DNA of 64,000 nucleotides from Peptococcaceae bacterium BRH_c4b (GCA_000961595.1 LADO01000029.1:1-64000), one strand, 5' to 3'. Numbered from the stretch's first letter, positions 1 through 64,000 are shown. Made by a program: numbers and translations. Notes: generated by a model not told the origin, from the letters alone.

Positions 1-250
1 ATTACGATTAGGACATTTGTCCGGCTAAAAATCTCTTAGTATCGCAGTATTCCTTGCTTTTTTGGGCATCCCCACCTTTCACAAGGACAAAAATGGTGTA
101 TTGGGGACTTTCCGGTATAGGCGGGATGGAAGGAGCCCGTAGGGCGACTGGAATCCCGCCTATACCGGCGGCGCGGCCTGGGGGACCGTCCACGCCCCCA
201 CTTGCCCAGGTTCATTTTTTAGGAATACACCCGTGCGGACATTTGTCCGG
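1..250. other. Gene-free left edge with palindromes and a hairpin
   Basis: No convincing gene lies here. The stretch carries two copies of GGACATTTGTCC (11-22 and 237-248), both followed by a C/T-variable GGnTAAAAATC tail, and a perfect 16-bp inverted repeat (112-127 with 153-168, 25-nt loop). The short open frames across it overlap these repeats and show no family signature. The stretch is downstream of the DUF1670 gene pair, so the hairpin could end that transcript, but neither flank has a long T-run. Confidence 0.6.
112..168. repeat. Perfect 16-bp inverted repeat (hairpin)
   Basis: Arm CCGGTATAGGCGGGAT at 112-127 is exactly complementary to 153-168, with a 25-nt loop that contains a smaller CCCGTAGGGC-like pairing. 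It is GC-rich and lies downstream of the leftward DUF1670 operon. It may be a terminator-like structure or a small repeat element; the sequence does not decide which. Confidence 0.7.
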
Positions 251-316
251 TTAAAAATCCTTGTTATTACTGGGTTCTGGGGAGCACCCGGTGCCGGTGT
301 CCGGACATATGTCCGG
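237..316. promoter_or_regulatory. Paired GGACA-N2-TGTCC palindromes at the DUF1670 operon 3' end
   Basis: GGACATTTGTCC at 237-248 and the perfect 16-bp palindrome CCGGACATATGTCCGG at 301-316 flank the stop codon of the downstream DUF1670 gene; the second lies inside its last codons. The same core recurs at 11-22 and, upstream of the operon, at 1994-2005. Repeated dyads of this size suggest binding sites for a dimeric DNA-binding protein. The neighbouring HTH proteins are the obvious candidates, by inference only. Confidence 0.5.
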
Positions 317-1087
317 TGCCTGCCCGGTTTCAAAAAGCTCCGGGTGATGGTGCTTGATTATCTCCAGGTGCTGCTTCACTACTTGTTTACCCCGGCCAGT
401 GAGATGGCTGATTTCGGTTATCTCCATCCCCCGGCGCACAAGAAATCTTATCCGCTCGTAATCTTTAATGTACCTGTCTACGGCTTCCTGACTGTGGTTG
501 ACCTGGCGGGCAATATCCGGCGGGGCAACTTTCTTTTCGTACAGATCAAGAATAATTCGTTTATGGGTGATTCCGGGACCCATGTCCAGTTTGTTGCCTT
601 TGATTGGTATAACTACCTGGTGCTCTTCCTGGTATTCTTTAATCCGCTTGGATATGGACATGGGTGACCTGTTTACCATTAGGGCAAGCTCTTCGATGGT
701 CAACAGGCCCCCCTGCTCGTAGGCGGAGTTGACTAGCCGGACAATTTTCGCTTTATCCCGCTCTGTGCTCGTCAGGTTCTCCAACATCTGGAGGTCTTCT
801 TCACTGATGAGTGGGAGGGAGATGCGGGTATTTTTGTAGTCTTCGACCCGCTGGCCCAGCCTTGGCTTCTTATTGTCGCTGGAGGTGGTGACCCAGGCCA
901 GATTGCCATAGGCTTCTTCGCCGGCTCTGGGGTAGAATTCGTCTCTCAACTGGCAGATATCGTCGGCAATGAGCTCGATCACTTTATGGCTGCCGATAAG
1001 CTTGTATTCCCGCTCAAGCATTTCGATGAGAGCGCTTCGAAAAGTTCGCTTTTTAATGGCACTTTCTTTATGATTACCCATTTTCAT
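251..1087 (-). CDS. DUF1670-type HTH protein, second of a pair
   Basis: 278 aa, resembling the DUF1670 family of unknown function. After an N-terminal alpha-helical region come three helix-turn-helix-like segments (about residues 125-155, 185-212 and 221-243), with the motif DMGPGITHK at 168-176 between the first and second. The upstream gene has the matching motif DIGPSISHK at the same place, so the two are diverged paralogs. The start codon overlaps the stop of the upstream gene in ATGA, indicating translational coupling and probably equal amounts of two partners. The C-terminal tail is short and Cys/Pro-containing and is encoded over one of the local palindromes. Function is unknown: a transcription regulator or the DNA-binding part of a mobile element are both possible. 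Confidence 0.7.
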   Translation of the reverse strand: MKMGNHKESAIKKRTFRSALIEMLEREYKLIGSHKVIELIADDICQLRDEFYPRAGEEAYGNLAWVTTSSDNKKPRLGQRVEDYKNTRISLPLISEEDLQMLENLTSTERDKAKIVRLVNSAYEQGGLLTIEELALMVNRSPMSISKRIKEYQEEHQVVIPIKGNKLDMGPGITHKRIILDLYEKKVAPPDIARQVNHSQEAVDRYIKDYERIRFLVRRGMEITEISHLTGRGKQVVKQHLEIIKHHHPELFETGQAPDICPDTGTGCSPEPSNNKDF

Positions 1088-1905
1088 GAAATCGCCAGGC
1101 CCCCTTTTTGTTCTTCGCCTGCTGTTTCCGGGCCCGCCTTGACGACAAGGTCTTGTATTCTCTCAGCGTATTCTGGGCCATTGTAGCGCAGGTAAAGCCC
1201 TGTGTATTCTCTGGCCAACCGCTCTGAGATGCCAGCGATATGGGCGGTTTCTGTTAAGCTTAGGCCTTTTTGGATGCACAAGATGACCCGGGCAAAGTCC
1301 ATAATGTATCTTTTAATGGAAGCTGTTGAGTGCCGGGTTGTTCGGGCGATCTCGGAGTAGGTCTTGTATTCCAGGTGAAGGCCAACAATCCACGCTTTGT
1401 GGGATATGCTCGGGCCAATGTCGTGGTAAAGGCCACGTGTTTGCACCCGAACACCGCGCTCTTGCAGCTGCCTGATGGTGCGCCTGACGGTTCGTACATC
1501 TACCTGGAGAATATCGGCCAGGTCCTCCTGTGTAAGAACACCGCCCTGGTCAAGTGCTTCCTCTGCCATCCGGCAGATCTGCACTTCACGCAGCCCGGTT
1601 GCGCCATGTTTACGAAAGACCCCTTGGTCTTCGGCGCCTGTGTCAGCGGTTAGCTTTACTGTTACTTTAGGCAGTTCACGGAGCCGGGGGCCGTGCTTTG
1701 CTTTTATGGAAACAACCTGCCGAATTATCTGGCCGGTTTCACGTATGTGGTCAGGGTCAAAGCGATGCAACTCGTAAATTTCTTTAACTGTATGGATGGC
1801 AGCTTCAGCTGTCTTGGGAGAAAACTCAAAGTTATTAACAAATATTTCGAATAACTGGCTGTCTCTTGTTTTTGCCTGTATGCGCTCTTGAACTGCGTTT
1901 TCCAT
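1084..1905 (-). CDS. DUF1670-type HTH protein, first of a pair
   Basis: 273 aa, start ATG at 1905 preceded by a GAGGAGG ribosome site. A helical N-terminal half (about 1-100) is followed by a winged-helix-like segment at 121-152 (GGVLTQEDLADILQVDVRTV), the motif DIGPSISHK at 162-170, and two more HTH-like segments (about 181-205 and 214-236). Three DNA-binding-like modules in one short protein, in tandem with a paralog, is unusual for a one-component regulator. A GGACAAATGTCC dyad lies about 90 bp upstream of the start, consistent with autoregulation (inference). No catalytic motif of a transposase (DDE, tyrosine or serine recombinase) is seen. Confidence 0.7.
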   Translation of the reverse strand: MENAVQERIQAKTRDSQLFEIFVNNFEFSPKTAEAAIHTVKEIYELHRFDPDHIRETGQIIRQVVSIKAKHGPRLRELPKVTVKLTADTGAEDQGVFRKHGATGLREVQICRMAEEALDQGGVLTQEDLADILQVDVRTVRRTIRQLQERGVRVQTRGLYHDIGPSISHKAWIVGLHLEYKTYSEIARTTRHSTASIKRYIMDFARVILCIQKGLSLTETAHIAGISERLAREYTGLYLRYNGPEYAERIQDLVVKAGPETAGEEQKGGLAIS

Positions 1906-1992
1906 GGGTTTGTCCTCCTCTGCTCTGGTTCTCTCCCGCTTGCTAATAATAGCTTACAGAAGATCCGGGGAATTGTCTAACCCCGTTTTGGG

Positions 1993-2006
1993 AGGACAAA
2001 TGTCCT
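1993..2006. promoter_or_regulatory. GGACA-N2-TGTCC dyad upstream of the DUF1670 operon
   Basis: AGGACAAATGTCCT has 6-bp arms around AA. It lies 88-101 bp upstream of the ATG at 1905, in the 119-bp gap to the next gene, and matches the three dyads at the other end of the operon. Candidate operator. Confidence 0.5.
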
Positions 2007-2024
2007 TATTTAAGTATATAAAAG

Positions 2025-3065
2025 TTAGCGGTTCGGGTGAGTCCAGGGCTGAGCTATATATGGCGGAATACTTGTACCCCAGTCCACTCTACCCTTGGGT
2101 ATTCTCCCTGTTTTGGTAGTATATGGACGTAAATCGCGCTCTAAAACATGTTCCAGTATCCGTCCTAATTCCAGGACCCTATCAACATCTACGCCGGTGT
2201 CAACACCTATTTCGTCAAACATCACCACTAAGTCCTCAGTTGAGCCGTTACCTGTTATATCACTGGGAGTATAAAGCCAGCCCGTACCGATTCCGGGAAC
2301 GCCGTCTACAATATATGATGGCTGTCCTCCCAGTTGGCCCAGTGAAGCCTCAAATACAGTAACGCCAGCCATTAAAGCAGCAAAGTAATTAGTCAATCCC
2401 ATGCCTCTGGAGTCATGGAAGTGAGCGCGGTGCACATCATCATTGGGAAACTTTTCCCTTAACCTGGTGAAGAATTCATAAACCCTGTCAGGTGCGGCCT
2501 CGCCTGTTGTGTCACAAGGAGAAGCACAACTGCAGCCCATTTCCAATCCTTTTTCTATTAACTCAAAGGTTTTTTCCAGTGGCACGGGTCCCGTTATGGG
2601 ACAGCCAAATACACAGGCAATCGCCATATCAAGTTTTATTCCGACACTATTGCACATTTTTGCCCAGTTAGGTATTTGCTCAAAAAACTTTTCCACTGGC
2701 CTGTTGGCATTACGCATACAGTGGGCATCGGTGGTGGAAATTGTAAATGCCAGTATATCCGGGCCATATCCTGCTTCTTTTGCTGCAACAGCCCGCTCCA
2801 CAGCTTTATCAGTCATACCATAGCATTTGTATTCCACACCAGGATTACGCTTAATTTTCTTTAGAACCTCTTCTGCGTCCCTGGCCTGCGGCAGATACTT
2901 AGGATGGCTGAAATTGGTTACTTCTACTGTTTTATAACCCGCTTCCGAGCAGGCATCAATAAAAAATACTTTGGTGTCAGTAGGAACAAAATGTCTTTCA
3001 TGCTGGAACCCATCCCTTGCCAGCAACTCTGTCATACTAACTTTTTTCGGAAAATCCAATTTCAT
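2025..3065 (-). CDS. HMG-CoA lyase-like DRE-TIM metallolyase, atypical active site
   Basis: 346 aa, start ATG with a GGGGGA ribosome site. The DRE-TIM signature is clear: ARDGFQHE at 16-23 (metal Asp18, catalytic Arg17 and Gln21 by family analogy), the metal-ligand motif HFHD at 215-218, and GNGSTED at 272-278. These match HMG-CoA lyase, which cleaves 3-hydroxy-3-methylglutaryl-CoA to acetyl-CoA and acetoacetate. However, the loop that is normally GLGGCP reads QLGGQP (244-249): the conserved catalytic Cys is Gln248. About 17 extra residues follow before GNGSTED. A different acyl-CoA aldol/retro-aldol (Claisen-type) substrate is therefore likely. It is preceded by a candidate sigma-54 promoter at 3148-3163 and is the last gene of the leftward catabolic array. 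Confidence 0.8.
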   Translation of the reverse strand: MKLDFPKKVSMTELLARDGFQHERHFVPTDTKVFFIDACSEAGYKTVEVTNFSHPKYLPQARDAEEVLKKIKRNPGVEYKCYGMTDKAVERAVAAKEAGYGPDILAFTISTTDAHCMRNANRPVEKFFEQIPNWAKMCNSVGIKLDMAIACVFGCPITGPVPLEKTFELIEKGLEMGCSCASPCDTTGEAAPDRVYEFFTRLREKFPNDDVHRAHFHDSRGMGLTNYFAALMAGVTVFEASLGQLGGQPSYIVDGVPGIGTGWLYTPSDITGNGSTEDLVVMFDEIGVDTGVDVDRVLELGRILEHVLERDLRPYTTKTGRIPKGRVDWGTSIPPYIAQPWTHPNR

Positions 3066-3147
3066 ACTGCTTCCCCCTTTTGTCTTATATAATTGGCACC
3101 AATTAATACTCAGCCCAATTTTTTAAATTTTCTTACTATTTAGTCAT

Positions 3148-3163
3148 AGCACGAATTGTGCCA
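3148..3163 (-). promoter_or_regulatory. Sigma-54 (-24/-12) promoter before the lyase-like gene
   Basis: On the minus strand the sequence is TGGCACAATTCGTGCT, with GG and GC separated by exactly 10 nt and a consensus-like TGGCAC block. It lies 83 nt upstream of the ATG at 3065. The nearby AcoR-like activator (14451-16388) makes a sigma-54 promoter plausible. Confidence 0.6.
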
Positions 3164-3335
3164 ATAAAAAAATCCTCATTTTAACGACTTTTTTTTATGT
3201 GTAACAAAATTAAGAAACATAATTAATTATTTTTTGAATCCTCTGATAATAATGAAGAGACTTTTTCCATTAAGCCCTGCATTTGACCGTTTATCCTCAC
3301 TATGTAGTCATTGGCCTAATGATACGTAATGTTTT
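3164..3335. other. AT-rich spacer upstream of the lyase-like gene
   Basis: The gap between the DUF362 stop and the sigma-54 promoter is A/T-rich with several homopolymer runs. It is the natural place for activator binding, but no clear dyad was found in it. Confidence 0.4.
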
Positions 3336-4514
3336 TTAACAATGTTTCATACTGAAAAGATGCTCTTTAAGTGCATTATAGCAATCTCCGGAAGAAGGCG
3401 GACATCCCTTTATTTTTATTGCTTCCTCGATATGTTTATTTGCGCCAATAGCGCATTTTCCGAAAAGCAAAACCCGCTTTGAACTGGCTGAAGCCTTTAC
3501 TTCCCCGGATACACACATTTCTACATTATCATATGATTGTCCAGGGCACTCTCTAAAAAATGTGTGCAGAGCCAGGACAATACCAAAAGCGCAGCCAGAA
3601 CATAAAGACAGTCCCGGAGCAGGCATTGATACACCTTTAATAGCGTACATATCTAATACTCTTTCAGGCCAGTGGTCTTCCCACTGCGCGTTAATCTTAA
3701 CCTTTTCAAGTTGTTCACCGATTATCCTAACTGATTCCATGCTTAAAGGCTCACCGGTTATGGCGGCATAGTCAGAAAGATGTTTTACATCCTCCGGGTT
3801 TTGTCCTAATATGCTTGCTCCTGCCATATCAACCGCCAACATATTGGTTCCGGCCAGAATAACACCTAATTCCTGCCATTCAGTACTTACAGGTCCCCTA
3901 TCAACAGTATAGATTCCATCAACAATATTCAGCTGAGGCTTAATATAAGATCCCAACAAAGCAATGCTTTTCTCCAGGCCTGCTGAATGAAAACTTTTTT
4001 TGCTTTTAAAGCTTAATACACCCTTCAGATTTTTCATGCTCAGAGTAACTCTGGTTTGGTGATGTGTTTTCAAAACCGGCACATTAATAATAAAATCCGA
4101 CTCCCGAACAATAGATGATACTTCTACTTTATTTTCTCCCAGCTGCACCTCATCAAAGGGATGCTTGTAAAAATCAATTAACTTAACATCATAGCGCCTG
4201 GCAAGCTCTGTTATACCGGCGGCCTCAAAAGCTGTTTCAGTGTTTATGCCTAAATCCGGTAGAAGAACAGAACCCTCCCCTATTGAAATGTCTGTACATC
4301 CAAATTCCCTGACAAATTGAATTATTTCTTCAAGAACTGTAGTAGTCGTTAATACTCCTTTGATGAAATTTCTATATATTTTGCCTCCGACAACAACGTT
4401 GGGTTTGATCAAAACCTTATGGGTGGATTTCAGTTCTTTGGAACCATTACACATTGAAATTGCTTGTGCAACGCTTTTTGCCCCGGGTAAATATTTTACA
4501 ACTGCAACCTCCAT
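3336..4514 (-). CDS. DUF362 family protein
   Basis: 392 aa. The N-terminal two thirds match the DUF362 fold: a KPNVV motif near residue 38, a region FIINVPVLKTHHQTRVTLSMKN (about 138-159, quoted in part) and an Asp-rich segment around NIVDGIYTVDRGPVS. The C-terminal third has several Cys (SLCSGCAF, RECPGQ, EMCVSG, GKCAIG, GCPPSSGDC) but not the usual CxxCxxCxxxC ferredoxin repeats; these could bind a cluster or metal. DUF362 proteins often accompany anaerobic redox enzymes, and this gene lies just downstream of the reductase/dehydratase set. An electron-transfer or assembly role is inference only. Confidence 0.75.
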   Translation of the reverse strand: MEVAVVKYLPGAKSVAQAISMCNGSKELKSTHKVLIKPNVVVGGKIYRNFIKGVLTTTTVLEEIIQFVREFGCTDISIGEGSVLLPDLGINTETAFEAAGITELARRYDVKLIDFYKHPFDEVQLGENKVEVSSIVRESDFIINVPVLKTHHQTRVTLSMKNLKGVLSFKSKKSFHSAGLEKSIALLGSYIKPQLNIVDGIYTVDRGPVSTEWQELGVILAGTNMLAVDMAGASILGQNPEDVKHLSDYAAITGEPLSMESVRIIGEQLEKVKINAQWEDHWPERVLDMYAIKGVSMPAPGLSLCSGCAFGIVLALHTFFRECPGQSYDNVEMCVSGEVKASASSKRVLLFGKCAIGANKHIEEAIKIKGCPPSSGDCYNALKEHLFSMKHC

Positions 4515-5042
4515 TATACCAACCTCCCAACCCCCTGCATATTAGTTTATATCCCATAGAACATTGCTTTTTTGCGTGCTCCTGCCAACTAAACCTTCAC
4601 ACTCGAAAAAATCTAAATGAAACAGAGGAGGGTGGAATGGTTAATTCAAACCGATATATATCCTTTGAAATCTCCTCTACATATCCTATTGTTTTTACCT
4701 TTCTGATTAAAAGGAAACATTAAAGCCAATATAAAACTCTGTATATATTTTAAAAGATACAGTTTTTCAGCCTTGTGATTATTATGTAACTTCACCGAAG
4801 TTCATTGCTTTTGCCAGTGATAAAAGAGAAGTACCAGCAGTAAAACACCGCCTGTTTTGCAGTATTATAACTTACCAGCACGGCCACGTCAAAGTAAAAA
4901 ATATACCACTGACCGTCTAATTTATAAAAATTGTCAGACTTTTCTTGCAATATACTTCTAAAAATATTTTTTATGGAAAGAAAAAATTGCAAAATCCATT
5001 AAGAATTAAAAAAATTCTAATAATTTTATTTACTGAATAATT
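4515..5042. other. 528-nt AT-rich intergenic stretch
   Basis: It separates the activator ATPase genes from the DUF362 gene. A 66-codon open frame on the minus strand (4792-4992) has no family resemblance or good ribosome site. No strong terminator, promoter or repeat was identified. The composition suggests decayed sequence. Confidence 0.5.
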
Positions 5043-5828
5043 TCAAACAAGTATTCCGGATTTCTCTACAGCTATCAATGCAGCGCCTATAGCACCGCTA
5101 ATCAAAGGCTCCTCAGGGACCAGGAGTTCTTTTTTAATAACTCTCTCAATTGTCTTTACCAGACCTATATCTTTAGCTCCTCCCCCTGTTATAGCACAGA
5201 CTTCTTCCATTTTTATTTTCTGTATCATACTATAAATTTTTATCGCCATAGCCTGATGCAATCCTGCTATAATATCTTCCTTTCTGGCCCCTTCAGCAAT
5301 TCTTGAGATTGCTTCCGTTTCAGCAAAAACAGAACAGCCAGTGCTGAATCTAACCGGATTGTTTGATTTTACAGACAGAGCACCCATCTCTTCCAGGTTT
5401 ATTCTTAATACCTTGGCAATAATCTGTAATATACGCCCGCTTCCAGCTGCACACCTATCATTAATCACACAATCAGCAACTTTTCCTTTGTCAGTTACTT
5501 TAATTACTCTTGTAGATTGGTCGCCCACTTCAATTACAATATTGACGGAAGGAAAGAGAAATTTTATCCCCCGGCTCTGGCAGGAAACCTCACTGCTTTC
5601 AACATAAGGGTAGGGAATAAAGGACGCACCCAAACCTGTTGCCCCAATAATTTTTAAATCACTAAAAGTCAAATTTGCTTTTTCCAGCGCATTATTTAAT
5701 ACAGTTATGGCAGCATTTTTAAATTTACCGCTGCTAGGTAGAATACTGTAAGATAAAACTTTTTCACCCTCAATGATCACGGACTTTGACATAAACGAAC
5801 CAATATCCAGACCTGCTTGGTAGAACAT
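5043..5828 (-). CDS. BcrD/BadG/HgdC-type activator ATPase, subunit 2
   Basis: 261 aa of the ASKHA-fold BcrA/BadF/BzdQ/HgdC family, which couples ATP hydrolysis to low-potential electron transfer. It has the N-terminal phosphate loop GLDIGS (residues 6-11), EVGDQSTR at 100-107, cysteines at about 83 (SCQSRG) and 126 (INDRCAAGSGR) expected to hold a 4Fe-4S cluster between two subunits, and a TGGGAKD adenosine motif. EVGDQS replaces the usual DIGGQD, as in the D-type subunit of class I benzoyl-CoA reductases (from memory). It starts 17 nt after the paralogous ATPase gene, with a GAGAGGTG ribosome site. Two unlike ATPases suggest a heterodimeric activator rather than the homodimer of 2-hydroxyacyl-CoA dehydratases. 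Confidence 0.85.
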   Translation of the reverse strand: MFYQAGLDIGSFMSKSVIIEGEKVLSYSILPSSGKFKNAAITVLNNALEKANLTFSDLKIIGATGLGASFIPYPYVESSEVSCQSRGIKFLFPSVNIVIEVGDQSTRVIKVTDKGKVADCVINDRCAAGSGRILQIIAKVLRINLEEMGALSVKSNNPVRFSTGCSVFAETEAISRIAEGARKEDIIAGLHQAMAIKIYSMIQKIKMEEVCAITGGGAKDIGLVKTIERVIKKELLVPEEPLISGAIGAALIAVEKSGILV

Positions 5829-5845
5829 TTTTTAGCACCTCTCTG

Positions 5846-6712
5846 CTATGCTCCGGGATTACTTGTACTGTCTTCTTTAAAGAATGTCACCGCTTCAAGT
5901 TTTCTATTTTTTTTCATTTCAGCTAAATCTTGATCGGACATTTTGCCTGCTTTTTCCTGGGCTAAGACTGCTGCACCCAACGCACCGGTTAGCAAAGGCT
6001 CCTCAGCAACCAGCACAGGATAGCCTATCTTTTCTTCCAGCCATTTCCGCAAACCTTGATTCTTAGCCCCTCCACCGGTAAGGACAACTTCTTTCTCAAT
6101 TTTTATTTTTCCAACCATAGTATAAATTCTGTTGGCAAGAGCTTTATGCAGACCCGCCAGTATATCTTCAATGGCACATCCCTCAGAAAGCCGTAACAAT
6201 ATTTCCTGTTCGGCAAATATTGTACAGGTTTTACTAATCTCCGCCGGCTTCTTTGAGCGGAGGGAAATCTCACCAATATCCTCCAAAGCCAATCCAAGTG
6301 TATCTGCAATTATTTCCAGAAACCTGCCGGTGCCTGCAGCGCACTTGTCATTCATAATAAAGTTTTTCATTTTTCCATTTTCTACCTTTATTCCCTTGCA
6401 ATCCTGCCCACCTACATCAATAATAGTTTTCACGCCAGGAAATATCCAGTTAACTCCGCGCATATGACAGGTAATCTCACTTATCTGGGCATCTGCAAAA
6501 GGAACATTTATTCTGCCGTATCCGGTAGCTATAATATAGTCAACTTCTTCAAAACCCAGGTTAACCTTTTGTAGCGTCTCCAGTACGGCTTCGTGAGCCA
6601 TCCTGCGGTGCTCGGCCCCGGTCGGCCTGATCAATGTTGATATAATTTCTTTTTCATTTCTTACAACTACTTTGGTAATAGTCGAACCAATATCTATACC
6701 TGCAAAAAACAA
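5846..6712 (-). CDS. BcrA/BadF/HgdC-type activator ATPase, subunit 1
   Basis: 288 aa, TTG start with an AAAGGGTG ribosome site. Canonical family motifs are present: GIDIGSTITK (5-14), DVGGQDCK (99-106), cluster cysteines near 82 (ITCHMRG) and 124 (NDKCAAGTGRF), and TGGGAKN. The protein would form the ATP- and 4Fe-4S-binding activator with the product of the next gene, reducing the two-subunit reductase/dehydratase encoded upstream. The C-terminus has about 25 extra charged residues compared with the partner. A 12-bp hairpin in the 5' leader (6751-6780) separates it from the structural-subunit genes. Confidence 0.88.
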   Translation of the reverse strand: MFFAGIDIGSTITKVVVRNEKEIISTLIRPTGAEHRRMAHEAVLETLQKVNLGFEEVDYIIATGYGRINVPFADAQISEITCHMRGVNWIFPGVKTIIDVGGQDCKGIKVENGKMKNFIMNDKCAAGTGRFLEIIADTLGLALEDIGEISLRSKKPAEISKTCTIFAEQEILLRLSEGCAIEDILAGLHKALANRIYTMVGKIKIEKEVVLTGGGAKNQGLRKWLEEKIGYPVLVAEEPLLTGALGAAVLAQEKAGKMSDQDLAEMKKNRKLEAVTFFKEDSTSNPGA

Positions 6713-6750
6713 TATTATACACCCTTTACAAGGTTTATTAGTAGTAAAAT

Positions 6751-6780
6751 GAGTTAAGCATCCTGACAGATGCTTAACTC
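6751..6780 (-). terminator. Intra-operon hairpin between structural and activator genes
   Basis: GAGTTAAGCATC (6751-6762) is exactly complementary to 6769-6780, with a 6-nt loop, followed on the minus strand by ATTTTACTAC. The T-run is weak, so partial termination, attenuation or an mRNA-stability hairpin is more likely than full termination. It would lower activator expression relative to the structural subunits (inference). Confidence 0.6.
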
Positions 6781-6789
6781 ACCAACCAC

Positions 6790-7941
6790 TTAACCTATAT
6801 TTTCGGCGAAAGCTTGAAATCTTGTCCGCAAAGGTTCTAAAGCGGTTGTTGAATAATCCTGCTCAATTACCAGCACAGGAATACCAATATCCTCGAAATA
6901 GTCCCTCACTTCAGGTATTTCGTAGCCGTGGATATCACAATTCCGGATTATATTAAAATATACTCCGTTGACATTCCATTCTTTAGCCATTATCTTCAGG
7001 TATTTAAATCTATTGTCAAGATCTTCGCTGCGCGTGCCTTTAGTATCTCTAAAAGTTCTTGGACATACTATCTTGTCAAGATAGCGGACAGCCAGTCCCT
7101 CAAAAGGATCGCTGGTTTCATCCACGTCAACCCAGAAGCTTCTGGTGCCAATGGCAGTATCGTCAATTACGATGTTCAGCCCGCAATCTTCTATTAACTT
7201 GGTCATGGCAATATTATCAATTAATGACCCCCAGATTAGTATCCTGCCTTTCTTTTGCCCGGGTCCCGCGGACCTATTGCTGACCTCTTCAATAACCTCT
7301 TCCAATAGGCTGTTGCCTTCCTCGGCAGGAATGCACATTATGGAAACCATAACCTGTAGCATTTCGGAACCGGATACTAAGGGAGGATCTTGCCTGTTCA
7401 ACTTATATAAGCTGCGCACTAAAGATCTTTGCTTGTTATAAAGCTTGACAGCTTCTCTGAGAGCTTCCTGGCTAAAATTACAGCCTGATGTTTTTTCCAG
7501 CTCATCTTTTAAGTAGTTAAGCTGTACTTTAAAGAAATCAATGGCTGCAGCATGGTTGGAATGGGGAACATCCAGATAAAACGAGCAGGGGCTTTTAAGA
7601 TACGACCTCCATATATAGCTCACTCTTTCTGCCCCGTCACAAGCATGTGCCCCAATAAAGGCATCCAGGAAATCATACCTGCCTTTCATGGCAACATCCA
7701 GTATACTCCGGTAAAAAGCACACATAACCGTTGGCAGATAAGCATCTGCTTCGGTTATTGGTTCATTCATATCCCCTAAAATCCTAATCGGAACATAACC
7801 CAGTGCAGTCATTATTTCTACGGGAGGATAGCAGCACAAATACCCTGCTATTTTTTTACCTTCCGCTTTTAATTCCCTGGCTCTTTGTTGCGGGTCAAGA
7901 TAAATTTGTGCAGCCCTGGCCAGTCCTTTTAACTCATTCAT
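6790..7941 (-). CDS. BcrC/HgdB-type reductase/dehydratase beta subunit
   Basis: 383 aa counting from the ATG at 7941, chosen because GGAGGG lies just upstream; an in-frame codon at 7965 would overlap the preceding gene. It belongs to the 2-hydroxyacyl-CoA dehydratase / benzoyl-CoA reductase family. Three conserved cysteines, placed as expected for binding a 4Fe-4S cluster, are visible in GYLCCYPP, GAHACDGAERV and NIIRNCDIHG. The length is close to HgdB and BcrC. Only 17 nt separate it from the alpha subunit gene, so the two form a heterodimer-encoding operon. The enzyme would accept one electron at very low potential from the ATPases encoded downstream. Reductive dearomatisation and radical dehydration cannot be told apart from this sequence alone. 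Confidence 0.85.
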   Translation of the reverse strand: MNELKGLARAAQIYLDPQQRARELKAEGKKIAGYLCCYPPVEIMTALGYVPIRILGDMNEPITEADAYLPTVMCAFYRSILDVAMKGRYDFLDAFIGAHACDGAERVSYIWRSYLKSPCSFYLDVPHSNHAAAIDFFKVQLNYLKDELEKTSGCNFSQEALREAVKLYNKQRSLVRSLYKLNRQDPPLVSGSEMLQVMVSIMCIPAEEGNSLLEEVIEEVSNRSAGPGQKKGRILIWGSLIDNIAMTKLIEDCGLNIVIDDTAIGTRSFWVDVDETSDPFEGLAVRYLDKIVCPRTFRDTKGTRSEDLDNRFKYLKIMAKEWNVNGVYFNIIRNCDIHGYEIPEVRDYFEDIGIPVLVIEQDYSTTALEPLRTRFQAFAENIG

Positions 7942-7958
7942 GCATATCCCTCCAGTTC

Positions 7959-9311
7959 TTACCATTCAAAGCCTTCTTTTTTTCTTATCTCCCTGTAATG
8001 GTCCATTGTCTCAATAAAAGCTTCAATTTTTACATGGGCTTCCTCTTCGTTAAACACACGTAAATCAACAATATCGCCTTCAACCACAACCGACGGCACT
8101 TTGCATTTTTCCATAAGAAGATTGCGCAAGTGCATCAGTGTGTAAGTAGCTGGACGGCATGACAACAAGGGGTGACAGAACAAACCATCAATCCTGTAAT
8201 CCTCTACCCACTTCAGATAGGGAGCAGTAAAAATGGTGGGATCCATACAATTTAGTTGAGCGGTAGGGGTATATTCGTTAAATTTATGAAATGAATATCT
8301 GGCAATAAGCTCCAGTGGATCATTGACCCCTTCTCTTTCAGATTCCGGAAGCGGGCTCGGCGCATGATAATTCCAACTTTCAATAGCAAAGGCAATCCCG
8401 TGTTTTGCTGCGAATTCATCAAATATGCCCAATGTGTGCCAGGGGGGCAACTCAGCAAAAGCCATCCTGTATTTCTCATTGGGTATAGCCCCTATCTTAT
8501 TGTCAACTTTATATTTTACTTCTTCGTAAACTCTTTGATAAAAAGCAAGCGCTTCCTTATCGTCAGGCAAATATAAATGTGGTATCATAATAGCCCAAAA
8601 ATCGGTATTAACCGCTGGCGAAGGAACCGATTTTCTCAATAAATCCACTTTGTGGGCAAGTTCATGCGTTTTGAATGTAGTATCCAGGCGTTCGCTGAGA
8701 TTGTCCCAGTCCATCTTTCTGCCTGTCAGTTTTTCCAGGAATTCAACAAAACTCCTTAATTCCCGCACCATAAATTTGATGTTTTCTTCCTTGTAGCCGG
8801 GCATGAAAAACTCTGCTACACCTGTTTGCGGGAATTCAAGCGTCCATACGGGAACATCCATATACCTTCCCATACTTTGAAACCACTTATACCTGGCGTC
8901 ACATACAGCTCCGCAGCCAAGTAGAAATAGCGGTTTGGGCATGCCCCCACCCGGTGCATCTTCAGGTATTATGAAATTATTTTCCTTTAGCCTGCGGGTA
9001 TAACCTATACCATTTCTGGCGTAACCACAGGTTGTGTTGGGTACGCCGTCATTTTCAGCATAATCCAGAAATGGCTCTGCCTTCCTTACTGCAGCACAAA
9101 AAGCGCCGTAGTTTTCCGGGTAACAAAGCTCAATTCCAATAGCTTTGGCAATTGTACCCCCAAGCCACCAGTCAACCATAGACCATGCCACAGGCTTGCC
9201 CTCTTCTGCAGCCAAGCGTGCGCTGGCAAGTATTCTTTTGCCGAAATTACCGGCTTCCCTGGCAGTCTGTAGTGTTTTGGCCGACGAGGTTTTTTTCTTT
9301 TTTTGTTCCAA
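7959..9311 (-). CDS. BcrB/BzdO/HgdA-type reductase/dehydratase alpha subunit
   Basis: About 450 aa. The in-frame GTG at 9320 lies against the AAGGAG ribosome site, so the TTG at 9311 (spacing about 9) is preferred. It belongs to the 2-hydroxyacyl-CoA dehydratase / benzoyl-CoA reductase large-subunit family. Putative cluster cysteines are in NTTCGYAR, LLGCGAVCD and LFCHPLLSCRP. The length suits BcrB/BzdO-like proteins as well as HgdA. It forms the catalytic dimer with the following gene, and the full set of four (alpha, beta, two ATPases) has the composition of an ATP-dependent aryl-CoA reductase. None of the ring-cleavage genes of the benzoyl-CoA pathway is nearby, so the substrate is open. 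Confidence 0.82.
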   Translation of the reverse strand: MEQKKKKTSSAKTLQTAREAGNFGKRILASARLAAEEGKPVAWSMVDWWLGGTIAKAIGIELCYPENYGAFCAAVRKAEPFLDYAENDGVPNTTCGYARNGIGYTRRLKENNFIIPEDAPGGGMPKPLFLLGCGAVCDARYKWFQSMGRYMDVPVWTLEFPQTGVAEFFMPGYKEENIKFMVRELRSFVEFLEKLTGRKMDWDNLSERLDTTFKTHELAHKVDLLRKSVPSPAVNTDFWAIMIPHLYLPDDKEALAFYQRVYEEVKYKVDNKIGAIPNEKYRMAFAELPPWHTLGIFDEFAAKHGIAFAIESWNYHAPSPLPESEREGVNDPLELIARYSFHKFNEYTPTAQLNCMDPTIFTAPYLKWVEDYRIDGLFCHPLLSCRPATYTLMHLRNLLMEKCKVPSVVVEGDIVDLRVFNEEEAHVKIEAFIETMDHYREIRKKEGFEW

Positions 9312-9484
9312 GTTAACCACTCTCCTTTCTTTGACGGACCTTTTGAAGCAGGCATTGCCTTAAAAACTGTCGCAATTATTCGTTAATTACGAACATTTGC
9401 ATCAATCGCTATGTCACCCATCTCTGCCCTAATAAAGAACAGCAAGAATTCCAGAACTCATCCATAACAAATAATTATAGTTGC

Positions 9485-9740
9485 TTAACTGATAAAATAC
9501 CGCCAATCACAGTCTGACGAACTCAGGCCCAGTTTCCCTTTAATATTCTGCTTTAATTTTTCAGCTCCTTCCAAATCGCACTTGTTGATAATAAAAATAT
9601 CGGCTATATACATAACACAATAATACAATAGTTTGCATACAATATTACAACGTCACCCCACTGGTGTCAAGAACCTTAAATTACATCTCTGGCAGCCCTG
9701 GAGAACCCGCCAGGACTTCCCCTAGCAACCATCTTCTTCT
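9485..9740 (-). pseudogene. Remnant of a MeaB/ArgK-type mutase chaperone GTPase
   Basis: Two decayed blocks on the minus strand match MeaB, the GTPase that protects and loads B12 acyl-CoA mutases. Around 9732-9660 the translation reads MVARGSPGGFSRAARDVI, then after a +1 frameshift KVLDTSG, matching the MeaB segment SMATRGHLGGLA...VLDAAG. Around 9613-9485 a 42-codon frame begins MYIADIFIINKCDLEGAEKL, matching the family motif IADIFVVNKADREGA (G4 NKxD box). The P-loop and most of the protein are missing. Its position inside the mutase-dehydratase array suggests the cluster once carried its own chaperone. Confidence 0.7.
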
Positions 9741-9881
9741 TATGAAATTCCTTTATCTAGCTAACATCAAAGTTATATTTATCCAGAACATAAATTAAAA
9801 CCGTCCTTTTGGGCGGCTCAATATTGACGCTTTAATACGTCAATGCAACATATACTTTCCTGAGCGATAAAAAATTATAAA

Positions 9882-10397
9882 TTACAGATCCGTCTTTGTT
9901 AAACGGGTGTTTATTGCTATCTTGTAAACATCCTCTAAACATTGACGTGAATAGGCCGCTTCTATTTTTTCTTCTACAGATAAGCTATGGGTATAACACG
10001 TGCCATGCACATAATTATCACTAAAATGTTCAAACTGATCTGAAGGAATTAAGGAAGCTGAAGTCTGAATAATAGCCTTTATAGCATCCTGCGACAACTC
10101 CTCCAATACTAAGCATCCCTGTTTTCCACCAATCAGTTGAAAAACACTTTTTGCCTGACCACTGTTTATTACTTTTAAGCCTACAAGATTTTTTACTAAA
10201 TCAGATACTTTATGACAGTGAGAATAGGGCACCCTCAGCATGCTGGATCGTGCATCAATTATTACCAAATCCTTTAAGTCGACAGTAATTGACAACTCCA
10301 TTTCATGTACGGTATCCACCAGAGTGGCTTCTATTTGAATAATGAATTTATCTATTTCTTTACCGCTAATGAATTTACTCCGATGGAAAATCTTCAA
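9882..10397 (-). CDS. DUF2889 domain protein
   Basis: 171 aa, TTG start preceded by GGGGGT. The pattern is that of DUF2889: an N-terminal FHRSKFISG-like strand, a central 'DLKDLVIIDARSSMLRVPYSHC' type region (residues about 47-68), and GGKQGCLVLEELSQDA near 113-128, where the family has a GCxHLxEL motif. The function of the family is not established; members recur near CoA-thioester catabolic genes (from memory). Here the gene lies between the hydrolase and the meaB remnant in the same orientation, so a supporting role in the same pathway is plausible but unproven. Confidence 0.65.
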   Translation of the reverse strand: MKIFHRSKFISGKEIDKFIIQIEATLVDTVHEMELSITVDLKDLVIIDARSSMLRVPYSHCHKVSDLVKNLVGLKVINSGQAKSVFQLIGGKQGCLVLEELSQDAIKAIIQTSASLIPSDQFEHFSDNYVHGTCYTHSLSVEEKIEAAYSRQCLEDVYKIAINTRLTKTDL

Positions 10398-10455
10398 TAT
10401 TTTGTACCCCCAAATAATTAAAATATTTAATGAATATTATGTAAATTGGCAACGG

Positions 10456-11229
10456 TCATTCTTTATGTAAATTTATACTTGGCTCAGATAAGTTTTCTTT
10501 GAGGAACTCAATTGTCATCGCCCAGGCCTGATAGAACCCTTCTACTGAAAAATTGTGTTCTTCATGGTCTAAAATAGAAAGTTTACAGTCTTTGTTAAGC
10601 CTCTTAAATTCCCTGGCTAAATTAAGTGCATGACTTACGGGAACAACTTCGTCGTTTTTACCGTGAATTATCAATAAAGGAGCTTTCATATTCTCCACAA
10701 AATATACAGGTGATCTTTTATAGTATTCATTTTCCAGGTTGGCAGGAGAACCACCTATGATATCTCTTAACATAAAGGGGTGTATATCATACAACTCAAA
10801 TAAGTTAGTAGGGGCAGACCATACAGCAACAGCGCTTAAGGGTATTTCAACGGAAACCATTAAGGAATGATGACCCCCACGGGAAATACCCAAAACACCT
10901 ATCCTTGTGGAGTCAACATAATCCCGGCTAGATAATTCGTTGATCAGATTTATAATATCCTGCGCTTCTCCATGACCATACATCTGTTTTCCTTCGGAGG
11001 GATAAAAACCCCGGTACGTCATAACTGCCGCTACAATGTTTTGTAAAGCCAGATAACGGCAAAGATGCTCATAAGTAGGACTCATTCCTCCTCCTCCGTG
11101 GTTAACAATTACCAGAGGGTATTTCTGCTGAATTTTGGGTTTACAAAGATACGTTCTTAACCTAAGACCCTCCGATAAGAAAAAAAATTCTTCGCATTCT
11201 AAATGATTTTCAGTATCTTTGTAAAACAT
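10456..11229 (-). CDS. Alpha/beta hydrolase (dienelactone hydrolase / prolyl-oligopeptidase type)
   Basis: 257 aa. The fold is clear: oxyanion segment NHGGGGMSP (about 43-51), nucleophile elbow GISRGG (about 118-123, Ser), acid HGKNDEVVP (about 192-200, Asp) and catalytic His in DHEEHNF (about 222-228). There is no signal peptide, so it is cytoplasmic. It may act as an esterase or acyl-CoA thioesterase (BAAT-like) in the neighbouring acyl-CoA pathway; the substrate is unknown. The upstream region is short (43 bp) and shared with a divergent small gene, so the two promoters must overlap. Confidence 0.75.
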   Translation of the reverse strand: MFYKDTENHLECEEFFFLSEGLRLRTYLCKPKIQQKYPLVIVNHGGGGMSPTYEHLCRYLALQNIVAAVMTYRGFYPSEGKQMYGHGEAQDIINLINELSSRDYVDSTRIGVLGISRGGHHSLMVSVEIPLSAVAVWSAPTNLFELYDIHPFMLRDIIGGSPANLENEYYKRSPVYFVENMKAPLLIIHGKNDEVVPVSHALNLAREFKRLNKDCKLSILDHEEHNFSVEGFYQAWAMTIEFLKENLSEPSINLHKE

Positions 11230-11272
11230 ATAATTGATACCACCCCGGCAAATATTAAGGAGGCTATATTAA

Positions 11273-11500
11273 TTGAATGAGCTCGAATATGATGATTTGG
11301 CAAAAGAGATTATTCTAAAAGCCGTCCCGGGATCGTTAAGTGTACTTGAAGAACTTGGATTATCCGATGTTTCCAATATTACAACAGAACAACTACTCTC
11401 CGCTGTAGCAACAACTGCGGGAACATCCGTTAGTACCGGCATTTCTTTTACCCTGGAGTTGTTAAAGAAATTAATCATTAAAGAGGAAGAAATTAATTAA
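11273..11500 (+). CDS. Small acidic protein of unknown function
   Basis: 75 aa, TTG start 9 nt after a perfect AAGGAGG; an ATG 4 nt downstream is out of frame. The N-terminal half is acidic and helical (NELEYDDLAKEIILKA). The middle is Thr/Ala/Ser-rich (AVATTAGTSVSTG) and the end is hydrophobic then basic/acidic (LELLKKLIIKEEEIN). No known family is recognised. It is divergent from the hydrolase and closed by a perfect terminator. It is the only rightward gene within the leftward array, so it probably has its own promoter in the 43-bp gap. Confidence 0.6.
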   Translation: MNELEYDDLAKEIILKAVPGSLSVLEELGLSDVSNITTEQLLSAVATTAGTSVSTGISFTLELLKKLIIKEEEIN

Positions 11501-11506
11501 TGCCAA

Positions 11507-11540
11507 ATCTAATGCAGGGTTTATGAGCCCTGCATTAGAT
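11507..11540. terminator. Bidirectional terminator between convergent genes
   Basis: A perfect 13-bp stem ATCTAATGCAGGG (11507-11519) / 11528-11540 with an 8-nt loop lies between the small + strand gene (ends 11500) and the MaoC gene (ends 11562). T-rich sequence (ATCTTTTTG) follows on the plus side. Confidence 0.8.
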
Positions 11541-11561
11541 AAATCATTATCTTTTTGTTTT

Positions 11562-11972
11562 CTATACCTGAAGCATTACCAGTGCTTCACCGGTTAATAC
11601 TTCCTTTCCATTCTGGTTCTTACATACTGTACTGAGTTTAATTTGATTTTTACCATCAATTTTCTCCAATACCTGAACTTCGGCAGCAATGGTATCGCCT
11701 ATATAAACTGGTGCGCGAAACTTCAGGTTTTGGGATAGATAAACAGTTCCAGGCCCAGGTAATTTCGTTCCTAATACTGCCGATATAAGGCCTGCTGTTA
11801 ACATCCCATGTGCAATCCGGTTCTTAAACATTGTGCCCGAAGCATACACACTGTCAAAGTGCACCGGATTAAAATCGCTGCTCACTGCCCCATACATTAA
11901 AATATCTGCTTCAGTTATTGTTTTACTCGTTGATGCGCTTTGCCCGACCTCTATTAATTCATATTTACTCAA
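11562..11972 (-). CDS. MaoC-like (R)-specific enoyl-CoA hydratase
   Basis: 136 aa from the TTG at 11972, which has an AGAAGG ribosome site; an upstream ATG at 12014 would add 14 unconserved residues and lacks one. It is a hot-dog fold hydratase with the catalytic motif DFNPVHFD followed by RIAHGML, as in PhaJ/MaoC enzymes that interconvert enoyl-CoA and (R)-3-hydroxyacyl-CoA. It is the third gene of the mutase operon (large subunit, small subunit, MaoC). That suggests the mutase product or substrate is a 3-hydroxyacyl-CoA that is then dehydrated, or the reverse (inference). Confidence 0.85.
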   Translation of the reverse strand: MSKYELIEVGQSASTSKTITEADILMYGAVSSDFNPVHFDSVYASGTMFKNRIAHGMLTAGLISAVLGTKLPGPGTVYLSQNLKFRAPVYIGDTIAAEVQVLEKIDGKNQIKLSTVCKNQNGKEVLTGEALVMLQV

Positions 11973-12027
11973 ATTACTACCTTCTTTCGGGTCCGTTAAG
12001 AAGCCTGTACACACCCAGAATATTTTT

Positions 12028-12435
12028 TTATGCTGATGCGGCTTTCTTCTCCCTTACAGCTTTTTTAATAAGTTTAACAATAGTATCAATAGGTGTGTTG
12101 GGAGTAAAAACTTCGACCATCCCGGCTGCTTTCAAGCCAGGAATATCGACAGGGGGAATAACACCGCCAATTACTACCGTAATATCATTGATATTCTTCT
12201 CTTGCAGCAGCTTTATCACTTTTGGCCCCAGTGTGCTATGATTGCCTGCAAGGGTGCTGAGTCCTATCACATCAACTCCCTCTTGAATAGCCATGTTAAC
12301 AATTGCTTCTGGAAACTGATTGCCAACATAGATTACTTCCATGCCCGCATCCCGTAAAAGCTTGGCCACTGACAATGCCCCGCGCCAGTGAATATCCAGC
12401 CCTAATTTAGCTACAAGAACACGAATTTTATCCAT
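12028..12435 (-). CDS. B12-binding small subunit of acyl-CoA mutase
   Basis: 135 aa. The cobalamin-binding signature is present: DIHWRG (residues 14-19, the DxHxxG motif, His16 as lower axial ligand), GLSTLAGNH (the SxL block) and VVIGGVIPP (the GG block). The length is that of stand-alone small subunits of isobutyryl-CoA and 2-hydroxyisobutyryl-CoA mutases, not of fused methylmalonyl-CoA mutase. It lies 21 nt after the large-subunit gene. It binds adenosylcobalamin base-off/His-on and docks to the TIM barrel of the large subunit. Confidence 0.93.
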   Translation of the reverse strand: MDKIRVLVAKLGLDIHWRGALSVAKLLRDAGMEVIYVGNQFPEAIVNMAIQEGVDVIGLSTLAGNHSTLGPKVIKLLQEKNINDITVVIGGVIPPVDIPGLKAAGMVEVFTPNTPIDTIVKLIKKAVREKKAASA

Positions 12436-12456
12436 TAATATCTTCTCCTTTCTGTG

Positions 12457-14145
12457 TTAGATAAGTGGGAATTTCCATAAACCTAATTCTTTCCGGAAAA
12501 CCTTTTGAATTTCACCCAGGGTGGCATATTCCCGTACAGCCTCTTTAACCGTTGGCATTACATTTTCACTGGTTCTACATACTTCCGCCACTCTATTGAG
12601 ACATGCCTGAACCTTTTCGTTATCACGATTCTTACGCAATTCGATTAACTTAGCCTTTTGACGCTCTTCTGTTGCAGGATACTCGAATACTTCAATCTCG
12701 GCAGACTGCGCCTCCTCAGCATTGAAGCAATTAACACCAACGATTTTATTCTCGCCGCTTTCAATACCTTTTTGCTCCTGGTAAGCATGATTCGCGATTT
12801 CCTGGTGCAGCCATCCGGTTTCAACCGCCTTAACCAGCCCGCCCATTTTTTCTATTTCTTCAATATAACTGTTGATACGCTTAACCATTTCTTCCGTTAG
12901 TGATTCAACATAGTAAGAACCTGCCAGAGGATCAACAGTATTACAAACATTTGTTTCATTCTGTAAGATTTGCTGGGTGCGCAGGGAAATCAGGGCCGCA
13001 CTTTCAGTAGGCGCTGAAAATGCCTCGTCATAAGAGTCTATATGCAGCGATTGAGCTCCGCCTAAAATTGCTGCCAAACCTTGTATAGCAGAGCGGGCTA
13101 TATTATTCAACGGCTCAATCGCCGGCAAGGAGATTCCTGCGGTTTGCACATGAAAACGCATTAAGCAGGACCGCAGTTCCTGAGCCTTAAACCTGTTCTT
13201 GATAATGTCGTAATATACTTTGCGGGAAGCCCTGCATTTGGCTATTTCCTCGAAAAAGTCATTACATAAATCCCAGAAGAATGACATTCTGCGGGCTACC
13301 ATATCTATTGTTAAACCGCGTTTGATCATTTCCTCAGCAGTCTGTATGGCATTGGCAATGGCTATGGCGACTTCCTGTATAGCATTTGTTCCTGCCTCGC
13401 GCAGATTATAGCCGTTAAAACTGATAGGATTCCATCTTGGTAAATACCTGCTGGCATACTCAACAGCATCACACTGGAGACGGAACGACTGCCTGGGATT
13501 TAATATTTCGGGACCGCTGCCCACAGCGGTTTCCATTATAAAGTCATTCTGATTGGTCCCAGCCAGGTCTTTAAAATCTACTCCTCTTTTTTCAGCCATG
13601 ACCAGGTACATGCTAAGAATAGGTACAGTCGTACTGGGCAAGTGGGTTACGATGGATGAGCTTACTTTAGCAATATCAATACCATCGAATAAGGCTTCTA
13701 TATCCTGCAGAGAATCTATAGCACTTCCGCATTGGCCAACATTTCCTTCCGCCTCGGGAGAGTCGGAATCATATCCCCGAATGGTAGGAAGGTCGAATAA
13801 AAGGCTCGCTCCAGTGGCCCCGTGGTCGAGCAAAAATTTTATACGCTTGTTGCAGTCCTCAGGTGCGCCAAAACCGGCCAACTGCCTTACAGTAAACAAC
13901 CTGCCCCGGTACATATTGGGGTATACCCCGCGAACAAATGGAGGTTGCCCGGAAAAGCCAATATCCTCCAAATAGTTAATATCTGATACATCCTCGGGGC
14001 TGTATATCAGCTTTATAGGTATACCGGAATACGTGTTATAATCCCCCGTATCATTTTTACCCTTGAGAGTTTCCTGTTCCCATTTCGTCCTTTCCTGAAC
14101 AACTGCCTGGATGTACTCCTTGTCGTAACACTTATTTACTGTCAT
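12457..14145 (-). CDS. Acyl-CoA mutase large subunit, atypical substrate pocket
   Basis: 562 aa, the length of IcmA/HcmA-type subunits without a B12 domain. Family blocks are clear: RGVYPNMYRGR (72-82), FDLPTIRGYDSDSP (117-130), GTNQNDF (196-202) and LGGAQSLHIDSYDEA. The enzyme would rearrange the carbon skeleton of an acyl-CoA by radical chemistry. Specificity positions are unusual. The residue that is Tyr89 in methylmalonyl-CoA mutase, Phe in isobutyryl-CoA mutase and Ile90 in 2-hydroxyisobutyryl-CoA mutase is Leu89 (RQLAGFG). The position of HCM Asp117 is Leu116. The substrate-contacting His244 of methylmalonyl-CoA mutase (GYHMQEAG) is Asn247 (GYNLREAG). A sigma-54 promoter lies about 110 nt upstream. 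Family assignment is secure; the substrate is not. Confidence 0.92.
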   Translation of the reverse strand: MTVNKCYDKEYIQAVVQERTKWEQETLKGKNDTGDYNTYSGIPIKLIYSPEDVSDINYLEDIGFSGQPPFVRGVYPNMYRGRLFTVRQLAGFGAPEDCNKRIKFLLDHGATGASLLFDLPTIRGYDSDSPEAEGNVGQCGSAIDSLQDIEALFDGIDIAKVSSSIVTHLPSTTVPILSMYLVMAEKRGVDFKDLAGTNQNDFIMETAVGSGPEILNPRQSFRLQCDAVEYASRYLPRWNPISFNGYNLREAGTNAIQEVAIAIANAIQTAEEMIKRGLTIDMVARRMSFFWDLCNDFFEEIAKCRASRKVYYDIIKNRFKAQELRSCLMRFHVQTAGISLPAIEPLNNIARSAIQGLAAILGGAQSLHIDSYDEAFSAPTESAALISLRTQQILQNETNVCNTVDPLAGSYYVESLTEEMVKRINSYIEEIEKMGGLVKAVETGWLHQEIANHAYQEQKGIESGENKIVGVNCFNAEEAQSAEIEVFEYPATEERQKAKLIELRKNRDNEKVQACLNRVAEVCRTSENVMPTVKEAVREYATLGEIQKVFRKELGLWKFPLI

Positions 14146-14254
14146 GCACTTGCTCCTCCTTTCAATCTTGTTTATAATAGAACTAACTTGACCTTTTGGA
14201 ACTATTCGGAATTTTCACTCAAGGCCAATTATTCTAAACACAAATAATATAAAT

Positions 14255-14270
14255 TGCAATTCTCATGCCT
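14255..14270 (-). promoter_or_regulatory. Sigma-54 (-24/-12) promoter of the mutase operon
   Basis: The minus strand reads AGGCATGAGAATTGCA: GG and GC are 10 nt apart and the -12 block TTGCA is perfect. It lies about 110 nt upstream of the mutase large-subunit ATG and faces away from the divergent sigma-54 activator gene. Confidence 0.65.
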
Positions 14271-14284
14271 CTTGTTATACATAT

Positions 14285-14299
14285 AACCCCTCAGGGGTT
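14285..14299. promoter_or_regulatory. Dyad AACCCCT-C-AGGGGTT between activator and mutase operon
   Basis: A perfect 7-bp-arm palindrome, extended by flanking TATA/TATA-like bases, lies 15 bp upstream of the -24 element and 150 bp before the activator gene. It could be the activator's or another regulator's site. No second copy was found near the other two candidate sigma-54 promoters, which weakens the first reading. Confidence 0.35.
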
Positions 14300-14450
14300 T
14301 ATATATACTTCCGCAGTTAGGGAACCGTAAAGCACCTATTACAACAGTCCCGATTTAACTCTTTTGCAAAATCGCCTCTGTCATATGCTTTAATAACCAT
14401 TAACCATTTACCCTTCCACCAAACCGTTTATAGAAGGATGGTGCTGCCAG

Positions 14451-16388
14451 ATGCCTGATAAAAAAACACTGTGGAAAAAAGCACTTGATAGCGGAGACTT
14501 TACAGCATTTAAGAACAACCCGGTAATCACCAAGTCCTGGGAAAGATGCATGAAGTTTGGCATAAATCCTTATAATGTTAATAATATGGGGGACGAGCTG
14601 GAATATAGCCGTCTCAAGGAGATCCGGGACAAGTACGGTGAGCTTATTTATATATCCTCGCCAATCATGAGCGAATTATATTTCAGCTTAAAGGGCTCGG
14701 AAACAGCAATTTTTTTGGTTGCTCCAAACGGCTATATTTTAAAATCATTCGGGGATAAAAAAATAAGCAATGAGGTATCCAGCATCAGGTTGGTTGAGGG
14801 GGCCAACTGGCAGGAGGAAAGTAAAGGGACAAATGCTATAGGTACTGCTATCCAGGAGCAAAAGCCCGTTCATATTCTAGGAGGTGAGCATTTCTGTGAG
14901 CCTTTACATTCGTTTCATTGTTTTGCCTCGCCCATTTTCGATGTTAACAGAACTATAATAGGGGTATTGAATGCAACTATTTTAAGCAACCAGCCGTTCC
15001 AGCACTTGATGGCCCTGATGGTAGCGACAACAAAAGCTATTGAAACCCAGTTGCTCTTCATTAACTTGCAAAAACAGCTATTGTATAATCACAAGAAATC
15101 AGCCGCCCTGCTTGACAGTATGGACAACGGCATCTTCTGGGTAAACCAGGAAGGATGCATAACCAACTCTAATTCCCGTTGCGGTGATATTATGTATTTT
15201 GACGCAGCCAGCTTTCATGGGCGGCATATAGATGATGTTTTCGAAATGCCGGCACCTTTTACTGAACTGATGGATGGTTTTAATGATATTGATTTGTCAA
15301 GGATACAACTAAGATATAAGCAGAACACCTTACCTTGCCGGATCAAGCCAATACTTGGCAACAGCAGTGAAGTGCTAGGAGCAGCCGTTGTATTAGAGAA
15401 CAATATTAAATCAATGGTAGATAGGCCCAGGAGAGAAAAAGGGAAATTAACCTTTGAAGATATAATAGGTAACAGTAATGCAATACTTGATTCTATTAGA
15501 CTGGCAAGGCGTGCCGCTGCCACATCTTTAACTGTTTTAATAACGGGGGAGACAGGAACTGGTAAGGAGATTTTTGCCAGGGCCATTCACAACGAAAGCA
15601 ACTTCAGTAATGGCCCATACATTACCATAAACTGTGGTGCTATACCCGAAACGCTTATAGAAAGTGAGCTTTTCGGTTATGAAGAAGGGGCATTTACCGG
15701 AGCAAAAAAAGGGGGAATTCCCGGCAAGTTCGAATTGGCCAACCATGGCACTATACTTCTTGACGAGATTGGAGAAATGCCTTTAAATATCCAGGTTAAG
15801 CTACTTCGCGTATTACAGGAAAGGGAAATAGTCAGGGTTGGGGGTACTAAGCCGGTCAATATTGATACAAGGATAATTGCGGCTACAAATAAGGATCTTA
15901 AAACAGAAGTCCAAAAGGGGCGATTCAGACAGGATCTGTTTTACAGATTAAATGTTATAAATATACGGATCCCGCAGCTTCGGGAGCGTAAAGAAGATAT
16001 TATTCCACTGGCCAATTACTTTCTGGAAAAGCATTGTTATCAGTGCAGGATCTCTCCACCCGCCGAATCTGCCTTGATAAACTATTCCTGGCCGGGCAAC
16101 GTCAGGGAACTGGAAAATGTTATAGAAAGGACGGCCAGCTTTTGTGATCATGGCTTAATAAAACTTAGCAATTTACCAGAGGAAGTAAAGACTCAAAATT
16201 CGGCAAAGGCCTTTATATCAGAAGAGAAAACCAGCCTTAAAAATTTAGAGGCAAAAACTATTGTTGATACGTTAAAAAAATATAATGGGAATTGTACGCT
16301 CACAGCCAATATTTTAGGTATTAGCCGTACTACCCTTTATCGTAAAATGAAGCATCTTGGGATTAACAAAGATCAGTTTCATTTTTGA
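14451..16388 (+). CDS. AcoR-like sigma-54-dependent transcriptional activator
   Basis: 645 aa. An N-terminal GAF-type sensor of the AcoR/DhaR class (about 60-190, with GTNAIGTAIQEQKPVHILGGEH-like sequence) is followed by a PAS-like segment (about 215-320) and a complete AAA+ domain. The AAA+ domain has Walker A GETGTGKE (366-373), the sigma-54 contact loop GAFTGA (413-418), Walker B ILLDEIGE (435-442) and WPGNVRELEN near 547. A Fis-type HTH closes the protein (about 607-640, LTANILGISRTTLYRKMK). It should sense a pathway metabolite and open sigma-54 promoters such as those at 14255, 3148 and 16717. It is divergent from the mutase operon and lies upstream of hbd. Confidence 0.93.
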   Translation: MPDKKTLWKKALDSGDFTAFKNNPVITKSWERCMKFGINPYNVNNMGDELEYSRLKEIRDKYGELIYISSPIMSELYFSLKGSETAIFLVAPNGYILKSFGDKKISNEVSSIRLVEGANWQEESKGTNAIGTAIQEQKPVHILGGEHFCEPLHSFHCFASPIFDVNRTIIGVLNATILSNQPFQHLMALMVATTKAIETQLLFINLQKQLLYNHKKSAALLDSMDNGIFWVNQEGCITNSNSRCGDIMYFDAASFHGRHIDDVFEMPAPFTELMDGFNDIDLSRIQLRYKQNTLPCRIKPILGNSSEVLGAAVVLENNIKSMVDRPRREKGKLTFEDIIGNSNAILDSIRLARRAAATSLTVLITGETGTGKEIFARAIHNESNFSNGPYITINCGAIPETLIESELFGYEEGAFTGAKKGGIPGKFELANHGTILLDEIGEMPLNIQVKLLRVLQEREIVRVGGTKPVNIDTRIIAATNKDLKTEVQKGRFRQDLFYRLNVINIRIPQLRERKEDIIPLANYFLEKHCYQCRISPPAESALINYSWPGNVRELENVIERTASFCDHGLIKLSNLPEEVKTQNSAKAFISEEKTSLKNLEAKTIVDTLKKYNGNCTLTANILGISRTTLYRKMKHLGINKDQFHF

Positions 16389-16848
16389 ACACAGTAGCTT
16401 TATGTTATGTTATAATAACTCGCTGGTTAGTTTTTGCCCCTAAATGGTCGTAGACGGATTTTAACGGACGCTGGTTTTTCAGCCATCGCCGGAAAACCTT
16501 GCTTTTTTTGTTGCCCGAATAGTAACAGGTTTTCTTATTCTCTAAACTCTTATATCCCAACCGTGCACTTTTAATTATAAAATCTTTTTATCAAACCCAC
16601 TACGGACCACAACCCGTAATGGGAATTGATTTTCAGTTTCAGATTAGGCCAAATGAATTTTTCTTACCCCTTAATAGTTCTTGATTACAATTGTATTTTA
16701 TTGATTAGAGAAAAAGTGGCCCGGGGTTTGTATAAGAAACTATTAATAAAAACATTATTTAATCTGTGGTATAAAGCGAGGTGATCAAATCTAGAAGAGA
16801 ATTAATTCACCACCAAACTATATTATTAGATTTTAGGAGGAGAACAAA
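16389..16848. other. 460-nt intergenic region before hbd
   Basis: It contains the candidate sigma-54 promoter at 16717-16732. The rest is AT-rich and shows no gene, no strong terminator after the activator gene and no repeat shared with the rest of the window. Confidence 0.5.
16717..16732 (+). promoter_or_regulatory. Candidate sigma-54 promoter of hbd
   Basis: TGGCCCGGGGTTTGTA has GG and the -12 GT separated by 10 nt and a good TGGC/TTG framework, though the -12 C is T. It lies 117 nt before the hbd ATG. Weaker than the other two candidates. Confidence 0.5.
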
Positions 16849-17703
16849 ATGGTTGATGTTAAAAAAGTTTTTGTTATAGGAGCGGGACAAATGGGTGCCG
16901 GTATCGCACAGGTTGCTGCCACTGCCGGTTACAAAGTTAAGCTGAATGATTTAAGCGATGAACTGGTAACCAAAGGTTTAAAAGGAATCGAAAAGATTTT
17001 GGAAAAAAATGTTACAAAGGGCCGCATGAGCGCAGATGAAAAACAACAAATATTAAACAATCTTACAGCATCCACCACCCTGCAGGATGCATCTGATGCC
17101 GATGTGGTAATTGAAGCTGCAGTGGAAAATATGAGCATCAAAACCAAGATATTTAAGGAGCTTGACAATATATGCCCGGATGTCACAATTCTGGCTACCA
17201 ACACATCATCCCTACCCATCACGGAATTGGCAGCTACTACCAAAAGGCCCGAGAAAGTAGTCGGCATGCATTTTATGAACCCGGTTCCGGTTATGAAACT
17301 GGTAGAAATAATCAGGGGACTGGCAACCACTGACGAAACTTATAATGTGGTTAAGGAAATGTCGGAGAAAATGGATAAAACTCCGGTAGAAGTCAATGAT
17401 GCTCCTGGTTTTGTCAGCAACCGCGTTTTATGTCCCATGATCAATGAAGCTATTTATACTGTTTACGAAGGTATTGCAACTCCAGAAGCGGTGGATCAAG
17501 TTATGAAACTGGGCATGAATCACCCTATGGGGCCACTTGCACTGGCTGATTTGATTGGTTTGGATACAGTACTGTATATAATGGAAGTTCTGCATCAGGG
17601 CTTTGGTGACTCAAAATACAGACCCTGCCCACTGCTTCGCAATTATGTAGCTGCCGGTTGGTTAGGCAGGAAGTCCGGCAGAGGGTTCTATAATTACCAG
17701 TAG
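16849..17703 (+). CDS. hbd: 3-Hydroxybutyryl-CoA dehydrogenase
   Basis: 284 aa, start ATG after TAGGAGGAG. It oxidises (S)-3-hydroxybutyryl-CoA to acetoacetyl-CoA with NAD(P)+. It has the Rossmann motif [11 protein letters not shown] (11-21), the catalytic-His block [15 protein letters not shown] (about 141-155), the family signature [10 protein letters not shown] (about 183-192) and the C-terminal domain ending in [10 protein letters not shown]. The size is normal for bacterial Hbd. Placed beside the mutase activator and behind a candidate sigma-54 promoter, it would take the straight-chain C4 product of a 2-hydroxyisobutyryl-CoA-type rearrangement. It could equally serve ordinary butyrate metabolism. 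Confidence 0.92.
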
Positions 17704-17780
17704 TCAGGCTATGTTCAATATCTATCATTACTATTGCTTTTTTCTCACTAATAAAAAGCTTCATTAAGTGAGGTTATTTT

Positions 17781-18992
17781 ATGCAGATCATGTTTGCGGA
17801 TTCTTTACTAATTCCGGAAATAGAACTGGAAAACAGGATAGGCAAATTCCAGTCATTGCTGAAAAATAATGATTTAGATGGTGCACTTATAGTCCAAAGT
17901 GCGGATGTGGTTTATTTTTGCGGAACTTACCAGAATATACATCTTTATATACCTGTAGAAGGAACGCCTATTATCATGGTCCGCAAAAATTTTGACCGGA
18001 TTACTTCAGATTCGAAACTCAAAGCAAATATTGTTCCCCTTAGGAAAATGGGGGATATATTGACTATTATCAAGCAGCATGATTTGCCATCACCTGAACG
18101 CCTTGGCCTGGAAATGGATGTTCTCCCTGTATCAAACTTCCAACGCTACCAGGGGATTTTTAAAACAAGTGAATTTATTGATTGTTCGCTCCTTATCAGG
18201 CAGTTGCGGGCTGTTAAAACTCACTTCGAGATATTGAGAATAAAAGAAACCTCAATGATGATGGATAATATTTTTAATTCCTTGCCTTCAATTTTAAGAA
18301 CGGGAATAAGTGAGTTTGATTTGGTTGGGGAAATTGAAAACGTGGCCCGCCGGGAAGGTCATCAGGGCTGGATAAGAATTCGTGGGTTTAATGCAGAGTT
18401 TTATTTTGGTCAACTACTCTCAGGGACAAATTCAGCAGTAACCAGCTTTTTTGACGGACCGATTAATGGTGTTGGCATGTACCCCGAATTTCCTTTTGGT
18501 TCAGGAAGTAAAATTGTCGAACGTGATGAGCCTATACTGTTTGATTATGTGGGTGCCAAAAGCGGTTATATGGCGGATATGACAAGAACATATGTCATAG
18601 GTAAGATAACTAACAACAAGTATCTAAAATCATATGAAGCAGCATTTGAAATACAGCAATCAATAATTCAAAAGGCAAAGCCTGGTATACTCTCAAGAGA
18701 AATATATGAATTATCATTAGATATCGCTAAAAAATATGGATTGCAGGACAATTTTATGGGAGCGCCACCAGTTTCTTTCGTTGGACATGGTATTGGTCTG
18801 GAATTAAACGAACTGCCTGTTCTGGCAAAGGGAGTAGGTGCTCCCCTGGAAAAAGGAATGGTATTCGCAGTTGAACCCAAGTTTACCTTCCCCCATGAAG
18901 CTGGCATTGGGCTGGAAAACACCTTTGTCATGAATGAAACTGGAGTGGAAAAACTCAGCAATTACCCTGATCATGAGATAATTAAAATCTAA
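17781..18992 (+). CDS. M24 family peptidase (Xaa-Pro aminopeptidase / creatinase type)
   Basis: 403 aa. An N-terminal creatinase-like domain (to about 150) is followed by a pita-bread M24 domain with all five metal ligands in sight: Asp in LFDYVGAK, Asp in MADMTRTY, His in VGHGIGLELNE, Glu in AVEPKF and Glu in GIGLENTF. It likely cleaves an amino-terminal X-Pro bond or a related amidine/C-N bond. It lies 77 nt after hbd and may be co-transcribed. Its link to the acyl-CoA pathway is unclear. Confidence 0.85.
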   Translation: MQIMFADSLLIPEIELENRIGKFQSLLKNNDLDGALIVQSADVVYFCGTYQNIHLYIPVEGTPIIMVRKNFDRITSDSKLKANIVPLRKMGDILTIIKQHDLPSPERLGLEMDVLPVSNFQRYQGIFKTSEFIDCSLLIRQLRAVKTHFEILRIKETSMMMDNIFNSLPSILRTGISEFDLVGEIENVARREGHQGWIRIRGFNAEFYFGQLLSGTNSAVTSFFDGPINGVGMYPEFPFGSGSKIVERDEPILFDYVGAKSGYMADMTRTYVIGKITNNKYLKSYEAAFEIQQSIIQKAKPGILSREIYELSLDIAKKYGLQDNFMGAPPVSFVGHGIGLELNELPVLAKGVGAPLEKGMVFAVEPKFTFPHEAGIGLENTFVMNETGVEKLSNYPDHEIIKI

Positions 18993-19078
18993 GGCATACC
19001 AGAATAAATGTACTGATGCAAATCTGTCACACAATACCTCTTCAAAATCATAACTGTACACCCTATTAATAACCCCGA

Positions 19079-19120
19079 AACAGCGGGGCAGGTTTGCCGA
19101 GGCAAATCTGCCCCGCTGTT
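19079..19120. terminator. Strong hairpin between convergent genes
   Basis: A 20-bp stem (19079-19098 with 19101-19120, one G-U-type mismatch) is followed by ATTTTA. It lies between the rightward M24 gene and the leftward CBS-PAS gene, so it can serve both. Confidence 0.75.
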
Positions 19121-19196
19121 ATTTTACTCAGGAGCCTCTAACATCTATTCGAGAACATAAGTAATTTCCATAACCGAATGTAATGTTTCAAAGAGT

Positions 19197-19931
19197 TTAG
19201 TAATTGCTTCCAACTCCAGAAACAACAATGTTATTCAGATCATTTAAATCCTGAAAAGATATAATAGCTCCGTTTGTTCTTCCTTCAACTACAATAGAAG
19301 TTATATTACACAGCAGGCTAATTCTTCCTATAGTGCGTTTTACACCTATTTCTGACTTTCCGGTCATAAATATTTGATCAAGCCTTATACCCGGCAAAAA
19401 AGCTTCCAGTGGTTTCCCTGTTGCACTGGAAGACATGGTGTTGAATATTTTTTCTGCCGCCCGGTTAATGGAGATGACAAACCCCTGACAGTCAACCACA
19501 ATCAAGCCGTTATGCATTGTCTCAATGATCATCTGTAGCTTGCTGATTAGCTTGGCGCCCTCCTTTAACATGGCCATAATCCACTCTGCTTTATTAAAAA
19601 TGCCTACGACCTCATAACTGTCATTGACCATCAGAGCATGCCCCACATGGCTAGTATGAACAAATCCGGCCATTTCCTCGTATGATATACTTTCGTGAAT
19701 AGTAACAACATTTCTGGTAAAGATGTCCGTAATGGGTGTGTCAGGGCTAAAGCCTGAAGCCACGGCATCATAGAGGTCTGCCTTAGACATAAATCCCATC
19801 AGTTTACCATCATCTCCTATTACAGGAAGGCCATCTTGTTTAAACTGCCTGAATAGACGGGCAGCTTTTTGCAAATTATCGTACGGCTTAAGGGGCGTAA
19901 ATTCTCTGTTCATAATGTCAATGATATTCAT
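19197..19931 (-). CDS. CBS-pair plus PAS protein, probably a truncated sigma-54 regulator
   Basis: About 244 aa from the ATG at 19931, chosen for its GAGGTGG ribosome site; in-frame ATGs at 19961 and 20003 are less well placed. Two CBS domains (about residues 1-120: IMNREFTPLKPYDNL, ITDIFTRNVVTIHESI) precede a PAS domain (about 125-235: MHNGLIVVDCQGFVISINRAAEKIF). In this bacterial group the same domain order usually leads into an AAA+ sigma-54-interacting domain and HTH, but here the frame stops right after PAS (FQDLNDLNN). It may be a fragment or a stand-alone sensor that acts through a partner. Confidence 0.7.
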   Translation of the reverse strand: MNIIDIMNREFTPLKPYDNLQKAARLFRQFKQDGLPVIGDDGKLMGFMSKADLYDAVASGFSPDTPITDIFTRNVVTIHESISYEEMAGFVHTSHVGHALMVNDSYEVVGIFNKAEWIMAMLKEGAKLISKLQMIIETMHNGLIVVDCQGFVISINRAAEKIFNTMSSSATGKPLEAFLPGIRLDQIFMTGKSEIGVKRTIGRISLLCNITSIVVEGRTNGAIISFQDLNDLNNIVVSGVGSNY

Positions 19932-20016
19932 TCCACGAACCACCTCTGTATTGTCCTTCATGACTGCTGTAGATAAAACTCCTATGATGTATTCACCATG
20001 CAAAATACAGGCAAAT

Positions 20017-20045
20017 AAAAAGAACTGGCAATGCCAGTTCTTTTT
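20017..20045 (-). terminator. Terminator after the first alcohol dehydrogenase
   Basis: A 14-bp inverted repeat (AAAAAGAACTGGCA / 20032-20045) followed on the minus strand by a T-rich tail lies between the adh stop (20112) and the next leftward gene. A-rich and T-rich flanks on both sides make it bidirectional in principle. Confidence 0.75.
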
Positions 20046-20111
20046 ATTTTTTATAACTTATTGCTTTACACTCAACCTGTCAACCCGAAGTTGATCAACA
20101 TAGTTTGCTGA

Positions 20112-21176
20112 TTAATCAAACAGTATCATAGGTTTAATTATACCATCTTCCTTTGTTGCCATCATATTAAAGGCTTTTTCAATCTCGGCAAATTTGAAAG
20201 TATGTGTTGTTAACGGCCTCGGATCTATGCGGCCTGTCTCAATAAGGCGAAGCAAACGTTCCATACGCTCCCTTCCCCCCGGGCAAAGGCCTGTGCGGAT
20301 TGTTTTATCGCTCATGCCTACTCCCCATTCAGCCCTAGGTATCATCAGATATTCACCTTCACCATGATACCCTACATTGGAAATAGTGCCACCCGGCCTT
20401 GTTGCTTTAATGCAATTTTCAAAGGTTATCTGGGAGCCCAAACATTCAATAGCTGAATCTACACCAACACCACCGGTTAAGTTAAATATTTCCTGGACCG
20501 CGTCGACCGCTTTAAAATCAACTACTACGTCAGCCCCGAACTTTCTGGACAACTCCTGCCGTTTTGGATTTGTTTCAACAGTAATAATAAGGCCTGCTCC
20601 CAGAAGACGCGCCCCTGCGGTAGCCATCAGGCCAACCGGTCCCTGACCAAAAATTGCCACGGTTCCTCCAAGAGGAATGCAGGCGTGTTCCGCCCCCATG
20701 AAACCGGTACTGATCATGTCTACAGTATATAGAGCTTCTTCGTCGGATATTTCTTCGGGAATTAAAATGAGGTTTGCCTCGGCATCATTCACATGGAAAT
20801 ACTCAGCCATACTACCGTCCTTAATATTGGCAAACTTCCAGCCTCCCAACATATTGGTACACTGGGAAGTAAATCCACGCTGGCAATTTACACACTTGTA
20901 ACAAGGAGTGATAGCATTTACTACTACTCTATCACCTTCTTTTAGACCTTGTACGGCACTGCCAAGTTTATGAATGATTCCTACTGCTTCGTGACCTAGG
21001 GTCATATTTTCCCTCGGGCCCACTGCGCCATGAACGGTATGAACGTCAGATGTGCATACAAGGGCTCCGGTAGTTTTAAGAATCGCATCGTTGGGACCAG
21101 GTTCAGGAATCGGCTTCTCCATAATACCAATTTTGCCGATCTCATGCATTACGAATGCTTTCATCATTTGCGCCAT
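20112..21176 (-). CDS. Zinc-dependent secondary-alcohol dehydrogenase, copy 1
   Basis: 354 aa, medium-chain dehydrogenase closest in pattern to the Thermoanaerobacter/Clostridium secondary-alcohol (isopropanol) dehydrogenases. Catalytic zinc ligands match: Cys in VCTSDVHTVHG, His-Glu in GHEAVG, and Asp in TVDMISTGFMGAEH. Unlike those enzymes it keeps the four-Cys structural zinc loop (CYKCVNCQRGFTSQC). At the cofactor site the NADP-binding GSRP of the thermophile enzyme is ETNP, so NAD(H) is more likely. It would interconvert a secondary alcohol and a ketone (for example 2-propanol/acetone). It is near-identical to the copy at 23471-24526, and their upstream regions are also similar. An in-frame ATG six nucleotides downstream (MKAFVM after MAQM) is an alternative start. 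Confidence 0.88.
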   Translation of the reverse strand: MAQMMKAFVMHEIGKIGIMEKPIPEPGPNDAILKTTGALVCTSDVHTVHGAVGPRENMTLGHEAVGIIHKLGSAVQGLKEGDRVVVNAITPCYKCVNCQRGFTSQCTNMLGGWKFANIKDGSMAEYFHVNDAEANLILIPEEISDEEALYTVDMISTGFMGAEHACIPLGGTVAIFGQGPVGLMATAGARLLGAGLIITVETNPKRQELSRKFGADVVVDFKAVDAVQEIFNLTGGVGVDSAIECLGSQITFENCIKATRPGGTISNVGYHGEGEYLMIPRAEWGVGMSDKTIRTGLCPGGRERMERLLRLIETGRIDPRPLTTHTFKFAEIEKAFNMMATKEDGIIKPMILFD

Positions 21177-21471
21177 TTGTAAAAATCATCCTCCTTTTTA
21201 TTTTGAATACATAATATAATATTTATTTGCAAATGTCCATATATAATATGTGAATATTTTTTATTGCCTCTATTTTCAAATTATTCGGAATTTGGTCGTT
21301 TTTTGTCAGCTGAAAAAGAAATCGCTACTATAACTAGGATCTTACGCCTGACTTTACTATGCAAACATCTTGGCATAATTTTGCATAATATTCAGTTAAC
21401 TATTTACAAATATATGTCTGGGGTTTATATTTATATTTACAAAATCTAATAAATTGCCAGGAGGGTTTATA

Positions 21472-22098
21472 ATGAAAATAATTGCTATCAACGGCAGTCA
21501 TAGAAAAGGAAAGAATACAGCTGTCCTTCTGCGGACGGTACTAGATGAAGCAAGCCTGCATGGAGCATCCACAGAATTATTGGAATTGACTGATTTTAGC
21601 ATTAAATACTGTGTTTCTTGCAACAAATGCCTGAGAAAAGCCCAGTGCTCCATTGCTGATGATGATATGACAATTATTGCAGAAAAACTATTAGCGGCAG
21701 ATGGCATCATTTTAGGCTCGCCTGTGTACTTCAGCAATGTTACTGCCTTAATGAAAAATTTCATGGATCGCACTAGATGGATGTATATGTCAAAAAGTCT
21801 GCTGGCTGGAAAGGTAGGCGCAGCGATAACCATTGCTGGCTTGCGCAACGGTGGTCAAGACGTGGTATTACATATTCTGCAAAACTTCCTTGTGGCCAAT
21901 AATCTACAAATAGCGAAAGCCAGGGACAATGATAGCCCAATAAGTTTCCCCGGAGTAATTGGCACACTGCAGGCTGGTTATAAAGATGGACAGATTATAT
22001 GGTATAAAAGCGTGGAAGAGGATGAAGTTGCCATGCAGGCGTGCAAAATACTGGGCGAAAACATGTGTAAACTAATAAATTCCAGATCTCTTAAATAG
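21472..22098 (+). CDS. Iron-sulfur flavoprotein / NADPH-dependent FMN reductase family
   Basis: 208 aa from the ATG at 21472, preceded by AGGAGGG at good spacing; an in-frame TTG at 21454 would overlap that site. Flavodoxin-like fold with the FMN phosphate loop NGSHRKGKNTA (about 6-16) and GSPVYFSNVTA. The compact cysteine motif CVSCNKCLRKAQC (Cx2Cx2Cx5C, about 46-58) is typical of archaeal and clostridial iron-sulfur flavoproteins and should hold a 4Fe-4S cluster. Probably a cytoplasmic electron carrier or reductase. It is divergent from adh copy 1 and closed by its own terminator. Confidence 0.88.
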   Translation: MKIIAINGSHRKGKNTAVLLRTVLDEASLHGASTELLELTDFSIKYCVSCNKCLRKAQCSIADDDMTIIAEKLLAADGIILGSPVYFSNVTALMKNFMDRTRWMYMSKSLLAGKVGAAITIAGLRNGGQDVVLHILQNFLVANNLQIAKARDNDSPISFPGVIGTLQAGYKDGQIIWYKSVEEDEVAMQACKILGENMCKLINSRSLK

Positions 22099-22111
22099 CC
22101 AAAAAAATAAG

Positions 22112-22150
22112 ATTCCTGGGGTGAAGTTTCAAAAAAATTACCCCAGGAAT
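22112..22150 (+). terminator. Terminator of the iron-sulfur flavoprotein gene
   Basis: An 11-bp perfect stem ATTCCTGGGGT (22112-22122) / 22140-22150 is followed by AATTTTTTC, 14 nt after the stop codon. Confidence 0.85.
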
Positions 22151-22211
22151 AATTTTTTCATATAGGAACTTAACGATGTCAACCTGAAATTAATCAACAC
22201 GGTTTAACTAA

Positions 22212-22355
22212 TACTACAGCGTAAACTAAGAGTTAGCGGAGCCATGGGGACGGTTCGATCGCTTCCGAAGCGCAGCGAAGGACCGAAGGGAAAGCGATGG
22301 AACCGTCCCCGTGGCGTAGCGGGCATAGCGAAATAAGTAATATTACGCTGTAGTA
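22212..22355. mobile_element. MITE-like 144-bp inverted-repeat element
   Basis: 13-bp perfect terminal repeats TACTACAGCGTAA / TTACGCTGTAGTA bound a 144-bp unit with no reading frame. Inside is a second inverted pair (GGGGACGGTTC ... GAACCGTCCCC), so the whole unit folds into one hairpin. CTAA occurs immediately on both sides (22208-22211 and 22356-22359), a possible target duplication. Compared with the same 3' flank after the two intact adh genes, the unit interrupts an otherwise continuous alignment, which supports insertion. Confidence 0.75.
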
Positions 22356-22359
22356 CTAA

Positions 22360-22535
22360 CTAATCAAACAGTATCATTGGTTTAATTACACCGTCTTCCT
22401 TCGATTCCATCAACCGGAAAGCTTTTTCAATATCGGTAAATTAAAAGGTGTGGTCGTTAATGGCTTCGGATCTACACGGCCTGTTTCAATAAGGCGAAGT
22501 CAATATCCCTCCCTTATGTCTGCAAAGCAAACCAC
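22360..22535 (-). pseudogene. 3' remnant of a third alcohol dehydrogenase gene
   Basis: The minus strand encodes a decayed copy of the C-terminus of the flanking adh genes: LIETGRVDPKPLTT, then an in-frame stop, then FTDIEKAFRLMESKEDG and VIKPMILFD before the stop at 22360. Homology fades upstream of about 22535, so the catalytic and cofactor domains are missing. It shows that adh was once present in at least three tandem copies here. Confidence 0.85.
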
Positions 22536-22627
22536 TTTGACAGTATAAGCAAGGAATATTTTTGTCTCAATACCACAGCAAAGCTTTATATATTCACACC
22601 AGCATAGCTGGTGGGTTAGCTTCGTAC

Positions 22628-23401
22628 TTAACGGGCCGTATACCCTCCATCAATGACCAGCTCACTGCCTGTAACAAACTTCGATTCATCCGATGCCAGG
22701 TACACTACCCCCCAGCCAATATCATCCGGCTCGCCCGGATGACCAACCGGATGGAGTTCGTTCAATATTTCCCTGCCCGCCTCAAGGGTGAGCCCGGAAG
22801 TAGTCAGGTAATTCTGTACCAGGTCCGTCCAGATAAAACCCGGATGAACCGAGTTCACCCGTATGTTCTGTTTGGCGTACAATAGCGCATCGGTTTTGGT
22901 CATCAGCCTGACAGCGCCCTTGGATGCATGGTAGGCGGGAATATCAGGCGCGCTGACTAGTCCGTAAATGGACGAAATGTTGATGATGCTGCCCCCTCCA
23001 CTCTTTAACATATAGGGAATCGCCGCTTTTACGCATAGAAAGACGCCGTTGACATTAACGTCCATGACCTTGTTCCACCTCTCCAAGGTGAGTTCATGGG
23101 TCGGTGTGGAGGGGAAATCACCGATGCCCGCATTGTTGACCAGAACATCAATTTTGCCGAACGTTTTCGCAACCTCGTCAAATACACTGGTAACCTGGCC
23201 TTCGTTGGCAACATCAAGGTGCCAAAAATTCGCCGTGCCACCCGCAGCCTTAATTTCATCAACCAGGTTTTGCCCTTCCTTGTCCAGGATATCCGTCACC
23301 GCCACCTTGGCACCTTCCTTGGCCAGGAGCTCGCAGATTGAACGGCCAAGTCCTATCGAGCCGCCGGTTACTATCGCTACTTTGTTGTCTACACGTCCCA
23401 T
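22628..23401 (-). CDS. Short-chain dehydrogenase/reductase (SDR)
   Basis: 257 aa classical SDR. Cofactor motif TGGSIGLG (about 12-19), NNAG (about 89-92), the catalytic Ser in NISSIYG (about 141-147) and YHASK (Tyr/Lys, about 157-161). An Asp after the second strand (VTDI) favours NAD(H). The sequence resembles cyclopentanol/hydroxysteroid-type and 3-ketoacyl reductases; the substrate is not determinable. It starts 69 nt after adh copy 2 in the same direction, so the two probably form an operon for alcohol/ketone oxidation. Confidence 0.87.
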   Translation of the reverse strand: MGRVDNKVAIVTGGSIGLGRSICELLAKEGAKVAVTDILDKEGQNLVDEIKAAGGTANFWHLDVANEGQVTSVFDEVAKTFGKIDVLVNNAGIGDFPSTPTHELTLERWNKVMDVNVNGVFLCVKAAIPYMLKSGGGSIINISSIYGLVSAPDIPAYHASKGAVRLMTKTDALLYAKQNIRVNSVHPGFIWTDLVQNYLTTSGLTLEAGREILNELHPVGHPGEPDDIGWGVVYLASDESKFVTGSELVIDGGYTAR

Positions 23402-23470
23402 ATTGTCTCTCCTTTCGATTCAGGTTTTTGTATTAACATTTTTCTTAAGTTTATCAACAAGGTTAACTGA

Positions 23471-24526
23471 CTAATCAAACAGTACCATTGGTTTAATTAT
23501 ACCGTCTTCCTTTGATTCCATTAACTGGAAGGCTTTTTCAACATCGGCAAATTTAAAGGTGTGTGTTGTTAATGGCTTTGGATCTACGCGGCCTGTTTCA
23601 ATAAGGCGGAGTAAGCGAACCATACGCTCCCTTCCTCCCGGGCATAGACCGGTGCGGATAGTTTTGTCGCTCATGCCCACTCCCCAATCAAGTCTCGGTA
23701 CCAACATATATTCAGCGTCACCACCGTGATACCCCACATTGGAAATAGTGCCCCCCGGCCTTGTCACTTTAATACAGTTTTCAAAGGTTATCTGAGCGCC
23801 CAGGCATTCAATAGCTGAATCTACGCCTATTCCACCAGTTATATTCATTATTTCCTGGACTGCGTCGACCGCTTTAAAATCAACCACTATATCAGCCCCG
23901 TACTTTCTGGACAACTCCTGTCGTTTTGGATCTGTTTCAACAGTTATAATCAGGCCGGCTCCCAGAAGACGCGCGCCTACAGTAGCCATCAGGCCGACCG
24001 GTCCCTGACCAAAAATTGCCACGGTGCCTCCAAGAGGAATACTGGCGTGTTCTGCTCCCATGAAACCGGTAGTCATCATATCTACAGTATACAGAGCTTC
24101 CTCGTCGGATACCGATTCGGGAATTGGAACGACATTTGCCTCGGCGTCATTTACGTGGAAATACTCAGCCATATTTCCTTCCACTAAGTTGGTAAACTTG
24201 TAACCTCCCAACATACCTTTACACTGGGAAGTAAATCCACGCTGGCAATTTTCACACTTATAGCAAGGAGTGATAGCATTTACTGCTACTCTATCCCCTA
24301 CTTTTAGATTATGTACGGCACTGCCCAGTTTGTAGATGATTCCTACTGCTTCGTGACCCAGGGTCCGGTCTTCCCTTGGCCCTAATGCGCCATGAACGGT
24401 ATGTACGTCAGATGTGCATACGAAAGCTGCGGTAGTTTTAATAACCGCATCATTGGGACCCGCTTCAGGGATTGGCTTGTCCATGATGCCGACCTTGCCG
24501 ATTTCATGCATTACGAATGCTTTCAT
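23471..24526 (-). CDS. Zinc-dependent secondary-alcohol dehydrogenase, copy 2
   Basis: 351 aa, very close to copy 1 over its whole length. The same zinc ligands (CTSDVHTVHG, GHEAVG, TVDMMTTGFMGAEH), the same structural zinc loop (CYKCENCQRGFTSQC) and the same ETDP cofactor signature suggest NAD(H) use. Differences concentrate in NLVEGNMAEYF and in SVSDEEALY-type surface segments, with a one-residue insertion near GGDAEYM. It lies upstream of the SDR gene. The region 5' of this gene matches that of copy 1 for about 130 bp, so the two are probably regulated together. Recent tandem duplication is the simplest explanation. Confidence 0.88.
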   Translation of the reverse strand: MKAFVMHEIGKVGIMDKPIPEAGPNDAVIKTTAAFVCTSDVHTVHGALGPREDRTLGHEAVGIIYKLGSAVHNLKVGDRVAVNAITPCYKCENCQRGFTSQCKGMLGGYKFTNLVEGNMAEYFHVNDAEANVVPIPESVSDEEALYTVDMMTTGFMGAEHASIPLGGTVAIFGQGPVGLMATVGARLLGAGLIITVETDPKRQELSRKYGADIVVDFKAVDAVQEIMNITGGIGVDSAIECLGAQITFENCIKVTRPGGTISNVGYHGGDAEYMLVPRLDWGVGMSDKTIRTGLCPGGRERMVRLLRLIETGRVDPKPLTTHTFKFADVEKAFQLMESKEDGIIKPMVLFD

Positions 24527-24876
24527 TTTACAAAATCATCCTCCTTTATATACTGTATAGATAATACAATATTCAATTACAAATGTCCAGAATATAATTT
24601 GAATATTTTTTATTGCTGCTATTTTCATAAAATTCGGCATATGGGGGGTTTTGTCAGTTAGAAAAGTAAAAGTAATCGGTACTATAATCGCCTGACTCTA
24701 CAAGCAAACATCCGCTTCGTGAACTGTATTATAATAAGCTTGATAGTGCCAGAACTTCGAAGGGTAGTGCCTAAATGTGGTTGATAAAATACAAGACGAA
24801 CTTGCCAAAACTCAACGACTTGCTGGCCAGGTTATGTATTTATGTGCGACAGCCGAAAACCCTGTCGCACTTTCGT
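24527..24876. other. Intergenic region between adh copy 2 and DUF445 gene
   Basis: The first 130 bp are the conserved adh upstream region. A perfect 9-bp hairpin GTGCGACAG (24844-24852) / 24862-24870 sits just after the DUF445 stop and may end that leftward transcript, although its minus-strand T-run is poor. A short rightward frame starting near 24777 was considered but is not supported by a known family. Confidence 0.5.
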
Positions 24877-25476
24877 TTATTTCAACACAAAAACAATCCC
24901 CGCCTGGAGCAGGCCGATGATAAAACCCAGTACCCCGCCCAGTACTTCTATATGCTTCAGTTCCCGGGATGATATGGACAATATCATCTGCTCCAGCCGC
25001 TCCAGGGGGAAGGAATTGACTTTGGCCTCCACCATTTCCCCGATCTTGAATTGTTCTTTGAACCTTTCCCCGTACTTTTCTGTCATTTCCGCGATCAGTG
25101 ACGGCAGGTGCCTGTGCATCTGTTCGGCAATGGTGTCGGATATGGCGTTTTTAATAGACATGGGGATAAAGGCCGGGAGCCTGTCCAGTACCCTGACTTT
25201 AAGGGCCTGGGACAGTGTTTCCTCTATGCCGCAAAGTACATCGCCGGACTTCATAAACCCCAGCAGGTCGTCCGCCGAGAGCAGTTCCTTTTCAATCACC
25301 TCACCGATACTTATGGCCAGTTCCTGCCGCCTTTTGGGCACCACTCCCTGCAGTTTATAGCCCAGTATGTTCACTGGCAGGTAAGGCCGAAAAATTAGCT
25401 TAACTGCTATCCAGTTGGTAAGCCACCCGATCAGCGCCCCCACCAGAGGCATCAACACAAGCTGCGCGACATTCAA
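24877..25476 (-). CDS. DUF445 membrane protein (YheB-like)
   Basis: About 199 aa from a TTG at 25476 (TTAGGA just upstream); in-frame codons up to 25527 would extend it. The N-terminal hydrophobic segment PLVGALIGWLTNWIAVKLIF is the family signature, a soluble amphipathic middle follows, and a C-terminal hydrophobic helix (LGGVLGFIIGLLQAGIVFVL) ends the protein, giving a hairpin-like membrane protein. In Bacillus, YheB-type proteins are linked to sporulation cells, but the family has no fixed biochemical role. Confidence 0.8.
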   Translation of the reverse strand: MNVAQLVLMPLVGALIGWLTNWIAVKLIFRPYLPVNILGYKLQGVVPKRRQELAISIGEVIEKELLSADDLLGFMKSGDVLCGIEETLSQALKVRVLDRLPAFIPMSIKNAISDTIAEQMHRHLPSLIAEMTEKYGERFKEQFKIGEMVEAKVNSFPLERLEQMILSISSRELKHIEVLGGVLGFIIGLLQAGIVFVLK

Positions 25477-25556
25477 AATCCTAACACCCCCAGGACATTT
25501 TACCATAAAAATAATAAAGCACCGCAATGGGTGCTTATTTACCGGTATTTTTTTTG

Positions 25557-26474
25557 TCAGTTTTTATCGGTGGAGATGTTGCATAGCTCGCAGCCGTTGC
25601 ACACCTTCACCCGGTGGGTAAACACATTTTTTATGGTTTCGATGGTATTGCGCGGGGCTTCTCCCTTTCCCGGGTGAAATACTATCTCCTGCGGGGCAAT
25701 GGTGATGAGGGTGCTGATCAGCATATCCTCGTAATTTATCTCGCTGTCCACCAGGTCCAGCATTAAACCCTCCATGTACTCGCTGTTGATCACCCGGTGC
25801 TGGTCGTCAAACAGTTTAAAAACCCCATTGGGCTTGATTACCACATGCACCACGTCTATCCGGGGATCCTGTATTTCTACGAAATATTTCAGGAGCTGGA
25901 TGAATTCCTTGTACTCCCGCTCCATGAGAAATTCGTCTACCGCCCGGTCCGCCGCCGCCTGCAGCTCGCCCACGTACTCCTTCAGCCGGAAGCGGATGAA
26001 GCCGTCAATGACTATGTCGTTGTTGTTCCGCAAAAACTCCACTAACTTATGAAGTATTTTGTTGCGCCGAACAGCCTGATAATGAGAAGAGCTGTGGCCG
26101 TTTTCACCGTCCTGGTTTATGTAGTTGGAAGCGTACCGGTAAATGGTGCCGCGCTCTTCTTCATTGAAATAATAATAATTTTCCCTTATTATATCGGTTA
26201 GTAGTAATTTTTCCCACTGACCCAGTATTATATCGGAAAGAGCATGGGCCACATAGCGCTTGAAAACAGCCGCGGTGTGCTCATCGCTGAAACCCCTGTT
26301 ACTGCGGTTTGACACCCGGCAGGACAGAAAGGTGAGATTACCCGCAGGGTTTTCCTCCAGCCTGATTCGAAAACCTTCGTTTTCAAGAAAACGCAGTTCC
26401 CGGCTCAACATATCTTTCAGTTCACCTATATTTCTGGTGGCCCCGATGGATATCGCCTGAGCCAAGGTATCCAC
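25557..26474 (-). CDS. ytxC: YtxC-like sporulation protein
   Basis: 305 aa, no signal peptide or membrane segment. The pattern (long helical middle, FLMEREYKEFIQLLKYFVE, VVHVVIKPNGVFKLFDDQ, and EIVFHPGKGEAP near the end) fits the YtxC-like family found in spore formers. The C-terminus ends in VCNGCELCN, a CxxCxxC-like cluster that could bind metal. The precise role is unknown. It shares orientation with the DUF445 gene, with a 29-nt gap. Confidence 0.7.
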   Translation of the reverse strand: MDTLAQAISIGATRNIGELKDMLSRELRFLENEGFRIRLEENPAGNLTFLSCRVSNRSNRGFSDEHTAAVFKRYVAHALSDIILGQWEKLLLTDIIRENYYYFNEEERGTIYRYASNYINQDGENGHSSSHYQAVRRNKILHKLVEFLRNNNDIVIDGFIRFRLKEYVGELQAAADRAVDEFLMEREYKEFIQLLKYFVEIQDPRIDVVHVVIKPNGVFKLFDDQHRVINSEYMEGLMLDLVDSEINYEDMLISTLITIAPQEIVFHPGKGEAPRNTIETIKNVFTHRVKVCNGCELCNISTDKN

Positions 26475-26630
26475 TCCCTCCCGTGTACTATATTATATGA
26501 GAGCAAAAATTTCTGTATACGATTAATGATTGCTATTACAGTATAAACATATTGCAACTTCAAAATGCCTTGAAAAATATTTTATGTAACCCACTGCAAT
26601 GATTAAAATGAATTATTTGGTTTAATTTTT

Positions 26631-28196
26631 TTATACCCCCATAATGGCGACCTCGTCCCGGTCCAGCCGGAACCTGATATGCTCCATCTGCTGGCGCAGT
26701 TCCACATCCTCACCGGCAGCTCTTTCTATCTGGCGCAATAAATCGATGGTTCTGCGTAGCATGGAAAAGATATCCCCCTCCTGCAGGCTGCAGCGGGCAA
26801 GTAGTTCCTCAAAGCTGGCGCCGTCGTACCAGGCAGAGGAAAGAGAGCCGGGCAAGTGTGACCAGACACAGAAGTTCTCAGGGACACCCTTTTTCAAAAG
26901 CTGTTTCCTGAGTTCATCCACGGGCTCCAGATTAATTAGACCTGGTTCCACTTGCTCGTCACGACCGGGTATGTAATCCACTCCGGACAGTATGGCCACC
27001 ACTTCCTGAGGCGTTTTGTCCCTGATATAGCCGTTGAATACCAATTCCGTCACCAGCAGTTCCTGCACATGGAGGTACAATGCAAAAAGACCCCTGGGCT
27101 GTAGTTCCCTGCCTCCAACGTAATCCAGTTCCTCAAGCAGGTCCCACATATTGTTAAACTCCAGCTCAAAGTCCCGGGAATGCCGGTCCAGCATCTTCAG
27201 CCTCCGGCTCAGCCGGGTTTTCTTTTCCGTGAAAATGTCCTGCTTTTTGCGGGCGTCCACACACAAGTGGTGCTGACATTTTTTCTGGGTTATTTTAAGA
27301 ATCGCCCTTATTTCATCCCGCCTGTCCCTGGCGCCGGGCCTGCCTCTTCTTCTCCGGTTACTCAGTGTATGCAGTTCCTTTTTCAGTTTGGTCCTGAGCA
27401 GGAAGCAGGAGGGCTGAAAAATGTCTTCGCAAAAGCAGCCGCCCAGGCCGGTGAACTTTTCCTCCATCGCCGCCAGTTCCGTCTTGATGCGCCTGCTTTC
27501 CTTGTTATTCTGGTAAGCGGCCAGGTTCTGCTCCAGAAACCGGTTAATCTCTTCGTCGGTTTTCCAGTACAGCAGGCTGAGCACCGTGTTGGGCGAGATG
27601 GTCAGGCGGCCCCTGACCGGCTCCACTTCATCTTCACTGTAAAAACCCGTTTGCTCCGGAAAGCGGTCATCTATCCTTACGTATACCCGGCCAACGGGAT
27701 CAAAACCCCTTCTGCCGGCCCTGCCCGCCATCTGGAAAAACTCCCGGTTTAGCAGACCCCGGAACTCCCGGCCGTCCCATTTGCGGCAGGAATCAAAAAC
27801 AGTGCTGGCGGCGGGAAAATTAACCCCCACCGCAAAGGTTTCAGTGCAGAAAAGTACATATATCAGCCTTGACTCGTAAAGTCTTTCCACCAGGTCTTTC
27901 AGCGCCGGGGACATACCTGCGTGGTGGTAGGCTATGCCCTGAATAAGTATCTGCCTGAGGTTATGCCTGCGGTTCCCGAATAATCCAGAGTTTTGGGCCT
28001 CCGCATCTCTGATGGCTTGCTCCACCTTATTCTTTTCTCCGGGCAGCAGGAAATCCCACTCCCTGGAAAGCTCTTCGGCCAAGAGCTCTGTTTTGCCCCT
28101 GCCGAAGGCAAAATAAAGCGCCGGCAGGTTATCCTGAATTGAATATACAACTTCCGAAGCTGAGGGTTTACCCCCTGTTTTTACCATAAGCACCAC
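26631..28196 (-). CDS. Ski2-like helicase, C-terminal part (split gene)
   Basis: 521 codons starting with GTG GTG CTT ATG (initiation probably at one of these). It contains the second RecA-like domain of a superfamily II helicase: GIAYHHAGMSP, FCTETFAVGVNFPA and the motif VI region QMAGRAGRRGFD, then a long helical C-terminal domain like that of Ski2/Mtr4-type RNA helicases. It lacks Walker A and B, which lie in the gene just upstream, in the same reading frame, separated by two TAG codons. See the split-gene finding. It may be made as a separate subunit or be part of a disrupted gene. Confidence 0.8.
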   Translation of the reverse strand: MVLMVKTGGKPSASEVVYSIQDNLPALYFAFGRGKTELLAEELSREWDFLLPGEKNKVEQAIRDAEAQNSGLFGNRRHNLRQILIQGIAYHHAGMSPALKDLVERLYESRLIYVLFCTETFAVGVNFPAASTVFDSCRKWDGREFRGLLNREFFQMAGRAGRRGFDPVGRVYVRIDDRFPEQTGFYSEDEVEPVRGRLTISPNTVLSLLYWKTDEEINRFLEQNLAAYQNNKESRRIKTELAAMEEKFTGLGGCFCEDIFQPSCFLLRTKLKKELHTLSNRRRRGRPGARDRRDEIRAILKITQKKCQHHLCVDARKKQDIFTEKKTRLSRRLKMLDRHSRDFELEFNNMWDLLEELDYVGGRELQPRGLFALYLHVQELLVTELVFNGYIRDKTPQEVVAILSGVDYIPGRDEQVEPGLINLEPVDELRKQLLKKGVPENFCVWSHLPGSLSSAWYDGASFEELLARCSLQEGDIFSMLRRTIDLLRQIERAAGEDVELRQQMEHIRFRLDRDEVAIMGV

Positions 28197-28226
28197 CGTT
28201 ATAGAAAATTGGAAATTTATCTACTG

Positions 28227-29009
28227 CTATTTGCGGCCTCTCTTTTCAAAATCTCCCGCAACACCGGCCAGTTCCGGCTCCATCCAGCGACCTTTCCGCC
28301 TTTCATTTCTTTCCTTTATATATTCTCTGGCCTCATCTTCAAACAGTAATTCCCCCTCCACCGAAACCCAATTCAGTTCCAGGGGGACCGCCCGGTTCTT
28401 CTCCACGATTACCTTCACCGGGCGCTCCCTGATGTCGGCAATCCAGTTGGCTATCTCGAGGACGTTTGGTACGGTTGCGGACAGCCCCACAATCCTCATG
28501 TGTGACGGGGCGAATATGATGCTCTCCTCCCAGGCCGTACCCCTTTCAGGGTCATCCAGAAAGTGTACCTCGTCAAATATAACATGGGTGGTATGTTCCA
28601 GCATCTCCGGATTGGCAAAGCACCAGTTGCGGAAAATCTCCGTGGTCATCACCAGCAGGGAGGCCCCTTCATTGATGGACAGGTCTCCGGTAATGAGCCC
28701 AACCTTTTCCTTACCATACTCGGCTACGAAATCCCGGTATTTCTGGTTGGATAGTGCCTTGATGGGAGATGTGTAAACGGCGCTCTTGCCCGAAGACATC
28801 ACCTGCTCCAGCAGTTTTTCAGCAATTAAAGTTTTACCGGTGCCGGTGGGGGCGGCCACCAGCACGTCGAAACCGGCCAGCAGTGAATCAATGGCTTTCA
28901 CCTGAAAAGGATCCAGTTCAAGAGGTCCAGCCGGTACCGGCTCTATCCGGTCCCGGCGGAAAACCCGCCTCTTGTGCTTTCTGGGAACCTTTTCCGAATT
29001 TTTGGTCAA
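28227..29009 (-). CDS. Ski2-like helicase, N-terminal part (split gene)
   Basis: 260 aa. First RecA-like domain of a DEAD/DEAH helicase: Walker A APTGTGKT (about 53-60), TSPIKALSNQKY (motif Ia), MTTEIFRNW, Walker B FDEVHFLDD (DEVH box) and motif III SATVPN. The frame ends at TAG at 28227-28229, just after a basic linker (RRKGRWMEPELAGV...). It is followed after CAG by a second TAG and then, in the same frame, the rest of the helicase. Homologs are normally one polypeptide of roughly 750 aa (from memory). The N-terminus carries a short basic extension (KVPRKHKRRVFRRDR). Confidence 0.82.
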   Translation of the reverse strand: MTKNSEKVPRKHKRRVFRRDRIEPVPAGPLELDPFQVKAIDSLLAGFDVLVAAPTGTGKTLIAEKLLEQVMSSGKSAVYTSPIKALSNQKYRDFVAEYGKEKVGLITGDLSINEGASLLVMTTEIFRNWCFANPEMLEHTTHVIFDEVHFLDDPERGTAWEESIIFAPSHMRIVGLSATVPNVLEIANWIADIRERPVKVIVEKNRAVPLELNWVSVEGELLFEDEAREYIKERNERRKGRWMEPELAGVAGDFEKRGRK

Positions 29010-29193
29010 AGGATATTCTCCTTTCAGTCAATCTTGCATTATTAAATTATACACCAAAATACGGTATTTGAGTCAGTGCTGTTTACCCGGCTAATTAACG
29101 TATCATTAAAAAAATATAAAATTTTGATTTAGAAATAGGCCTTTCGGTTATATAATAGAGTTAAATTACGGTTTATGAAAGGAGGAGAGGCCC

Positions 29194-29427
29194 TTGAACC
29201 CAAGAAACACGATGGATTATCGCTTCAATTTCAAAGAATACGGCAAGATTATAAGTGTTGAAATCAAATGCTGTGGAAAGCACATCGGTGAAATCAGATT
29301 TAACGATGGTGAGGAAAAAACCTGTCCCATATGCGGCATGCGGCATGAACTGCGCCTGGACTACAACCATTTTCACGTCACCAGGCACAGCGCGGAGGAA
29401 GATCGCTTGGAGGAAAAAGTTGTCTAA
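29194..29427 (+). CDS. Small zinc-ribbon-like protein
   Basis: 77 aa, TTG start with GGAGGAGAGG upstream. Two cysteine pairs, IKCCGKH (about 28-34) and KTCPICGMRH (about 48-57), form a candidate zinc ribbon; the rest is charged. No named family is recognised. It stands alone between two leftward genes and has its own hairpin downstream (29517-29547). Confidence 0.7.
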   Translation: MNPRNTMDYRFNFKEYGKIISVEIKCCGKHIGEIRFNDGEEKTCPICGMRHELRLDYNHFHVTRHSAEEDRLEEKVV

Positions 29428-29516
29428 CCTGAATCACGACTCTCCACACCGCATCCGTCCCGGGACACCGGCCGGCAGGGTGTGAAGATGATTCCGCAAA
29501 CGGGTACGGATTATTG

Positions 29517-29547
29517 AAGAACCCGGCTCACCATGCACCGGGTTCTT
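29517..29547 (+). terminator. Hairpin after the small zinc-ribbon gene
   Basis: AAGAACCCGG (29517-29526) pairs with CCGGGTTCTT (29538-29547) around an 11-nt loop, followed by TACATT. The T-run is short. It lies 90 nt after the stop codon. Confidence 0.6.
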
Positions 29548-29628
29548 TACATTAAAGAACTTCCCTCATTCTAATACCTTCCTCATCCTCTTTACTATAG
29601 TTAATAAGCTCCTTCATAAATATCCTTC

Positions 29629-29747
29629 AGGCCGTTCAAAAACAAGTATGGCGCGGAAGGAGAAGCCGGACAGCGCGGAGCGTACAGATAGTACGTGAGC
29701 ACTGGACGGCGAGCCTGACAAAGCCAGACGCAGTTTTTCAACGGCCT
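29629..29747. repeat. 119-bp terminal-inverted-repeat element, copy A
   Basis: Ends AGGCCGTTCAAAAAC and GTTTTTCAACGGCCT are inverted repeats with one mismatch. The same element, with an insertion, occurs at 47298-47457. No reading frame. The right end overlaps the last codons of the dipeptidase gene and supplies its TGA. Confidence 0.85.
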
Positions 29748-30688
29748 GCTAGCACTTCCCTTATTACCCTTAGCCAATTTCCGCCCATAACCATTTCTAT
29801 TTCACTATCCTTAAAGCCCCTTTTGCTCAGCCCCTCCGCCAGGTGCGGCATACAGGTTACGTCCTCCAGCCCCGGAGCAACTTTTTCAATGCCGTCAAAA
29901 TCCGATCCCAGACCTATACACCCTACCCCCGCCACCGAGGCCATATGCTCCATGTGGTCCAGCAGTCGCTCCAGGCAGGGATTGGCCGGGCAGATAAAGT
30001 CCGGGCAAAAGCAAAGCCCGATAACGCCCCCAGTAGCCGCCAGGGATTTAATCTGGCCGTCCGTGAGATTGCGGGGATGATCGCACTGCGACCGGCTGTT
30101 GGCGTGGGTGGCGATGACCGGTCTCCCGGAAATTTTAATGACATCCCAGAACCCCGGCTCGGCCAGGTGCGAAACATCCACCAGCATACCCAGGCGATTC
30201 ATTTCTTTTACCGCCGCCACACCGAATTCTGTAAGCCCGCCGCCGGTCCGGCCCTCTCCCACGCCGTCCGCCAGTTCATTTCTCCCGTTCCAGGTAAGAC
30301 CCAGGGAGCGAACTCCCAGGCGGTAAAAAAACCGCAAAACCGAGAGCTTTCCTGCCAGCGCCTCCCCGCCCTCTATGGCCAGTAGCGCGGCGGACTTGCC
30401 GAAGGACATCAGCCGCTCGATATCGGGATAACTCAGCACCGGTTCGATTTGATCGCTAAAGGCTTCCATTTCCCTGTAAAAAATATCAATTATGTCAAGG
30501 GCTCTGACCGTAGCACAGTGACGGTATTGGGGGGAGATAAAAGCCGCAAAAAACTGCAGTTTTACCCCGGAGCTGATCATTCTGGGCAGATCCAGATGCC
30601 CGCCCTTGCCGTCGTCACCCAGCCTGCGCTGCTGATCCTCCAAGGTTATCAGAGTATCGCAGTGGGCATCCACTATGCAGTGCTTCAT
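29738..30688 (-). CDS. Membrane dipeptidase family (M19, renal dipeptidase-like)
   Basis: 316 aa. Binuclear zinc motifs are visible: VDAHCDT (6-12), IEGGEAL (about 106-112, bridging Glu region), VDVSH (about 167-171), THANSR (about 191-196) and GSDFDG (about 255-260). It hydrolyses dipeptides, possibly D-configured ones from peptidoglycan. There is no signal peptide, so it is cytoplasmic. The C-terminus (EVLAGR) and stop codon run into a dispersed repeat, which may have replaced the original end. Confidence 0.9.
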   Translation of the reverse strand: MKHCIVDAHCDTLITLEDQQRRLGDDGKGGHLDLPRMISSGVKLQFFAAFISPQYRHCATVRALDIIDIFYREMEAFSDQIEPVLSYPDIERLMSFGKSAALLAIEGGEALAGKLSVLRFFYRLGVRSLGLTWNGRNELADGVGEGRTGGGLTEFGVAAVKEMNRLGMLVDVSHLAEPGFWDVIKISGRPVIATHANSRSQCDHPRNLTDGQIKSLAATGGVIGLCFCPDFICPANPCLERLLDHMEHMASVAGVGCIGLGSDFDGIEKVAPGLEDVTCMPHLAEGLSKRGFKDSEIEMVMGGNWLRVIREVLAGR

Positions 30689-30722
30689 GACGCTGTACCT
30701 CCTTTACCGCTATAAAATAAAA

Positions 30723-30748
30723 AAACCCGATACATGGCTGATCGGGCT
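30723..30748 (-). terminator. Terminator of spoVS
   Basis: CCCGAT (after AAA) pairs with ATCGGG around a 9-nt loop, and the minus strand continues into TTTTTTTATTTT. Classic rho-independent structure 12 nt after the spoVS stop. Confidence 0.88.
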
Positions 30749-30759
30749 TTGTCAGTTGA

Positions 30760-31020
30760 TTATCTGGGTTCGACTATTAACTTTATGGCTGTCCTTTCTT
30801 CACCGTCAATAATAATGTCAGTAAAGGCGGGTATGCAAATCAGGTCAACCCCGCTGGGTGCAACAAATCCCCTGGCAATGGCTACTGCCTTAACTGCCTG
30901 GTTCAAAGCTCCCGCCCCAATGGCCTGGAGTTCCGCACAGCCCCTTTCTCTGAGAACACCGGCTAGGGCCCCGGCTACGGAATTTGGATTGGATTTTGCT
31001 GAAACTTTTAAAACGTCCAT
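30760..31020 (-). CDS. spoVS: Stage V sporulation protein S
   Basis: 86 aa, the full length of the SpoVS (Alba-like) family, with the conserved KVSAKSNPNSVAGALAG start and QAIGAGALNQAVKAVAIARG core. It is needed for spore coat and cortex completion in Bacillus. It sits downstream of ymdB and rny, the usual arrangement in Firmicutes. A terminator follows immediately. Confidence 0.97.
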   Translation of the reverse strand: MDVLKVSAKSNPNSVAGALAGVLRERGCAELQAIGAGALNQAVKAVAIARGFVAPSGVDLICIPAFTDIIIDGEERTAIKLIVEPR

Positions 31021-31150
31021 GTAAGGAACCTCCTTAACTGTAATAACAACTGATGCGATATATGTTCTCTGTAAAAATTATATTCGCTAATTATATAATA
31101 ATTCCTGTTAAGACTGTAAAAATTCCGGCTTTATTTTCGGACTATTTAGT

Positions 31151-31930
31151 TTATTCGTAATTCTGTATCCGTCTGATGTCAGTAGCTCTTCCTGTGGTAT
31201 CATCAATATCCACCAGCACCGCGTTTAACTGGTAGCTGCTGTTGGCAACCTCGAAGCGCCGGGGAAGCTGGGTAATGAACTTTTCTATCACCAGTTCCTT
31301 TTTGACGCCAATCACGGAATCTCTGGGACCGGTCATGCCGACGTCGGTTATGTAAGCCGTGCCGCCGGGCAGTATCCTCTCGTCCGCGGTCTGCACGTGG
31401 GTGTGGGTGCCGCACACTGCCGAAACCCTGCCGTCCAGATACCAGCCCATGGCCACCTTTTCCGAGGATGCCTCAGCGTGGAAATCCAGCAATACAACCC
31501 GCACCTGCTTATCCAGAGAGGCCAGCATTTCGTCAACTTTTCTGAAGGGACAGTCCAATTCCGGCATAAAAACCCGGCCAGACAGGTTCATTACGGCAAC
31601 AGAGGTGCCGTTTCCGGCTATAAAAACATTAACCCCCAAGCCCGGTGCGCCGGGGGGGTAATTGGCAGGTCTTACGATCCTTTTTTCCTGGCTGATATAA
31701 TTGAATATTTCCTTGTGGTTCCAGACATGGTTGCCCATGGTAATAACGTCTATACCCATGGCCAAAAGCTCCCTGCCCACCTCCCGGGTCAGGCCGTTTC
31801 CCCCTGCGGAGTTTTCGCCGTTGGCAACGGTTATATCCACCTTAAATTCGCTAATCAGACCGGTGATGTTATCTTTTACCGCCTGCCTGCCCGGCCGTCC
31901 TACAATATCCCCTATCATTAACAGTCGCAA
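31151..31930 (-). CDS. ymdB: YmdB family metallophosphoesterase
   Basis: About 259 aa from the TTG at 31930 (GGGGGG upstream), which gives MRLLMIGDIVGRPGR as in family members; an in-frame start at 32065 adds 45 unconserved residues overlapping the preceding gene. Metal-binding motifs are GDIVG, NGENSAGG, MGNHVWNH and the late DFHAEASSEK and GTHTHVQTAD. YmdB hydrolyses 2',3'-cyclic nucleotides and influences biofilm, sporulation and RNase Y activity in Bacillus; here it is two genes after rny. Confidence 0.93.
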   Translation of the reverse strand: MRLLMIGDIVGRPGRQAVKDNITGLISEFKVDITVANGENSAGGNGLTREVGRELLAMGIDVITMGNHVWNHKEIFNYISQEKRIVRPANYPPGAPGLGVNVFIAGNGTSVAVMNLSGRVFMPELDCPFRKVDEMLASLDKQVRVVLLDFHAEASSEKVAMGWYLDGRVSAVCGTHTHVQTADERILPGGTAYITDVGMTGPRDSVIGVKKELVIEKFITQLPRRFEVANSSYQLNAVLVDIDDTTGRATDIRRIQNYE

Positions 31931-31988
31931 ACGGTGCGCCCCCCAGAATATTTTTGGCTCCGGCACCGGACGGGATAAATGATTCGCT

Positions 31989-32510
31989 TTATTTGTTAAA
32001 AACCAGCACCCTTCCCTCTTCCCTGAAGGCAAACAGGTTCTTGTCCCCCGCCGTGCCCTTAACACTTTCCAGCATGTGCTCTATGATTTCTTCCTGGATG
32101 ATCAAATCCTCCTCATATAGGATATCATTTCCCTCAGTAACCAGATCGTTCTCCATGAGCTGATGAATAAGCTCCACTATAAGGGCAATTTCCTCCTGGA
32201 CCAGGGTATCCACGTCTCTCTGTACCTCCACCGTGGTCAGATTGTCGCAAATTTGGCAGTTAATTTTGCTTACCCTGATTTTCTTGCCTTCCAGCAGATT
32301 AAATACCTCAATACTGTTAATAAGGTTATCCTTAATAGTATCCAGTTTATCATCGCCAACCACACCGGCAGATATGAATGTGAATTTCAAAACATGATCG
32401 CCGGGATCGTATTTAATGGTGGCCACTTCCGGATAACGGACCAGTATGGAAATTAAGAGTCCCACGCTATCCGTTACGTCTTCCCTGCCTTTGTACTGGA
32501 CGCCCAACAT
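31989..32510 (-). CDS. Conserved-position hypothetical protein between rny and ymdB
   Basis: 173 aa from the ATG at 32510, which has GAGGAAGGTG upstream; an in-frame start at 32618 would run through a dispersed repeat. An alpha/beta N-terminal half (VTDSVGLLISILVRYPEVATIKYD) is followed by a long acidic helical segment (VQEEIALIVELIHQL...) and a charged C-terminus. Cys in INCQICDN may bind metal. No family is recognised. Confidence 0.65.
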   Translation of the reverse strand: MLGVQYKGREDVTDSVGLLISILVRYPEVATIKYDPGDHVLKFTFISAGVVGDDKLDTIKDNLINSIEVFNLLEGKKIRVSKINCQICDNLTTVEVQRDVDTLVQEEIALIVELIHQLMENDLVTEGNDILYEEDLIIQEEIIEHMLESVKGTAGDKNLFAFREEGRVLVFNK

Positions 32511-32545
32511 TGTCACCTTCCTCAACCTGCTCGAAATTAAGGTCA

Positions 32546-32596
32546 GGGGACACACCTCTCCTTGAAGCCTGGCTCTGGAGTCAGAGGAATGTCCCC
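32546..32596. repeat. GGGGACA palindromic element, copy 1
   Basis: GGGGACACACCTCTCC ... AGAGGAATGTCCCC form imperfect inverted ends of a 51-bp unit just upstream of the hypothetical gene. Related copies lie at 41071-41156, 45508-45558, 47373-47403 and 53778-53843. Confidence 0.75.
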
Positions 32597-32740
32597 AATT
32601 TAGAAATTCTTGCTCCACCCGTTGATTCCTGCCTTAAAAGAGGCGCGGGCTAATTAAATATTTTTCCAGGAGCAACAAAATCGCCCTTCGGGCGACTAAT
32701 AAATTATCCACAAATTACCCGAAGCATAATTTACAATTTT

Positions 32741-32765
32741 AAAAACGGCCCCGCAGGGCCGTTTT
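32741..32765 (-). terminator. Terminator of rny
   Basis: AAAAACGGCCC / GGGCCGTTTTT stem with a 3-nt loop and T/A-rich flanks, directly after the rny stop. A second small hairpin (CGCCC-TTCG-GGGCG type, 32684-32697) follows. Confidence 0.85.
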
Positions 32766-32769
32766 TATT

Positions 32770-34308
32770 TTATTTCGCGTAATCAACCACCCGGGTTTCC
32801 CGTATGATGGTAACTTTGATCTGCCCCGGATAATCAAGCTCGCTTTCAATCTTCTTGGCGATTTCCCTGGAAAGCCTAACGGATCCCAAATCGTCCACCT
32901 TGTCGGGCTTAACCATAATCCTAATCTCACGACCAGCCTGGATGGCGTATGATTTATCCACACCATCAAAGGTGCTGGCTATTTCCTCCAGTTTCTGCAG
33001 CCGCTTGATGTAATTTTCCAGAGTTTCCCGACGGGCACCCGGTCTGGCGGCAGATATGGCGTCAGCTGCCTGTACCAGCACGGCCACTATAGTTTTGGGA
33101 TCTTCATCCCCGTGGTGTGCTGCGATGGCATGTAGTACATCCGCATTTTCACGGTATTTCTTGGCCAGGTCCACGCCTATAGTGACGTGCGGCCCTTCAA
33201 CCTCGTGGTCAACAGCTTTGCCGATGTCGTGCAGTAAACCGGCACGCTTGGCCAAATGCACATCGGAGCCCAGCTCCGCAGCCATAAGACCAGCCAGGTG
33301 GGACACCTCAATGGAATGTTTCAATACATTCTGACCATAGCTCGTCCTGTATTTGAGCCTGCCCAACAGGGTAATCAGCTCGGGGTGCAAGCCGTGCATA
33401 TTGGTCTCAAAGGTGGCCTGCTCGCCAGCCTCCCTGATCTGCACCTCCAACTCCTTCCGAGCCTTTTCCACCATTTCCTCGATCCTGGCCGGGTGTATAC
33501 GCCCGTCCACGATCAATTTTTCCAGAGCCATCCGGGCAACTTCCCGGCGAATGGGATCAAATCCGGACAGTATCACCGCTTCCGGAGTATCATCGATAAT
33601 TAAATCAATCCCGGTCAGGGTTTCAAAAGCCCTGATGTTCCTTCCCTCACGGCCGATTATCCTGCCTTTCATTTCATCACTGGGGAGGGGTATTACAGCC
33701 ACCGTGGTTTCCGCCACGTGATCAGCTGCACAGCGCTGAATGGCCAGGGAAATCACTTCCCGTGCCCGCTTATCTCCTTCCTCCTTGGCCCTATCCTCGA
33801 TATCCTTGATCAACTTGGCTGCCTCATGCTGCATCTCTTTCTCCACATCCGCCAGCAATATATGCCTGGCCTCGTCGGAGGTAAGCCCGGAGATCCTTTC
33901 CAGTTCGGCCATCTGCTTGCCGTAAATCTCATTCAGATTAGCCTTGACTTGTTCGATTTCAGAGTCCTTGCGGTTCAGATTTTCTTCCTTTTTTTCAATA
34001 GCATCTGTCTTACGGTCAAGAACCTCTTCTTTTTGGACCAAACGACGTTCAAGCCGCTGCAATTCGTTACGCCGCTCCTTGTTTTCCCGCTCCACCTCGT
34101 TACGCAGTTTCAATACTTCTTCCTTGGCTTCCAGTAAGGCTTCCCGCTTTTTGGCTTCGGCCGTCTTTTGGGCTTCATCAATTATTCTACCGGCCTGGGC
34201 CTCGGCGGAAGCAATCTTCGCCTCGGCGATGGACTTTCTTACCAGATATCCCGCTATAAAGGAAATCAGCACTGCTGCGATTATAATAGCGATTACATTT
34301 CCCTGCAT
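32770..34308 (-). CDS. rny: Ribonuclease Y
   Basis: 512 aa from the ATG at 34308, which has a perfect AGGAGGTGA; a longer frame to 34473 is not conserved. N-terminal transmembrane helix ([19 protein letters not shown], 5-23), long coiled coil (about 30-190), KH domain ([17 protein letters not shown]) and HD domain with [12 protein letters not shown]. It is a membrane-anchored endoribonuclease that initiates mRNA decay. The length matches the family (about 510-520 aa). Neighbours recA-recX upstream and ymdB-spoVS downstream are the usual Firmicutes set. Confidence 0.97.
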
Positions 34309-34603
34309 CAAAAAATCACCTCCTGCCTTTCCTGCTAATGTTTTTAGGTCTTGTTTTTGCAATAAAAAATACCGAGTATGACTCGGCAGAAATAGAATCG
34401 GTACTACATTCATTTGTCCGCAATGGGCGGGAGAAAAACAAAACATAAAGAGTTTTAACTCCAGCAAGAGCAAGACATTGCTTTCTCCGCATATTCCGGA
34501 GAAATGCGCGGGATATTAAATTGTATATATAAAAAACCCGCAAGAGTTGTAGTCCAATTCTATTTTCTCCCAAACGTAATTGTACATAATTTTGTCGTTG
34601 CTG

Positions 34604-35083
34604 TCAAGGAGAATCAAGGGTTTCGCCATCTTCCAGCCGACGGCAAACCCGGGCTATGGTCTCGCCGTCAAAACCCCTGCGCCACAGAAATGACGCTATT
34701 CTGGGATATGCAAATTCGCCACCCTGACCATCCATCTTCTTCCTGGCCAGGGCAAGGGCCGTTTTGTATTCAGTTTCAGGGTCTATTCCTGTGATCTGCG
34801 ATTCTATTATGTCCCCGGCTATGCCCTTTTGTTTCAGTTCCTGAACTATCAGGGCCCTGCCCACAGGCTTTCTATTAATGCGCCGCCTGATATACCCGCC
34901 GGCATAGTCGGCATCGTCTATCATGCCGTACTCCCGCAGCATGCCGATAACCTCTACGATAACTTCGGCGTCCAACCCTTTCCGGCGCAGTTTTACCGCC
35001 AGTTCGTGCTCGCTGTGCGGCCGTACGGACAGCAGCCTGTAGGCCATATATCTGGCCCTTTCAAAATCCCCATTAACAGCCAC
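34604..35083 (-). CDS. recX: Regulatory protein RecX
   Basis: 159 aa of three-helix RecX repeats, with ARYMAYRLLSVRPHSEHELAVKL near the N-terminus (quoted in part) and DADYAGGYIRRR at the centre. RecX binds RecA filaments and limits recombination. It lies 145 nt downstream of recA in the same direction. Confidence 0.95.
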   Translation of the reverse strand: MAVNGDFERARYMAYRLLSVRPHSEHELAVKLRRKGLDAEVIVEVIGMLREYGMIDDADYAGGYIRRRINRKPVGRALIVQELKQKGIAGDIIESQITGIDPETEYKTALALARKKMDGQGGEFAYPRIASFLWRRGFDGETIARVCRRLEDGETLDSP

Positions 35084-35228
35084 TTAAACACCAGCCCCAA
35101 AAAACAGTTAAATATTCCTCTAACCTGCTGCTACCGGAAATATTTTTATCCCTGCCAGCGGGCCGGCAGCAGGGGCCAATTACGGGCAAAGCCACCGCGC
35201 AACCGGCGTCATTGATTCATTCAAATCC

Positions 35229-36257
35229 TTATTCCGCAACCGCTCCCGAAACCTCGGCGGCTTTTACCGGCAAACTGTATTTCTCCCTTATTTTCTGCTC
35301 TATTTCATCCAGTAGATCCGTGTGCTCTTTAAAGAATTCCTTGACGTTTTCCCGTCCCTGGCCCAGCCTTTCTTCGCCGTAAGCGTACCAGGCGCCGCTT
35401 TTGTTCACTATATTTGCTTCCACCGCCATATCCAGAACAATGCCCTCCCGGGAAGCCCCGGTACCGTACATGATATCGAAATCAGCCTGTTTAAAAGGTG
35501 GCGCAACTTTGTTTTTGACCACCTTCACCCTGGTTCTATTGCCCACCACATCGCTGCCCTGTTTGAGAGACTCAATCCTGCGTACATCAAGCCTCATGGA
35601 GGCGTAAAATTTTAAAGCCCTGCCGCCTGGGGTGGTTTCCGGGCTGCCAAACATAACGCCCACCTTTTCCCTTAACTGGTTGATGAAAACATTCACTGTA
35701 TGGGACTTACTGGTAATGCCGGTAAGTTTGCGCAGCGCCTGGGACATTAGTCTCGCCTGGAGACCCACATGGGTATCCCCCATTTCGCCATCAATCTCGG
35801 CCTTAGGCACCAGTGCGGCCACACTATCGATTACCACCACATCCACAGCCCCGCTGCGAACCAGCATCTCGCATATTTCCAGGGCCTGCTCCCCGGTATC
35901 CGGCTGGGATACCAGCAGGTTGTCTATGTCAACGCCTATGTTTCTGGCATAGGTGGCGTCTAATGCGTGCTCAGCATCAATGAAAGCTGCGGTGCCGCCT
36001 ATTCTTTGAGCCTCGGCGATAATATGCAGGGCCACGGTGGTTTTACCCGAGGACTCCGGGCCGAATATCTCTATCACTCTCCCCCGGGGCACTCCCCCCA
36101 GACCTAACGCAATATCCAGGGACAAAATACCGGTGGAAATAGTATCAATATTCATTCTGGCGGGGGAATCCCCCAGTTTCATCACAGCGCCCTTGCCAAA
36201 CTGCCGCTCAATCTGGGCCAGGGCAGCCTCCAGCGCTTTTTGTCTATCAACGGACAA
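35229..36257 (-). CDS. recA: Recombinase RecA
   Basis: 342 aa from the TTG at 36257 (GGAGG at 8-nt spacing; the product begins [13 protein letters not shown] as usual). Walker A GPESSGKT, Walker [13 protein letters not shown], loop L2 region and the DNA-binding signature [14 protein letters not shown] are all present; the C-terminus is short and acidic. It forms filaments on single-stranded DNA for repair and SOS induction. A CGTACATATGTACG dyad about 105 nt upstream may be a LexA-type box. Confidence 0.98.
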
Positions 36258-36361
36258 CGGCAAAACCTCCTCTCTGATATGGAAAACAAATATACCGGCG
36301 AAAAATCTACGTGTAAACAACAGGCGACAGATGTTGCCAGCTCATCTTTATTTTACCATAG

Positions 36362-36375
36362 CGTACATATGTACG
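36362..36375. promoter_or_regulatory. Possible LexA-type dyad upstream of recA
   Basis: A perfect 14-bp palindrome CGTACATATGTACG sits in the recA 5' region. It differs from the Firmicutes SOS box CGAACN4GTTCG by one base per arm (A to T). Suggestive only. Confidence 0.4.
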
Positions 36376-36420
36376 TCCAGTATAAAATTCAATAACATGA
36401 AAGTCAATTATTCAGGCATA

Positions 36421-36500
36421 ACTCGAAAGTCAAATAAATTGTCGAAAGTCGAATGTCAAAAGTCAATGAGCACTGGGAACCCTGGACTTTCGACTTGAGA
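36421..36500. repeat. Degenerate AAAGTC-type repeat block A
   Basis: Several short direct repeats (CGAAAGTC, GTCGAATGTC, AAAAGTCAATG) and an inverted GGACTTTCGAC lie between recA and the DEAD-box helicase gene. A similar block is at 52690-52780. Confidence 0.55.
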
Positions 36501-38093
36501 TTAAACGGAGTCTCTGCTCCGGGCGGGCTCCACGCTAATTCGGCGCCCCTTGACGGTGCTGTGGTGCATGTAGTGGATAACGCAGTCTGCCCATTCCTGA
36601 TCCACTTCCACAAAGGCAAACTTTTCAAATATGTTTATATCTCCGATCATGTTGGCTGGTACACCCGTTTCGTCGGAGATTATACGGACCATTTCTGCAG
36701 GCCTGATATTATCTTTCCTGCCTATTGTCACAAACAGGCGTACCATTCCCTGTTTCGCCCCGGTATTGCCGTGTCCCGCCTCGGCGGCATCTTCCTCACC
36801 AACGGGGCCGAAGGACATTTTCAGCGCCGCAGCGGCAATATCCACCGGGTCGTAATCGTCCAGCAGGGGGTCTACCACTCCCCGGTAATACCCCAGCTTA
36901 CCCTCTGCGATGGTATTCCTCAGCCTTTCCACCAGGCCTTCCTTCTGCCGCTCGTTGATATCCGACAGACTGGGCAGGCGCTCCCGGCGGATACGGGTCT
37001 TGGTTAGGTTCTCAATAAGCCGGAGCTGCCGGTAGTCTCTGGGAGATACCAGGGTGACGGCCATGCCGGATTTGCCGGCCCTGCCGGTGCGGCCGATGCG
37101 GTGGATGTAAAACTCCACATCCTGGGGTATATCATAATTTATAACGTGGGATATGTTTTCGATATCAAGCCCCCGGGCGGCTACGTCAGTGGCTACCAGT
37201 ATTTCCACCTGGCCGCCCTTAAACTGCCTCATCACCTGGTTTCTCTGGTACTGGCTCAGGTCGCCGTGCAGCCCCGCCACAGGATAGCCCCTGGCCTGCA
37301 GGCCTGACACCAGTTCATCCACCCCCCGCTTGGTACGGCAAAAAACAATGGCTCTGCTCAGTTCTAGCACGTCCAACAAGCGGGCCATGGATTCCAGTTT
37401 ACCGCTTTCCCTGGTTTCATAATAAATCTGCTCAATCTGTGGGACGGTGAGACTATTCTTACTCACGGTGATAAATTCAGGCTCTTTTAAATAGCGCTGG
37501 GCCAGGGTGAGTACCTCCCGCGGCATGGTAGCGGAAAAAAGCAGCGTCTGACGTTCCTGGGGAATTGCCTTCAAAATGGCCTCCATATCGTCTATGAAAC
37601 CCATGTCCAGCATTTCATCCGCCTCGTCCAGCACCACCATGGCAACACTGCTCAGGCTGAGTGTTTTACGGTTTAGATGGTCCAGCAGCCTGCCGGGGGT
37701 CCCTATCACCACGTGCACACCCTGGCGCAGGGCCCTGATCTGCCTGTCAATTGGCTGGCCGCCGTAAATAGGCAGGGTACGCACCCGCCGGTAACGGCCA
37801 ATACGGGATATTTCCTCCGCCACCTGGACGGCCAGTTCTCTGGTGGGAGTAACCACCAACGCCTGCACCCCGGTCCGGGTATTTATTTTTTCCACAATAG
37901 GTATACCGAAGGCGGCGGTCTTCCCCGTTCCTGTTTGGGCCTGGCCTATAACGTCCTTACCGTCCATCAGCAGGGGTATGGCCTGAGCCTGAATGGGTGT
38001 GGGCTCCTCGAAGCCCATATCGGTTACGGCCTGGGCAACCCGGCGACCCAACTGCAATTCTCCAAAACTTACAAATTCGCTTAAAGCGGACAT
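36501..38093 (-). CDS. DEAD-box RNA helicase (DeaD/CshA type)
   Basis: 530 aa. Complete helicase core: Q motif with GFEEPTPIQAQAIP, Walker A AQTGTGKT, DEAD (VVLDEADEMLD), SAT (LLFSATMP), ATDVAARGLD and HRIGRTGRAG. A C-terminal DbpA-like RNA-binding domain (GMVRLFVTIGRKDNIRPAEMV onwards, about 450-525) fits DeaD. Likely roles are ribosome assembly and RNA turnover, especially in the cold. Confidence 0.95.
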   Translation of the reverse strand: MSALSEFVSFGELQLGRRVAQAVTDMGFEEPTPIQAQAIPLLMDGKDVIGQAQTGTGKTAAFGIPIVEKINTRTGVQALVVTPTRELAVQVAEEISRIGRYRRVRTLPIYGGQPIDRQIRALRQGVHVVIGTPGRLLDHLNRKTLSLSSVAMVVLDEADEMLDMGFIDDMEAILKAIPQERQTLLFSATMPREVLTLAQRYLKEPEFITVSKNSLTVPQIEQIYYETRESGKLESMARLLDVLELSRAIVFCRTKRGVDELVSGLQARGYPVAGLHGDLSQYQRNQVMRQFKGGQVEILVATDVAARGLDIENISHVINYDIPQDVEFYIHRIGRTGRAGKSGMAVTLVSPRDYRQLRLIENLTKTRIRRERLPSLSDINERQKEGLVERLRNTIAEGKLGYYRGVVDPLLDDYDPVDIAAAALKMSFGPVGEEDAAEAGHGNTGAKQGMVRLFVTIGRKDNIRPAEMVRIISDETGVPANMIGDINIFEKFAFVEVDQEWADCVIHYMHHSTVKGRRISVEPARSRDSV

Positions 38094-38158
38094 TCAAACA
38101 ACTGCCTTTCAATAAAGATAATAATAATAGACTTATTGACTACATCGGCATAAACAAC

Positions 38159-38653
38159 TCACTGCATAGTTAAATAGCTGCGCAGTATTTCCAGGGCTTC
38201 CTTTACTGTGGCCCGGCGGATTTCATCCCTGCTGCCCGCAAGGTGTAGCTCATACTCCTTCGTAATTTCCCGGGAGGACAGTCCAATGTACACCAGACCC
38301 ACCGGCTTGTCCTCCGTTCCGCCGCCTGGTCCGGCAATACCTGTTACAGAGAGAGCGATATCTGCCTCCAGCAGGTCCTTTACACCCAGAGCCATGCCTC
38401 TGGCAACCTGACGGCTGACGGCACCGTACAGTTTTAAATCCTGGGCATTTACTCCAAGTACTTTTTCCTTTACCCGGTTGTCATATGACACTACGCCGCC
38501 TTTATAATAAAGGGAACTGCCGGGAACACCTGTTATGCGGGCAGACACAAGCCCGCCGGTGCAGGATTCCGCCAGCGCCAGGGTAAGTCCCTTTTGCCCG
38601 AGCAACTCCCCCACCTTAGCTGCGTCAGGATATTTTAAGAAAGCCGCATCCAT
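38159..38653 (-). CDS. pncC: Nicotinamide-nucleotide amidohydrolase PncC (CinA C-terminal domain)
   Basis: 164 aa from the ATG at 38653 (AGGTGGAAG upstream). This is the stand-alone CinA C-terminal domain, with LALAESCTGGLVSARIT, VVSYDNRVKEK and SVTGIAGPGGG. It deamidates NMN in pyridine-nucleotide salvage. The usual N-terminal CinA domain is absent. In many Firmicutes cinA lies near recA, as here. Confidence 0.93.
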   Translation of the reverse strand: MDAAFLKYPDAAKVGELLGQKGLTLALAESCTGGLVSARITGVPGSSLYYKGGVVSYDNRVKEKVLGVNAQDLKLYGAVSRQVARGMALGVKDLLEADIALSVTGIAGPGGGTEDKPVGLVYIGLSSREITKEYELHLAGSRDEIRRATVKEALEILRSYLTMQ

Positions 38654-38740
38654 CAATCTTCCACCTGCCCTTGATAGCACTTAGCCGGGTAACCTTATAT
38701 GTTTCTCCCACAGCGACTAAATTCCCTGCAAACAATGTTT

Positions 38741-38813
38741 AAAAGGCCGCAAATATCGTATCTGCAGCTTGATACCACAATGTACCATGATGCAGAATGA
38801 TTTACGGCCTTTT
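38741..38813 (-). terminator. Long interrupted hairpin after the FtsH-like gene
   Basis: AAAAGGCCG (38741-38749) pairs with CGGCCTTTT (38805-38813); an inner pair TCTGCA/TGCAGA lies between. The minus strand continues into AAACATTG rather than a T-run, so it may act as a processing hairpin or a repeat. Confidence 0.5.
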
Positions 38814-38848
38814 CATATTATTGCCGAAATATTGTGGGATTAACCCTG

Positions 38849-40327
38849 TTAGGCGGCTTCCGCCCTTAATATTTCCCGCAGCTTTTCTCCTGTTATCTTC
38901 TCCTGCTCCAGCAGTACTTCCACAATCCCGGCCAGGGCCTTTTTTACATTGCACAGATAATCCCGCACCCGCTGCTCCTGCCCCTGCAGTATCCCGGTGA
39001 TAACGCGGTAGCGCAACCCCTGGGGGAGGGTTTCCGGATCCACCACGCCCAATTCGGACATGCCTGCCCTGATAATCTGCTCAGCCACCCCGGTGGCCTG
39101 CTGGTAATCGTTGGCCGCCCCGGTGCTGCGGCTGCCCAGAATCAATTCTTCCGCCAGAGCGCCGGCCAGCATAACTGCGATTTGGTTCTCCAGATAGTCC
39201 CTGGTATAGAGATAAGTATCGTCCTCCGGGGTTTGCCTCATGTAGCCGAGAGCCTGCCCCCTGGGTGTTACAGTCAAAGTGGATACCGAGCCTTGCCTTA
39301 CAAATTCGCTCATCAGCGCGTGGCCCGCCTCGTGTACGGCCACCCGCTCCAACTCGGAAAGCACCAGACGGCGGTCCAACTTTTCTCCCATCATCACCTT
39401 ATCCACAGCCTCGTGGAAGTGCCTCTGGCTGATTTCGCTGAGACTTTCCCGCATGGCCAGGATTGCCGCCTCGTTGGCCAGACTCTCCAGGTGTGCCCCG
39501 CTGAAACCGAAGGTCTCCCGGGCAATAGCCTCAATGGACACATCTGCCGCCAGGGGCTTGTTACGAGTGTGCAGCCTGATTATATCCACCCGGCCGTCCC
39601 TGTCCGGCAGTTCCACCTTAACCTGACGGTCAAAACGTCCCGGACGCAAAAGTGCCGGGTCCAGCATATCCACACGGTTAGTAGCCGCCACCACCAGCAA
39701 GCGCACCCTGCCATCCACCTTTAAACCGTCCATTTCCACCAGCAACTGGTTCAGTGTCTGGTCGTACTCCAGGTGGCTGGTGGTCTGCCCCCGTTTTCCT
39801 CCCAGTATTTCTATCTCATCGATAAAAACCATGGCGTTGTTTTTACCTATCTTAAGCGCGGTTTCCCGGGCCGTCTGGAATAATTTTCTTACTCTCTGGG
39901 CCCCTACGCCGGCATACATTTCTATAAATTCACTGCCTGAGGTGGCCACGAAGGCAGCGTCAGTGTATCCTGCAGCAGCCTTGGCCAGCAACGTCTTGCC
40001 GGTTCCAGGCGGGCCGGTAAGCAATATACCCTTCAGAGGACGTATGCCCAGGGATTTGATTTTATTAAAATTCCTAATAAAATCAAGGGCCTCCTGCAGC
40101 TCTTTGATGGCCGTAGCCTGGCCTCCAACGTCGGCAAAGGTGATATTCTGAAAAAGGGAAGGGCCCCGGTCATTAAAATTTTTTGCTACCAGCCCCCGGG
40201 TGCGGGCTATATAAAACAGACCGACTCCGGCCGCTGCCAAAAATATCAATGGCATAACATCGTATCCGGACATTCCCAGATATGCCAGTATAGCCAGGCC
40301 CAGTCCAAGACCAATTTCTTTCACCAT
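38849..40327 (-). CDS. FtsH-like AAA+ membrane metalloprotease, shortened N-terminus
   Basis: 492 aa. Two N-terminal hydrophobic segments (GLGLGLAILAYLGM and MPLIFLAAAGVGLFYIA) lie close together with almost no extracytoplasmic domain, unlike canonical FtsH (about 600 aa or more). Walker A GPPGTGKT (105-112), Walker B MVFIDEIE, SRH ATNRVDMLDPALLRPGRFD, zinc motif HEAGH (332-336) and a later Asp (AANDYQQAT) indicate an active ATP-dependent protease. It is 5 nt from the upstream membrane-anchored hypothetical gene, which may be its partner or substrate adaptor. Confidence 0.9.
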   Translation of the reverse strand: MVKEIGLGLGLAILAYLGMSGYDVMPLIFLAAAGVGLFYIARTRGLVAKNFNDRGPSLFQNITFADVGGQATAIKELQEALDFIRNFNKIKSLGIRPLKGILLTGPPGTGKTLLAKAAAGYTDAAFVATSGSEFIEMYAGVGAQRVRKLFQTARETALKIGKNNAMVFIDEIEILGGKRGQTTSHLEYDQTLNQLLVEMDGLKVDGRVRLLVVAATNRVDMLDPALLRPGRFDRQVKVELPDRDGRVDIIRLHTRNKPLAADVSIEAIARETFGFSGAHLESLANEAAILAMRESLSEISQRHFHEAVDKVMMGEKLDRRLVLSELERVAVHEAGHALMSEFVRQGSVSTLTVTPRGQALGYMRQTPEDDTYLYTRDYLENQIAVMLAGALAEELILGSRSTGAANDYQQATGVAEQIIRAGMSELGVVDPETLPQGLRYRVITGILQGQEQRVRDYLCNVKKALAGIVEVLLEQEKITGEKLREILRAEAA

Positions 40328-40332
40328 CAGCC

Positions 40333-40881
40333 CTAACTCCTTTCCGGAGAATCTGCGGTGTTTTTCTCCATGCCGGTAACAGGTATTATTTCGTAAAGGT
40401 AATGGTCACCTTTTTCTATCTGCACGTATACGGAGCTACTGTCGATATACACTCTGGCCACTGCACCGTAAGAGGCCGCCTGCTGGGAAACGTACTGCTC
40501 CATGTCCCTGTAATTGCCCCGGGCCAGGGCCTCGTAAATGGCGAACTGGCTATAATAATATATATCTTCTAACTGCGAATTCCGGTTATCCCCCAGCTCA
40601 ATTTTATACTCTTTGGCGCCCAGCACATCCTTCAGGGAACTATCCAGCTCCCGGTAGGTCTGGCCCAAATCTACTACTTCCTTTAATTCTATCCGCACCC
40701 GGATAACGGGCTTCCCGTCGTCGATCTGGTAGGATTCTACCGCCTTGTTGCCTTTCAGCAGGTCGTCCAGGGGCTGGTCATAATTATATCTGTTGTATAG
40801 CCACTGCGCCCCCACGAGAAGCAACAGACCTAAAACCAGGGATGTAACAACAATAGGAATCCGAAATCCTTGCCATTGCAT
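40333..40881 (-). CDS. Membrane-anchored hypothetical protein next to the FtsH-like protease
   Basis: 182 aa from the ATG at 40881 (GAGAGGAAGG upstream). One N-terminal transmembrane helix (RIPIVVTSLVLGLLLLVGAQWL, quoted here as 22 positions 6-27 by range) is followed by an extracytoplasmic alpha/beta domain rich in Tyr and charged residues. No family is recognised. It is nearly fused to the FtsH-like gene, so the two are co-translated. It could supply the extracytoplasmic part missing from that protease (inference). Confidence 0.7.
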   Translation of the reverse strand: MQWQGFRIPIVVTSLVLGLLLLVGAQWLYNRYNYDQPLDDLLKGNKAVESYQIDDGKPVIRVRIELKEVVDLGQTYRELDSSLKDVLGAKEYKIELGDNRNSQLEDIYYYSQFAIYEALARGNYRDMEQYVSQQAASYGAVARVYIDSSSVYVQIEKGDHYLYEIIPVTGMEKNTADSPERS

Positions 40882-41070
40882 GAAGACCTTCCTCTCAAAA
40901 GTTAAGTACATAGCAATTGGTTAACTGATTCTCTTCAGTACATAAACTATAATGTTAATAAATAAAAAACTGCCGGCGTAAGCGACAGTTGCGCTACAAT
41001 GCATAATTATAGCACAAAAATGGTGTTTTGGGGCAGGAAATGAATGTAACCGCTTCCATTTGTATAGATT

Positions 41071-41156
41071 GGGGACATTCCTCCGACCCCAGAGCCATTC
41101 CAATCGGGGACATTCCTCTGACCCCAGAGCAAGACCTTAAAGAGAGGTGTGTCCCC
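41071..41156. repeat. GGGGACA palindromic element, copy 2 (partial plus full)
   Basis: A full reversed copy runs 41106-41156 (GGGGACATTCCTCTGA ... GAGGTGTGTCCCC), with a truncated tandem copy at 41071-41097. It lies between pgsA and the hypothetical gene at 40333-40881. Confidence 0.75.
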
Positions 41157-41166
41157 TTTCCTCATT

Positions 41167-41193
41167 GAAAAAACCGCCCTTGGGAAAGGCGGC
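41167..41193 (-). terminator. Terminator of pgsA
   Basis: On the minus strand GCCGCCTT-TCCC-AAGGGCGG with one bulge is followed by TTTTTT, 2 nt after the pgsA stop. Confidence 0.8.
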
Positions 41194-41194
41194 T

Positions 41195-41785
41195 TCAGTA
41201 TCCTCCCTTTTTTAACACCGACCAACTTCGGTTAAAGTAATCAATCCCCGACCAAATGGTGAAAAATACCGCTACCCCCATAGATAACTGCCCTAGCATG
41301 ATCCAGAAACTTTTTATTTCCGGGACGGCCACCGGCATGCCTGACAGATGGCCTACCAGCCAGGGTAAATCTTTTAGAAAAAGGGCAGATATGGCTATAA
41401 TCTGTGTAACCGTTTTAATTTTTCCCAGTTTGCCTGCAGCGATGATATTGCCGTCGGCGGCCGCCAGTGCCCGCAGGCCGGTAACAGCAAATTCCCTGCC
41501 GATTATAACTACGGCCACCCAGGTCGAAAGCCGCTGCAGTTCCACCAGAGCAATAAGGGCGGCGGATACCAGCAGCTTATCTGCCAGCGGGTCCATTAAT
41601 TTGCCCAGCCTGGTAACGAGCTTTTTTTTACGGGCTATATATCCGTCCAGGCCATCGGTACTGGCTGCCAGTATAAAAACACCCGCCGCAATATAATCAC
41701 CGTAGCTAATCCTCATGGATATAATCCCCAGTATAACCGGTATAAGAAAAATCCTGACCATGGTCAGCCTGTTGGGCAGATTCAT
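41195..41785 (-). CDS. pgsA: CDP-diacylglycerol-glycerol-3-phosphate 3-phosphatidyltransferase
   Basis: 196 aa multi-pass membrane enzyme of phosphatidylglycerol synthesis. The CDP-alcohol phosphotransferase motif DGx2ARx8Gx3Dx3D is complete (DGYIARKKKLVTRLGKLMDP, then LAD). Starts MNLPNRLTMVRIFLIP as usual. It is 1 nt downstream of rimO, an order common in Firmicutes. Confidence 0.96.
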   Translation of the reverse strand: MNLPNRLTMVRIFLIPVILGIISMRISYGDYIAAGVFILAASTDGLDGYIARKKKLVTRLGKLMDPLADKLLVSAALIALVELQRLSTWVAVVIIGREFAVTGLRALAAADGNIIAAGKLGKIKTVTQIIAISALFLKDLPWLVGHLSGMPVAVPEIKSFWIMLGQLSMGVAVFFTIWSGIDYFNRSWSVLKKGGY

Positions 41786-41786
41786 T

Positions 41787-43118
41787 TTACGTCAACACTC
41801 CCCTCAGGTCATACTCATAGGCCCGGGTAACCCGTACCTTTACCAGGTCGCCGGGCAGCGGAGCGGCAGACGCGGCACTGAACAGCACCGTTCCGTCGAT
41901 TTCCGGAGCATCCGACTCGCTTCTACCCCTATATAGATTCGACCTCCCGGAGGGTTCCTCCTCCACCATTACATTTATAACCTTGCCCACCAGGGCAAGG
42001 TTATGGCCGAGGGAGATCTGCTGCTGCAGAGTCATAGCCCGGCGAAAGCGCTCCTCTTTTTGTTCCTCCGGAACCTGACCGGTCATTTCCGCCGCAGGTG
42101 TGCCCTCCTCAGGGGAAAATTTAAACACCCCTGCCCTCTCGAAGCGCATTTCATCTATAAAATTTATTAATTCATCATAATCATCAACTGTTTCTCCGGG
42201 AAAGCCCACCATAAAAGTTGAGCGCAGGGCTATGCCGGGTATGGAACGGCGCAGCTTCGCAATTAAATCCTTTATTTCCCGGACAGCCCCCCGCCGGTTC
42301 ATCAGTTTCAATATATGCGGGCTGGCGTGCTGCAGGGGCATGTCAACATATCGGCAAATGTTTTTATGTTCCGCCATCAATTCGATTAACTCCTGTGTAA
42401 ACCCGGTGGGATAACAGTACATCAAACGGATCCAGGGGGGCCCGCCGGTGGCCAGTTCTTTAACCAGCTCCGCCAGCATCCTCCGGCCGTATATATCCAG
42501 ACCATAAGCTGTGGTATCCTGGGCCACCAGTACAATCTCTTTAACCCCCCGCTGCTGCAGTCCGTCCACCTCGGAAACCACCAGCTCCATGGCCCGGCTG
42601 CGGTAGCCACCCCGGATTGATGGTATGGCGCAGTAAGAACAGCGGTTGTTGCAACCCTCGGCAATTTTAACGTAAGCGGTATAAGGAGGAGTGGTAATAA
42701 CCCTGGGCATATCTGCATTATGATTATATATTGGGGAATCAACAACACAAAGCCTCTCCCCCCGTAGCACACGGTTAACTATACCTGCGACATCGGGCAC
42801 GGCACCTATTCCCAGTACACCGTCCACCTCCGGCAAATCATCCAGCAATGCCCTGCCGTACCGCTGTGAAAGACAGCCTGCCACCAGCAATGCCTTTAAT
42901 CCGGCCGTATCTTTAAGAAGCGCGGTTTCAAGTATGGTATTGATGGCTTCTTCCTTGGCCGGAGTTATAAATCCACAGGTGTTGACAATAATCACATCGG
43001 CGTCTTTTTCCACACCGGTGATTTCATATCCCGCCCTGTCCAGAAGTCCCAGCATCAATTCGGTATCCACAAGGTTCTTGGAACAGCCCAGGCTTATTAT
43101 ACCTACCTTTACGGACAT
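41787..43118 (-). CDS. rimO: Ribosomal protein S12 methylthiotransferase RimO
   Basis: 443 aa. N-terminal UPF0004 domain (SLGCSKNLVDTE, NTCGFI, and VAGCLSQRY cysteines for the auxiliary cluster), radical-SAM motif CNNRCSYCAIP, and a C-terminal TRAM domain. SLGCSKN and the lack of the tRNA-type ending favour RimO over MiaB. It modifies Asp of ribosomal protein S12. Confidence 0.95.
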   Translation of the reverse strand: MSVKVGIISLGCSKNLVDTELMLGLLDRAGYEITGVEKDADVIIVNTCGFITPAKEEAINTILETALLKDTAGLKALLVAGCLSQRYGRALLDDLPEVDGVLGIGAVPDVAGIVNRVLRGERLCVVDSPIYNHNADMPRVITTPPYTAYVKIAEGCNNRCSYCAIPSIRGGYRSRAMELVVSEVDGLQQRGVKEIVLVAQDTTAYGLDIYGRRMLAELVKELATGGPPWIRLMYCYPTGFTQELIELMAEHKNICRYVDMPLQHASPHILKLMNRRGAVREIKDLIAKLRRSIPGIALRSTFMVGFPGETVDDYDELINFIDEMRFERAGVFKFSPEEGTPAAEMTGQVPEEQKEERFRRAMTLQQQISLGHNLALVGKVINVMVEEEPSGRSNLYRGRSESDAPEIDGTVLFSAASAAPLPGDLVKVRVTRAYEYDLRGVLT

Positions 43119-43163
43119 GCCACTTTTTCCTTCCCGGTTTTGTGAAAATTTATTACAGGGTAT

Positions 43164-43661
43164 TTAGAAAGTCCTTAAATTACTGAACTGCAGAGGTATA
43201 TCCCACTCCCGATCCTTGATAATCTTTATTATTTCCTGCAGGTCATCCCTATTTTTCCCGCTGACCCTTACCTGGTCTTCCTGGAAGGAGGCCTGGACTT
43301 TAACCTTGCTCTCCTTAACTAGTTTTACTATTTCCTTGCCCAAATCCTTATCCAGTCCCTGGACCAGTTCAACCTTCTGCTTAACGGTATCCCCCGCCGC
43401 CTTTTCGATTTTACCGTAGCGCAGGGATTTTAAATTTATGCCCCGTTTGATCATTTTAGCTTCCAGTATTTCCACCACGTTTTTCAGTTTAAAATCGTTG
43501 TCTGAATATAGCATAAGCTGGTTGCCGTCATATTCAATCTTACTTTTACTGCCCTTAAAATCAAATCTGTTGTCAATCTCCCTCTGGGCCTGATTGACCG
43601 CGTTGCTTACTTCCTGCAGATCAACCTTGGAAACAATATCAAAGGAATTATCCTTGGCCAT
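43164..43661 (-). CDS. yajQ: YajQ family nucleotide-binding protein
   Basis: 165 aa from the ATG at 43661 (GGGAGGTG upstream). It begins MAKDNSFDIVSKVDLQEV and ends VSGKNRDDLQEIIKIIKDRE, as in the YajQ family; RFDFKGSKSKIEYD is the family signature. Members bind cyclic di-GMP or nucleotides and RNA; the role in Firmicutes is unclear. Confidence 0.95.
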   Translation of the reverse strand: MAKDNSFDIVSKVDLQEVSNAVNQAQREIDNRFDFKGSKSKIEYDGNQLMLYSDNDFKLKNVVEILEAKMIKRGINLKSLRYGKIEKAAGDTVKQKVELVQGLDKDLGKEIVKLVKESKVKVQASFQEDQVRVSGKNRDDLQEIIKIIKDREWDIPLQFSNLRTF

Positions 43662-43690
43662 TTTCGGCACCTCCCGATTATATACATATT

Positions 43691-43770
43691 ATCTCGCTAA
43701 CAGCCTGTAAGACCCCGTCCTCGAAAGTCGGGATCAACAGGCTGTATTTCCGAACCCAAGGCTCACTTAT
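43691..43770. repeat. Inverted flanking repeat, left copy
   Basis: The segment begins ATCTCGCTAACAGCCTGTAA and ends CCGAACCCAAGGCTCACTTA. It recurs in reverse orientation at 45441-45626, where it is enlarged by an inserted GGGGACA element. Each copy also has internal ACAGCCTGT/ACAGGCTGT pairing. The two copies bracket 43771-45440. Confidence 0.8.
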
Positions 43771-44017
43771 ATTTTAAACTGCTAAAACATTGTTTTATAC
43801 CGACGCAAAACTATAGGCTAAAAAGATTCAGAACTTTCAAAAATAAAGTTGCCAGGCAGAGAAGAAAAAGCGCAACCAGCTACATTATGCATCATATTTC
43901 CTCTATATGTCCAGTTTTTTTGACCTACACTAAAATAAAAACTCACAGGGGTTTATTCCCTGCGAGCGGTATTATGCAACTTTATAATTGTCTTTAAAAA
44001 AAGAATTATTAAAAAAA
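43771..44017. other. AT-rich gap inside the inverted-repeat-bounded segment
   Basis: No gene, strong hairpin or repeat was recognised between the left repeat and the zinc-finger gene stop. AT-rich compared with the neighbouring rimO/yajQ DNA. Confidence 0.5.
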
Positions 44018-44281
44018 TTAATATATCTGATCGGCAAGTATATATTTAAGAATACCCTTTCTATACTGCGGATCTTCCTTAGCCTTAATATTATCCATGG
44101 ATTTGGTATGCAGGGTCAAATCAATTACGGACGGCATGTATATCCTGTTTTTCTTTTTAATATACCTGTTCTTGGCCTTTTCGTTGGTAGCGTACTTTTT
44201 ACATATATCACAGCAATACAATTTATTGGGATTGGTGAGCTCGAATAAATTCCCACACACCTGACATTTCCTATGCCTCAT
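44018..44281 (-). CDS. Small zinc-finger-like hypothetical protein
   Basis: 87 aa from the ATG at 44281 (GGAGAGGG upstream). CQVCGNLF (about 6-13) and YCCDICKKYA (about 22-31) make a four-Cys zinc knuckle, followed by a very basic stretch (KAKNRYIKKKNRIY). Nucleic-acid binding is likely. AT-rich DNA and unrelated neighbours, within an inverted-repeat-bounded segment, suggest acquisition. Confidence 0.6.
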   Translation of the reverse strand: MRHRKCQVCGNLFELTNPNKLYCCDICKKYATNEKAKNRYIKKKNRIYMPSVIDLTLHTKSMDNIKAKEDPQYRKGILKYILADQIY

Positions 44282-44650
44282 ATTTTTTGCCCTCTCCAAA
44301 ATACCTATTACTAGAGCGTAATTTATATTGTATTGTTGCATATTATTATATGATGCGCTCCAGAGTATAAAAATTTATTTAATATTACTATATTCAACAC
44401 AAATATTCACATGCCATTGTTCCCAATTATTAGGGACTTTAGTTTTAATTGGAAGACCAATGACAACCGGGACCATCCTTTTTAAGTATAATTCTACTGA
44501 ATTATCCACATAAATATTTGTAAACTTTCAAAGAGCAATACATACAATAGTAATATCACTACCTTTGCATGGTTAAATGTATGGTTATAAAATTGGCACA
44601 TAGTGTCAGTACTGGCAAAAAGTTAAAACATAATTCAGGGAGGTTTGTTT
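44282..44650. other. AT-rich intergenic stretch upstream of the zinc-finger gene
   Basis: It contains the presumptive promoter region of the leftward zinc-finger gene and of the rightward 31-codon frame. No repeat or strong hairpin was seen. Confidence 0.4.
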
Positions 44651-44746
44651 ATGTCAGAGGAACGCAAAGATGAACAAAATACCAGCAACAGCCAAGAGAC
44701 AAAAAAAGAGGCTGAATTGTACCTTGTTCCGATATTAATGTATTAG
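44651..44746 (+). CDS. Possible 31-aa small protein
   Basis: ATG preceded by GGGAGG at 8-nt spacing, 31 codons, TAG stop 11 nt before the convergent phoU stop. A hydrophilic, acidic and basic N-terminal part (MSEERKDEQNTSNSQETKK) ends in a hydrophobic tail (LYLVPILMY). The good ribosome site is the main evidence; no homolog is recognised. Confidence 0.4.
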   Translation: MSEERKDEQNTSNSQETKKEAELYLVPILMY

Positions 44747-44757
44747 GCAGGCTCAAT

Positions 44758-45414
44758 TTAGTTTAGTTCCCGTCTTTCCCCGGTAACGAGATATATAACA
44801 GCTTCACCGATATTGGTGGCATGATCAGCAATACGCTCCAGATATCTGGAAACGTATAAAAGATAGGCTCCCTGAACCACCACCTGCGGATCCTCCTCCA
44901 TGCAGGCCAGGGTATCCCTGAATAGATGGGAAAAAATAAAGTCCACCTGATCATCCATGGCACACATAGCCTTGGCCTTCTCTACATCCCGGTGAACATA
45001 AGCGTCCAGCCCGTCCTTGACCATCTGGCGGGCCAGTCTGGCCATGCGCGGTATTTCCTGCACCGGGCGCACGATCATGGGGTGTCCTGTGAGACACATG
45101 GTGGACCTGGCAATGTCCACGGAATGGTCAGCCATTCTTTCCAGGCTCAAAAGAATTTTAATACCCGTTATGGCCACCCTCAAGTCCTTAGCTATGGGTT
45201 GCTGGGTGGCTATTATTTTTACGCATTTATCCTCGATCTCCAAAAAAAGCTCGTCAATGCGCTCATCACCCATAATCACCCCGGCCGCGGCCGTAACATC
45301 CTGGTTCATGAAAGCATCCACGGAATCAAATATGGCCTGCTCCACCAGACTGCCCATACGCAATATATCGTTTTGAATTTCCTTGAGGGATTTGTCAAAG
45401 GCATATCTTCCCAA
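44758..45414 (-). CDS. phoU: Phosphate transport system regulator PhoU
   Basis: 218 aa from the TTG at 45414 (CAGGGGG upstream; product begins with GRYAFDKSLKEIQNDIL). An in-frame start at 45477 would run into the inverted repeat. Two PhoU helical-bundle repeats with the metal-binding patterns DERIDELFLEIED and DDQVDFIF. PhoU links Pst transport to the PhoR kinase. It lies downstream of a PhoR-like kinase in the same direction; pst genes are not in the window. Confidence 0.92.
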   Translation of the reverse strand: MGRYAFDKSLKEIQNDILRMGSLVEQAIFDSVDAFMNQDVTAAAGVIMGDERIDELFLEIEDKCVKIIATQQPIAKDLRVAITGIKILLSLERMADHSVDIARSTMCLTGHPMIVRPVQEIPRMARLARQMVKDGLDAYVHRDVEKAKAMCAMDDQVDFIFSHLFRDTLACMEEDPQVVVQGAYLLYVSRYLERIADHATNIGEAVIYLVTGERRELN

Positions 45415-45440
45415 AATATATACCCCCTGGATGAAAAAAT

Positions 45441-45626
45441 ATAAGTGAGCCTTGGGTTCGGAAGGGGTTATTCCCATACCGAACCCTTAGAGCGAACTTT
45501 AAGGTATGGGGACACACCTCCATTTGGAGCCTGACTTTGGGGTTGGAGGAATGTCCCCAACTTTGAACTATACAGCCGGTTTCCCCGACCTTCAAGGACG
45601 GGGTCTTACAGGCTGTTAGCGAGATA
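45441..45626. repeat. Inverted flanking repeat, right copy with nested insertion
   Basis: Reverse complement of 43691-43770 at both ends (ATAAGTGAGCCTTGGGTTCG ... CAGGCTGTTAGCGAGAT). It is interrupted by about 100 bp that include the GGGGACA element at 45508-45558. The nesting order shows that the GGGGACA element arrived later. Confidence 0.8.
45508..45558. repeat. GGGGACA palindromic element, copy 3 (nested)
   Basis: GGGGACACACCTCCATTTGG ... GGTTGGAGGAATGTCCCC, 51 bp, inside the right inverted repeat. Shares the flank AAGGTATG with copy 5 at 53778. Confidence 0.8.
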
Positions 45627-45768
45627 GAACCAGCCGAATCATATGCAATATATTCTACACCATGACAATGATCAATGTCTTTAGTAATTTATAAATTTAT
45701 GGTCTTATTTTACTGTTTTTTTGTATTGCAAGACCCGCATTGTTAGCCCGTATGACATCGATACTGGA

Positions 45769-47139
45769 TTATAACGGCAAATAGGCTGTAAATACACTTC
45801 CCAGGCCAATTCTGCTGCATACCTCAATACTGCCCCCGTGTACCTCCAGCACATGTTTTACGATAGCCAGACCGAGGCCTGTGCCGCCGTATTGCCTGGA
45901 GCGTGCCCGGTCCACCCGGTAAAACCGTTCGAACACCCGGGAGATGCTTTCCTCGGGTATACCAATTCCAGTGTCCGTGATTCGTATGAAGGCCCTGTCT
46001 CCGTCACAACCCGTTTCCACCATCACCTTCCCACCGGCGGAAGTATATTTAATGGCGTTATCCACAAGGTTAATCACTACCCTGGTGAGCATATCCTCGT
46101 CGACCGATACCGGCGGCATATCCGCAGCTATTACTGTATCCAGTTTAATGCTTTTTTCCCCGGCGCTCTGACCCAGTATGGAGATCACTTTTAATATAAG
46201 ATTACCCAGCGATAGCAGTTCCTTCTTCGGTAAAATTTTGCGGTTTTCTATGTTTGAAAGGGCAAACAGGTCGTCAATAAGCCTGGTTAAACGATCCGTT
46301 TCCGCACTCATAATGTTCAAAAAATGCTCAGCGGCCTCCCTGTCATCCAGAGCCCCATCCAGCAGGGTTTCCAGAAAGCCCTTGATGGAAGTCATGGGCG
46401 TCCGTAATTCGTGGGATACGTTGGCTACAAAATCATTTCTCATCTGCTCCAGCTGGCGCCTTTCGGTAACATCCCTTAACAGCGCCACCACACCACCCCG
46501 GTCACTGCCCTTCAGGGGGGTGAACTGAACGCTGAATATCCTGGGGTCGGGGGTTAAGACCTGTATCTCCCGGCGGAGTTCCTGCTGGTTGCGCAAGGCT
46601 TCTTTCAGGTACCTCTCAAAATCGTAGTGCCTAACCACCTCGACTATCTCTTTACCCCTGCTGGCCTCCTCAGTTATCCTTAGCGCCCTTTCGACCGCAG
46701 GGTTTACCAGGAGAACCCGCCCGGTTCCATCCACCGCCACCACGCCGTCCGCCATACTGTGCAATATGGCGCGCATGCGGTTCTTTTCATCAGTTATCTC
46801 ATCCACTGTCCGCCTCAGGCGGGAAGCCAGCAGATTTATGCTTTTTGCCAAATCCCCTATTTCATCATTGGTATAAATTTTAATTTCTTTTTCCAGGTTG
46901 CCCCTGGCCATCTCCCGGGCCGCCTCGCTAATTAAATTAAGGGGCAGCACCACTCTTTTCAGCAGCATCCAGGCCAGCAAAACCGCAAAGGGAAAGGTCA
47001 GCAGCGCCACTCCCAGGGCGTTTTGCCTGGTGACAGGAAATAGTTTAAGTAAGGCAAAAAAAATGAAAATGAGCAGAAAATAGCTGGCAATAGGACGCCA
47101 GCCAATACTTCTGGCCATTTTTGCCGGACTGAATTTCAT
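45769..47139 (-). CDS. PhoR-type sensor histidine kinase
   Basis: 456 aa from the ATG at 47139 (CAGGGG upstream), preferred over 47163. Two transmembrane segments lie near the N-terminus (about 17-36 and 42-62) with almost no extracytoplasmic loop. Then follow HAMP, PAS (about 120-230), HisKA with FVANVSHELRTPMTSIKGF (H-box) and an HATPase domain (VVINLVDNAIKYT, DTGIGIPEE, GGTGLGLAIVKH). Short loop, PAS and neighbouring phoU fit PhoR/PnpS. No response-regulator gene is adjacent on either side, which is unusual for this kinase type. Confidence 0.9.
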   Translation of the reverse strand: MKFSPAKMARSIGWRPIASYFLLIFIFFALLKLFPVTRQNALGVALLTFPFAVLLAWMLLKRVVLPLNLISEAAREMARGNLEKEIKIYTNDEIGDLAKSINLLASRLRRTVDEITDEKNRMRAILHSMADGVVAVDGTGRVLLVNPAVERALRITEEASRGKEIVEVVRHYDFERYLKEALRNQQELRREIQVLTPDPRIFSVQFTPLKGSDRGGVVALLRDVTERRQLEQMRNDFVANVSHELRTPMTSIKGFLETLLDGALDDREAAEHFLNIMSAETDRLTRLIDDLFALSNIENRKILPKKELLSLGNLILKVISILGQSAGEKSIKLDTVIAADMPPVSVDEDMLTRVVINLVDNAIKYTSAGGKVMVETGCDGDRAFIRITDTGIGIPEESISRVFERFYRVDRARSRQYGGTGLGLAIVKHVLEVHGGSIEVCSRIGLGSVFTAYLPL

Positions 47140-47231
47140 TCTTCTTTTACCCCTGACGAACATTTTTACAATTGTAACACATAGGTTATTAATAAAAGAT
47201 AATATTTATGTTAATTTAAGTTTAAATAAAC

Positions 47232-47262
47232 TAAAAAACAGAGGTGCCTGCGGGCAACCCCT
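47232..47262 (-). terminator. Terminator-like hairpin between pnp and the kinase gene
   Basis: On the minus strand GGGGTTGCC and GGCACCTC pair imperfectly around CGCA and are followed by TGTTTTTTAG. It would end the pnp transcript before the kinase gene. Confidence 0.55.
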
Positions 47263-47297
47263 GCCTTTTTACGAGTTTCATCAAAACCAAGACCTAG

Positions 47298-47457
47298 AGG
47301 CCGTTCAAAAACAAGTATGGCGCGAAAGGAGAAGCCGGACAGCGCGGAGCGTACTTGATAGGTCAGAGGTCAGGGGACACACCTCCTTCGGAGGAATGTC
47401 CCCAATTAATACTGGACGGCGAGCCTGACAAAGCCAGACGCAGTTTTTCAACGGTCT
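47298..47457. repeat. 119-bp-type terminal-inverted-repeat element, copy B, interrupted
   Basis: Same ends and interior as 29629-29747, but the 15 nt after GCGTAC are replaced by about 56 nt containing GGGGACA copy 4. It abuts the pnp stop codon, as copy A abuts the dipeptidase stop, and has the same orientation relative to the gene. Confidence 0.85.
47373..47403. repeat. GGGGACA palindromic element, copy 4 (nested)
   Basis: Shortest copy: GGGGACACACCTCC-TTC-GGAGGAATGTCCCC, an almost perfect hairpin, inside the element at 47298-47457. Confidence 0.85.
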
Positions 47458-47458
47458 C

Positions 47459-49684
47459 CTAGTATCTCCTGTCCCTGTCCCGCGGAGGCCGTGGATTGCG
47501 CCTGGGCTCAGCCGCTTCCTGGGCGGCTAGTTCCAATTCGCCCGGCTCCGGAGGCACTGCTTCCTTACGGGAAAGTTTGAGACGACCCTGCTGGTCAGAG
47601 CCGATAGCTTTTACCAGAATAGAATCCCCTTCTCTGACAATATCCTCTGTTTTAGCCACCCTGTGGTGAGCAAGCTGGGAGATGTGCACCAACCCCTCTT
47701 TGCCGGGTAATCCCAGCACACCGGGAATAACCTCTACGAAACAGCCAAAATCAGTAACCCTGGTAACCTTGCCGTTGTATATCTCTCCGGTTACAACGTC
47801 CTTGGTCAGCGTTTCTACAATTTGCAGCGCTTTTTTGCCTGCCTCGGAATCCAGAGCCCCTATGAATACCCTGCCATCATCTTCTATATCAATATCCGCA
47901 CCGGTCTCCTCCACTATCTTTCTGATGATCTTGCCGCCTGGTCCGATTACGTCCCTTATTTTATCTGGGTCGATGTTTATTTGGATGATTCTCGGGGCAT
48001 AGCGCGACAGGTCTGTACGGGGCTTATCGATAACTGCCAGCATTTTTCCCATGATGTGCATCCTTGCTTCATGTGCCTGCTCCAGCGCCCGCTCCAGTAT
48101 CCGGGGAGTAACGCCGGCAATTTTTATGTCCATCTGCAGGGCCGTAATCCCATCCTTAGTTCCCGCCACCTTGAAATCCATGTCACCCAGGTGATCTTCA
48201 ACACCCTGGATATCAGTCAGAACGGCAATTTCGTCGCCCTCTTTAATGAGGCCCATGGCCGCGCCGGCCACCGGAGCCTTAATGGGTACCCCAGCATCCA
48301 TCAGGCTCAGGCAACTGCCACACACACTGCCCATGGAGGTAGAGCCGTTGGATTCCAGCACCTCGGAAACAATTCTGATGGTATAAGGGAAAGCTTTCTC
48401 CGAAGGAATTACTGCTTCCAGCGCTCTTTCAGCCAGGGCGCCGTGACCTATATCCCGCCTGCCCGGGGCGCGCATGGGCTTGGTTTCTCCAGTGCTGAAC
48501 GGCGGAAAATTATAGTGATGCATATATCTTTTAGTCTCTTCAGTACCCAGCCCGTCCAACCTCTGCTCGTCAGATACGGGCCCCAGGGTGAGCACGGACA
48601 GAACCTGGGTCTGTCCCCGGGTAAACAAACCGGTTCCGTGGGTGCGGGGCAGCACGCCTACCTCAACGGTTATGGGCCTTACTTCATTCAGTGCCCGGCC
48701 ATCAATACGTACTTTATCCCTGGTGATAAAGCCCCGGATTACTTTCTTTTCAGCAGCGTCTACGACCTTCTCGATATCCTTGGCCTGTTCGGGAAAAGTT
48801 TCCGCAAATTCCTGTATTAGTTCCGACTTAACCTGATCCAGGTAGATCTCTCGCTGTTTCTTGGGCATCTTAGTGTCTATGCATTGTCTGACCGCAGCGG
48901 TAAATTTTTGCTCTGCCCGGCCGGTGACGGCTGCGTCTATTTCAGGAGCCGGATGGGCCGGCTCAAATACCATTTTTTCCCTGGCCAGCCCCAGGGATAA
49001 GGCCTCTTCCCTGAACTTTTCGATGAAATCAACTATTTCCCTGATTTTATCATGGCCAAAGGAGATAGCCTCCAGCATAACGCTCTCAGGCACCTCGGAT
49101 GCCTTGGCCTCCACCATCATCACGGCATCCCTGGTACCCGCCACCACCAGGTGCATATCGCTTTTTTCCGCCTGCTCCCGGGTGGGATTGATCACAAGCT
49201 CGCCGTTGACCCTGCCCACTATTACACCACCGATAGGTCCTCCGAAGGGGGTATCACTGATATGTAATGCAGTGGAAGCCCCAATCATGGCCGCCATCTC
49301 AGGAGCATGGTCCTGATCCACAGACATAATGGTGGCTATTATCTGAACCTCGTTTCTAAAGCCCTTAGGAAAAAGAGGGCGGATGGGCCTATCGATCAGC
49401 CTGCATGACAGTACCGCCTTCTCGCTGGGGCGGGATTCTCTCTTTATAAATCCACCAGGGATCTTCCCCACCGCATATAGTCTTTCTTCGTAATCGACGG
49501 TGAGAGGAAAGAAGTCAATTCCCTCCCGGATATGCTGGGCCATAGTTGCCGCTACCAGCACCATGGTGTCGCCGTAACGAACAAACACCGCGCCACTAGC
49601 CTGTTTGGCGACCCGCCCCGTTTCCAGGGTCATACTCCGGCCACCTATATTCAATTCCCTCTTCAAAATTACCTGCTCTGACAT
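47459..49684 (-). CDS. pnp: Polynucleotide phosphorylase
   Basis: 741 aa from the ATG at 49684 (TATGGAGG upstream). Two RNase PH domains, KH domain ([20 protein letters not shown]) and S1 domain ([20 protein letters not shown]), with an Arg/Pro-rich tail. It degrades RNA 3' to 5' phosphorolytically in the degradosome with RNase Y. It follows rpsO in the conserved rpsO-pnp order, with a terminator between them. The stop is immediately followed by a dispersed repeat. Confidence 0.97.
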
Positions 49685-49832
49685 TAAAGGCCAAACCTCC
49701 ATACATCTATGCAAATTTTTACAACCGTTAGTTATTCTACATATTTTATAGTATTTCCTGCAGGGATAATAAAAAATACCCCGGTGATGGTCATAACGGC
49801 GATTATTGATTAAAAAACAGCCTTGACTTATA

Positions 49833-49861
49833 AAAAAAGAGCGGGCAGTCCGCTCTTTTTT
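49833..49861 (-). terminator. Terminator of rpsO
   Basis: AAAAAAGAGCGG (49833-49844) pairs with CCGCTCTTTTTT (49850-49861) with a 5-nt loop and an A/T-rich exit, 4 nt after the rpsO stop. Confidence 0.88.
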
Positions 49862-49864
49862 ATG

Positions 49865-50134
49865 TTATTTACGCAACCCAAGTTTTTCAATAATCGAACG
49901 ATAGCGGCCAAAATTGCGATCCTTCAGGTAGTTTAAAAGAGCCCGCCTTTGACCAACCATTTTTAAAAGACCTCGCCTGGAGTGATGGTCTTTTTTATGA
50001 ATCTTCAGATGCTCTGTAAGGCTGTTTATCCTGGTAGTAAGTATGGCAATCTGAACTTCCGGCGAGCCGGTATCATTGTCATGAGTCTTATGCTGGGAAA
50101 TTACAGCCTGTTTTGCTTCCAGAGAAAGCGACAT
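49865..50134 (-). CDS. rpsO: 30S ribosomal protein S15
   Basis: 89 aa from the ATG at 50134, with AGGAGGTGA in front; an in-frame GTG at 50146 lies inside that ribosome site. Full-length S15 with [21 protein letters not shown]-type core and [15 protein letters not shown] rRNA-binding segment. It often regulates its own mRNA; no clear leader structure was recognised here. Confidence 0.97.
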
Positions 50135-50223
50135 ATATGCATTCACCTCCTAACACCGGGTTAATCGCTGCCAGCCAAGTAAACCGCTGGAGAAACGAGC
50201 CCCCTAGCAGGCAGTTCAGGAAT

Positions 50224-50445
50224 TTATTTCCCTATAATTGTGATTACCAAGCGACCGCCCGGTATGTCCTTGGCAACAATATCAAATATTCTACCCGATT
50301 TTGCAAAAAACCCACGGAATCTGGTGGCGGTGGGAATACGCCCCGGTATTCCGGTAGCTGCGCCGATAATATCCTGTACTGTAATTTTTTCCTGGCGCAT
50401 ATCTTTTAGACGTTTTCGGGCATGTTCCGTGATGATAACCCGCAT
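50224..50445 (-). CDS. DUF4258-like small protein (RelE-fold toxin candidate)
   Basis: 73 aa from the ATG at 50445 (GAGAAGG upstream). ITEHARKRLKDMRQEKITVQ is the helical opening typical of DUF4258/RelE-like small proteins, followed by strands with RFRGFFAKSGRIFDIVAK and RLVITII. It lies 13 nt after another small gene in the same direction, an arrangement like antitoxin-toxin. No catalytic proof. Confidence 0.6.
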   Translation of the reverse strand: MRVIITEHARKRLKDMRQEKITVQDIIGAATGIPGRIPTATRFRGFFAKSGRIFDIVAKDIPGGRLVITIIGK

Positions 50446-50458
50446 ATCGGTATCCTTC

Positions 50459-50686
50459 TCAATAGGCACCGGATTGCACAATCCTCTTCTCATCTTCCTG
50501 GGCCAGAAAGGCATAAAGGGCATCCTGGAAGGCTGTTAACCTCGAATCTTTTAAATTTGACCCGCTATATATCTCTTCCAACTCTTTCTTCAGTTTTTGA
50601 AAGTCATCGCTCAGGCAAATCATGGCTATATGGTTAAGCCATTTTTTAATTTCTTCCTCTGGCGAATCAGACTTGGGAACTCCCAT
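50459..50686 (-). CDS. Small acidic/helical protein upstream of the DUF4258 gene
   Basis: 75 aa from the ATG at 50686 (AAAGGAG upstream). Helical and charged: SPEEEIKKWLNHIAMICLSDD then FQKLKKELEEIYSG. It resembles no named antitoxin family and has no obvious DNA-binding motif. Its tight coupling to the next gene suggests joint function. Confidence 0.55.
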   Translation of the reverse strand: MGVPKSDSPEEEIKKWLNHIAMICLSDDFQKLKKELEEIYSGSNLKDSRLTAFQDALYAFLAQEDEKRIVQSGAY

Positions 50687-50815
50687 GCCTACGTCTCCTT
50701 TCATCAAGATGGGACGTTGACCGTGTCATTATAGCATATTTTAACTGCCGGGTAAACTGAATGAAAACGATTATGTCTAATTAATACATTATATTTATAA
50801 TTTCGAGCCTGTATG

Positions 50816-51748
50816 CTACTGTTGAAACTCTATTCTGGCCCGGCTGATATCAATTCTAATTTGCTCTACCAGTTCCCCGGGGGAGGAAAAACGTTTCTCA
50901 TCCCGCAGGCGCCCGGTGAAATACACCTTAATCTTTTTGCCGTACAAATCCCCGTAAAAGTCCAGCAGGTGAACCTCCAGGTTGCGAACCATGCCGTCGC
51001 CATGGAAAGTTGGTTTGATGCCTATGTTAGCTACGCCCATAAAATTATCCCCGTCGACCCTAACTTCTACAGCATAAACTCCGTTGGCGGGTACCAGTAT
51101 CTCCCCATCCAGCACGATATTGGCAGTGGGAAAACCAAGGGTTCTGCCACGCATCTCTCCAACCACCACTTCGCCCTCCGCGAAAGGACAATAGCCCAGG
51201 TACTTCCTGGCTTTCAGCACTTCACCTGCACTAAGTAAACTGCGGATCAGTGTGCTGCTTACGGGAGTGCCCCCTATGGCCACAGGCGGTATGACGTGTA
51301 CATCAAAACCCAGTTTCCTGCTTGCCCCGGCCAGTGTTTCGGGATTACCCTTACCACCTCTCCCGAAGGTATAATTATAACCAATAAAAACAGACCGCAC
51401 CCTCAATTCCCGGTGTAAAACCTCTGTGATAAATTCCTCCGGGGCAAGGGAAGCGAAATCAAGGGTAAAGGGAACCAGCAGCAGTACTTCGACACCCAAA
51501 CCGGCAATCATCTTTTGTTTGGCCTGCTGGGATAAAAGCATTGGCGGTGCGCCTTCAGGATTCAGCACCTTCATAGGATGCGGGTAAAAGGTAAACACCG
51601 CCGGCACTCCGCTGTCCTTTTTTGCTTTGTTGACCAGGTCGGAAATAAGACGCTGGTGACCTAAATGCAAACCATCAAAATTACCCAGTCCCACGCAAAT
51701 GTTATTATATGTTTTTCCTATTCCCTGCCATGTATTATAGATATGCAA
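50816..51748 (-). CDS. ribF: Bifunctional riboflavin kinase / FAD synthetase
   Basis: 310 aa, TTG start with GGGTAGGG. FAD synthetase nucleotidyltransferase domain (VGLGNFDGLHLGHQRLI, GYNYTFGRGGKG) and C-terminal flavokinase domain (RGRTLGFPTANIVLD, GVANIGIKPTF). Makes FMN and FAD from riboflavin. 22 nt after truB, the usual neighbour. Confidence 0.96.
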   Translation of the reverse strand: MHIYNTWQGIGKTYNNICVGLGNFDGLHLGHQRLISDLVNKAKKDSGVPAVFTFYPHPMKVLNPEGAPPMLLSQQAKQKMIAGLGVEVLLLVPFTLDFASLAPEEFITEVLHRELRVRSVFIGYNYTFGRGGKGNPETLAGASRKLGFDVHVIPPVAIGGTPVSSTLIRSLLSAGEVLKARKYLGYCPFAEGEVVVGEMRGRTLGFPTANIVLDGEILVPANGVYAVEVRVDGDNFMGVANIGIKPTFHGDGMVRNLEVHLLDFYGDLYGKKIKVYFTGRLRDEKRFSSPGELVEQIRIDISRARIEFQQ

Positions 51749-51770
51749 TGAACCCTACCCCCATGATTAT

Positions 51771-52688
51771 CTAAACAAGTACCTTCACCGGTTTAAAGGA
51801 TATCCTGCCGTCTGTACAGTCAGCGGCGGCAAGGGCCATTAGCTCCGAGGAAGACCTCAGCCTGACCATCTGTCCGGGCGACAATCTCTCAGGGGCGTTT
51901 TCCACACCCGGCAAGTATAACTGTGCCCCCGACCTTACCGATGCCGCTGCTGATTCTTTAACGAACACTGCAGGCATATTTTTCAGCATGTCATCCATGG
52001 ACATAACAGCCTGCTCAAGCTTCCCGTCCCGAACAAGACAGGCCAATTCTTCCAGGGTATACGATCGGTCAATGACAAATGTTCCCGCCCTGGTACGCAA
52101 CAGAAAGCTCATATGAGCACCGCAGCCGAGGCTGTCGCCGATATCCGTACATAGTGTGCGGATATATGTGCCAGCTGAACAGGATACGTCAATAATGGCT
52201 GTAAGGGGATGGTTCCCGGCACCGTTCCATTTTATCATATTTAATGCATGAATTATTACCCGCCGCGGTTTCCTCTCCACCACCACTCCCTTGCGGGCCA
52301 GTTCATACAGCTTTACCCCCTGGTGGCGGACGGCGGAAGTCATGGGGGGCACCTGTTCAATATCGCCCAGGAATCCTGACAGAACATTTTCTACCAGGGA
52401 CGAGGTTATATTCATAGTATCTTTAGTGTATATAATTTCCCCGAAAGAGTCGCCGGTATCTGTCTTGACGCCGAAAGTAATTTCTGCCCGGTACTGTTTG
52501 TCATCCGGTAAAAATTCGATAACCCTGGTAGCACGTCCCACGCATAGAAGGAGCACCCCCGCCGCAGCGGGATCCAGGGTCCCGGTGTGTCCGGCCTTTT
52601 TTATCCCGCTAAGCCGGCGAACATAATTAACCACATCATGTGACGTCATACCAGGTGGTTTTAATATATTAATTGATCCATCCATCAT
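51771..52688 (-). CDS. truB: tRNA pseudouridine(55) synthase TruB
   Basis: 305 aa. INILKPPGMTSHDVV start, catalytic Asp in GHTGTLDPAAAGVL, and a C-terminal PUA-like region. Makes pseudouridine 55 in the T-loop of tRNA. Between nrnA and ribF, as in most Firmicutes. Confidence 0.96.
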   Translation of the reverse strand: MMDGSINILKPPGMTSHDVVNYVRRLSGIKKAGHTGTLDPAAAGVLLLCVGRATRVIEFLPDDKQYRAEITFGVKTDTGDSFGEIIYTKDTMNITSSLVENVLSGFLGDIEQVPPMTSAVRHQGVKLYELARKGVVVERKPRRVIIHALNMIKWNGAGNHPLTAIIDVSCSAGTYIRTLCTDIGDSLGCGAHMSFLLRTRAGTFVIDRSYTLEELACLVRDGKLEQAVMSMDDMLKNMPAVFVKESAAASVRSGAQLYLPGVENAPERLSPGQMVRLRSSSELMALAAADCTDGRISFKPVKVLV

Positions 52689-52689
52689 A

Positions 52690-52780
52690 AAACCTCAAAA
52701 GTCGAAAGTCAAATATCAAAAGTCAAATGTCGAAAAACCTTTTTGGTGACCTTTGACCTTGGACTTTAGACCTTAGACTG
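52690..52780. repeat. Degenerate AAAGTC-type repeat block B
   Basis: Direct repeats of AAAGTC(G/A)AA followed by inverted GACCTTTGACCTTGGACTTT, in the gap between nrnA and truB. Similar to block A at 36421-36500. Confidence 0.55.
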
Positions 52781-53755
52781 TCATTTTAAATCCGCTGCTT
52801 CTTCAATAGCCACAGCCACCACCATTTTTTCTATATTGTCCAGCCGGCCCTCAATGACGCACCCGGAAGCCCTGGTATGCCCACCGCCGCCGAATTTCCC
52901 GGCCAGCATACGAACATCCACGCCCTCCTTGGAGCGAAAGCTGACTTTAAATTTGCCTTCACTTATTTCCCTGAAGAAAATAGCAACCTCTACACCCTTT
53001 ATGGTACGTACTATGTTGATCAGACCGTCCGTATGCTCATCCCGGGCTGCGAGCATGTTAAGTGTACGCCTGTCTATCGAGGACCAAGCTACCCTGCCGC
53101 AGGAGCTGATTGCCATTTTCTTCAGGGCTTCCTCCATTACTTTCAGTGTTGCCAGTGGTTTTTGCTCATATATATTTATGTTTATCCATGAAGCGGAAAT
53201 ACCCGTCTCCAGTAATCTGGCTGCCCGCCGCATGGTGCCGGAGGTGGTATTCTCATATTGAAAGGAGCCGGTGTCCGTAACCAGCGCCACGTAGAGGTAA
53301 ACGGCAATTTCTTCTGATATGGAGGTGCCCAGTAAATCAATCAAATCCATAACGATTTCTCCGGTGGCCGCCGCCTTACCGTCTATATAATTATATCCGG
53401 CGAAAGCGCTGGAACCGGGGTGGTGGTCTATATTTACAACTAGTATATCCCTTTCCAGAAGCGCCCGGACCTTGCCCAGCCGTTCGGGGACAGAACAATC
53501 CAGTATGATAAAGGTATCATATTCCTCCGCCAGGACGTCCTCACCAATGACAAACCTGTCCACGCCGGGCATAAAGCTATATATTTCGGGCACCGGGTCG
53601 GGACTGGCCAGCACTACCTTCATACCTAGTTGCTCTAGGGCCGTACCCAACGCCGCCACGGAACCCAGACAGTCCCCGTCGGGCATTACATGTCCGCATA
53701 TTATAGCATTCCCGGCGTTACGTAAAACCCCGGCAATCTCCGCAAGGCTGTTCAT
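52781..53755 (-). CDS. nrnA: DHH-family oligoribonuclease / pAp phosphatase NrnA
   Basis: 324 aa from the ATG at 53755 (TAGGAG upstream). DHH motifs: HVMPDGDCLGS, FIILDCSVPER, NIDHHPGSS and the DHHA1 C-terminal GGGGHTRASGC. It degrades nano-RNA and recycles pAp. Conserved position between rbfA and truB. Confidence 0.95.
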   Translation of the reverse strand: MNSLAEIAGVLRNAGNAIICGHVMPDGDCLGSVAALGTALEQLGMKVVLASPDPVPEIYSFMPGVDRFVIGEDVLAEEYDTFIILDCSVPERLGKVRALLERDILVVNIDHHPGSSAFAGYNYIDGKAAATGEIVMDLIDLLGTSISEEIAVYLYVALVTDTGSFQYENTTSGTMRRAARLLETGISASWININIYEQKPLATLKVMEEALKKMAISSCGRVAWSSIDRRTLNMLAARDEHTDGLINIVRTIKGVEVAIFFREISEGKFKVSFRSKEGVDVRMLAGKFGGGGHTRASGCVIEGRLDNIEKMVVAVAIEEAADLK

Positions 53756-53777
53756 ATTAATTCTCCTAACAAGGTAT

Positions 53778-53843
53778 GGGGACACACCTTCTTTAGTTGG
53801 CTATATTCCTTACTTCTTGACAAATTCGAGAAGGAATGTCCCC
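53778..53843. repeat. GGGGACA palindromic element, copy 5
   Basis: GGGGACACACCTTC ... GAAGGAATGTCCCC, 66 bp, in the 91-nt gap between rbfA and nrnA. The longest loop of the set. Confidence 0.75.
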
Positions 53844-53846
53844 AAC

Positions 53847-54233
53847 TTAAGGGACCCGCCTTGAGGTTTGTGAATCGTCATGTCCCTCGGTTTTGTCGTC
53901 GGACACTTCATCCAGGAGTTTAATAACCCTAGTCCCCCGCTGAATAGATGCATCCAACTTGAAAGACAGTTCCGGTGTGTAACGCAGCCTGATGCGCCGC
54001 CCCAATTCAGTCCTTACAAAACCCTTGGCGCTTTCCAGGGCTGCAATGGTCTTCTGCTGCGCCTCTGGTTCACCCAGCACGCTGATAAATATCTTGGCGT
54101 AACGCATATCTCCGGAAACATCAACAGAAGTAATGGTGGCAAAACCAATGCGGGGATCCTTTAGCTCATCCCTGATCATGTCCGACACTTCTTTTTTTAT
54201 AGCCTCGGCCAGTCTTTCAGGCCGGTGAGACAT
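53847..54233 (-). CDS. rbfA: Ribosome-binding factor A
   Basis: 128 aa from the ATG at 54233. KH-like RbfA fold with [35 protein letters not shown] and [15 protein letters not shown]. Assists 30S maturation. 12 nt after infB. Confidence 0.96.
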
Positions 54234-54245
54234 ATTCCCCACCCC

Positions 54246-57200
54246 CTATGCCAGTTCTCTTTTAACCGCTTCAGTGGTAAAAGCTTCGATGATATCCCCC
54301 TCACGGAGGTCATTGAATTTATCCAGGGTAAGTCCACACTCGAAACCCTGCAGGACTTCCTTGGCGTCATCCTTAAACCTCTTGAGAGAATCAAGTTTGC
54401 CTTCAAAAATCACCACGCCGTTTCTGATTAAACGAACGCCGGCATCCCTGGTTACTTTGCCCTCAACCACATAGCATCCGGCAATAACCCCGAGTTTGGA
54501 AACCTTGAAGGTTTTGCGTATTTCCACCCGGCCAAGAATAACTTCCTTTATTTCCGGGTCCAGCAGGCCACTCATGGCTGCTTTGACATCTTCAATGGCA
54601 TCGTAGATTACGCGATAAAGGCGTATATCCACTTTTTCCGCCTCCGCCGCTTTCCTGGCATTGACGTCGGGCCTCACATTGAAGCCTATGATAATGGCGT
54701 TGGAGGCCGAAGCTAACATGATATCTGTTTCGGATATGGCACCCACGCCTCCGTGAATTATATTAACCTTGACTTCGCCGGTGGTCAGGCGCTCCAGGGA
54801 CTGCTTAACGGCTTCCACGGAACCCTGTACGTCGGCCTTAATGATCAGGCATAGCTCTTTTACCTGGCCTTCCTGGATATGTTTAAAAAGATCATCCAGG
54901 GTGACCTTGACCGCAGGATGCTTCATTTCTTCCTGGCGCTTCCTGGTTGTCCGTTTATCGGAAATCTGCCTGGCGGTCTTTTCATCTTCCAGGGCGTAGA
55001 AAAGATCCCCCGCCAGCGGAACGTCGTGAAAGCCAAGAACCTCAATCGGAGTGGACGGCCCGGCCTTTTTAATACGGCGGCCCTTGTCGTCCATCATGGC
55101 CCGCACCCTGCCGAAAGCGGTACCCGCCACTATGTTGTCTCCCACCCGAAGAGTACCGTTCTGCACCAGTATGGTAGCCACGGGACCCCGGCCCTTATCG
55201 AGTTCAGCCTCTATAACGGTGCCCCTGGCAGAACGGCCCGGATTGGCCTTGAGTTCACCTACCTCGGCCACCAGTAAAATCATTTCCAGGAGATTGTCGA
55301 GTCCCTCCCTAGTTTTGGCGCTGACAGGCGCAAAGATGGTCTCCCCGCCCCATTCCTCTGGAATCAGAGCATGCTCCGTAAGCTGTTGCTTAACCCTCTC
55401 CGCATCGGCGCCGGGTTTATCTATTTTGTTTACGGCTACAATGATGGGAACTTCCGCCGCCTTGGCGTGATTGATGGCCTCAATGGTCTGCGGCATTACC
55501 CCGTCGTCCGCAGCCACCACCAGAATAGCTATGTCGGTGACCTGAGCGCCCCTGGCACGCATGGCTGTAAACGCCTCGTGCCCCGGTGTATCCACGAAGG
55601 TTATTCTTTTGTTATTATGCTCAACTTGATATGCGCCAATGTGCTGGGTAATACCCCCAGCCTCGGTGGCTATTACATTGGTCTCCCTGATAGCATCCAA
55701 AAGCGATGTCTTACCGTGGTCGACGTGGCCCATAATAGTAACCACACAGGGTCGGTCAGCCAAATTATCCGGAGATTCTTCCTGCTCCTGCTCCAGCAAC
55801 TGTTCGGCATCAAGCTCAATCTTAACTTCAAGTTCAAAACCGAATTCCCCGGCAATAATGGTGGCCGTATCGGAGTCAATCTCCTGGTTGATGGTGGCCA
55901 GCACACCCATATGCATAAGTCTTTTGATTAACTCTGCCGGGCTTTTTTTCATTTTTTCCGCCAGTTCCTGCACGGTGGCGGTTTCACCTATTATTACCGG
56001 CTTTTTCTCCAGTACCGGAGCCGGTTGTGTTTCTTGAGCCGTATGCCTTGATGACTTCTTTTTACCTGAAGAGGGACGCAGCTTCCTTTCCGCCAGGTAA
56101 TCGCTGGTAGGACGGGCTTTCTCCCGGCCCTTGGCCTGCCCTTTGGCCTGGTTCTGCTGCAGCCTGGTCCGTGATTTTTCAGAAGCTTTTACTTTATCTA
56201 AATCCTTGGCCTGTTCAGGAACCTTCGGCACCTTAAGCTGGTCCGGCTTCGGCCTGCCGCCGACCGGTCCACCTGCGGGCCTCGGGCCCGGTGGTCTATT
56301 GCCTGGCGGTCTGTTTCCCTGATTGCCACCGGTAAACGGGCGATTAGGCTGGCCACCGCCACCGCTGTAAGGCGGCCTCCCATCACCTTGGCCGGGACGG
56401 GGACCCTGATAAGGACCTCTTTCTCCCGGTGGGCGGGGCTTGCCATATTGCTGCTGGCCGCCCTGCGCTCCCTGTGGGCGAGGCCTGCTATCACGGGGAT
56501 AACGATTCTGCCCGGGGGCACCCTGGCCGCCGGTCTGATAGCCCGGGCGGGGAGCATTATTCCCAGCAGCTGGGCGGTTATCGGCTGAACCAGGTTGTCT
56601 GTAGTCGGTCCTGTTATCCTCGGGGCGTTTTTTCATCTGTGATGGTTGCTGCTGATGTGCCGCATTATCCCTCTGCCCGGAAAGCGCTGGCTGCGGCTGC
56701 TGTCCGTCTGCCGGTGGGCGTGTTTTATACTGCTCACCTGACGGAAGGTTTCTATCAGGCGCTGCTCCGGCGGGCTGCCCTCCCCGGGGGGGCTGGGGCC
56801 TTGATTGTTGCATCGGCGGCCTGTTGGGACGATCCTCGAACCTCCTGTCCGGCGGCCTTGAGGGAACTCTGTCCACCAGGCCCGGCCCTCTGTCGAATTT
56901 ATGTGTATCACGCCTGCCGTCGGGCTTTTTTTTGGGGTCACCGCCTGGCTGACGGTTCCGATCCTGACTATTCTGAGAAACACCCTGTTTTGCGGCAAAG
57001 GGTTTTTGCTGCTGTCTATGCTCGCCAACAGTTGCTCCCACAGGCTGGCGCTGGCCGGCCTGTTCTGTCTCAACTCTGGTCTGCTGTTCCTTAACCGGCT
57101 TAGCAGCCGGCTTTTCAGCACCCTTGTATGTTTTCATGATGTGTTCTATTTGTTCATCCTCCAGGGCGCTGGCCGGTTTTTTGTCTCTCATGCCTATATC

Positions 57201-57275
57201 CGCCAGCTTGTTTATTATATCCTTGCTTTCTATGTTAAGTTCTTTCGCAAGCTCGTATATACGTTTTTTTACCAT
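54246..57275 (-). CDS. infB: Translation initiation factor IF-2
   Basis: 1009 aa from the ATG at 57275 (GGAGGTGA upstream). N-terminal IF2 domain ([17 protein letters not shown]), then a disordered Pro/Gly/Gln/Arg-rich stretch of about 340 residues, a second IF2_N-like domain, the GTPase domain ([30 protein letters not shown]) and the C-terminal fMet-tRNA-binding domains. The linker makes the protein longer than most Firmicutes IF-2 and its DNA is GC-rich and repetitive. Confidence 0.97.
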
Positions 57276-57390
57276 AGAATCACCTCCAAATTTGGTCGAG
57301 GGTGGCCGCCAGAGGATGGCCACTACATAGGGCTTAACTACTTAAAGTACAATCTTTCCGGCATGTCACAGCCACCAACGACAAAAGTGG

Positions 57391-57702
57391 TTACATCCCT
57401 CCCCTTTCTATTGCCCGCACAATACCCTGAGCAAAATTCCTTTCGGTAATTGCCACCACCGAGCGGTGGGGCTTACCGATGGATGTGCCCAGTTCTGTTT
57501 TTGAACCAATACTATAAAGAGGCAAGCCAGCGGATGCGGAAAGCTCATCGAACGTTTTTTTCGTACGCTGGGCCGCGTCTGCGGCAATCAGCAGCAAAAA
57601 AACCTTTTGGCGGGCAATGGCCGAACGTACGGCCGCATCCCCGCTCTGAACATGCCCAGCCCGGCGGGCCAGACCAAGCAAATGATAAACCATTTCCACC
57701 AC
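57391..57702 (-). CDS. ylxQ: L7Ae/L30e/S12e/Gadd45 family ribosomal protein (YlxQ)
   Basis: 103 aa. LLGLARRAGHVQSGDAAV opening and LLLIAADAAQRTKK core of L7Ae-type RNA-binding proteins that recognise kink-turns. Overlaps the stop of ylxR by 1 nt. Standard member of the nusA-infB operon. Confidence 0.93.
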   Translation of the reverse strand: MVEMVYHLLGLARRAGHVQSGDAAVRSAIARQKVFLLLIAADAAQRTKKTFDELSASAGLPLYSIGSKTELGTSIGKPHRSVVAITERNFAQGIVRAIERGGM

Positions 57703-57974
57703 TAACTCTTCATCTCCCGGAGCAAAGTATCAATAATTTCCTGGGCAATTGGTCTTTGTAGCGCCTTTTCCAGACGCCTGGCCTTTACGGCCTTTTTCAG
57801 ACATTCTTCCTGGGGGCACAAATACGCCCCTCTGCCCGAACGTTTGCCGGTGGGATCTATTTCAACGCTTTCCTGGGAAGTACGCACCACACGGATTAAT
57901 TCCTTTTTAGGTTTCATCTCCTGGCAACCTACACACATTCTCAGGGGAATTTTTTTTATCCTGGGCACGGTCAT
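57702..57974 (-). CDS. ylxR: YlxR family RNA-binding protein (RnpM)
   Basis: 90 aa. MCVGCQEMKPKKELIRVV opening, DPTGKRSGRGAYLCP core and RRLEKALQ end. Members bind the RNase P RNA in Bacillus. 6 nt after nusA. Confidence 0.95.
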   Translation of the reverse strand: MTVPRIKKIPLRMCVGCQEMKPKKELIRVVRTSQESVEIDPTGKRSGRGAYLCPQEECLKKAVKARRLEKALQRPIAQEIIDTLLREMKS

Positions 57975-57980
57975 CCTCCC

Positions 57981-59069
57981 CTACTCAGCATAATCTTCCT
58001 GGTAATAATCTGTGTATCCTTCCTGCTTGTAAATTTCCTCCATCTGGGACTCACTCTTGATATCTATCTTCCAATTGGTAAGTTTAGCGGCCAGCCGGGC
58101 ATTCTGGCCCTCTTTGCCAATGGCCAGGGAAAGTTGGTAGTCCGGGACAATTACCCGGGCCACTTTTTCTTCTTCCCAGACTTCCACCGCCACCACTTTG
58201 GCGGGACTAAGGGAAGAGGCCACAAATTTAGACGGGTCCGGATCCCATTTGATAATATCAATCTTTTCCCCGTTTAACTCGTTAACAATGGCCTGCACCC
58301 TCATGCCTTTGGGACCGACACAGGCGCCAACCGGGTCGACATTATCATCCCGGGAATATACCGCGATTTTGGAGCGGTAGCCTGCCTCCCGGGCTATAGA
58401 TTTTAATTCAATAACGCCCTCGTGCAGTTCCGGAACTTCCATTTCGAAAACCCGCTTCAAAAGGCCGGGGTGTGTTCTGGAAACCATAATCTGCGGACCC
58501 TTGGTGGTTTTTCTTACCTCCACTATATATGCTTTCAGCCGCATGCCCTGATGATAATCCTCGCTGGGCATCTGCTCGGAGGGGGCCAGCACAGCCTCGG
58601 TCTTCCCCAGTTCGATGTACACATTTTTCTGTTCCACCCGCTGGACCACGCCGTTGATTATATCACCTTCGCGGTTAGAAAACTCCTCATAAATAATATT
58701 CCGCTCCGCTTCTCTGATACGCTGAACAACCACCTGCTTCGCGGTCTGCGCCGCGATACGGCCAAAATTACGCGGAGTTACCTCAGTTTCCACAATATCG
58801 TTAAACTCAAAGCCTGGATTTATGGCCCTGGCTTCCTCCAGGGAAATCTCCAGTCGCGGGTCTTCCACATTCTCCAGTACTGTGCGCTGGGAATACACCT
58901 TGAAATCACCCGTTTCCCGGTCAATATGTACCCTGGCATTCTGCAGGGAGCCAAAGTTTCTTTTGTATGCGGAAAGCAGGGCGGCCTCAATGGCCTCCAG
59001 CAAAATATCCACCGCTATACCCTTTTCTTTTTCCAAATCCTTGAGTGCTTCTAAAAACTCGGTGTTCAT
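57981..59069 (-). CDS. nusA: Transcription termination/antitermination factor NusA
   Basis: 362 aa from the ATG at 59069 (GGGAGG upstream; GTG at 59075 overlaps the spacer). N-terminal RNA polymerase-binding domain, S1 domain (GDIINGVVQRVEQKNVYIEL), KH1 and KH2 (DNVDPVGACVGPKGMRVQAI). No C-terminal acidic repeats, as in Firmicutes. Confidence 0.96.
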   Translation of the reverse strand: MNTEFLEALKDLEKEKGIAVDILLEAIEAALLSAYKRNFGSLQNARVHIDRETGDFKVYSQRTVLENVEDPRLEISLEEARAINPGFEFNDIVETEVTPRNFGRIAAQTAKQVVVQRIREAERNIIYEEFSNREGDIINGVVQRVEQKNVYIELGKTEAVLAPSEQMPSEDYHQGMRLKAYIVEVRKTTKGPQIMVSRTHPGLLKRVFEMEVPELHEGVIELKSIAREAGYRSKIAVYSRDDNVDPVGACVGPKGMRVQAIVNELNGEKIDIIKWDPDPSKFVASSLSPAKVVAVEVWEEEKVARVIVPDYQLSLAIGKEGQNARLAAKLTNWKIDIKSESQMEEIYKQEGYTDYYQEDYAE

Positions 59070-59091
59070 CCGCACCGCCTCCCAAAACTAC

Positions 59092-59553
59092 TTAAAATTC
59101 CACAGCCAGCTTTGCTGATGCTACCTGCTCCATCGGAATCATTAACCCGGAACCATTCACTTCCAACGTTACCCCCTGAGAGCCGGCATCGGCAAGAAGA
59201 CCGGTAAATTTCTTATTACCCTCAATTGGGACATAGGTAGTTATATTCACCATATGACCGCGAAAACGCTCAAAATCTTTCAGCTTCTTCAGTGGCCTCT
59301 CAATACCGGGGGACGACACTTCCAGCATGTAGTAGTATGGTATGGGATCTTTTTCGTCCAGCAGGACATCCAGCTTTCCCGATACCGCCTGACAGTCATC
59401 AAGGGTTACACCGCCGGGCTTGTCGATAAAAACCCTCAGATAATGGCTGCTTGCCTCTTTGACAAACTCCACATCCACCAATTCCAGTCCCATGCTATCC
59501 ACCAGTGGCGCAACCATGCTCTCAACCGTTGCGGCCACATTATGACGGGCCAT
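59092..59553 (-). CDS. rimP: Ribosome maturation factor RimP
   Basis: 153 aa from the ATG at 59553 (AAAGGGGGA upstream; a longer frame to 59607 is not conserved). LELVDVEFVKEASSHYLRVF, DKPGGVTLDDC and VSSPGIERPLKK are the family blocks. First gene of the operon with nusA and infB. Confidence 0.96.
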   Translation of the reverse strand: MARHNVAATVESMVAPLVDSMGLELVDVEFVKEASSHYLRVFIDKPGGVTLDDCQAVSGKLDVLLDEKDPIPYYYMLEVSSPGIERPLKKLKDFERFRGHMVNITTYVPIEGNKKFTGLLADAGSQGVTLEVNGSGLMIPMEQVASAKLAVEF

Positions 59554-59628
59554 TATTTTTCCCCCTTTGGCATCCTCACCACTATTAAGATAATTCTTTA
59601 AGCTCAATTTTCTTTAGTATAATACGAA

Positions 59629-59649
59629 AGAGTGGGTGATACCCACTCT
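59629..59649 (-). promoter_or_regulatory. Hairpin in the rimP-nusA-infB leader
   Basis: AGAGTGGGT (59629-59637) pairs exactly with 59641-59649 around a 3-nt loop. It lies between the predicted promoter and rimP; without a T-run it may be a leader regulatory or stabilising structure. Confidence 0.55.
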
Positions 59650-59690
59650 AAAATCAAAAAGATCTTCTCCCCGCCTTTGAAACCACGTAT

Positions 59691-59719
59691 AGTATATCAT
59701 AAGGGTTTTGCATTGACAA
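59691..59719 (-). promoter_or_regulatory. Sigma-A promoter of the rimP operon
   Basis: Minus-strand TTGTCA (59714-59719) and TATACT (59691-59696) are separated by 17 nt, about 140 nt before the rimP start. Good match to the vegetative consensus. Confidence 0.65.
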
Positions 59720-59763
59720 GTAAAACACCTTTAAAACACCTTTAAGAGGGCTAAAAGATAAGG

Positions 59764-60933
59764 TTACTTCAGGCACTTCACGCTTCCGCCGGTGGTACAG
59801 GTTTTCCCGGCGATTATGTCCGCTGCTTCCCTGGCCGCCTCTGGACGGGCTAAGGATTCTGCGGCCCGGGCCATTTTTTCCAGACAGGAGGGATTGTTAA
59901 GGCAACCCGCAACCCGCTTGGCCAGATCCCCGTCTTTGCTTATCTTCACCGCCGCCCCTGCGGCTTCCAGGAACTCGGCATTCCTCTCCTCCTGGCCGGG
60001 CAGGGGATCATAAATAAACATTGGCAAATGCCTGGCCATGGCTTCGGCGCAGGTGAGCCCCCCGGCCTTACCCACCATTAAATCGGAGGCAGACATAAGT
60101 TCATTTATATTGCTTACGTAGCCAAACACATCTACCCTGTTGGCCAGTTCCCCGGCCAGTCGCTCAAGCTTTATACGCAGTTGTCCGTTCTTGCCGGTCA
60201 CCACCAGCAATTGGCAGGGCGTCTCACCGTTGCCCAGAGCCCTTACTGTCTCCGCCACGGATCCCATGCCCAATCCACCGCCCATTACAAGTATGGTGGG
60301 AAGATAAAGGTCAAGACCCAGCTGTGAACGTACTTTTTTCTTGTCCAGGGGCACGGAAAATCTGAGGTCGATGGGTATACCGGTGGGATACACCTTTTCG
60401 GTGGGAATACGGTAATAACCGAATTCCCCCACCAGTTCCTCCGCAGGCACCAGATAGCAGTCAATTTCGGGAAACACCCAGTAAGAGTGCACCGTAAAAT
60501 CGGTAACCACACCCACGATCAAAGGCTCAAACCTGTTATCCCGCCGCATTGCAGCAAGTATCCCCAGAGGGAAAGGATGGGTGCAGATCACCGCCTGAGG
60601 CTTTTTTTCCTCCAGAAAGTCGATTAGCTTGGCGGCACTGAACCTGTTGATGATGCGGTTGAATTCATTTTTGGCAAATCCGGAGAGAACCTGGCCCTTT
60701 TCCGCCCGGCGATACAGATACCCATAAATTACCGGGGTTAGCTTGAGCATTTCCATGTATGTCCCCAGCATAACCTTCTCCAGAAAAGGGCTAGTATAAC
60801 GAAAAGTGTCCAGTACGGTTACTTCCGCCCGGGGATATTTTTCCATAATGGCAGACTTAACAGCCGAGGCCGCCTGCATATGACCGGTACCCGCAGTAAC
60901 CGAAAGTATAACTACACGTTCAAGCATAGCCAC
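59764..60933 (-). CDS. MGDG synthase/UgtP-like glycosyltransferase (GT28)
   Basis: 389 aa, GTG start with AAGGAG at good spacing (ATG at 60927 also possible). N-terminal SVTAGTGHMQAASAV is the sugar-acceptor loop of the MurG/MGDG-synthase superfamily; TDFTVHSYWVFPEID and GGGLGMGSV lead to the C-terminal nucleotide-sugar site (VGKAGGLTCAEAMARHLPM). Likely transfers glucose or galactose to diacylglycerol, making a membrane glycolipid. The donor cannot be told from sequence. Confidence 0.87.
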   Translation of the reverse strand: MAMLERVVILSVTAGTGHMQAASAVKSAIMEKYPRAEVTVLDTFRYTSPFLEKVMLGTYMEMLKLTPVIYGYLYRRAEKGQVLSGFAKNEFNRIINRFSAAKLIDFLEEKKPQAVICTHPFPLGILAAMRRDNRFEPLIVGVVTDFTVHSYWVFPEIDCYLVPAEELVGEFGYYRIPTEKVYPTGIPIDLRFSVPLDKKKVRSQLGLDLYLPTILVMGGGLGMGSVAETVRALGNGETPCQLLVVTGKNGQLRIKLERLAGELANRVDVFGYVSNINELMSASDLMVGKAGGLTCAEAMARHLPMFIYDPLPGQEERNAEFLEAAGAAVKISKDGDLAKRVAGCLNNPSCLEKMARAAESLARPEAAREAADIIAGKTCTTGGSVKCLK

Positions 60934-60950
60934 GCCAGTCTCCTTCTACA

Positions 60951-62663
60951 TTAACAAGCCGAAATTATATCCCTGACTCTGCCCGTTAATTCGTCTTCCC
61001 GGAGCAATTCAACTAAGCCGCTGCGCCTGTGGCGCAGTTCCACCTTACCTTCCGCCAGGGTTTTGGATCCCACGGTTATGCGCAGTGGATAGCCCACCAG
61101 ATCGGCATCCTTGAATTTCACCCCGGGCCTTTCATTGCGGTCATCAATCAGCACTTCCACTCCGTCCTCTGACAGGGTACGGTAAATTCTTTCAGCAGTT
61201 TCCATTTGCAACTCATCCTTGTTGCTTACGGGGATCACGATAACATGGAAAGGTGCGATGGCAAGAGGCCAGATTATGCCGTTTTGATCATAGTTTTGTT
61301 CAATGGCTGCAGCTATGGTCCTGGTTACCCCTATACCGTAACAGCCCATCACTATGGGATGACTTATTCCCTTTTCGTCAAGGTATACGGCATTCAGCAC
61401 CTTGCTATACTTGGTGCCCAGTTTGAAAACCTGGCCAACCTCAATCCCTCTGGCCTCTTCCATGGGCGTGCTACAGTTGGGGCAGGGAAATCCCTGTCGT
61501 ACCAACCGGATGTCGGTGCATTTGTGCCATGAAAAATCCCGGCCTGGATTTACATTGATAAGATGGGTGTCATTTTTATTGGCGCCGCACACGGCGTTGG
61601 AGATGGCTTCAACCTCGGTATCCACTACTACCGTCATGCCCTTCAGACCCACAGGGCCGGCAAATCCCACCGGGGCACCGGTGGCTTTTGTCACAGCCTC
61701 CGGCCCGGCTATTTCCAGCCGTAATACATCCAGGGCCTTCTGCAGCTTTATTTCGTTTACTTCCCGGTCGCCCCGCACTAGGGCTGCGGCCATACCCTTC
61801 TCAGTTTCATAAAGAATGGTTTTTATTATTCTATCCGGTCCGACTTTTAATGCTGCGGTAACCTGCTCCACCGTGCGCGAGCCGGGGGTGGAAACCTCCT
61901 GCACCGGAGCGGGCTCTTCCCGCCCTGCAGGCAAATCTGGCGGGCTGATGGCCCGTTCCGAGTTGGCGGCGTAGCCGCAGGGCTCTGCCGGACAGTAAAC
62001 CACTGTTGCCTCACCAGATTCTGCCAACACCATAAATTCGTGGGTGTCATTGCCGCCGATGGCGCCGGAATCAGCCTCCACGGGACGGAATACCAGCCCG
62101 CAGCGGCTGAAAATGTTAGTGTATGCTGCATACATTTTATTGTAGCTAACGTCCAGGCCCTGTTCGTCACGGTCGAAGGAATATAGATCCTTCATAATGA
62201 ATTCCCGGCCTCTCATCAGCCCAAAGCGTGGTCTTCTCTCGTCGCGGTATTTGTTCTGGATCTGATATAACAGCAACGGTAGTTGCTTGTAGGAACTGAC
62301 CTCTCCCCGGACCAGATCCGTGATAATCTCTTCATGAGTGGGACCCAGGCAGAAGTCCCGTCCATGCCGGTCTTTTAGCCGGAACAACTCCGGTCCGTAG
62401 ACGTCCCAGCGACCGGATTCCTGCCACAGTTCCGCAGGCTGAATAATGGGCATCATTATTTCCTGCCCGCCCTGGCGGTCCATTTCCTCCCGCACGATCT
62501 GCTCGATTTTTTTAACCACCCGCCAGGCCAGGGGGAGGAAGTTATATACCCCCGCCGCTGCCTTTCTGATAAATCCTGCCCTCACCATCAATTGATGACT
62601 GATAACCTCGGCATCAGCCGGGGTTTCCCGCAAGGTGGGAATTAACAGTTGTGAAACCCGCAA
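60951..62663 (-). CDS. proS: Prolyl-tRNA synthetase
   Basis: 570 aa, TTG start (GGGGAGG upstream; an overlapping ATG is out of frame). Class II motifs: [20 protein letters not shown], motif 2 [21 protein letters not shown] (partly quoted) and motif 3 [13 protein letters not shown]. An editing INS domain lies between motifs 2 and 3 (about 220-400) and the anticodon-binding domain is at the end. The bacterial-type ProS of full length. Follows ispG. Confidence 0.97.
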
Positions 62664-63441
62664 TCATAAAACCTCCCCGCAATGGTATAAATCTATCGCC
62701 CGTGGGCAGTATCCTTTACATCAGGTAGCAAATGTGCAGCATACAACTTATGCTATTCTGATACCTTGTTTGCAACGTACTCCTGTCGAAGTCGCCCATG
62801 CGCAAGTCAAGAACCGTCCCTACTTGCTTCCTAGTCAAGAACCGTCCCTACTTGCTTCTTCTTCCCTTGCTTCCCCTACTTGCTTCCCGGTACCTGGCTT
62901 TTATCCTAAGGGAAAACAACATATCGCGAGATTGAAAAGTACCCTTATGGTTAATAAATACCGCGATGCGTGTGCGGTTGTTTTTGACCCGAAGCGATTT
63001 TGCGCAGCGGCGTAGAGTTTTCCGGCGACGCGAGGTTAAGCGGACTTGATGCCGAATCGGCCAGATATCACTACCTTTTCACCCGGTAATTACCGGAGGT
63101 CACAAACAGTTTCAAAGAATCGGTAATAAATGCGGCCAATATGCAGGCATCTTAGTCCGCTCCGAAGCGAGTATGGCAACGGCCAGTAACTTTACCTATG
63201 CGTCTATACTGTATCTCAGCCGTTGCAAAAACAAATATTTCTTTTTGAATTACCTTTTTGCATGTCATGAGCGCCGGGGCAAAACACCGCACGGCCAACG
63301 TATCTTGATGGGACAAACCCATCAATGCGACACCGAGAACCGTCAGACTGTCGCAAAACTGGGGGGCAAGTCAAGAACCGTCCCCACTTGCCATCTAAAC
63401 AGCCTGTCCTATATCTGCAGTTATAAATTTATACAGGCGCC
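62664..63441. other. 778-nt gene-free, repeat-rich region between ispG and proS
   Basis: No real gene is seen. It holds a tandem 28-nt repeat GTCAAGAACCGTCCCTACTT (62806-62858), a hairpin version GGCAAGT-CAAGAACCGTCCCC-ACTTGCC (63366-63392) and an imperfect inverted pair AGCGGACTTGATGCC (63039-63053) / GGCATCTTAGTCCGCT (63146-63161). It is probably a graveyard of small inverted-repeat elements. Confidence 0.6.
62804..62858. repeat. Tandem 28-nt CAAGAACCGTCCC repeats
   Basis: Two units starting with (A/T)AGTCAAGAACCGTCCCTA and ending CTTGCTTC, 28 nt apart; a variant of the same motif with flanking GGCAAGT/ACTTGCC arms occurs at 63366-63392. The core GAACCGTCCC also lies inside the 144-bp element at 22212-22355. 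Confidence 0.75.
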
Positions 63442-64000
63442 TCAGTCTTCTGTTTCTTCTTTAATGATGCTTTCCACCTCGCGAATTAGTTCATCCACCA
63501 GTTGGGACTCGGGGACTTTCCTCAACACCTTGCCCTTGCGGAAAAGCAGTCCTTCGCCGACGCCGCCGGCGATGCCCACATCGGCATGGCTGGCCTCCCC
63601 GGGGCCGTTTACCACGCAGCCCATAACCGCCACCTTGAGGGGTTTGTCAATTCCCGCCAGCAATTCTTCCACCCGGCCTGCAATGGAAATTATATCGATA
63701 CGGGTACGGCCACAGGTGGGGCAGGAGATAAGTTCCACCCCCCGGCGGCGCAGCCCCAGGGATTTCAGTATTTCATAGCCCACCCCGACCTCGTGTACGG
63801 GGTGGCCGGTTAGGGATACCCGTATGGTGTCGCCTATCCCCATGGCCAGCAGTGCTCCTATGCCTACTGCAGATTTGATGGTTCCCGAGCGCAGGGTCCC
63901 CGCTTCGGTAACGCCCACATGCATGGGGTAGTCCACCTTATCCGCCAGCAGGCGGTAGGCATCAATCATCAGCGGCACATCGGAAGCCTTGAGTGAAATT
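63442..64000 (-). CDS. ispG: 4-Hydroxy-3-methylbut-2-enyl diphosphate synthase, 3' part
   Basis: About 185 C-terminal residues; the gene continues past the right edge. The 4Fe-4S-binding region is complete: [12 protein letters not shown] with two Cys, then [13 protein letters not shown] with the third Cys and the conserved NGPGE. Catalyses the penultimate step of the methylerythritol-phosphate isoprenoid pathway with an Fe-S cluster. Acidic C-terminus. Neighbours proS as in other Firmicutes. Confidence 0.96.

What the first reader, a model, noticed from the sequence alone, without database searches (positions are those of the whole stretch)
5043..9311. Four-subunit BCR-like complex with two different activator ATPases in a Gram-positive context
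Two cluster-binding structural genes are followed by two unlike ASKHA ATPases, one with DVGGQD and one with EVGDQS. Homodimeric activators are the rule for 2-hydroxyacyl-CoA dehydratases, whereas the alpha/beta plus A/D composition is that of class I (ATP-dependent) aryl-CoA reductases. Strict anaerobes generally use the ATP-independent class II enzyme, and no ring-cleavage genes are nearby. The complex may reduce or dehydrate a new CoA ester.
Basis: partly seen in the sequence, partly recalled or inferred. Interest (0 to 1): 0.66.

Follow-up and report, generated by a model that had tools for sequence, protein, structure and literature searches.

The report
Ketone-pathway four-subunit radical CoA enzyme
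Four neighbouring genes encode an ATP-powered iron-sulfur enzyme related to benzoyl-CoA reductases; close relatives are switched on when sulfate-reducing bacteria grow on acetone, so it probably serves acetone breakdown rather than breakdown of aromatic rings, and what exactly it does is an open question that can now be tested.

Summary
Window 5043-9311 (minus strand) holds two HGD-D subunits and two unlike activator ATPases. Both ATPases keep the two cluster cysteines. In seven orthologous sets the second ATPase always has a degenerate phosphate-2 motif (E-V/I-G-D/Y-Q-S/A).

The aromatic reading is not supported. All four proteins miss every benzoyl-CoA reductase (BCR) equivalog cut-off, the genome lacks the ring-cleavage hydrolase, and ring-pocket residues are changed.

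Alpha-subunit orthologues 83-87% identical lie in Desulfotruncus arcticus and Desulfoscipio geothermicus, inside the cluster that Frey et al. 2021 showed is induced by acetone. The HGD-D pair there is induced, but its function is unassigned and the ATPases are not discussed. In 113 genomes of the class, the alpha (E<=1e-80) and the thiamine-diphosphate (ThDP) ketone-formylating enzyme share five genomes; the only discordant genome is 64% complete with a 48%-identical alpha.

New here: the two ATPases come from their own duplication, not from the tested MbrPQ pair. Beta keeps five of six double-cubane ligands, with a cysteine gained next to one of them. Alpha has an invariant Arg where BzdO has its catalytic His.

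Best reading: an ATP-driven, non-aromatic reductase-type CoA enzyme in the ketone C1-addition pathway. A 2-hydroxyacyl-CoA dehydratase is the main rival.

The parts
7959..9311 (-). alpha subunit (HGD-D; BzdO/HadB-like), 450 aa from the TTG at 9311 (or 453 aa from the GTG at 9320); probable active-site subunit
   Evidence: PF06050. The three cluster Cys, Glu65, Tyr97 and Trp46 of BzdO are conserved; His131->Arg, Gln274->Leu, Tyr298->Trp in all 11 orthologues. AF2 model matches HadB and BzdO equally.
6790..7965 (-). beta subunit (HGD-D; BzdN/HadC-like), 391 aa; electron-transfer subunit
   Evidence: Keeps equivalents of BzdN Cys36, 73, 100, 293, 327; Cys263->Ala; extra Cys beside Cys36. AF2 model closest to BzdN: TM 0.87, rmsd 2.2.
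5846..6712 (-). ATPase 1 (canonical activator, DVGGQD, both cluster Cys)
   Evidence: TIGR00241 271 bits; closest solved sequences MbdQ 243 and HadI 233 bits
5043..5828 (-). ATPase 2 (divergent activator, EVGDQS, both cluster Cys)
   Evidence: TIGR00241 200 bits; sister to ATPase 1, not to MbdP
3336..4514 (-). DUF362 protein with Cys-rich C-terminus
   Evidence: PF04015 148 bits; 43% relative beside another HGD-D pair and ThDP enzyme on C20
2025..3065 (-). HMGL-like lyase
   Evidence: 89% identical to the D. arcticus gene at the position of acetone-induced 04019
9882..10397 (-). DUF2889 protein
   Evidence: PF11136; 76% identical orthologue in the D. arcticus cluster
11562..12014 (-). MaoC-type hydratase
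   Evidence: PF01575; 73-76% to D. geothermicus/D. arcticus; the D. arcticus protein (04029) is abundant on acetone
12028..12435 (-). B12-binding small mutase subunit
   Evidence: PF02310
12457..14145 (-). acyl-CoA mutase large subunit, 2-hydroxyisobutyryl-CoA mutase-like
   Evidence: Best solved match 4r3u, 459 bits versus 387 for methylmalonyl-CoA mutase
14451..16388 (+). sigma-54-type activator, divergent from the mutase
   Evidence: ORF; orthologues at the same place in L016 and L017
16849..17703 (+). 3-hydroxybutyryl-CoA dehydrogenase
   Evidence: NF004474 481 bits, over cut-off 408
1..678 (.). contig-end overlap, identical to C7:678-1; the cluster continues on C7 with the ThDP enzyme (C7:973-3003)
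   Evidence: blastn 678/678; D. arcticus has HMGL then ThDP in the same order

Best explanation
This is a four-subunit member of the benzoyl-CoA reductase / 2-hydroxyacyl-CoA dehydratase superfamily that serves the C1-addition pathway by which sulfate reducers degrade acetone and other ketones. Proposed working: (1) an ATPase 1/ATPase 2 heterodimer with one bridging [4Fe-4S] cluster (two Cys from each subunit: shown in sequence; heterodimer: inferred) takes one electron at a time from a ferredoxin-like donor (inferred) and fires it on ATP hydrolysis, mainly by ATPase 1 (inferred from the degenerate motif of ATPase 2). (2) The electron enters beta, which keeps the proximal-cluster Cys and two of three distal-cubane Cys of BzdN, and probably holds a modified double cubane. 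(3) It reaches the three-Cys, open-site [4Fe-4S] of alpha, where a small non-aromatic CoA ester is converted. My most likely reaction is a net reduction that supplies or primes the C1/acyl unit that the ThDP enzyme adds to the ketone. Identity and pathway are well supported (about 0.85). The reductase reading is about 0.5, and the exact substrate is unknown.
For: Alpha orthologues at 83-87% with the same gene order in D. geothermicus and D. arcticus; the HGD-D pair there is induced by acetone, and in D. arcticus also by butanone and isopropanol (PMC8084838); pairs annotated the same way are induced in Desulfosarcina cetonica, pentanones included (PMC7888143). Alpha and ThDP enzyme share five of 113 genomes of the class, with one discordant low-completeness genome. 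The cluster runs from contig C44 into the ThDP enzyme on C7, whose nearest solved relatives are oxalyl-CoA decarboxylases and 2-hydroxyacyl-CoA lyases. For a reductase: unlike activators, as in BCR/MBR/BZD (PMC11971306); distal-cubane Cys kept, which HadC lacks; beta model closest to BzdN; a paralogous set on C21 beside a tungsten aldehyde oxidoreductase, ferredoxin and FAD oxidoreductase.
Against: Alpha scores as well against the dehydratase HadB as against BzdO. BzdO's acid/base His131 is Arg here. The third distal-cubane ligand (Cys263) is Ala. Sulfate reducers have little ATP to spend on stoichiometric ATP-driven reduction (PMC7888143). No activity has ever been measured, and induction in this organism is unknown. 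Two loci in this genome (C25, C27) hold an alpha near a ThDP enzyme without beta or ATPases.
Confidence: 0.5

Rival explanations
1. A 2-hydroxyacyl-CoA dehydratase of a new kind: it removes water from the tertiary 2-hydroxyacyl-CoAs made by the ThDP enzyme (2-hydroxyisobutyryl-CoA to methacrylyl-CoA, 2-hydroxy-2-methylbutyryl-CoA to tiglyl-CoA) through a ketyl radical, using ATP only to prime the enzyme.
For: The ThDP partner is expected to make 2-hydroxyacyl-CoAs; alpha is as close to HadB as to BzdO; hydratase and dehydrogenase genes lie in the cluster; a second HGD-D pair with a single activator sits next to another ThDP enzyme, ECH, HBD and thiolase on C20; catalytic ATP use suits a sulfate reducer's energy budget.
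Against: Solved dehydratase activators HadI and HgdC are single proteins, but two unlike ATPases occur here; HadC lacks the distal-cubane Cys kept here; the induced 2-hydroxyisobutyryl-CoA mutase already handles that intermediate, so a dehydratase would be redundant for acetone.
Confidence: 0.3
2. A dedicated electron-activation unit for another enzyme of the pathway (for example to reactivate the ThDP enzyme or the corrinoid mutase, or to feed the tungsten oxidoreductase), with no CoA ester of its own.
For: The C21 copy is beside a W-aldehyde oxidoreductase, ferredoxin and FAD oxidoreductase; alpha copies occur near ThDP genes on C25/C27 without beta and ATPases.
Against: Alpha keeps Glu65, Tyr97, Trp46 and the open three-Cys site of CoA-ester enzymes; a MeaB-type G protein already accompanies the mutase in related loci.
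Confidence: 0.12
3. A genuine class I benzoyl-CoA (aryl-CoA) reductase acquired by a sulfate reducer.
For: Same four-subunit composition; beta closest to BzdN.
Against: All Bcr/Bzd equivalog cut-offs missed by a wide margin; ring-pocket Gln274, Tyr298, Leu302, Leu383 and His131 changed; no ring hydrolase over cut-off in a complete genome; orthologues induced by acetone.
Confidence: 0.04

Closest known systems
[quoted passage not shown] (Desulfoscipio) geothermicum 101197/101198 (Frey, Kassner, Schink 2021)
   Same: Orthologous alpha (83-87%) and beta (72-81%), same neighbours, same ketone-degradation cluster
   Different: The paper lists only two subunits, does not discuss the two ATPases and gives no function; the window's mutase is a different lineage (47-49%)
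Class I benzoyl-CoA reductase, BZD type (BzdNOPQ)
   Same: Two HGD-D subunits and two unlike ATPases; three-Cys cluster, Glu65, Trp46; five of six double-cubane Cys; beta fold (TM 0.87)
   Different: About 22-27% identity; His131->Arg; Gln274 and Tyr298 lost; Cys263->Ala with a neighbouring Cys gained; no aromatic pathway
Class I MBR type (3-methylbenzoyl-CoA reductase, MbdONPQ)
   Same: One canonical and one degenerate ATPase in a heterotetramer
   Different: MbdN lacks the distal-cubane Cys; the ATPase pair is from a separate duplication
2-Hydroxyisocaproyl-CoA dehydratase HadBC with activator HadI
   Same: Fold, three-Cys catalytic cluster, Glu, Tyr; alpha equally similar
   Different: Single activator; HadC lacks Cys36; different active-site residues; below both NCBIfam cut-offs
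Double-cubane cluster protein (DCCP/DCCP-R)
   Same: Beta keeps most double-cubane ligands
   Different: DCCP is one homodimeric subunit with one activator; score 205 against a cut-off of 350

Membership tests
Class I benzoyl-CoA reductase (BCR/BZD/MBR) | Two HGD-D subunits plus two unlike BadF/BcrA-type ATPases | tested here: met
   Gene content and motifs
Class I benzoyl-CoA reductase (BCR/BZD/MBR) | Passes the curated equivalog cut-offs for BcrA-D or BzdN/O/Q | tested here: not met
   e.g. BzdN 152 of 454, BzdO 99 of 449, BzdQ 179 of 380, BcrA 174 of 578 bits
Class I benzoyl-CoA reductase (BCR/BZD/MBR) | Aromatic-ring pocket and base (BzdO His131, Gln274, Tyr298) | tested here: not met
   Arg, Leu, Trp in all 11 orthologues; His131 is also absent in MbdO
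Class I benzoyl-CoA reductase (BCR/BZD/MBR) | Ring-cleavage hydrolase encoded in the genome | tested here: not met
   TIGR03200: best 114 bits, cut-off 464
Class I benzoyl-CoA reductase (BCR/BZD/MBR) | ATP-dependent reduction of an aryl-CoA | not testable with these tools
   Needs purified enzyme
2-Hydroxyacyl-CoA dehydratase (HAD) | Single (homodimeric) activator | tested here: not met
   Two unlike ATPases conserved together in six loci with both ORFs called, plus G072 by tblastn
2-Hydroxyacyl-CoA dehydratase (HAD) | HadB/HadC equivalog cut-offs | tested here: not met
   120 of 750 and 164 of 700 bits
2-Hydroxyacyl-CoA dehydratase (HAD) | Beta subunit without double-cubane ligands | tested here: not met
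   Cys36 equivalent conserved here, Pro in HadC
2-Hydroxyacyl-CoA dehydratase (HAD) | Dehydration of a 2-hydroxyacyl-CoA with catalytic ATP | not testable with these tools
   Needs enzyme assay
Double-cubane cluster protein | Six-Cys ligand set and NF040772 cut-off | tested here: not met
   Five of six Cys, 205 of 350 bits
Ketone-induced BCR-like pair of sulfate reducers | Orthologous subunits in a syntenic cluster with HMGL, MaoC, B12 mutase and ThDP enzyme | tested here: met
Ketone-induced BCR-like pair of sulfate reducers | Induction by ketones in this organism | not testable with these tools
   Shown only for D. arcticum, D. geothermicum, D. cetonica and D. biacutus

The most novel reading that the evidence does not exclude
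The first non-aromatic enzyme with the two-ATPase, double-cubane BCR architecture: it spends ATP to reduce a C1- or carboxyl-level precursor to the activated formyl unit (formyl-CoA level) used by the ThDP enzyme, which would solve the missing first step of anaerobic acetone degradation. Its heterodimeric activator evolved independently of those of aryl-CoA reductases.
Probability: 0.15. Interest if true: 0.85.

Novelty: new variant of a known kind. Interest (0 to 1): 0.55.

Why it matters
[quoted passage not shown] A strictly co-occurring ATP-driven low-potential enzyme is a concrete candidate for what those assays lacked, and it widens the BCR/HAD superfamily to a non-aromatic member with unlike activators.

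Tried and rejected
Aromatic BCR: rejected. ATPase 1/2 as orthologues of MbdQ/MbdP: disfavoured by AU tests (p 0.047 and 0.0145); BcrAD and BzdPQ sequences could not be fetched, so only family scores compare with them. Placing alpha between HadB and BzdO by tree: long branches, not decided. Sigma-54 pattern scan: chance level window-wide. Wider Bacillota sample (398 genomes): no further alpha at E<=1e-80. Reference sequences of BzdNO, HadBC, MbdON, MbdPQ, HadI, HgdC and DCCP were taken from HMMER printouts, so their ends (and much of MbdN) are missing.

Full report
What is there. On the minus strand the window carries alpha (7959-9311/9320), beta (6790-7965), ATPase 1 (5846-6712) and ATPase 2 (5043-5828). 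Families: PF06050 twice and PF01869 twice, all far over cut-off; every Bcr, Bzd, Had and DCCP equivalog is hit but missed by a wide margin. Against solved structures alpha scores 91 bits with BzdO and 89 with HadB; beta 150 with BzdN and 128 with HadC; ATPase 1 243 with MbdQ; ATPase 2 189 with HadI and 176 with MbdQ. AF2 models (pLDDT 79 and 80) match this superfamily only: alpha equally HadB and BzdO, beta best BzdN.

Setting. The same strand carries a 2-hydroxyisobutyryl-CoA-mutase-like B12 mutase (best solved match 4r3u), MaoC, a hydrolase, DUF2889, DUF362 and an HMGL-like lyase. The window starts at the end of contig C44, and its first 678 bases are identical to the reversed start of contig C7. 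C7 continues with a ThDP enzyme, a radical-SAM protein, thiolase, HBD, acyl-CoA synthetase, carboxyltransferase and 2-oxoacid:ferredoxin oxidoreductase. That the two contigs join is inferred from this overlap and from gene order, since HMGL is followed by ThDP in D. arcticus.

Known context. The close relatives found by scanning genome contigs include Desulfoscipio geothermicus DSM 3669 and Desulfotruncus arcticus DSM 17038, the two acetone degraders of Frey, Kassner and Schink 2021 (PMC8084838). Their locus tags 04018 to 04035 map in order onto locus L017 (ThDP, HMGL, DUF2889, DUF35, thiolase, ECH, ATPase 2, ATPase 1, beta, alpha, MaoC, mutase, Xaa-Pro peptidase, 'threonine dehydrogenase'); this mapping is my inference from order. 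04026/04027 were induced by acetone, butanone and isopropanol compared with butyrate. The authors note similar pairs in D. biacutus and D. cetonica and suggest a role in acetone activation. The ATPases are not mentioned. So the link of the pair with ketones is known; the four-subunit composition and what follows are not in the papers I could read.

Co-occurrence. In 113 genomes of the class, alpha (E<=1e-80) occurs in six and the ThDP enzyme (E<=1e-120) in five of those six. The odd one, G084, is 64% complete and its alpha is only 48% identical. If G084 is set aside, the naive chance of five-of-five agreement is 7e-9, not corrected for relatedness or joint transfer. In 398 sampled Bacillota genomes no further alpha was found.

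Residues. Using BzdNO numbering (PMC11971306), alpha keeps Cys95, Cys128, Cys380, Glu65, Tyr97 and Trp46, but has Arg for His131, Leu for Gln274 and Trp for Tyr298 in all 11 orthologues. Beta keeps Cys36, 73, 100, 293 and 327 and has Ala for Cys263. In the seven close orthologues an extra Cys follows Cys36; the distant G084 and C20 proteins have Cys263 and no extra Cys. This looks like a ligand swap, which is an inference. HadC has neither Cys36 nor Cys263.

Activators. ATPase 1 and 2 are sisters (94/91; not a starred branch) apart from HadI, HgdC, MbdQ, MbdP and DCCP-R. Holding ATPase 2 with MbdP costs 13.6 log units (p-AU 0.0145), with HadI 29.9 (0.002); ATPase 1 with MbdQ is borderline (0.047). 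The unlike pair therefore most likely arose separately, converging on the pattern of one canonical and one degenerate partner (MbdP DIGGQT; here EVGDQS). BcrA/D and BzdP/Q remain to be added.

Paralogues. The genome has a second full set on C21 (82, 79, 73, 68% identical) followed by a ferredoxin, an FAD oxidoreductase, a tungsten aldehyde oxidoreductase and what reads as an anion-uptake ABC transporter. Alpha copies without beta and ATPases lie near ThDP genes on C25 and C27. A more distant HGD-D pair with one activator lies beside a 38% ThDP relative, DUF362, HBD, thiolase and ECH on C20. ThDP and HGD-D genes thus meet repeatedly in this genome.

Mechanism. Shown: four intact genes, ligand residues, conservation, co-occurrence, and published induction of the orthologues. 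Inferred: heterodimeric activator, ferredoxin donor, modified double cubane, CoA-ester substrate. Unlike activators and distal-cubane cysteines favour a reductase; ThDP partnership and energetics leave a 2-hydroxyacyl-CoA dehydratase open. I put reductase at about 0.5, dehydratase 0.3, an accessory electron role 0.12 and aromatic BCR 0.04.

Noticed in passing
L009 6066-17375 (G000:C21): Second complete four-gene set (82/79/73/68% identical) next to ferredoxin, FAD oxidoreductase, tungsten aldehyde oxidoreductase and a substrate-binding/ABC transporter set that reads like tungstate or molybdate uptake.
   Followed up: partly
L033 11830-13182 (C25), L034 11490-12842 (C27): Solitary alpha genes (65-67%) near ThDP enzymes 83% identical to D. 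arcticus, with no beta or ATPase remnants in the held stretch; surroundings contain gene fragments.
   Followed up: partly
L011 2354-8847 and L037 (C20): Different HGD-D pair with a single activator beside ECH, thiolase, DUF362 (43%), HBD and a 38% ThDP relative; its alpha also has Arg at the His131 position.
   Followed up: partly
L036 3011-5059 (C24): Fourth ThDP homologue (53%); the match holds one TAG stop and a radical-SAM protein follows it.
   Followed up: no
12457-14145: The mutase belongs to another lineage than that of D. arcticus/D. geothermicus (47-49%) and is closer to a deltaproteobacterial MAG (65%), although the alphas are 83-87% alike: the cluster is mosaic. The Arg of methylmalonyl-CoA mutase's carboxylate pocket is replaced (VGSGPEI).
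   Followed up: partly
251-1905: Two adjacent DUF1670/HTH-type genes sit between HMGL and the contig end, where D. arcticus has HMGL directly followed by ThDP.
   Followed up: no
19197-20003: CBS-domain ORF (268 aa) is 86% identical over 241 residues to part of a 702-aa protein on C27; possibly a truncated copy.
   Followed up: no
20112-21176 and 23471-24526: Two zinc alcohol dehydrogenases 76-78% identical to the D. arcticus gene at the position of the acetone-induced 'threonine dehydrogenase' (04035).
   Followed up: no
14256-14270: GG-N10-GC sigma-54-like site upstream of the mutase, facing the divergent sigma-54 activator gene; such matches are at chance level in the window as a whole.
   Followed up: partly
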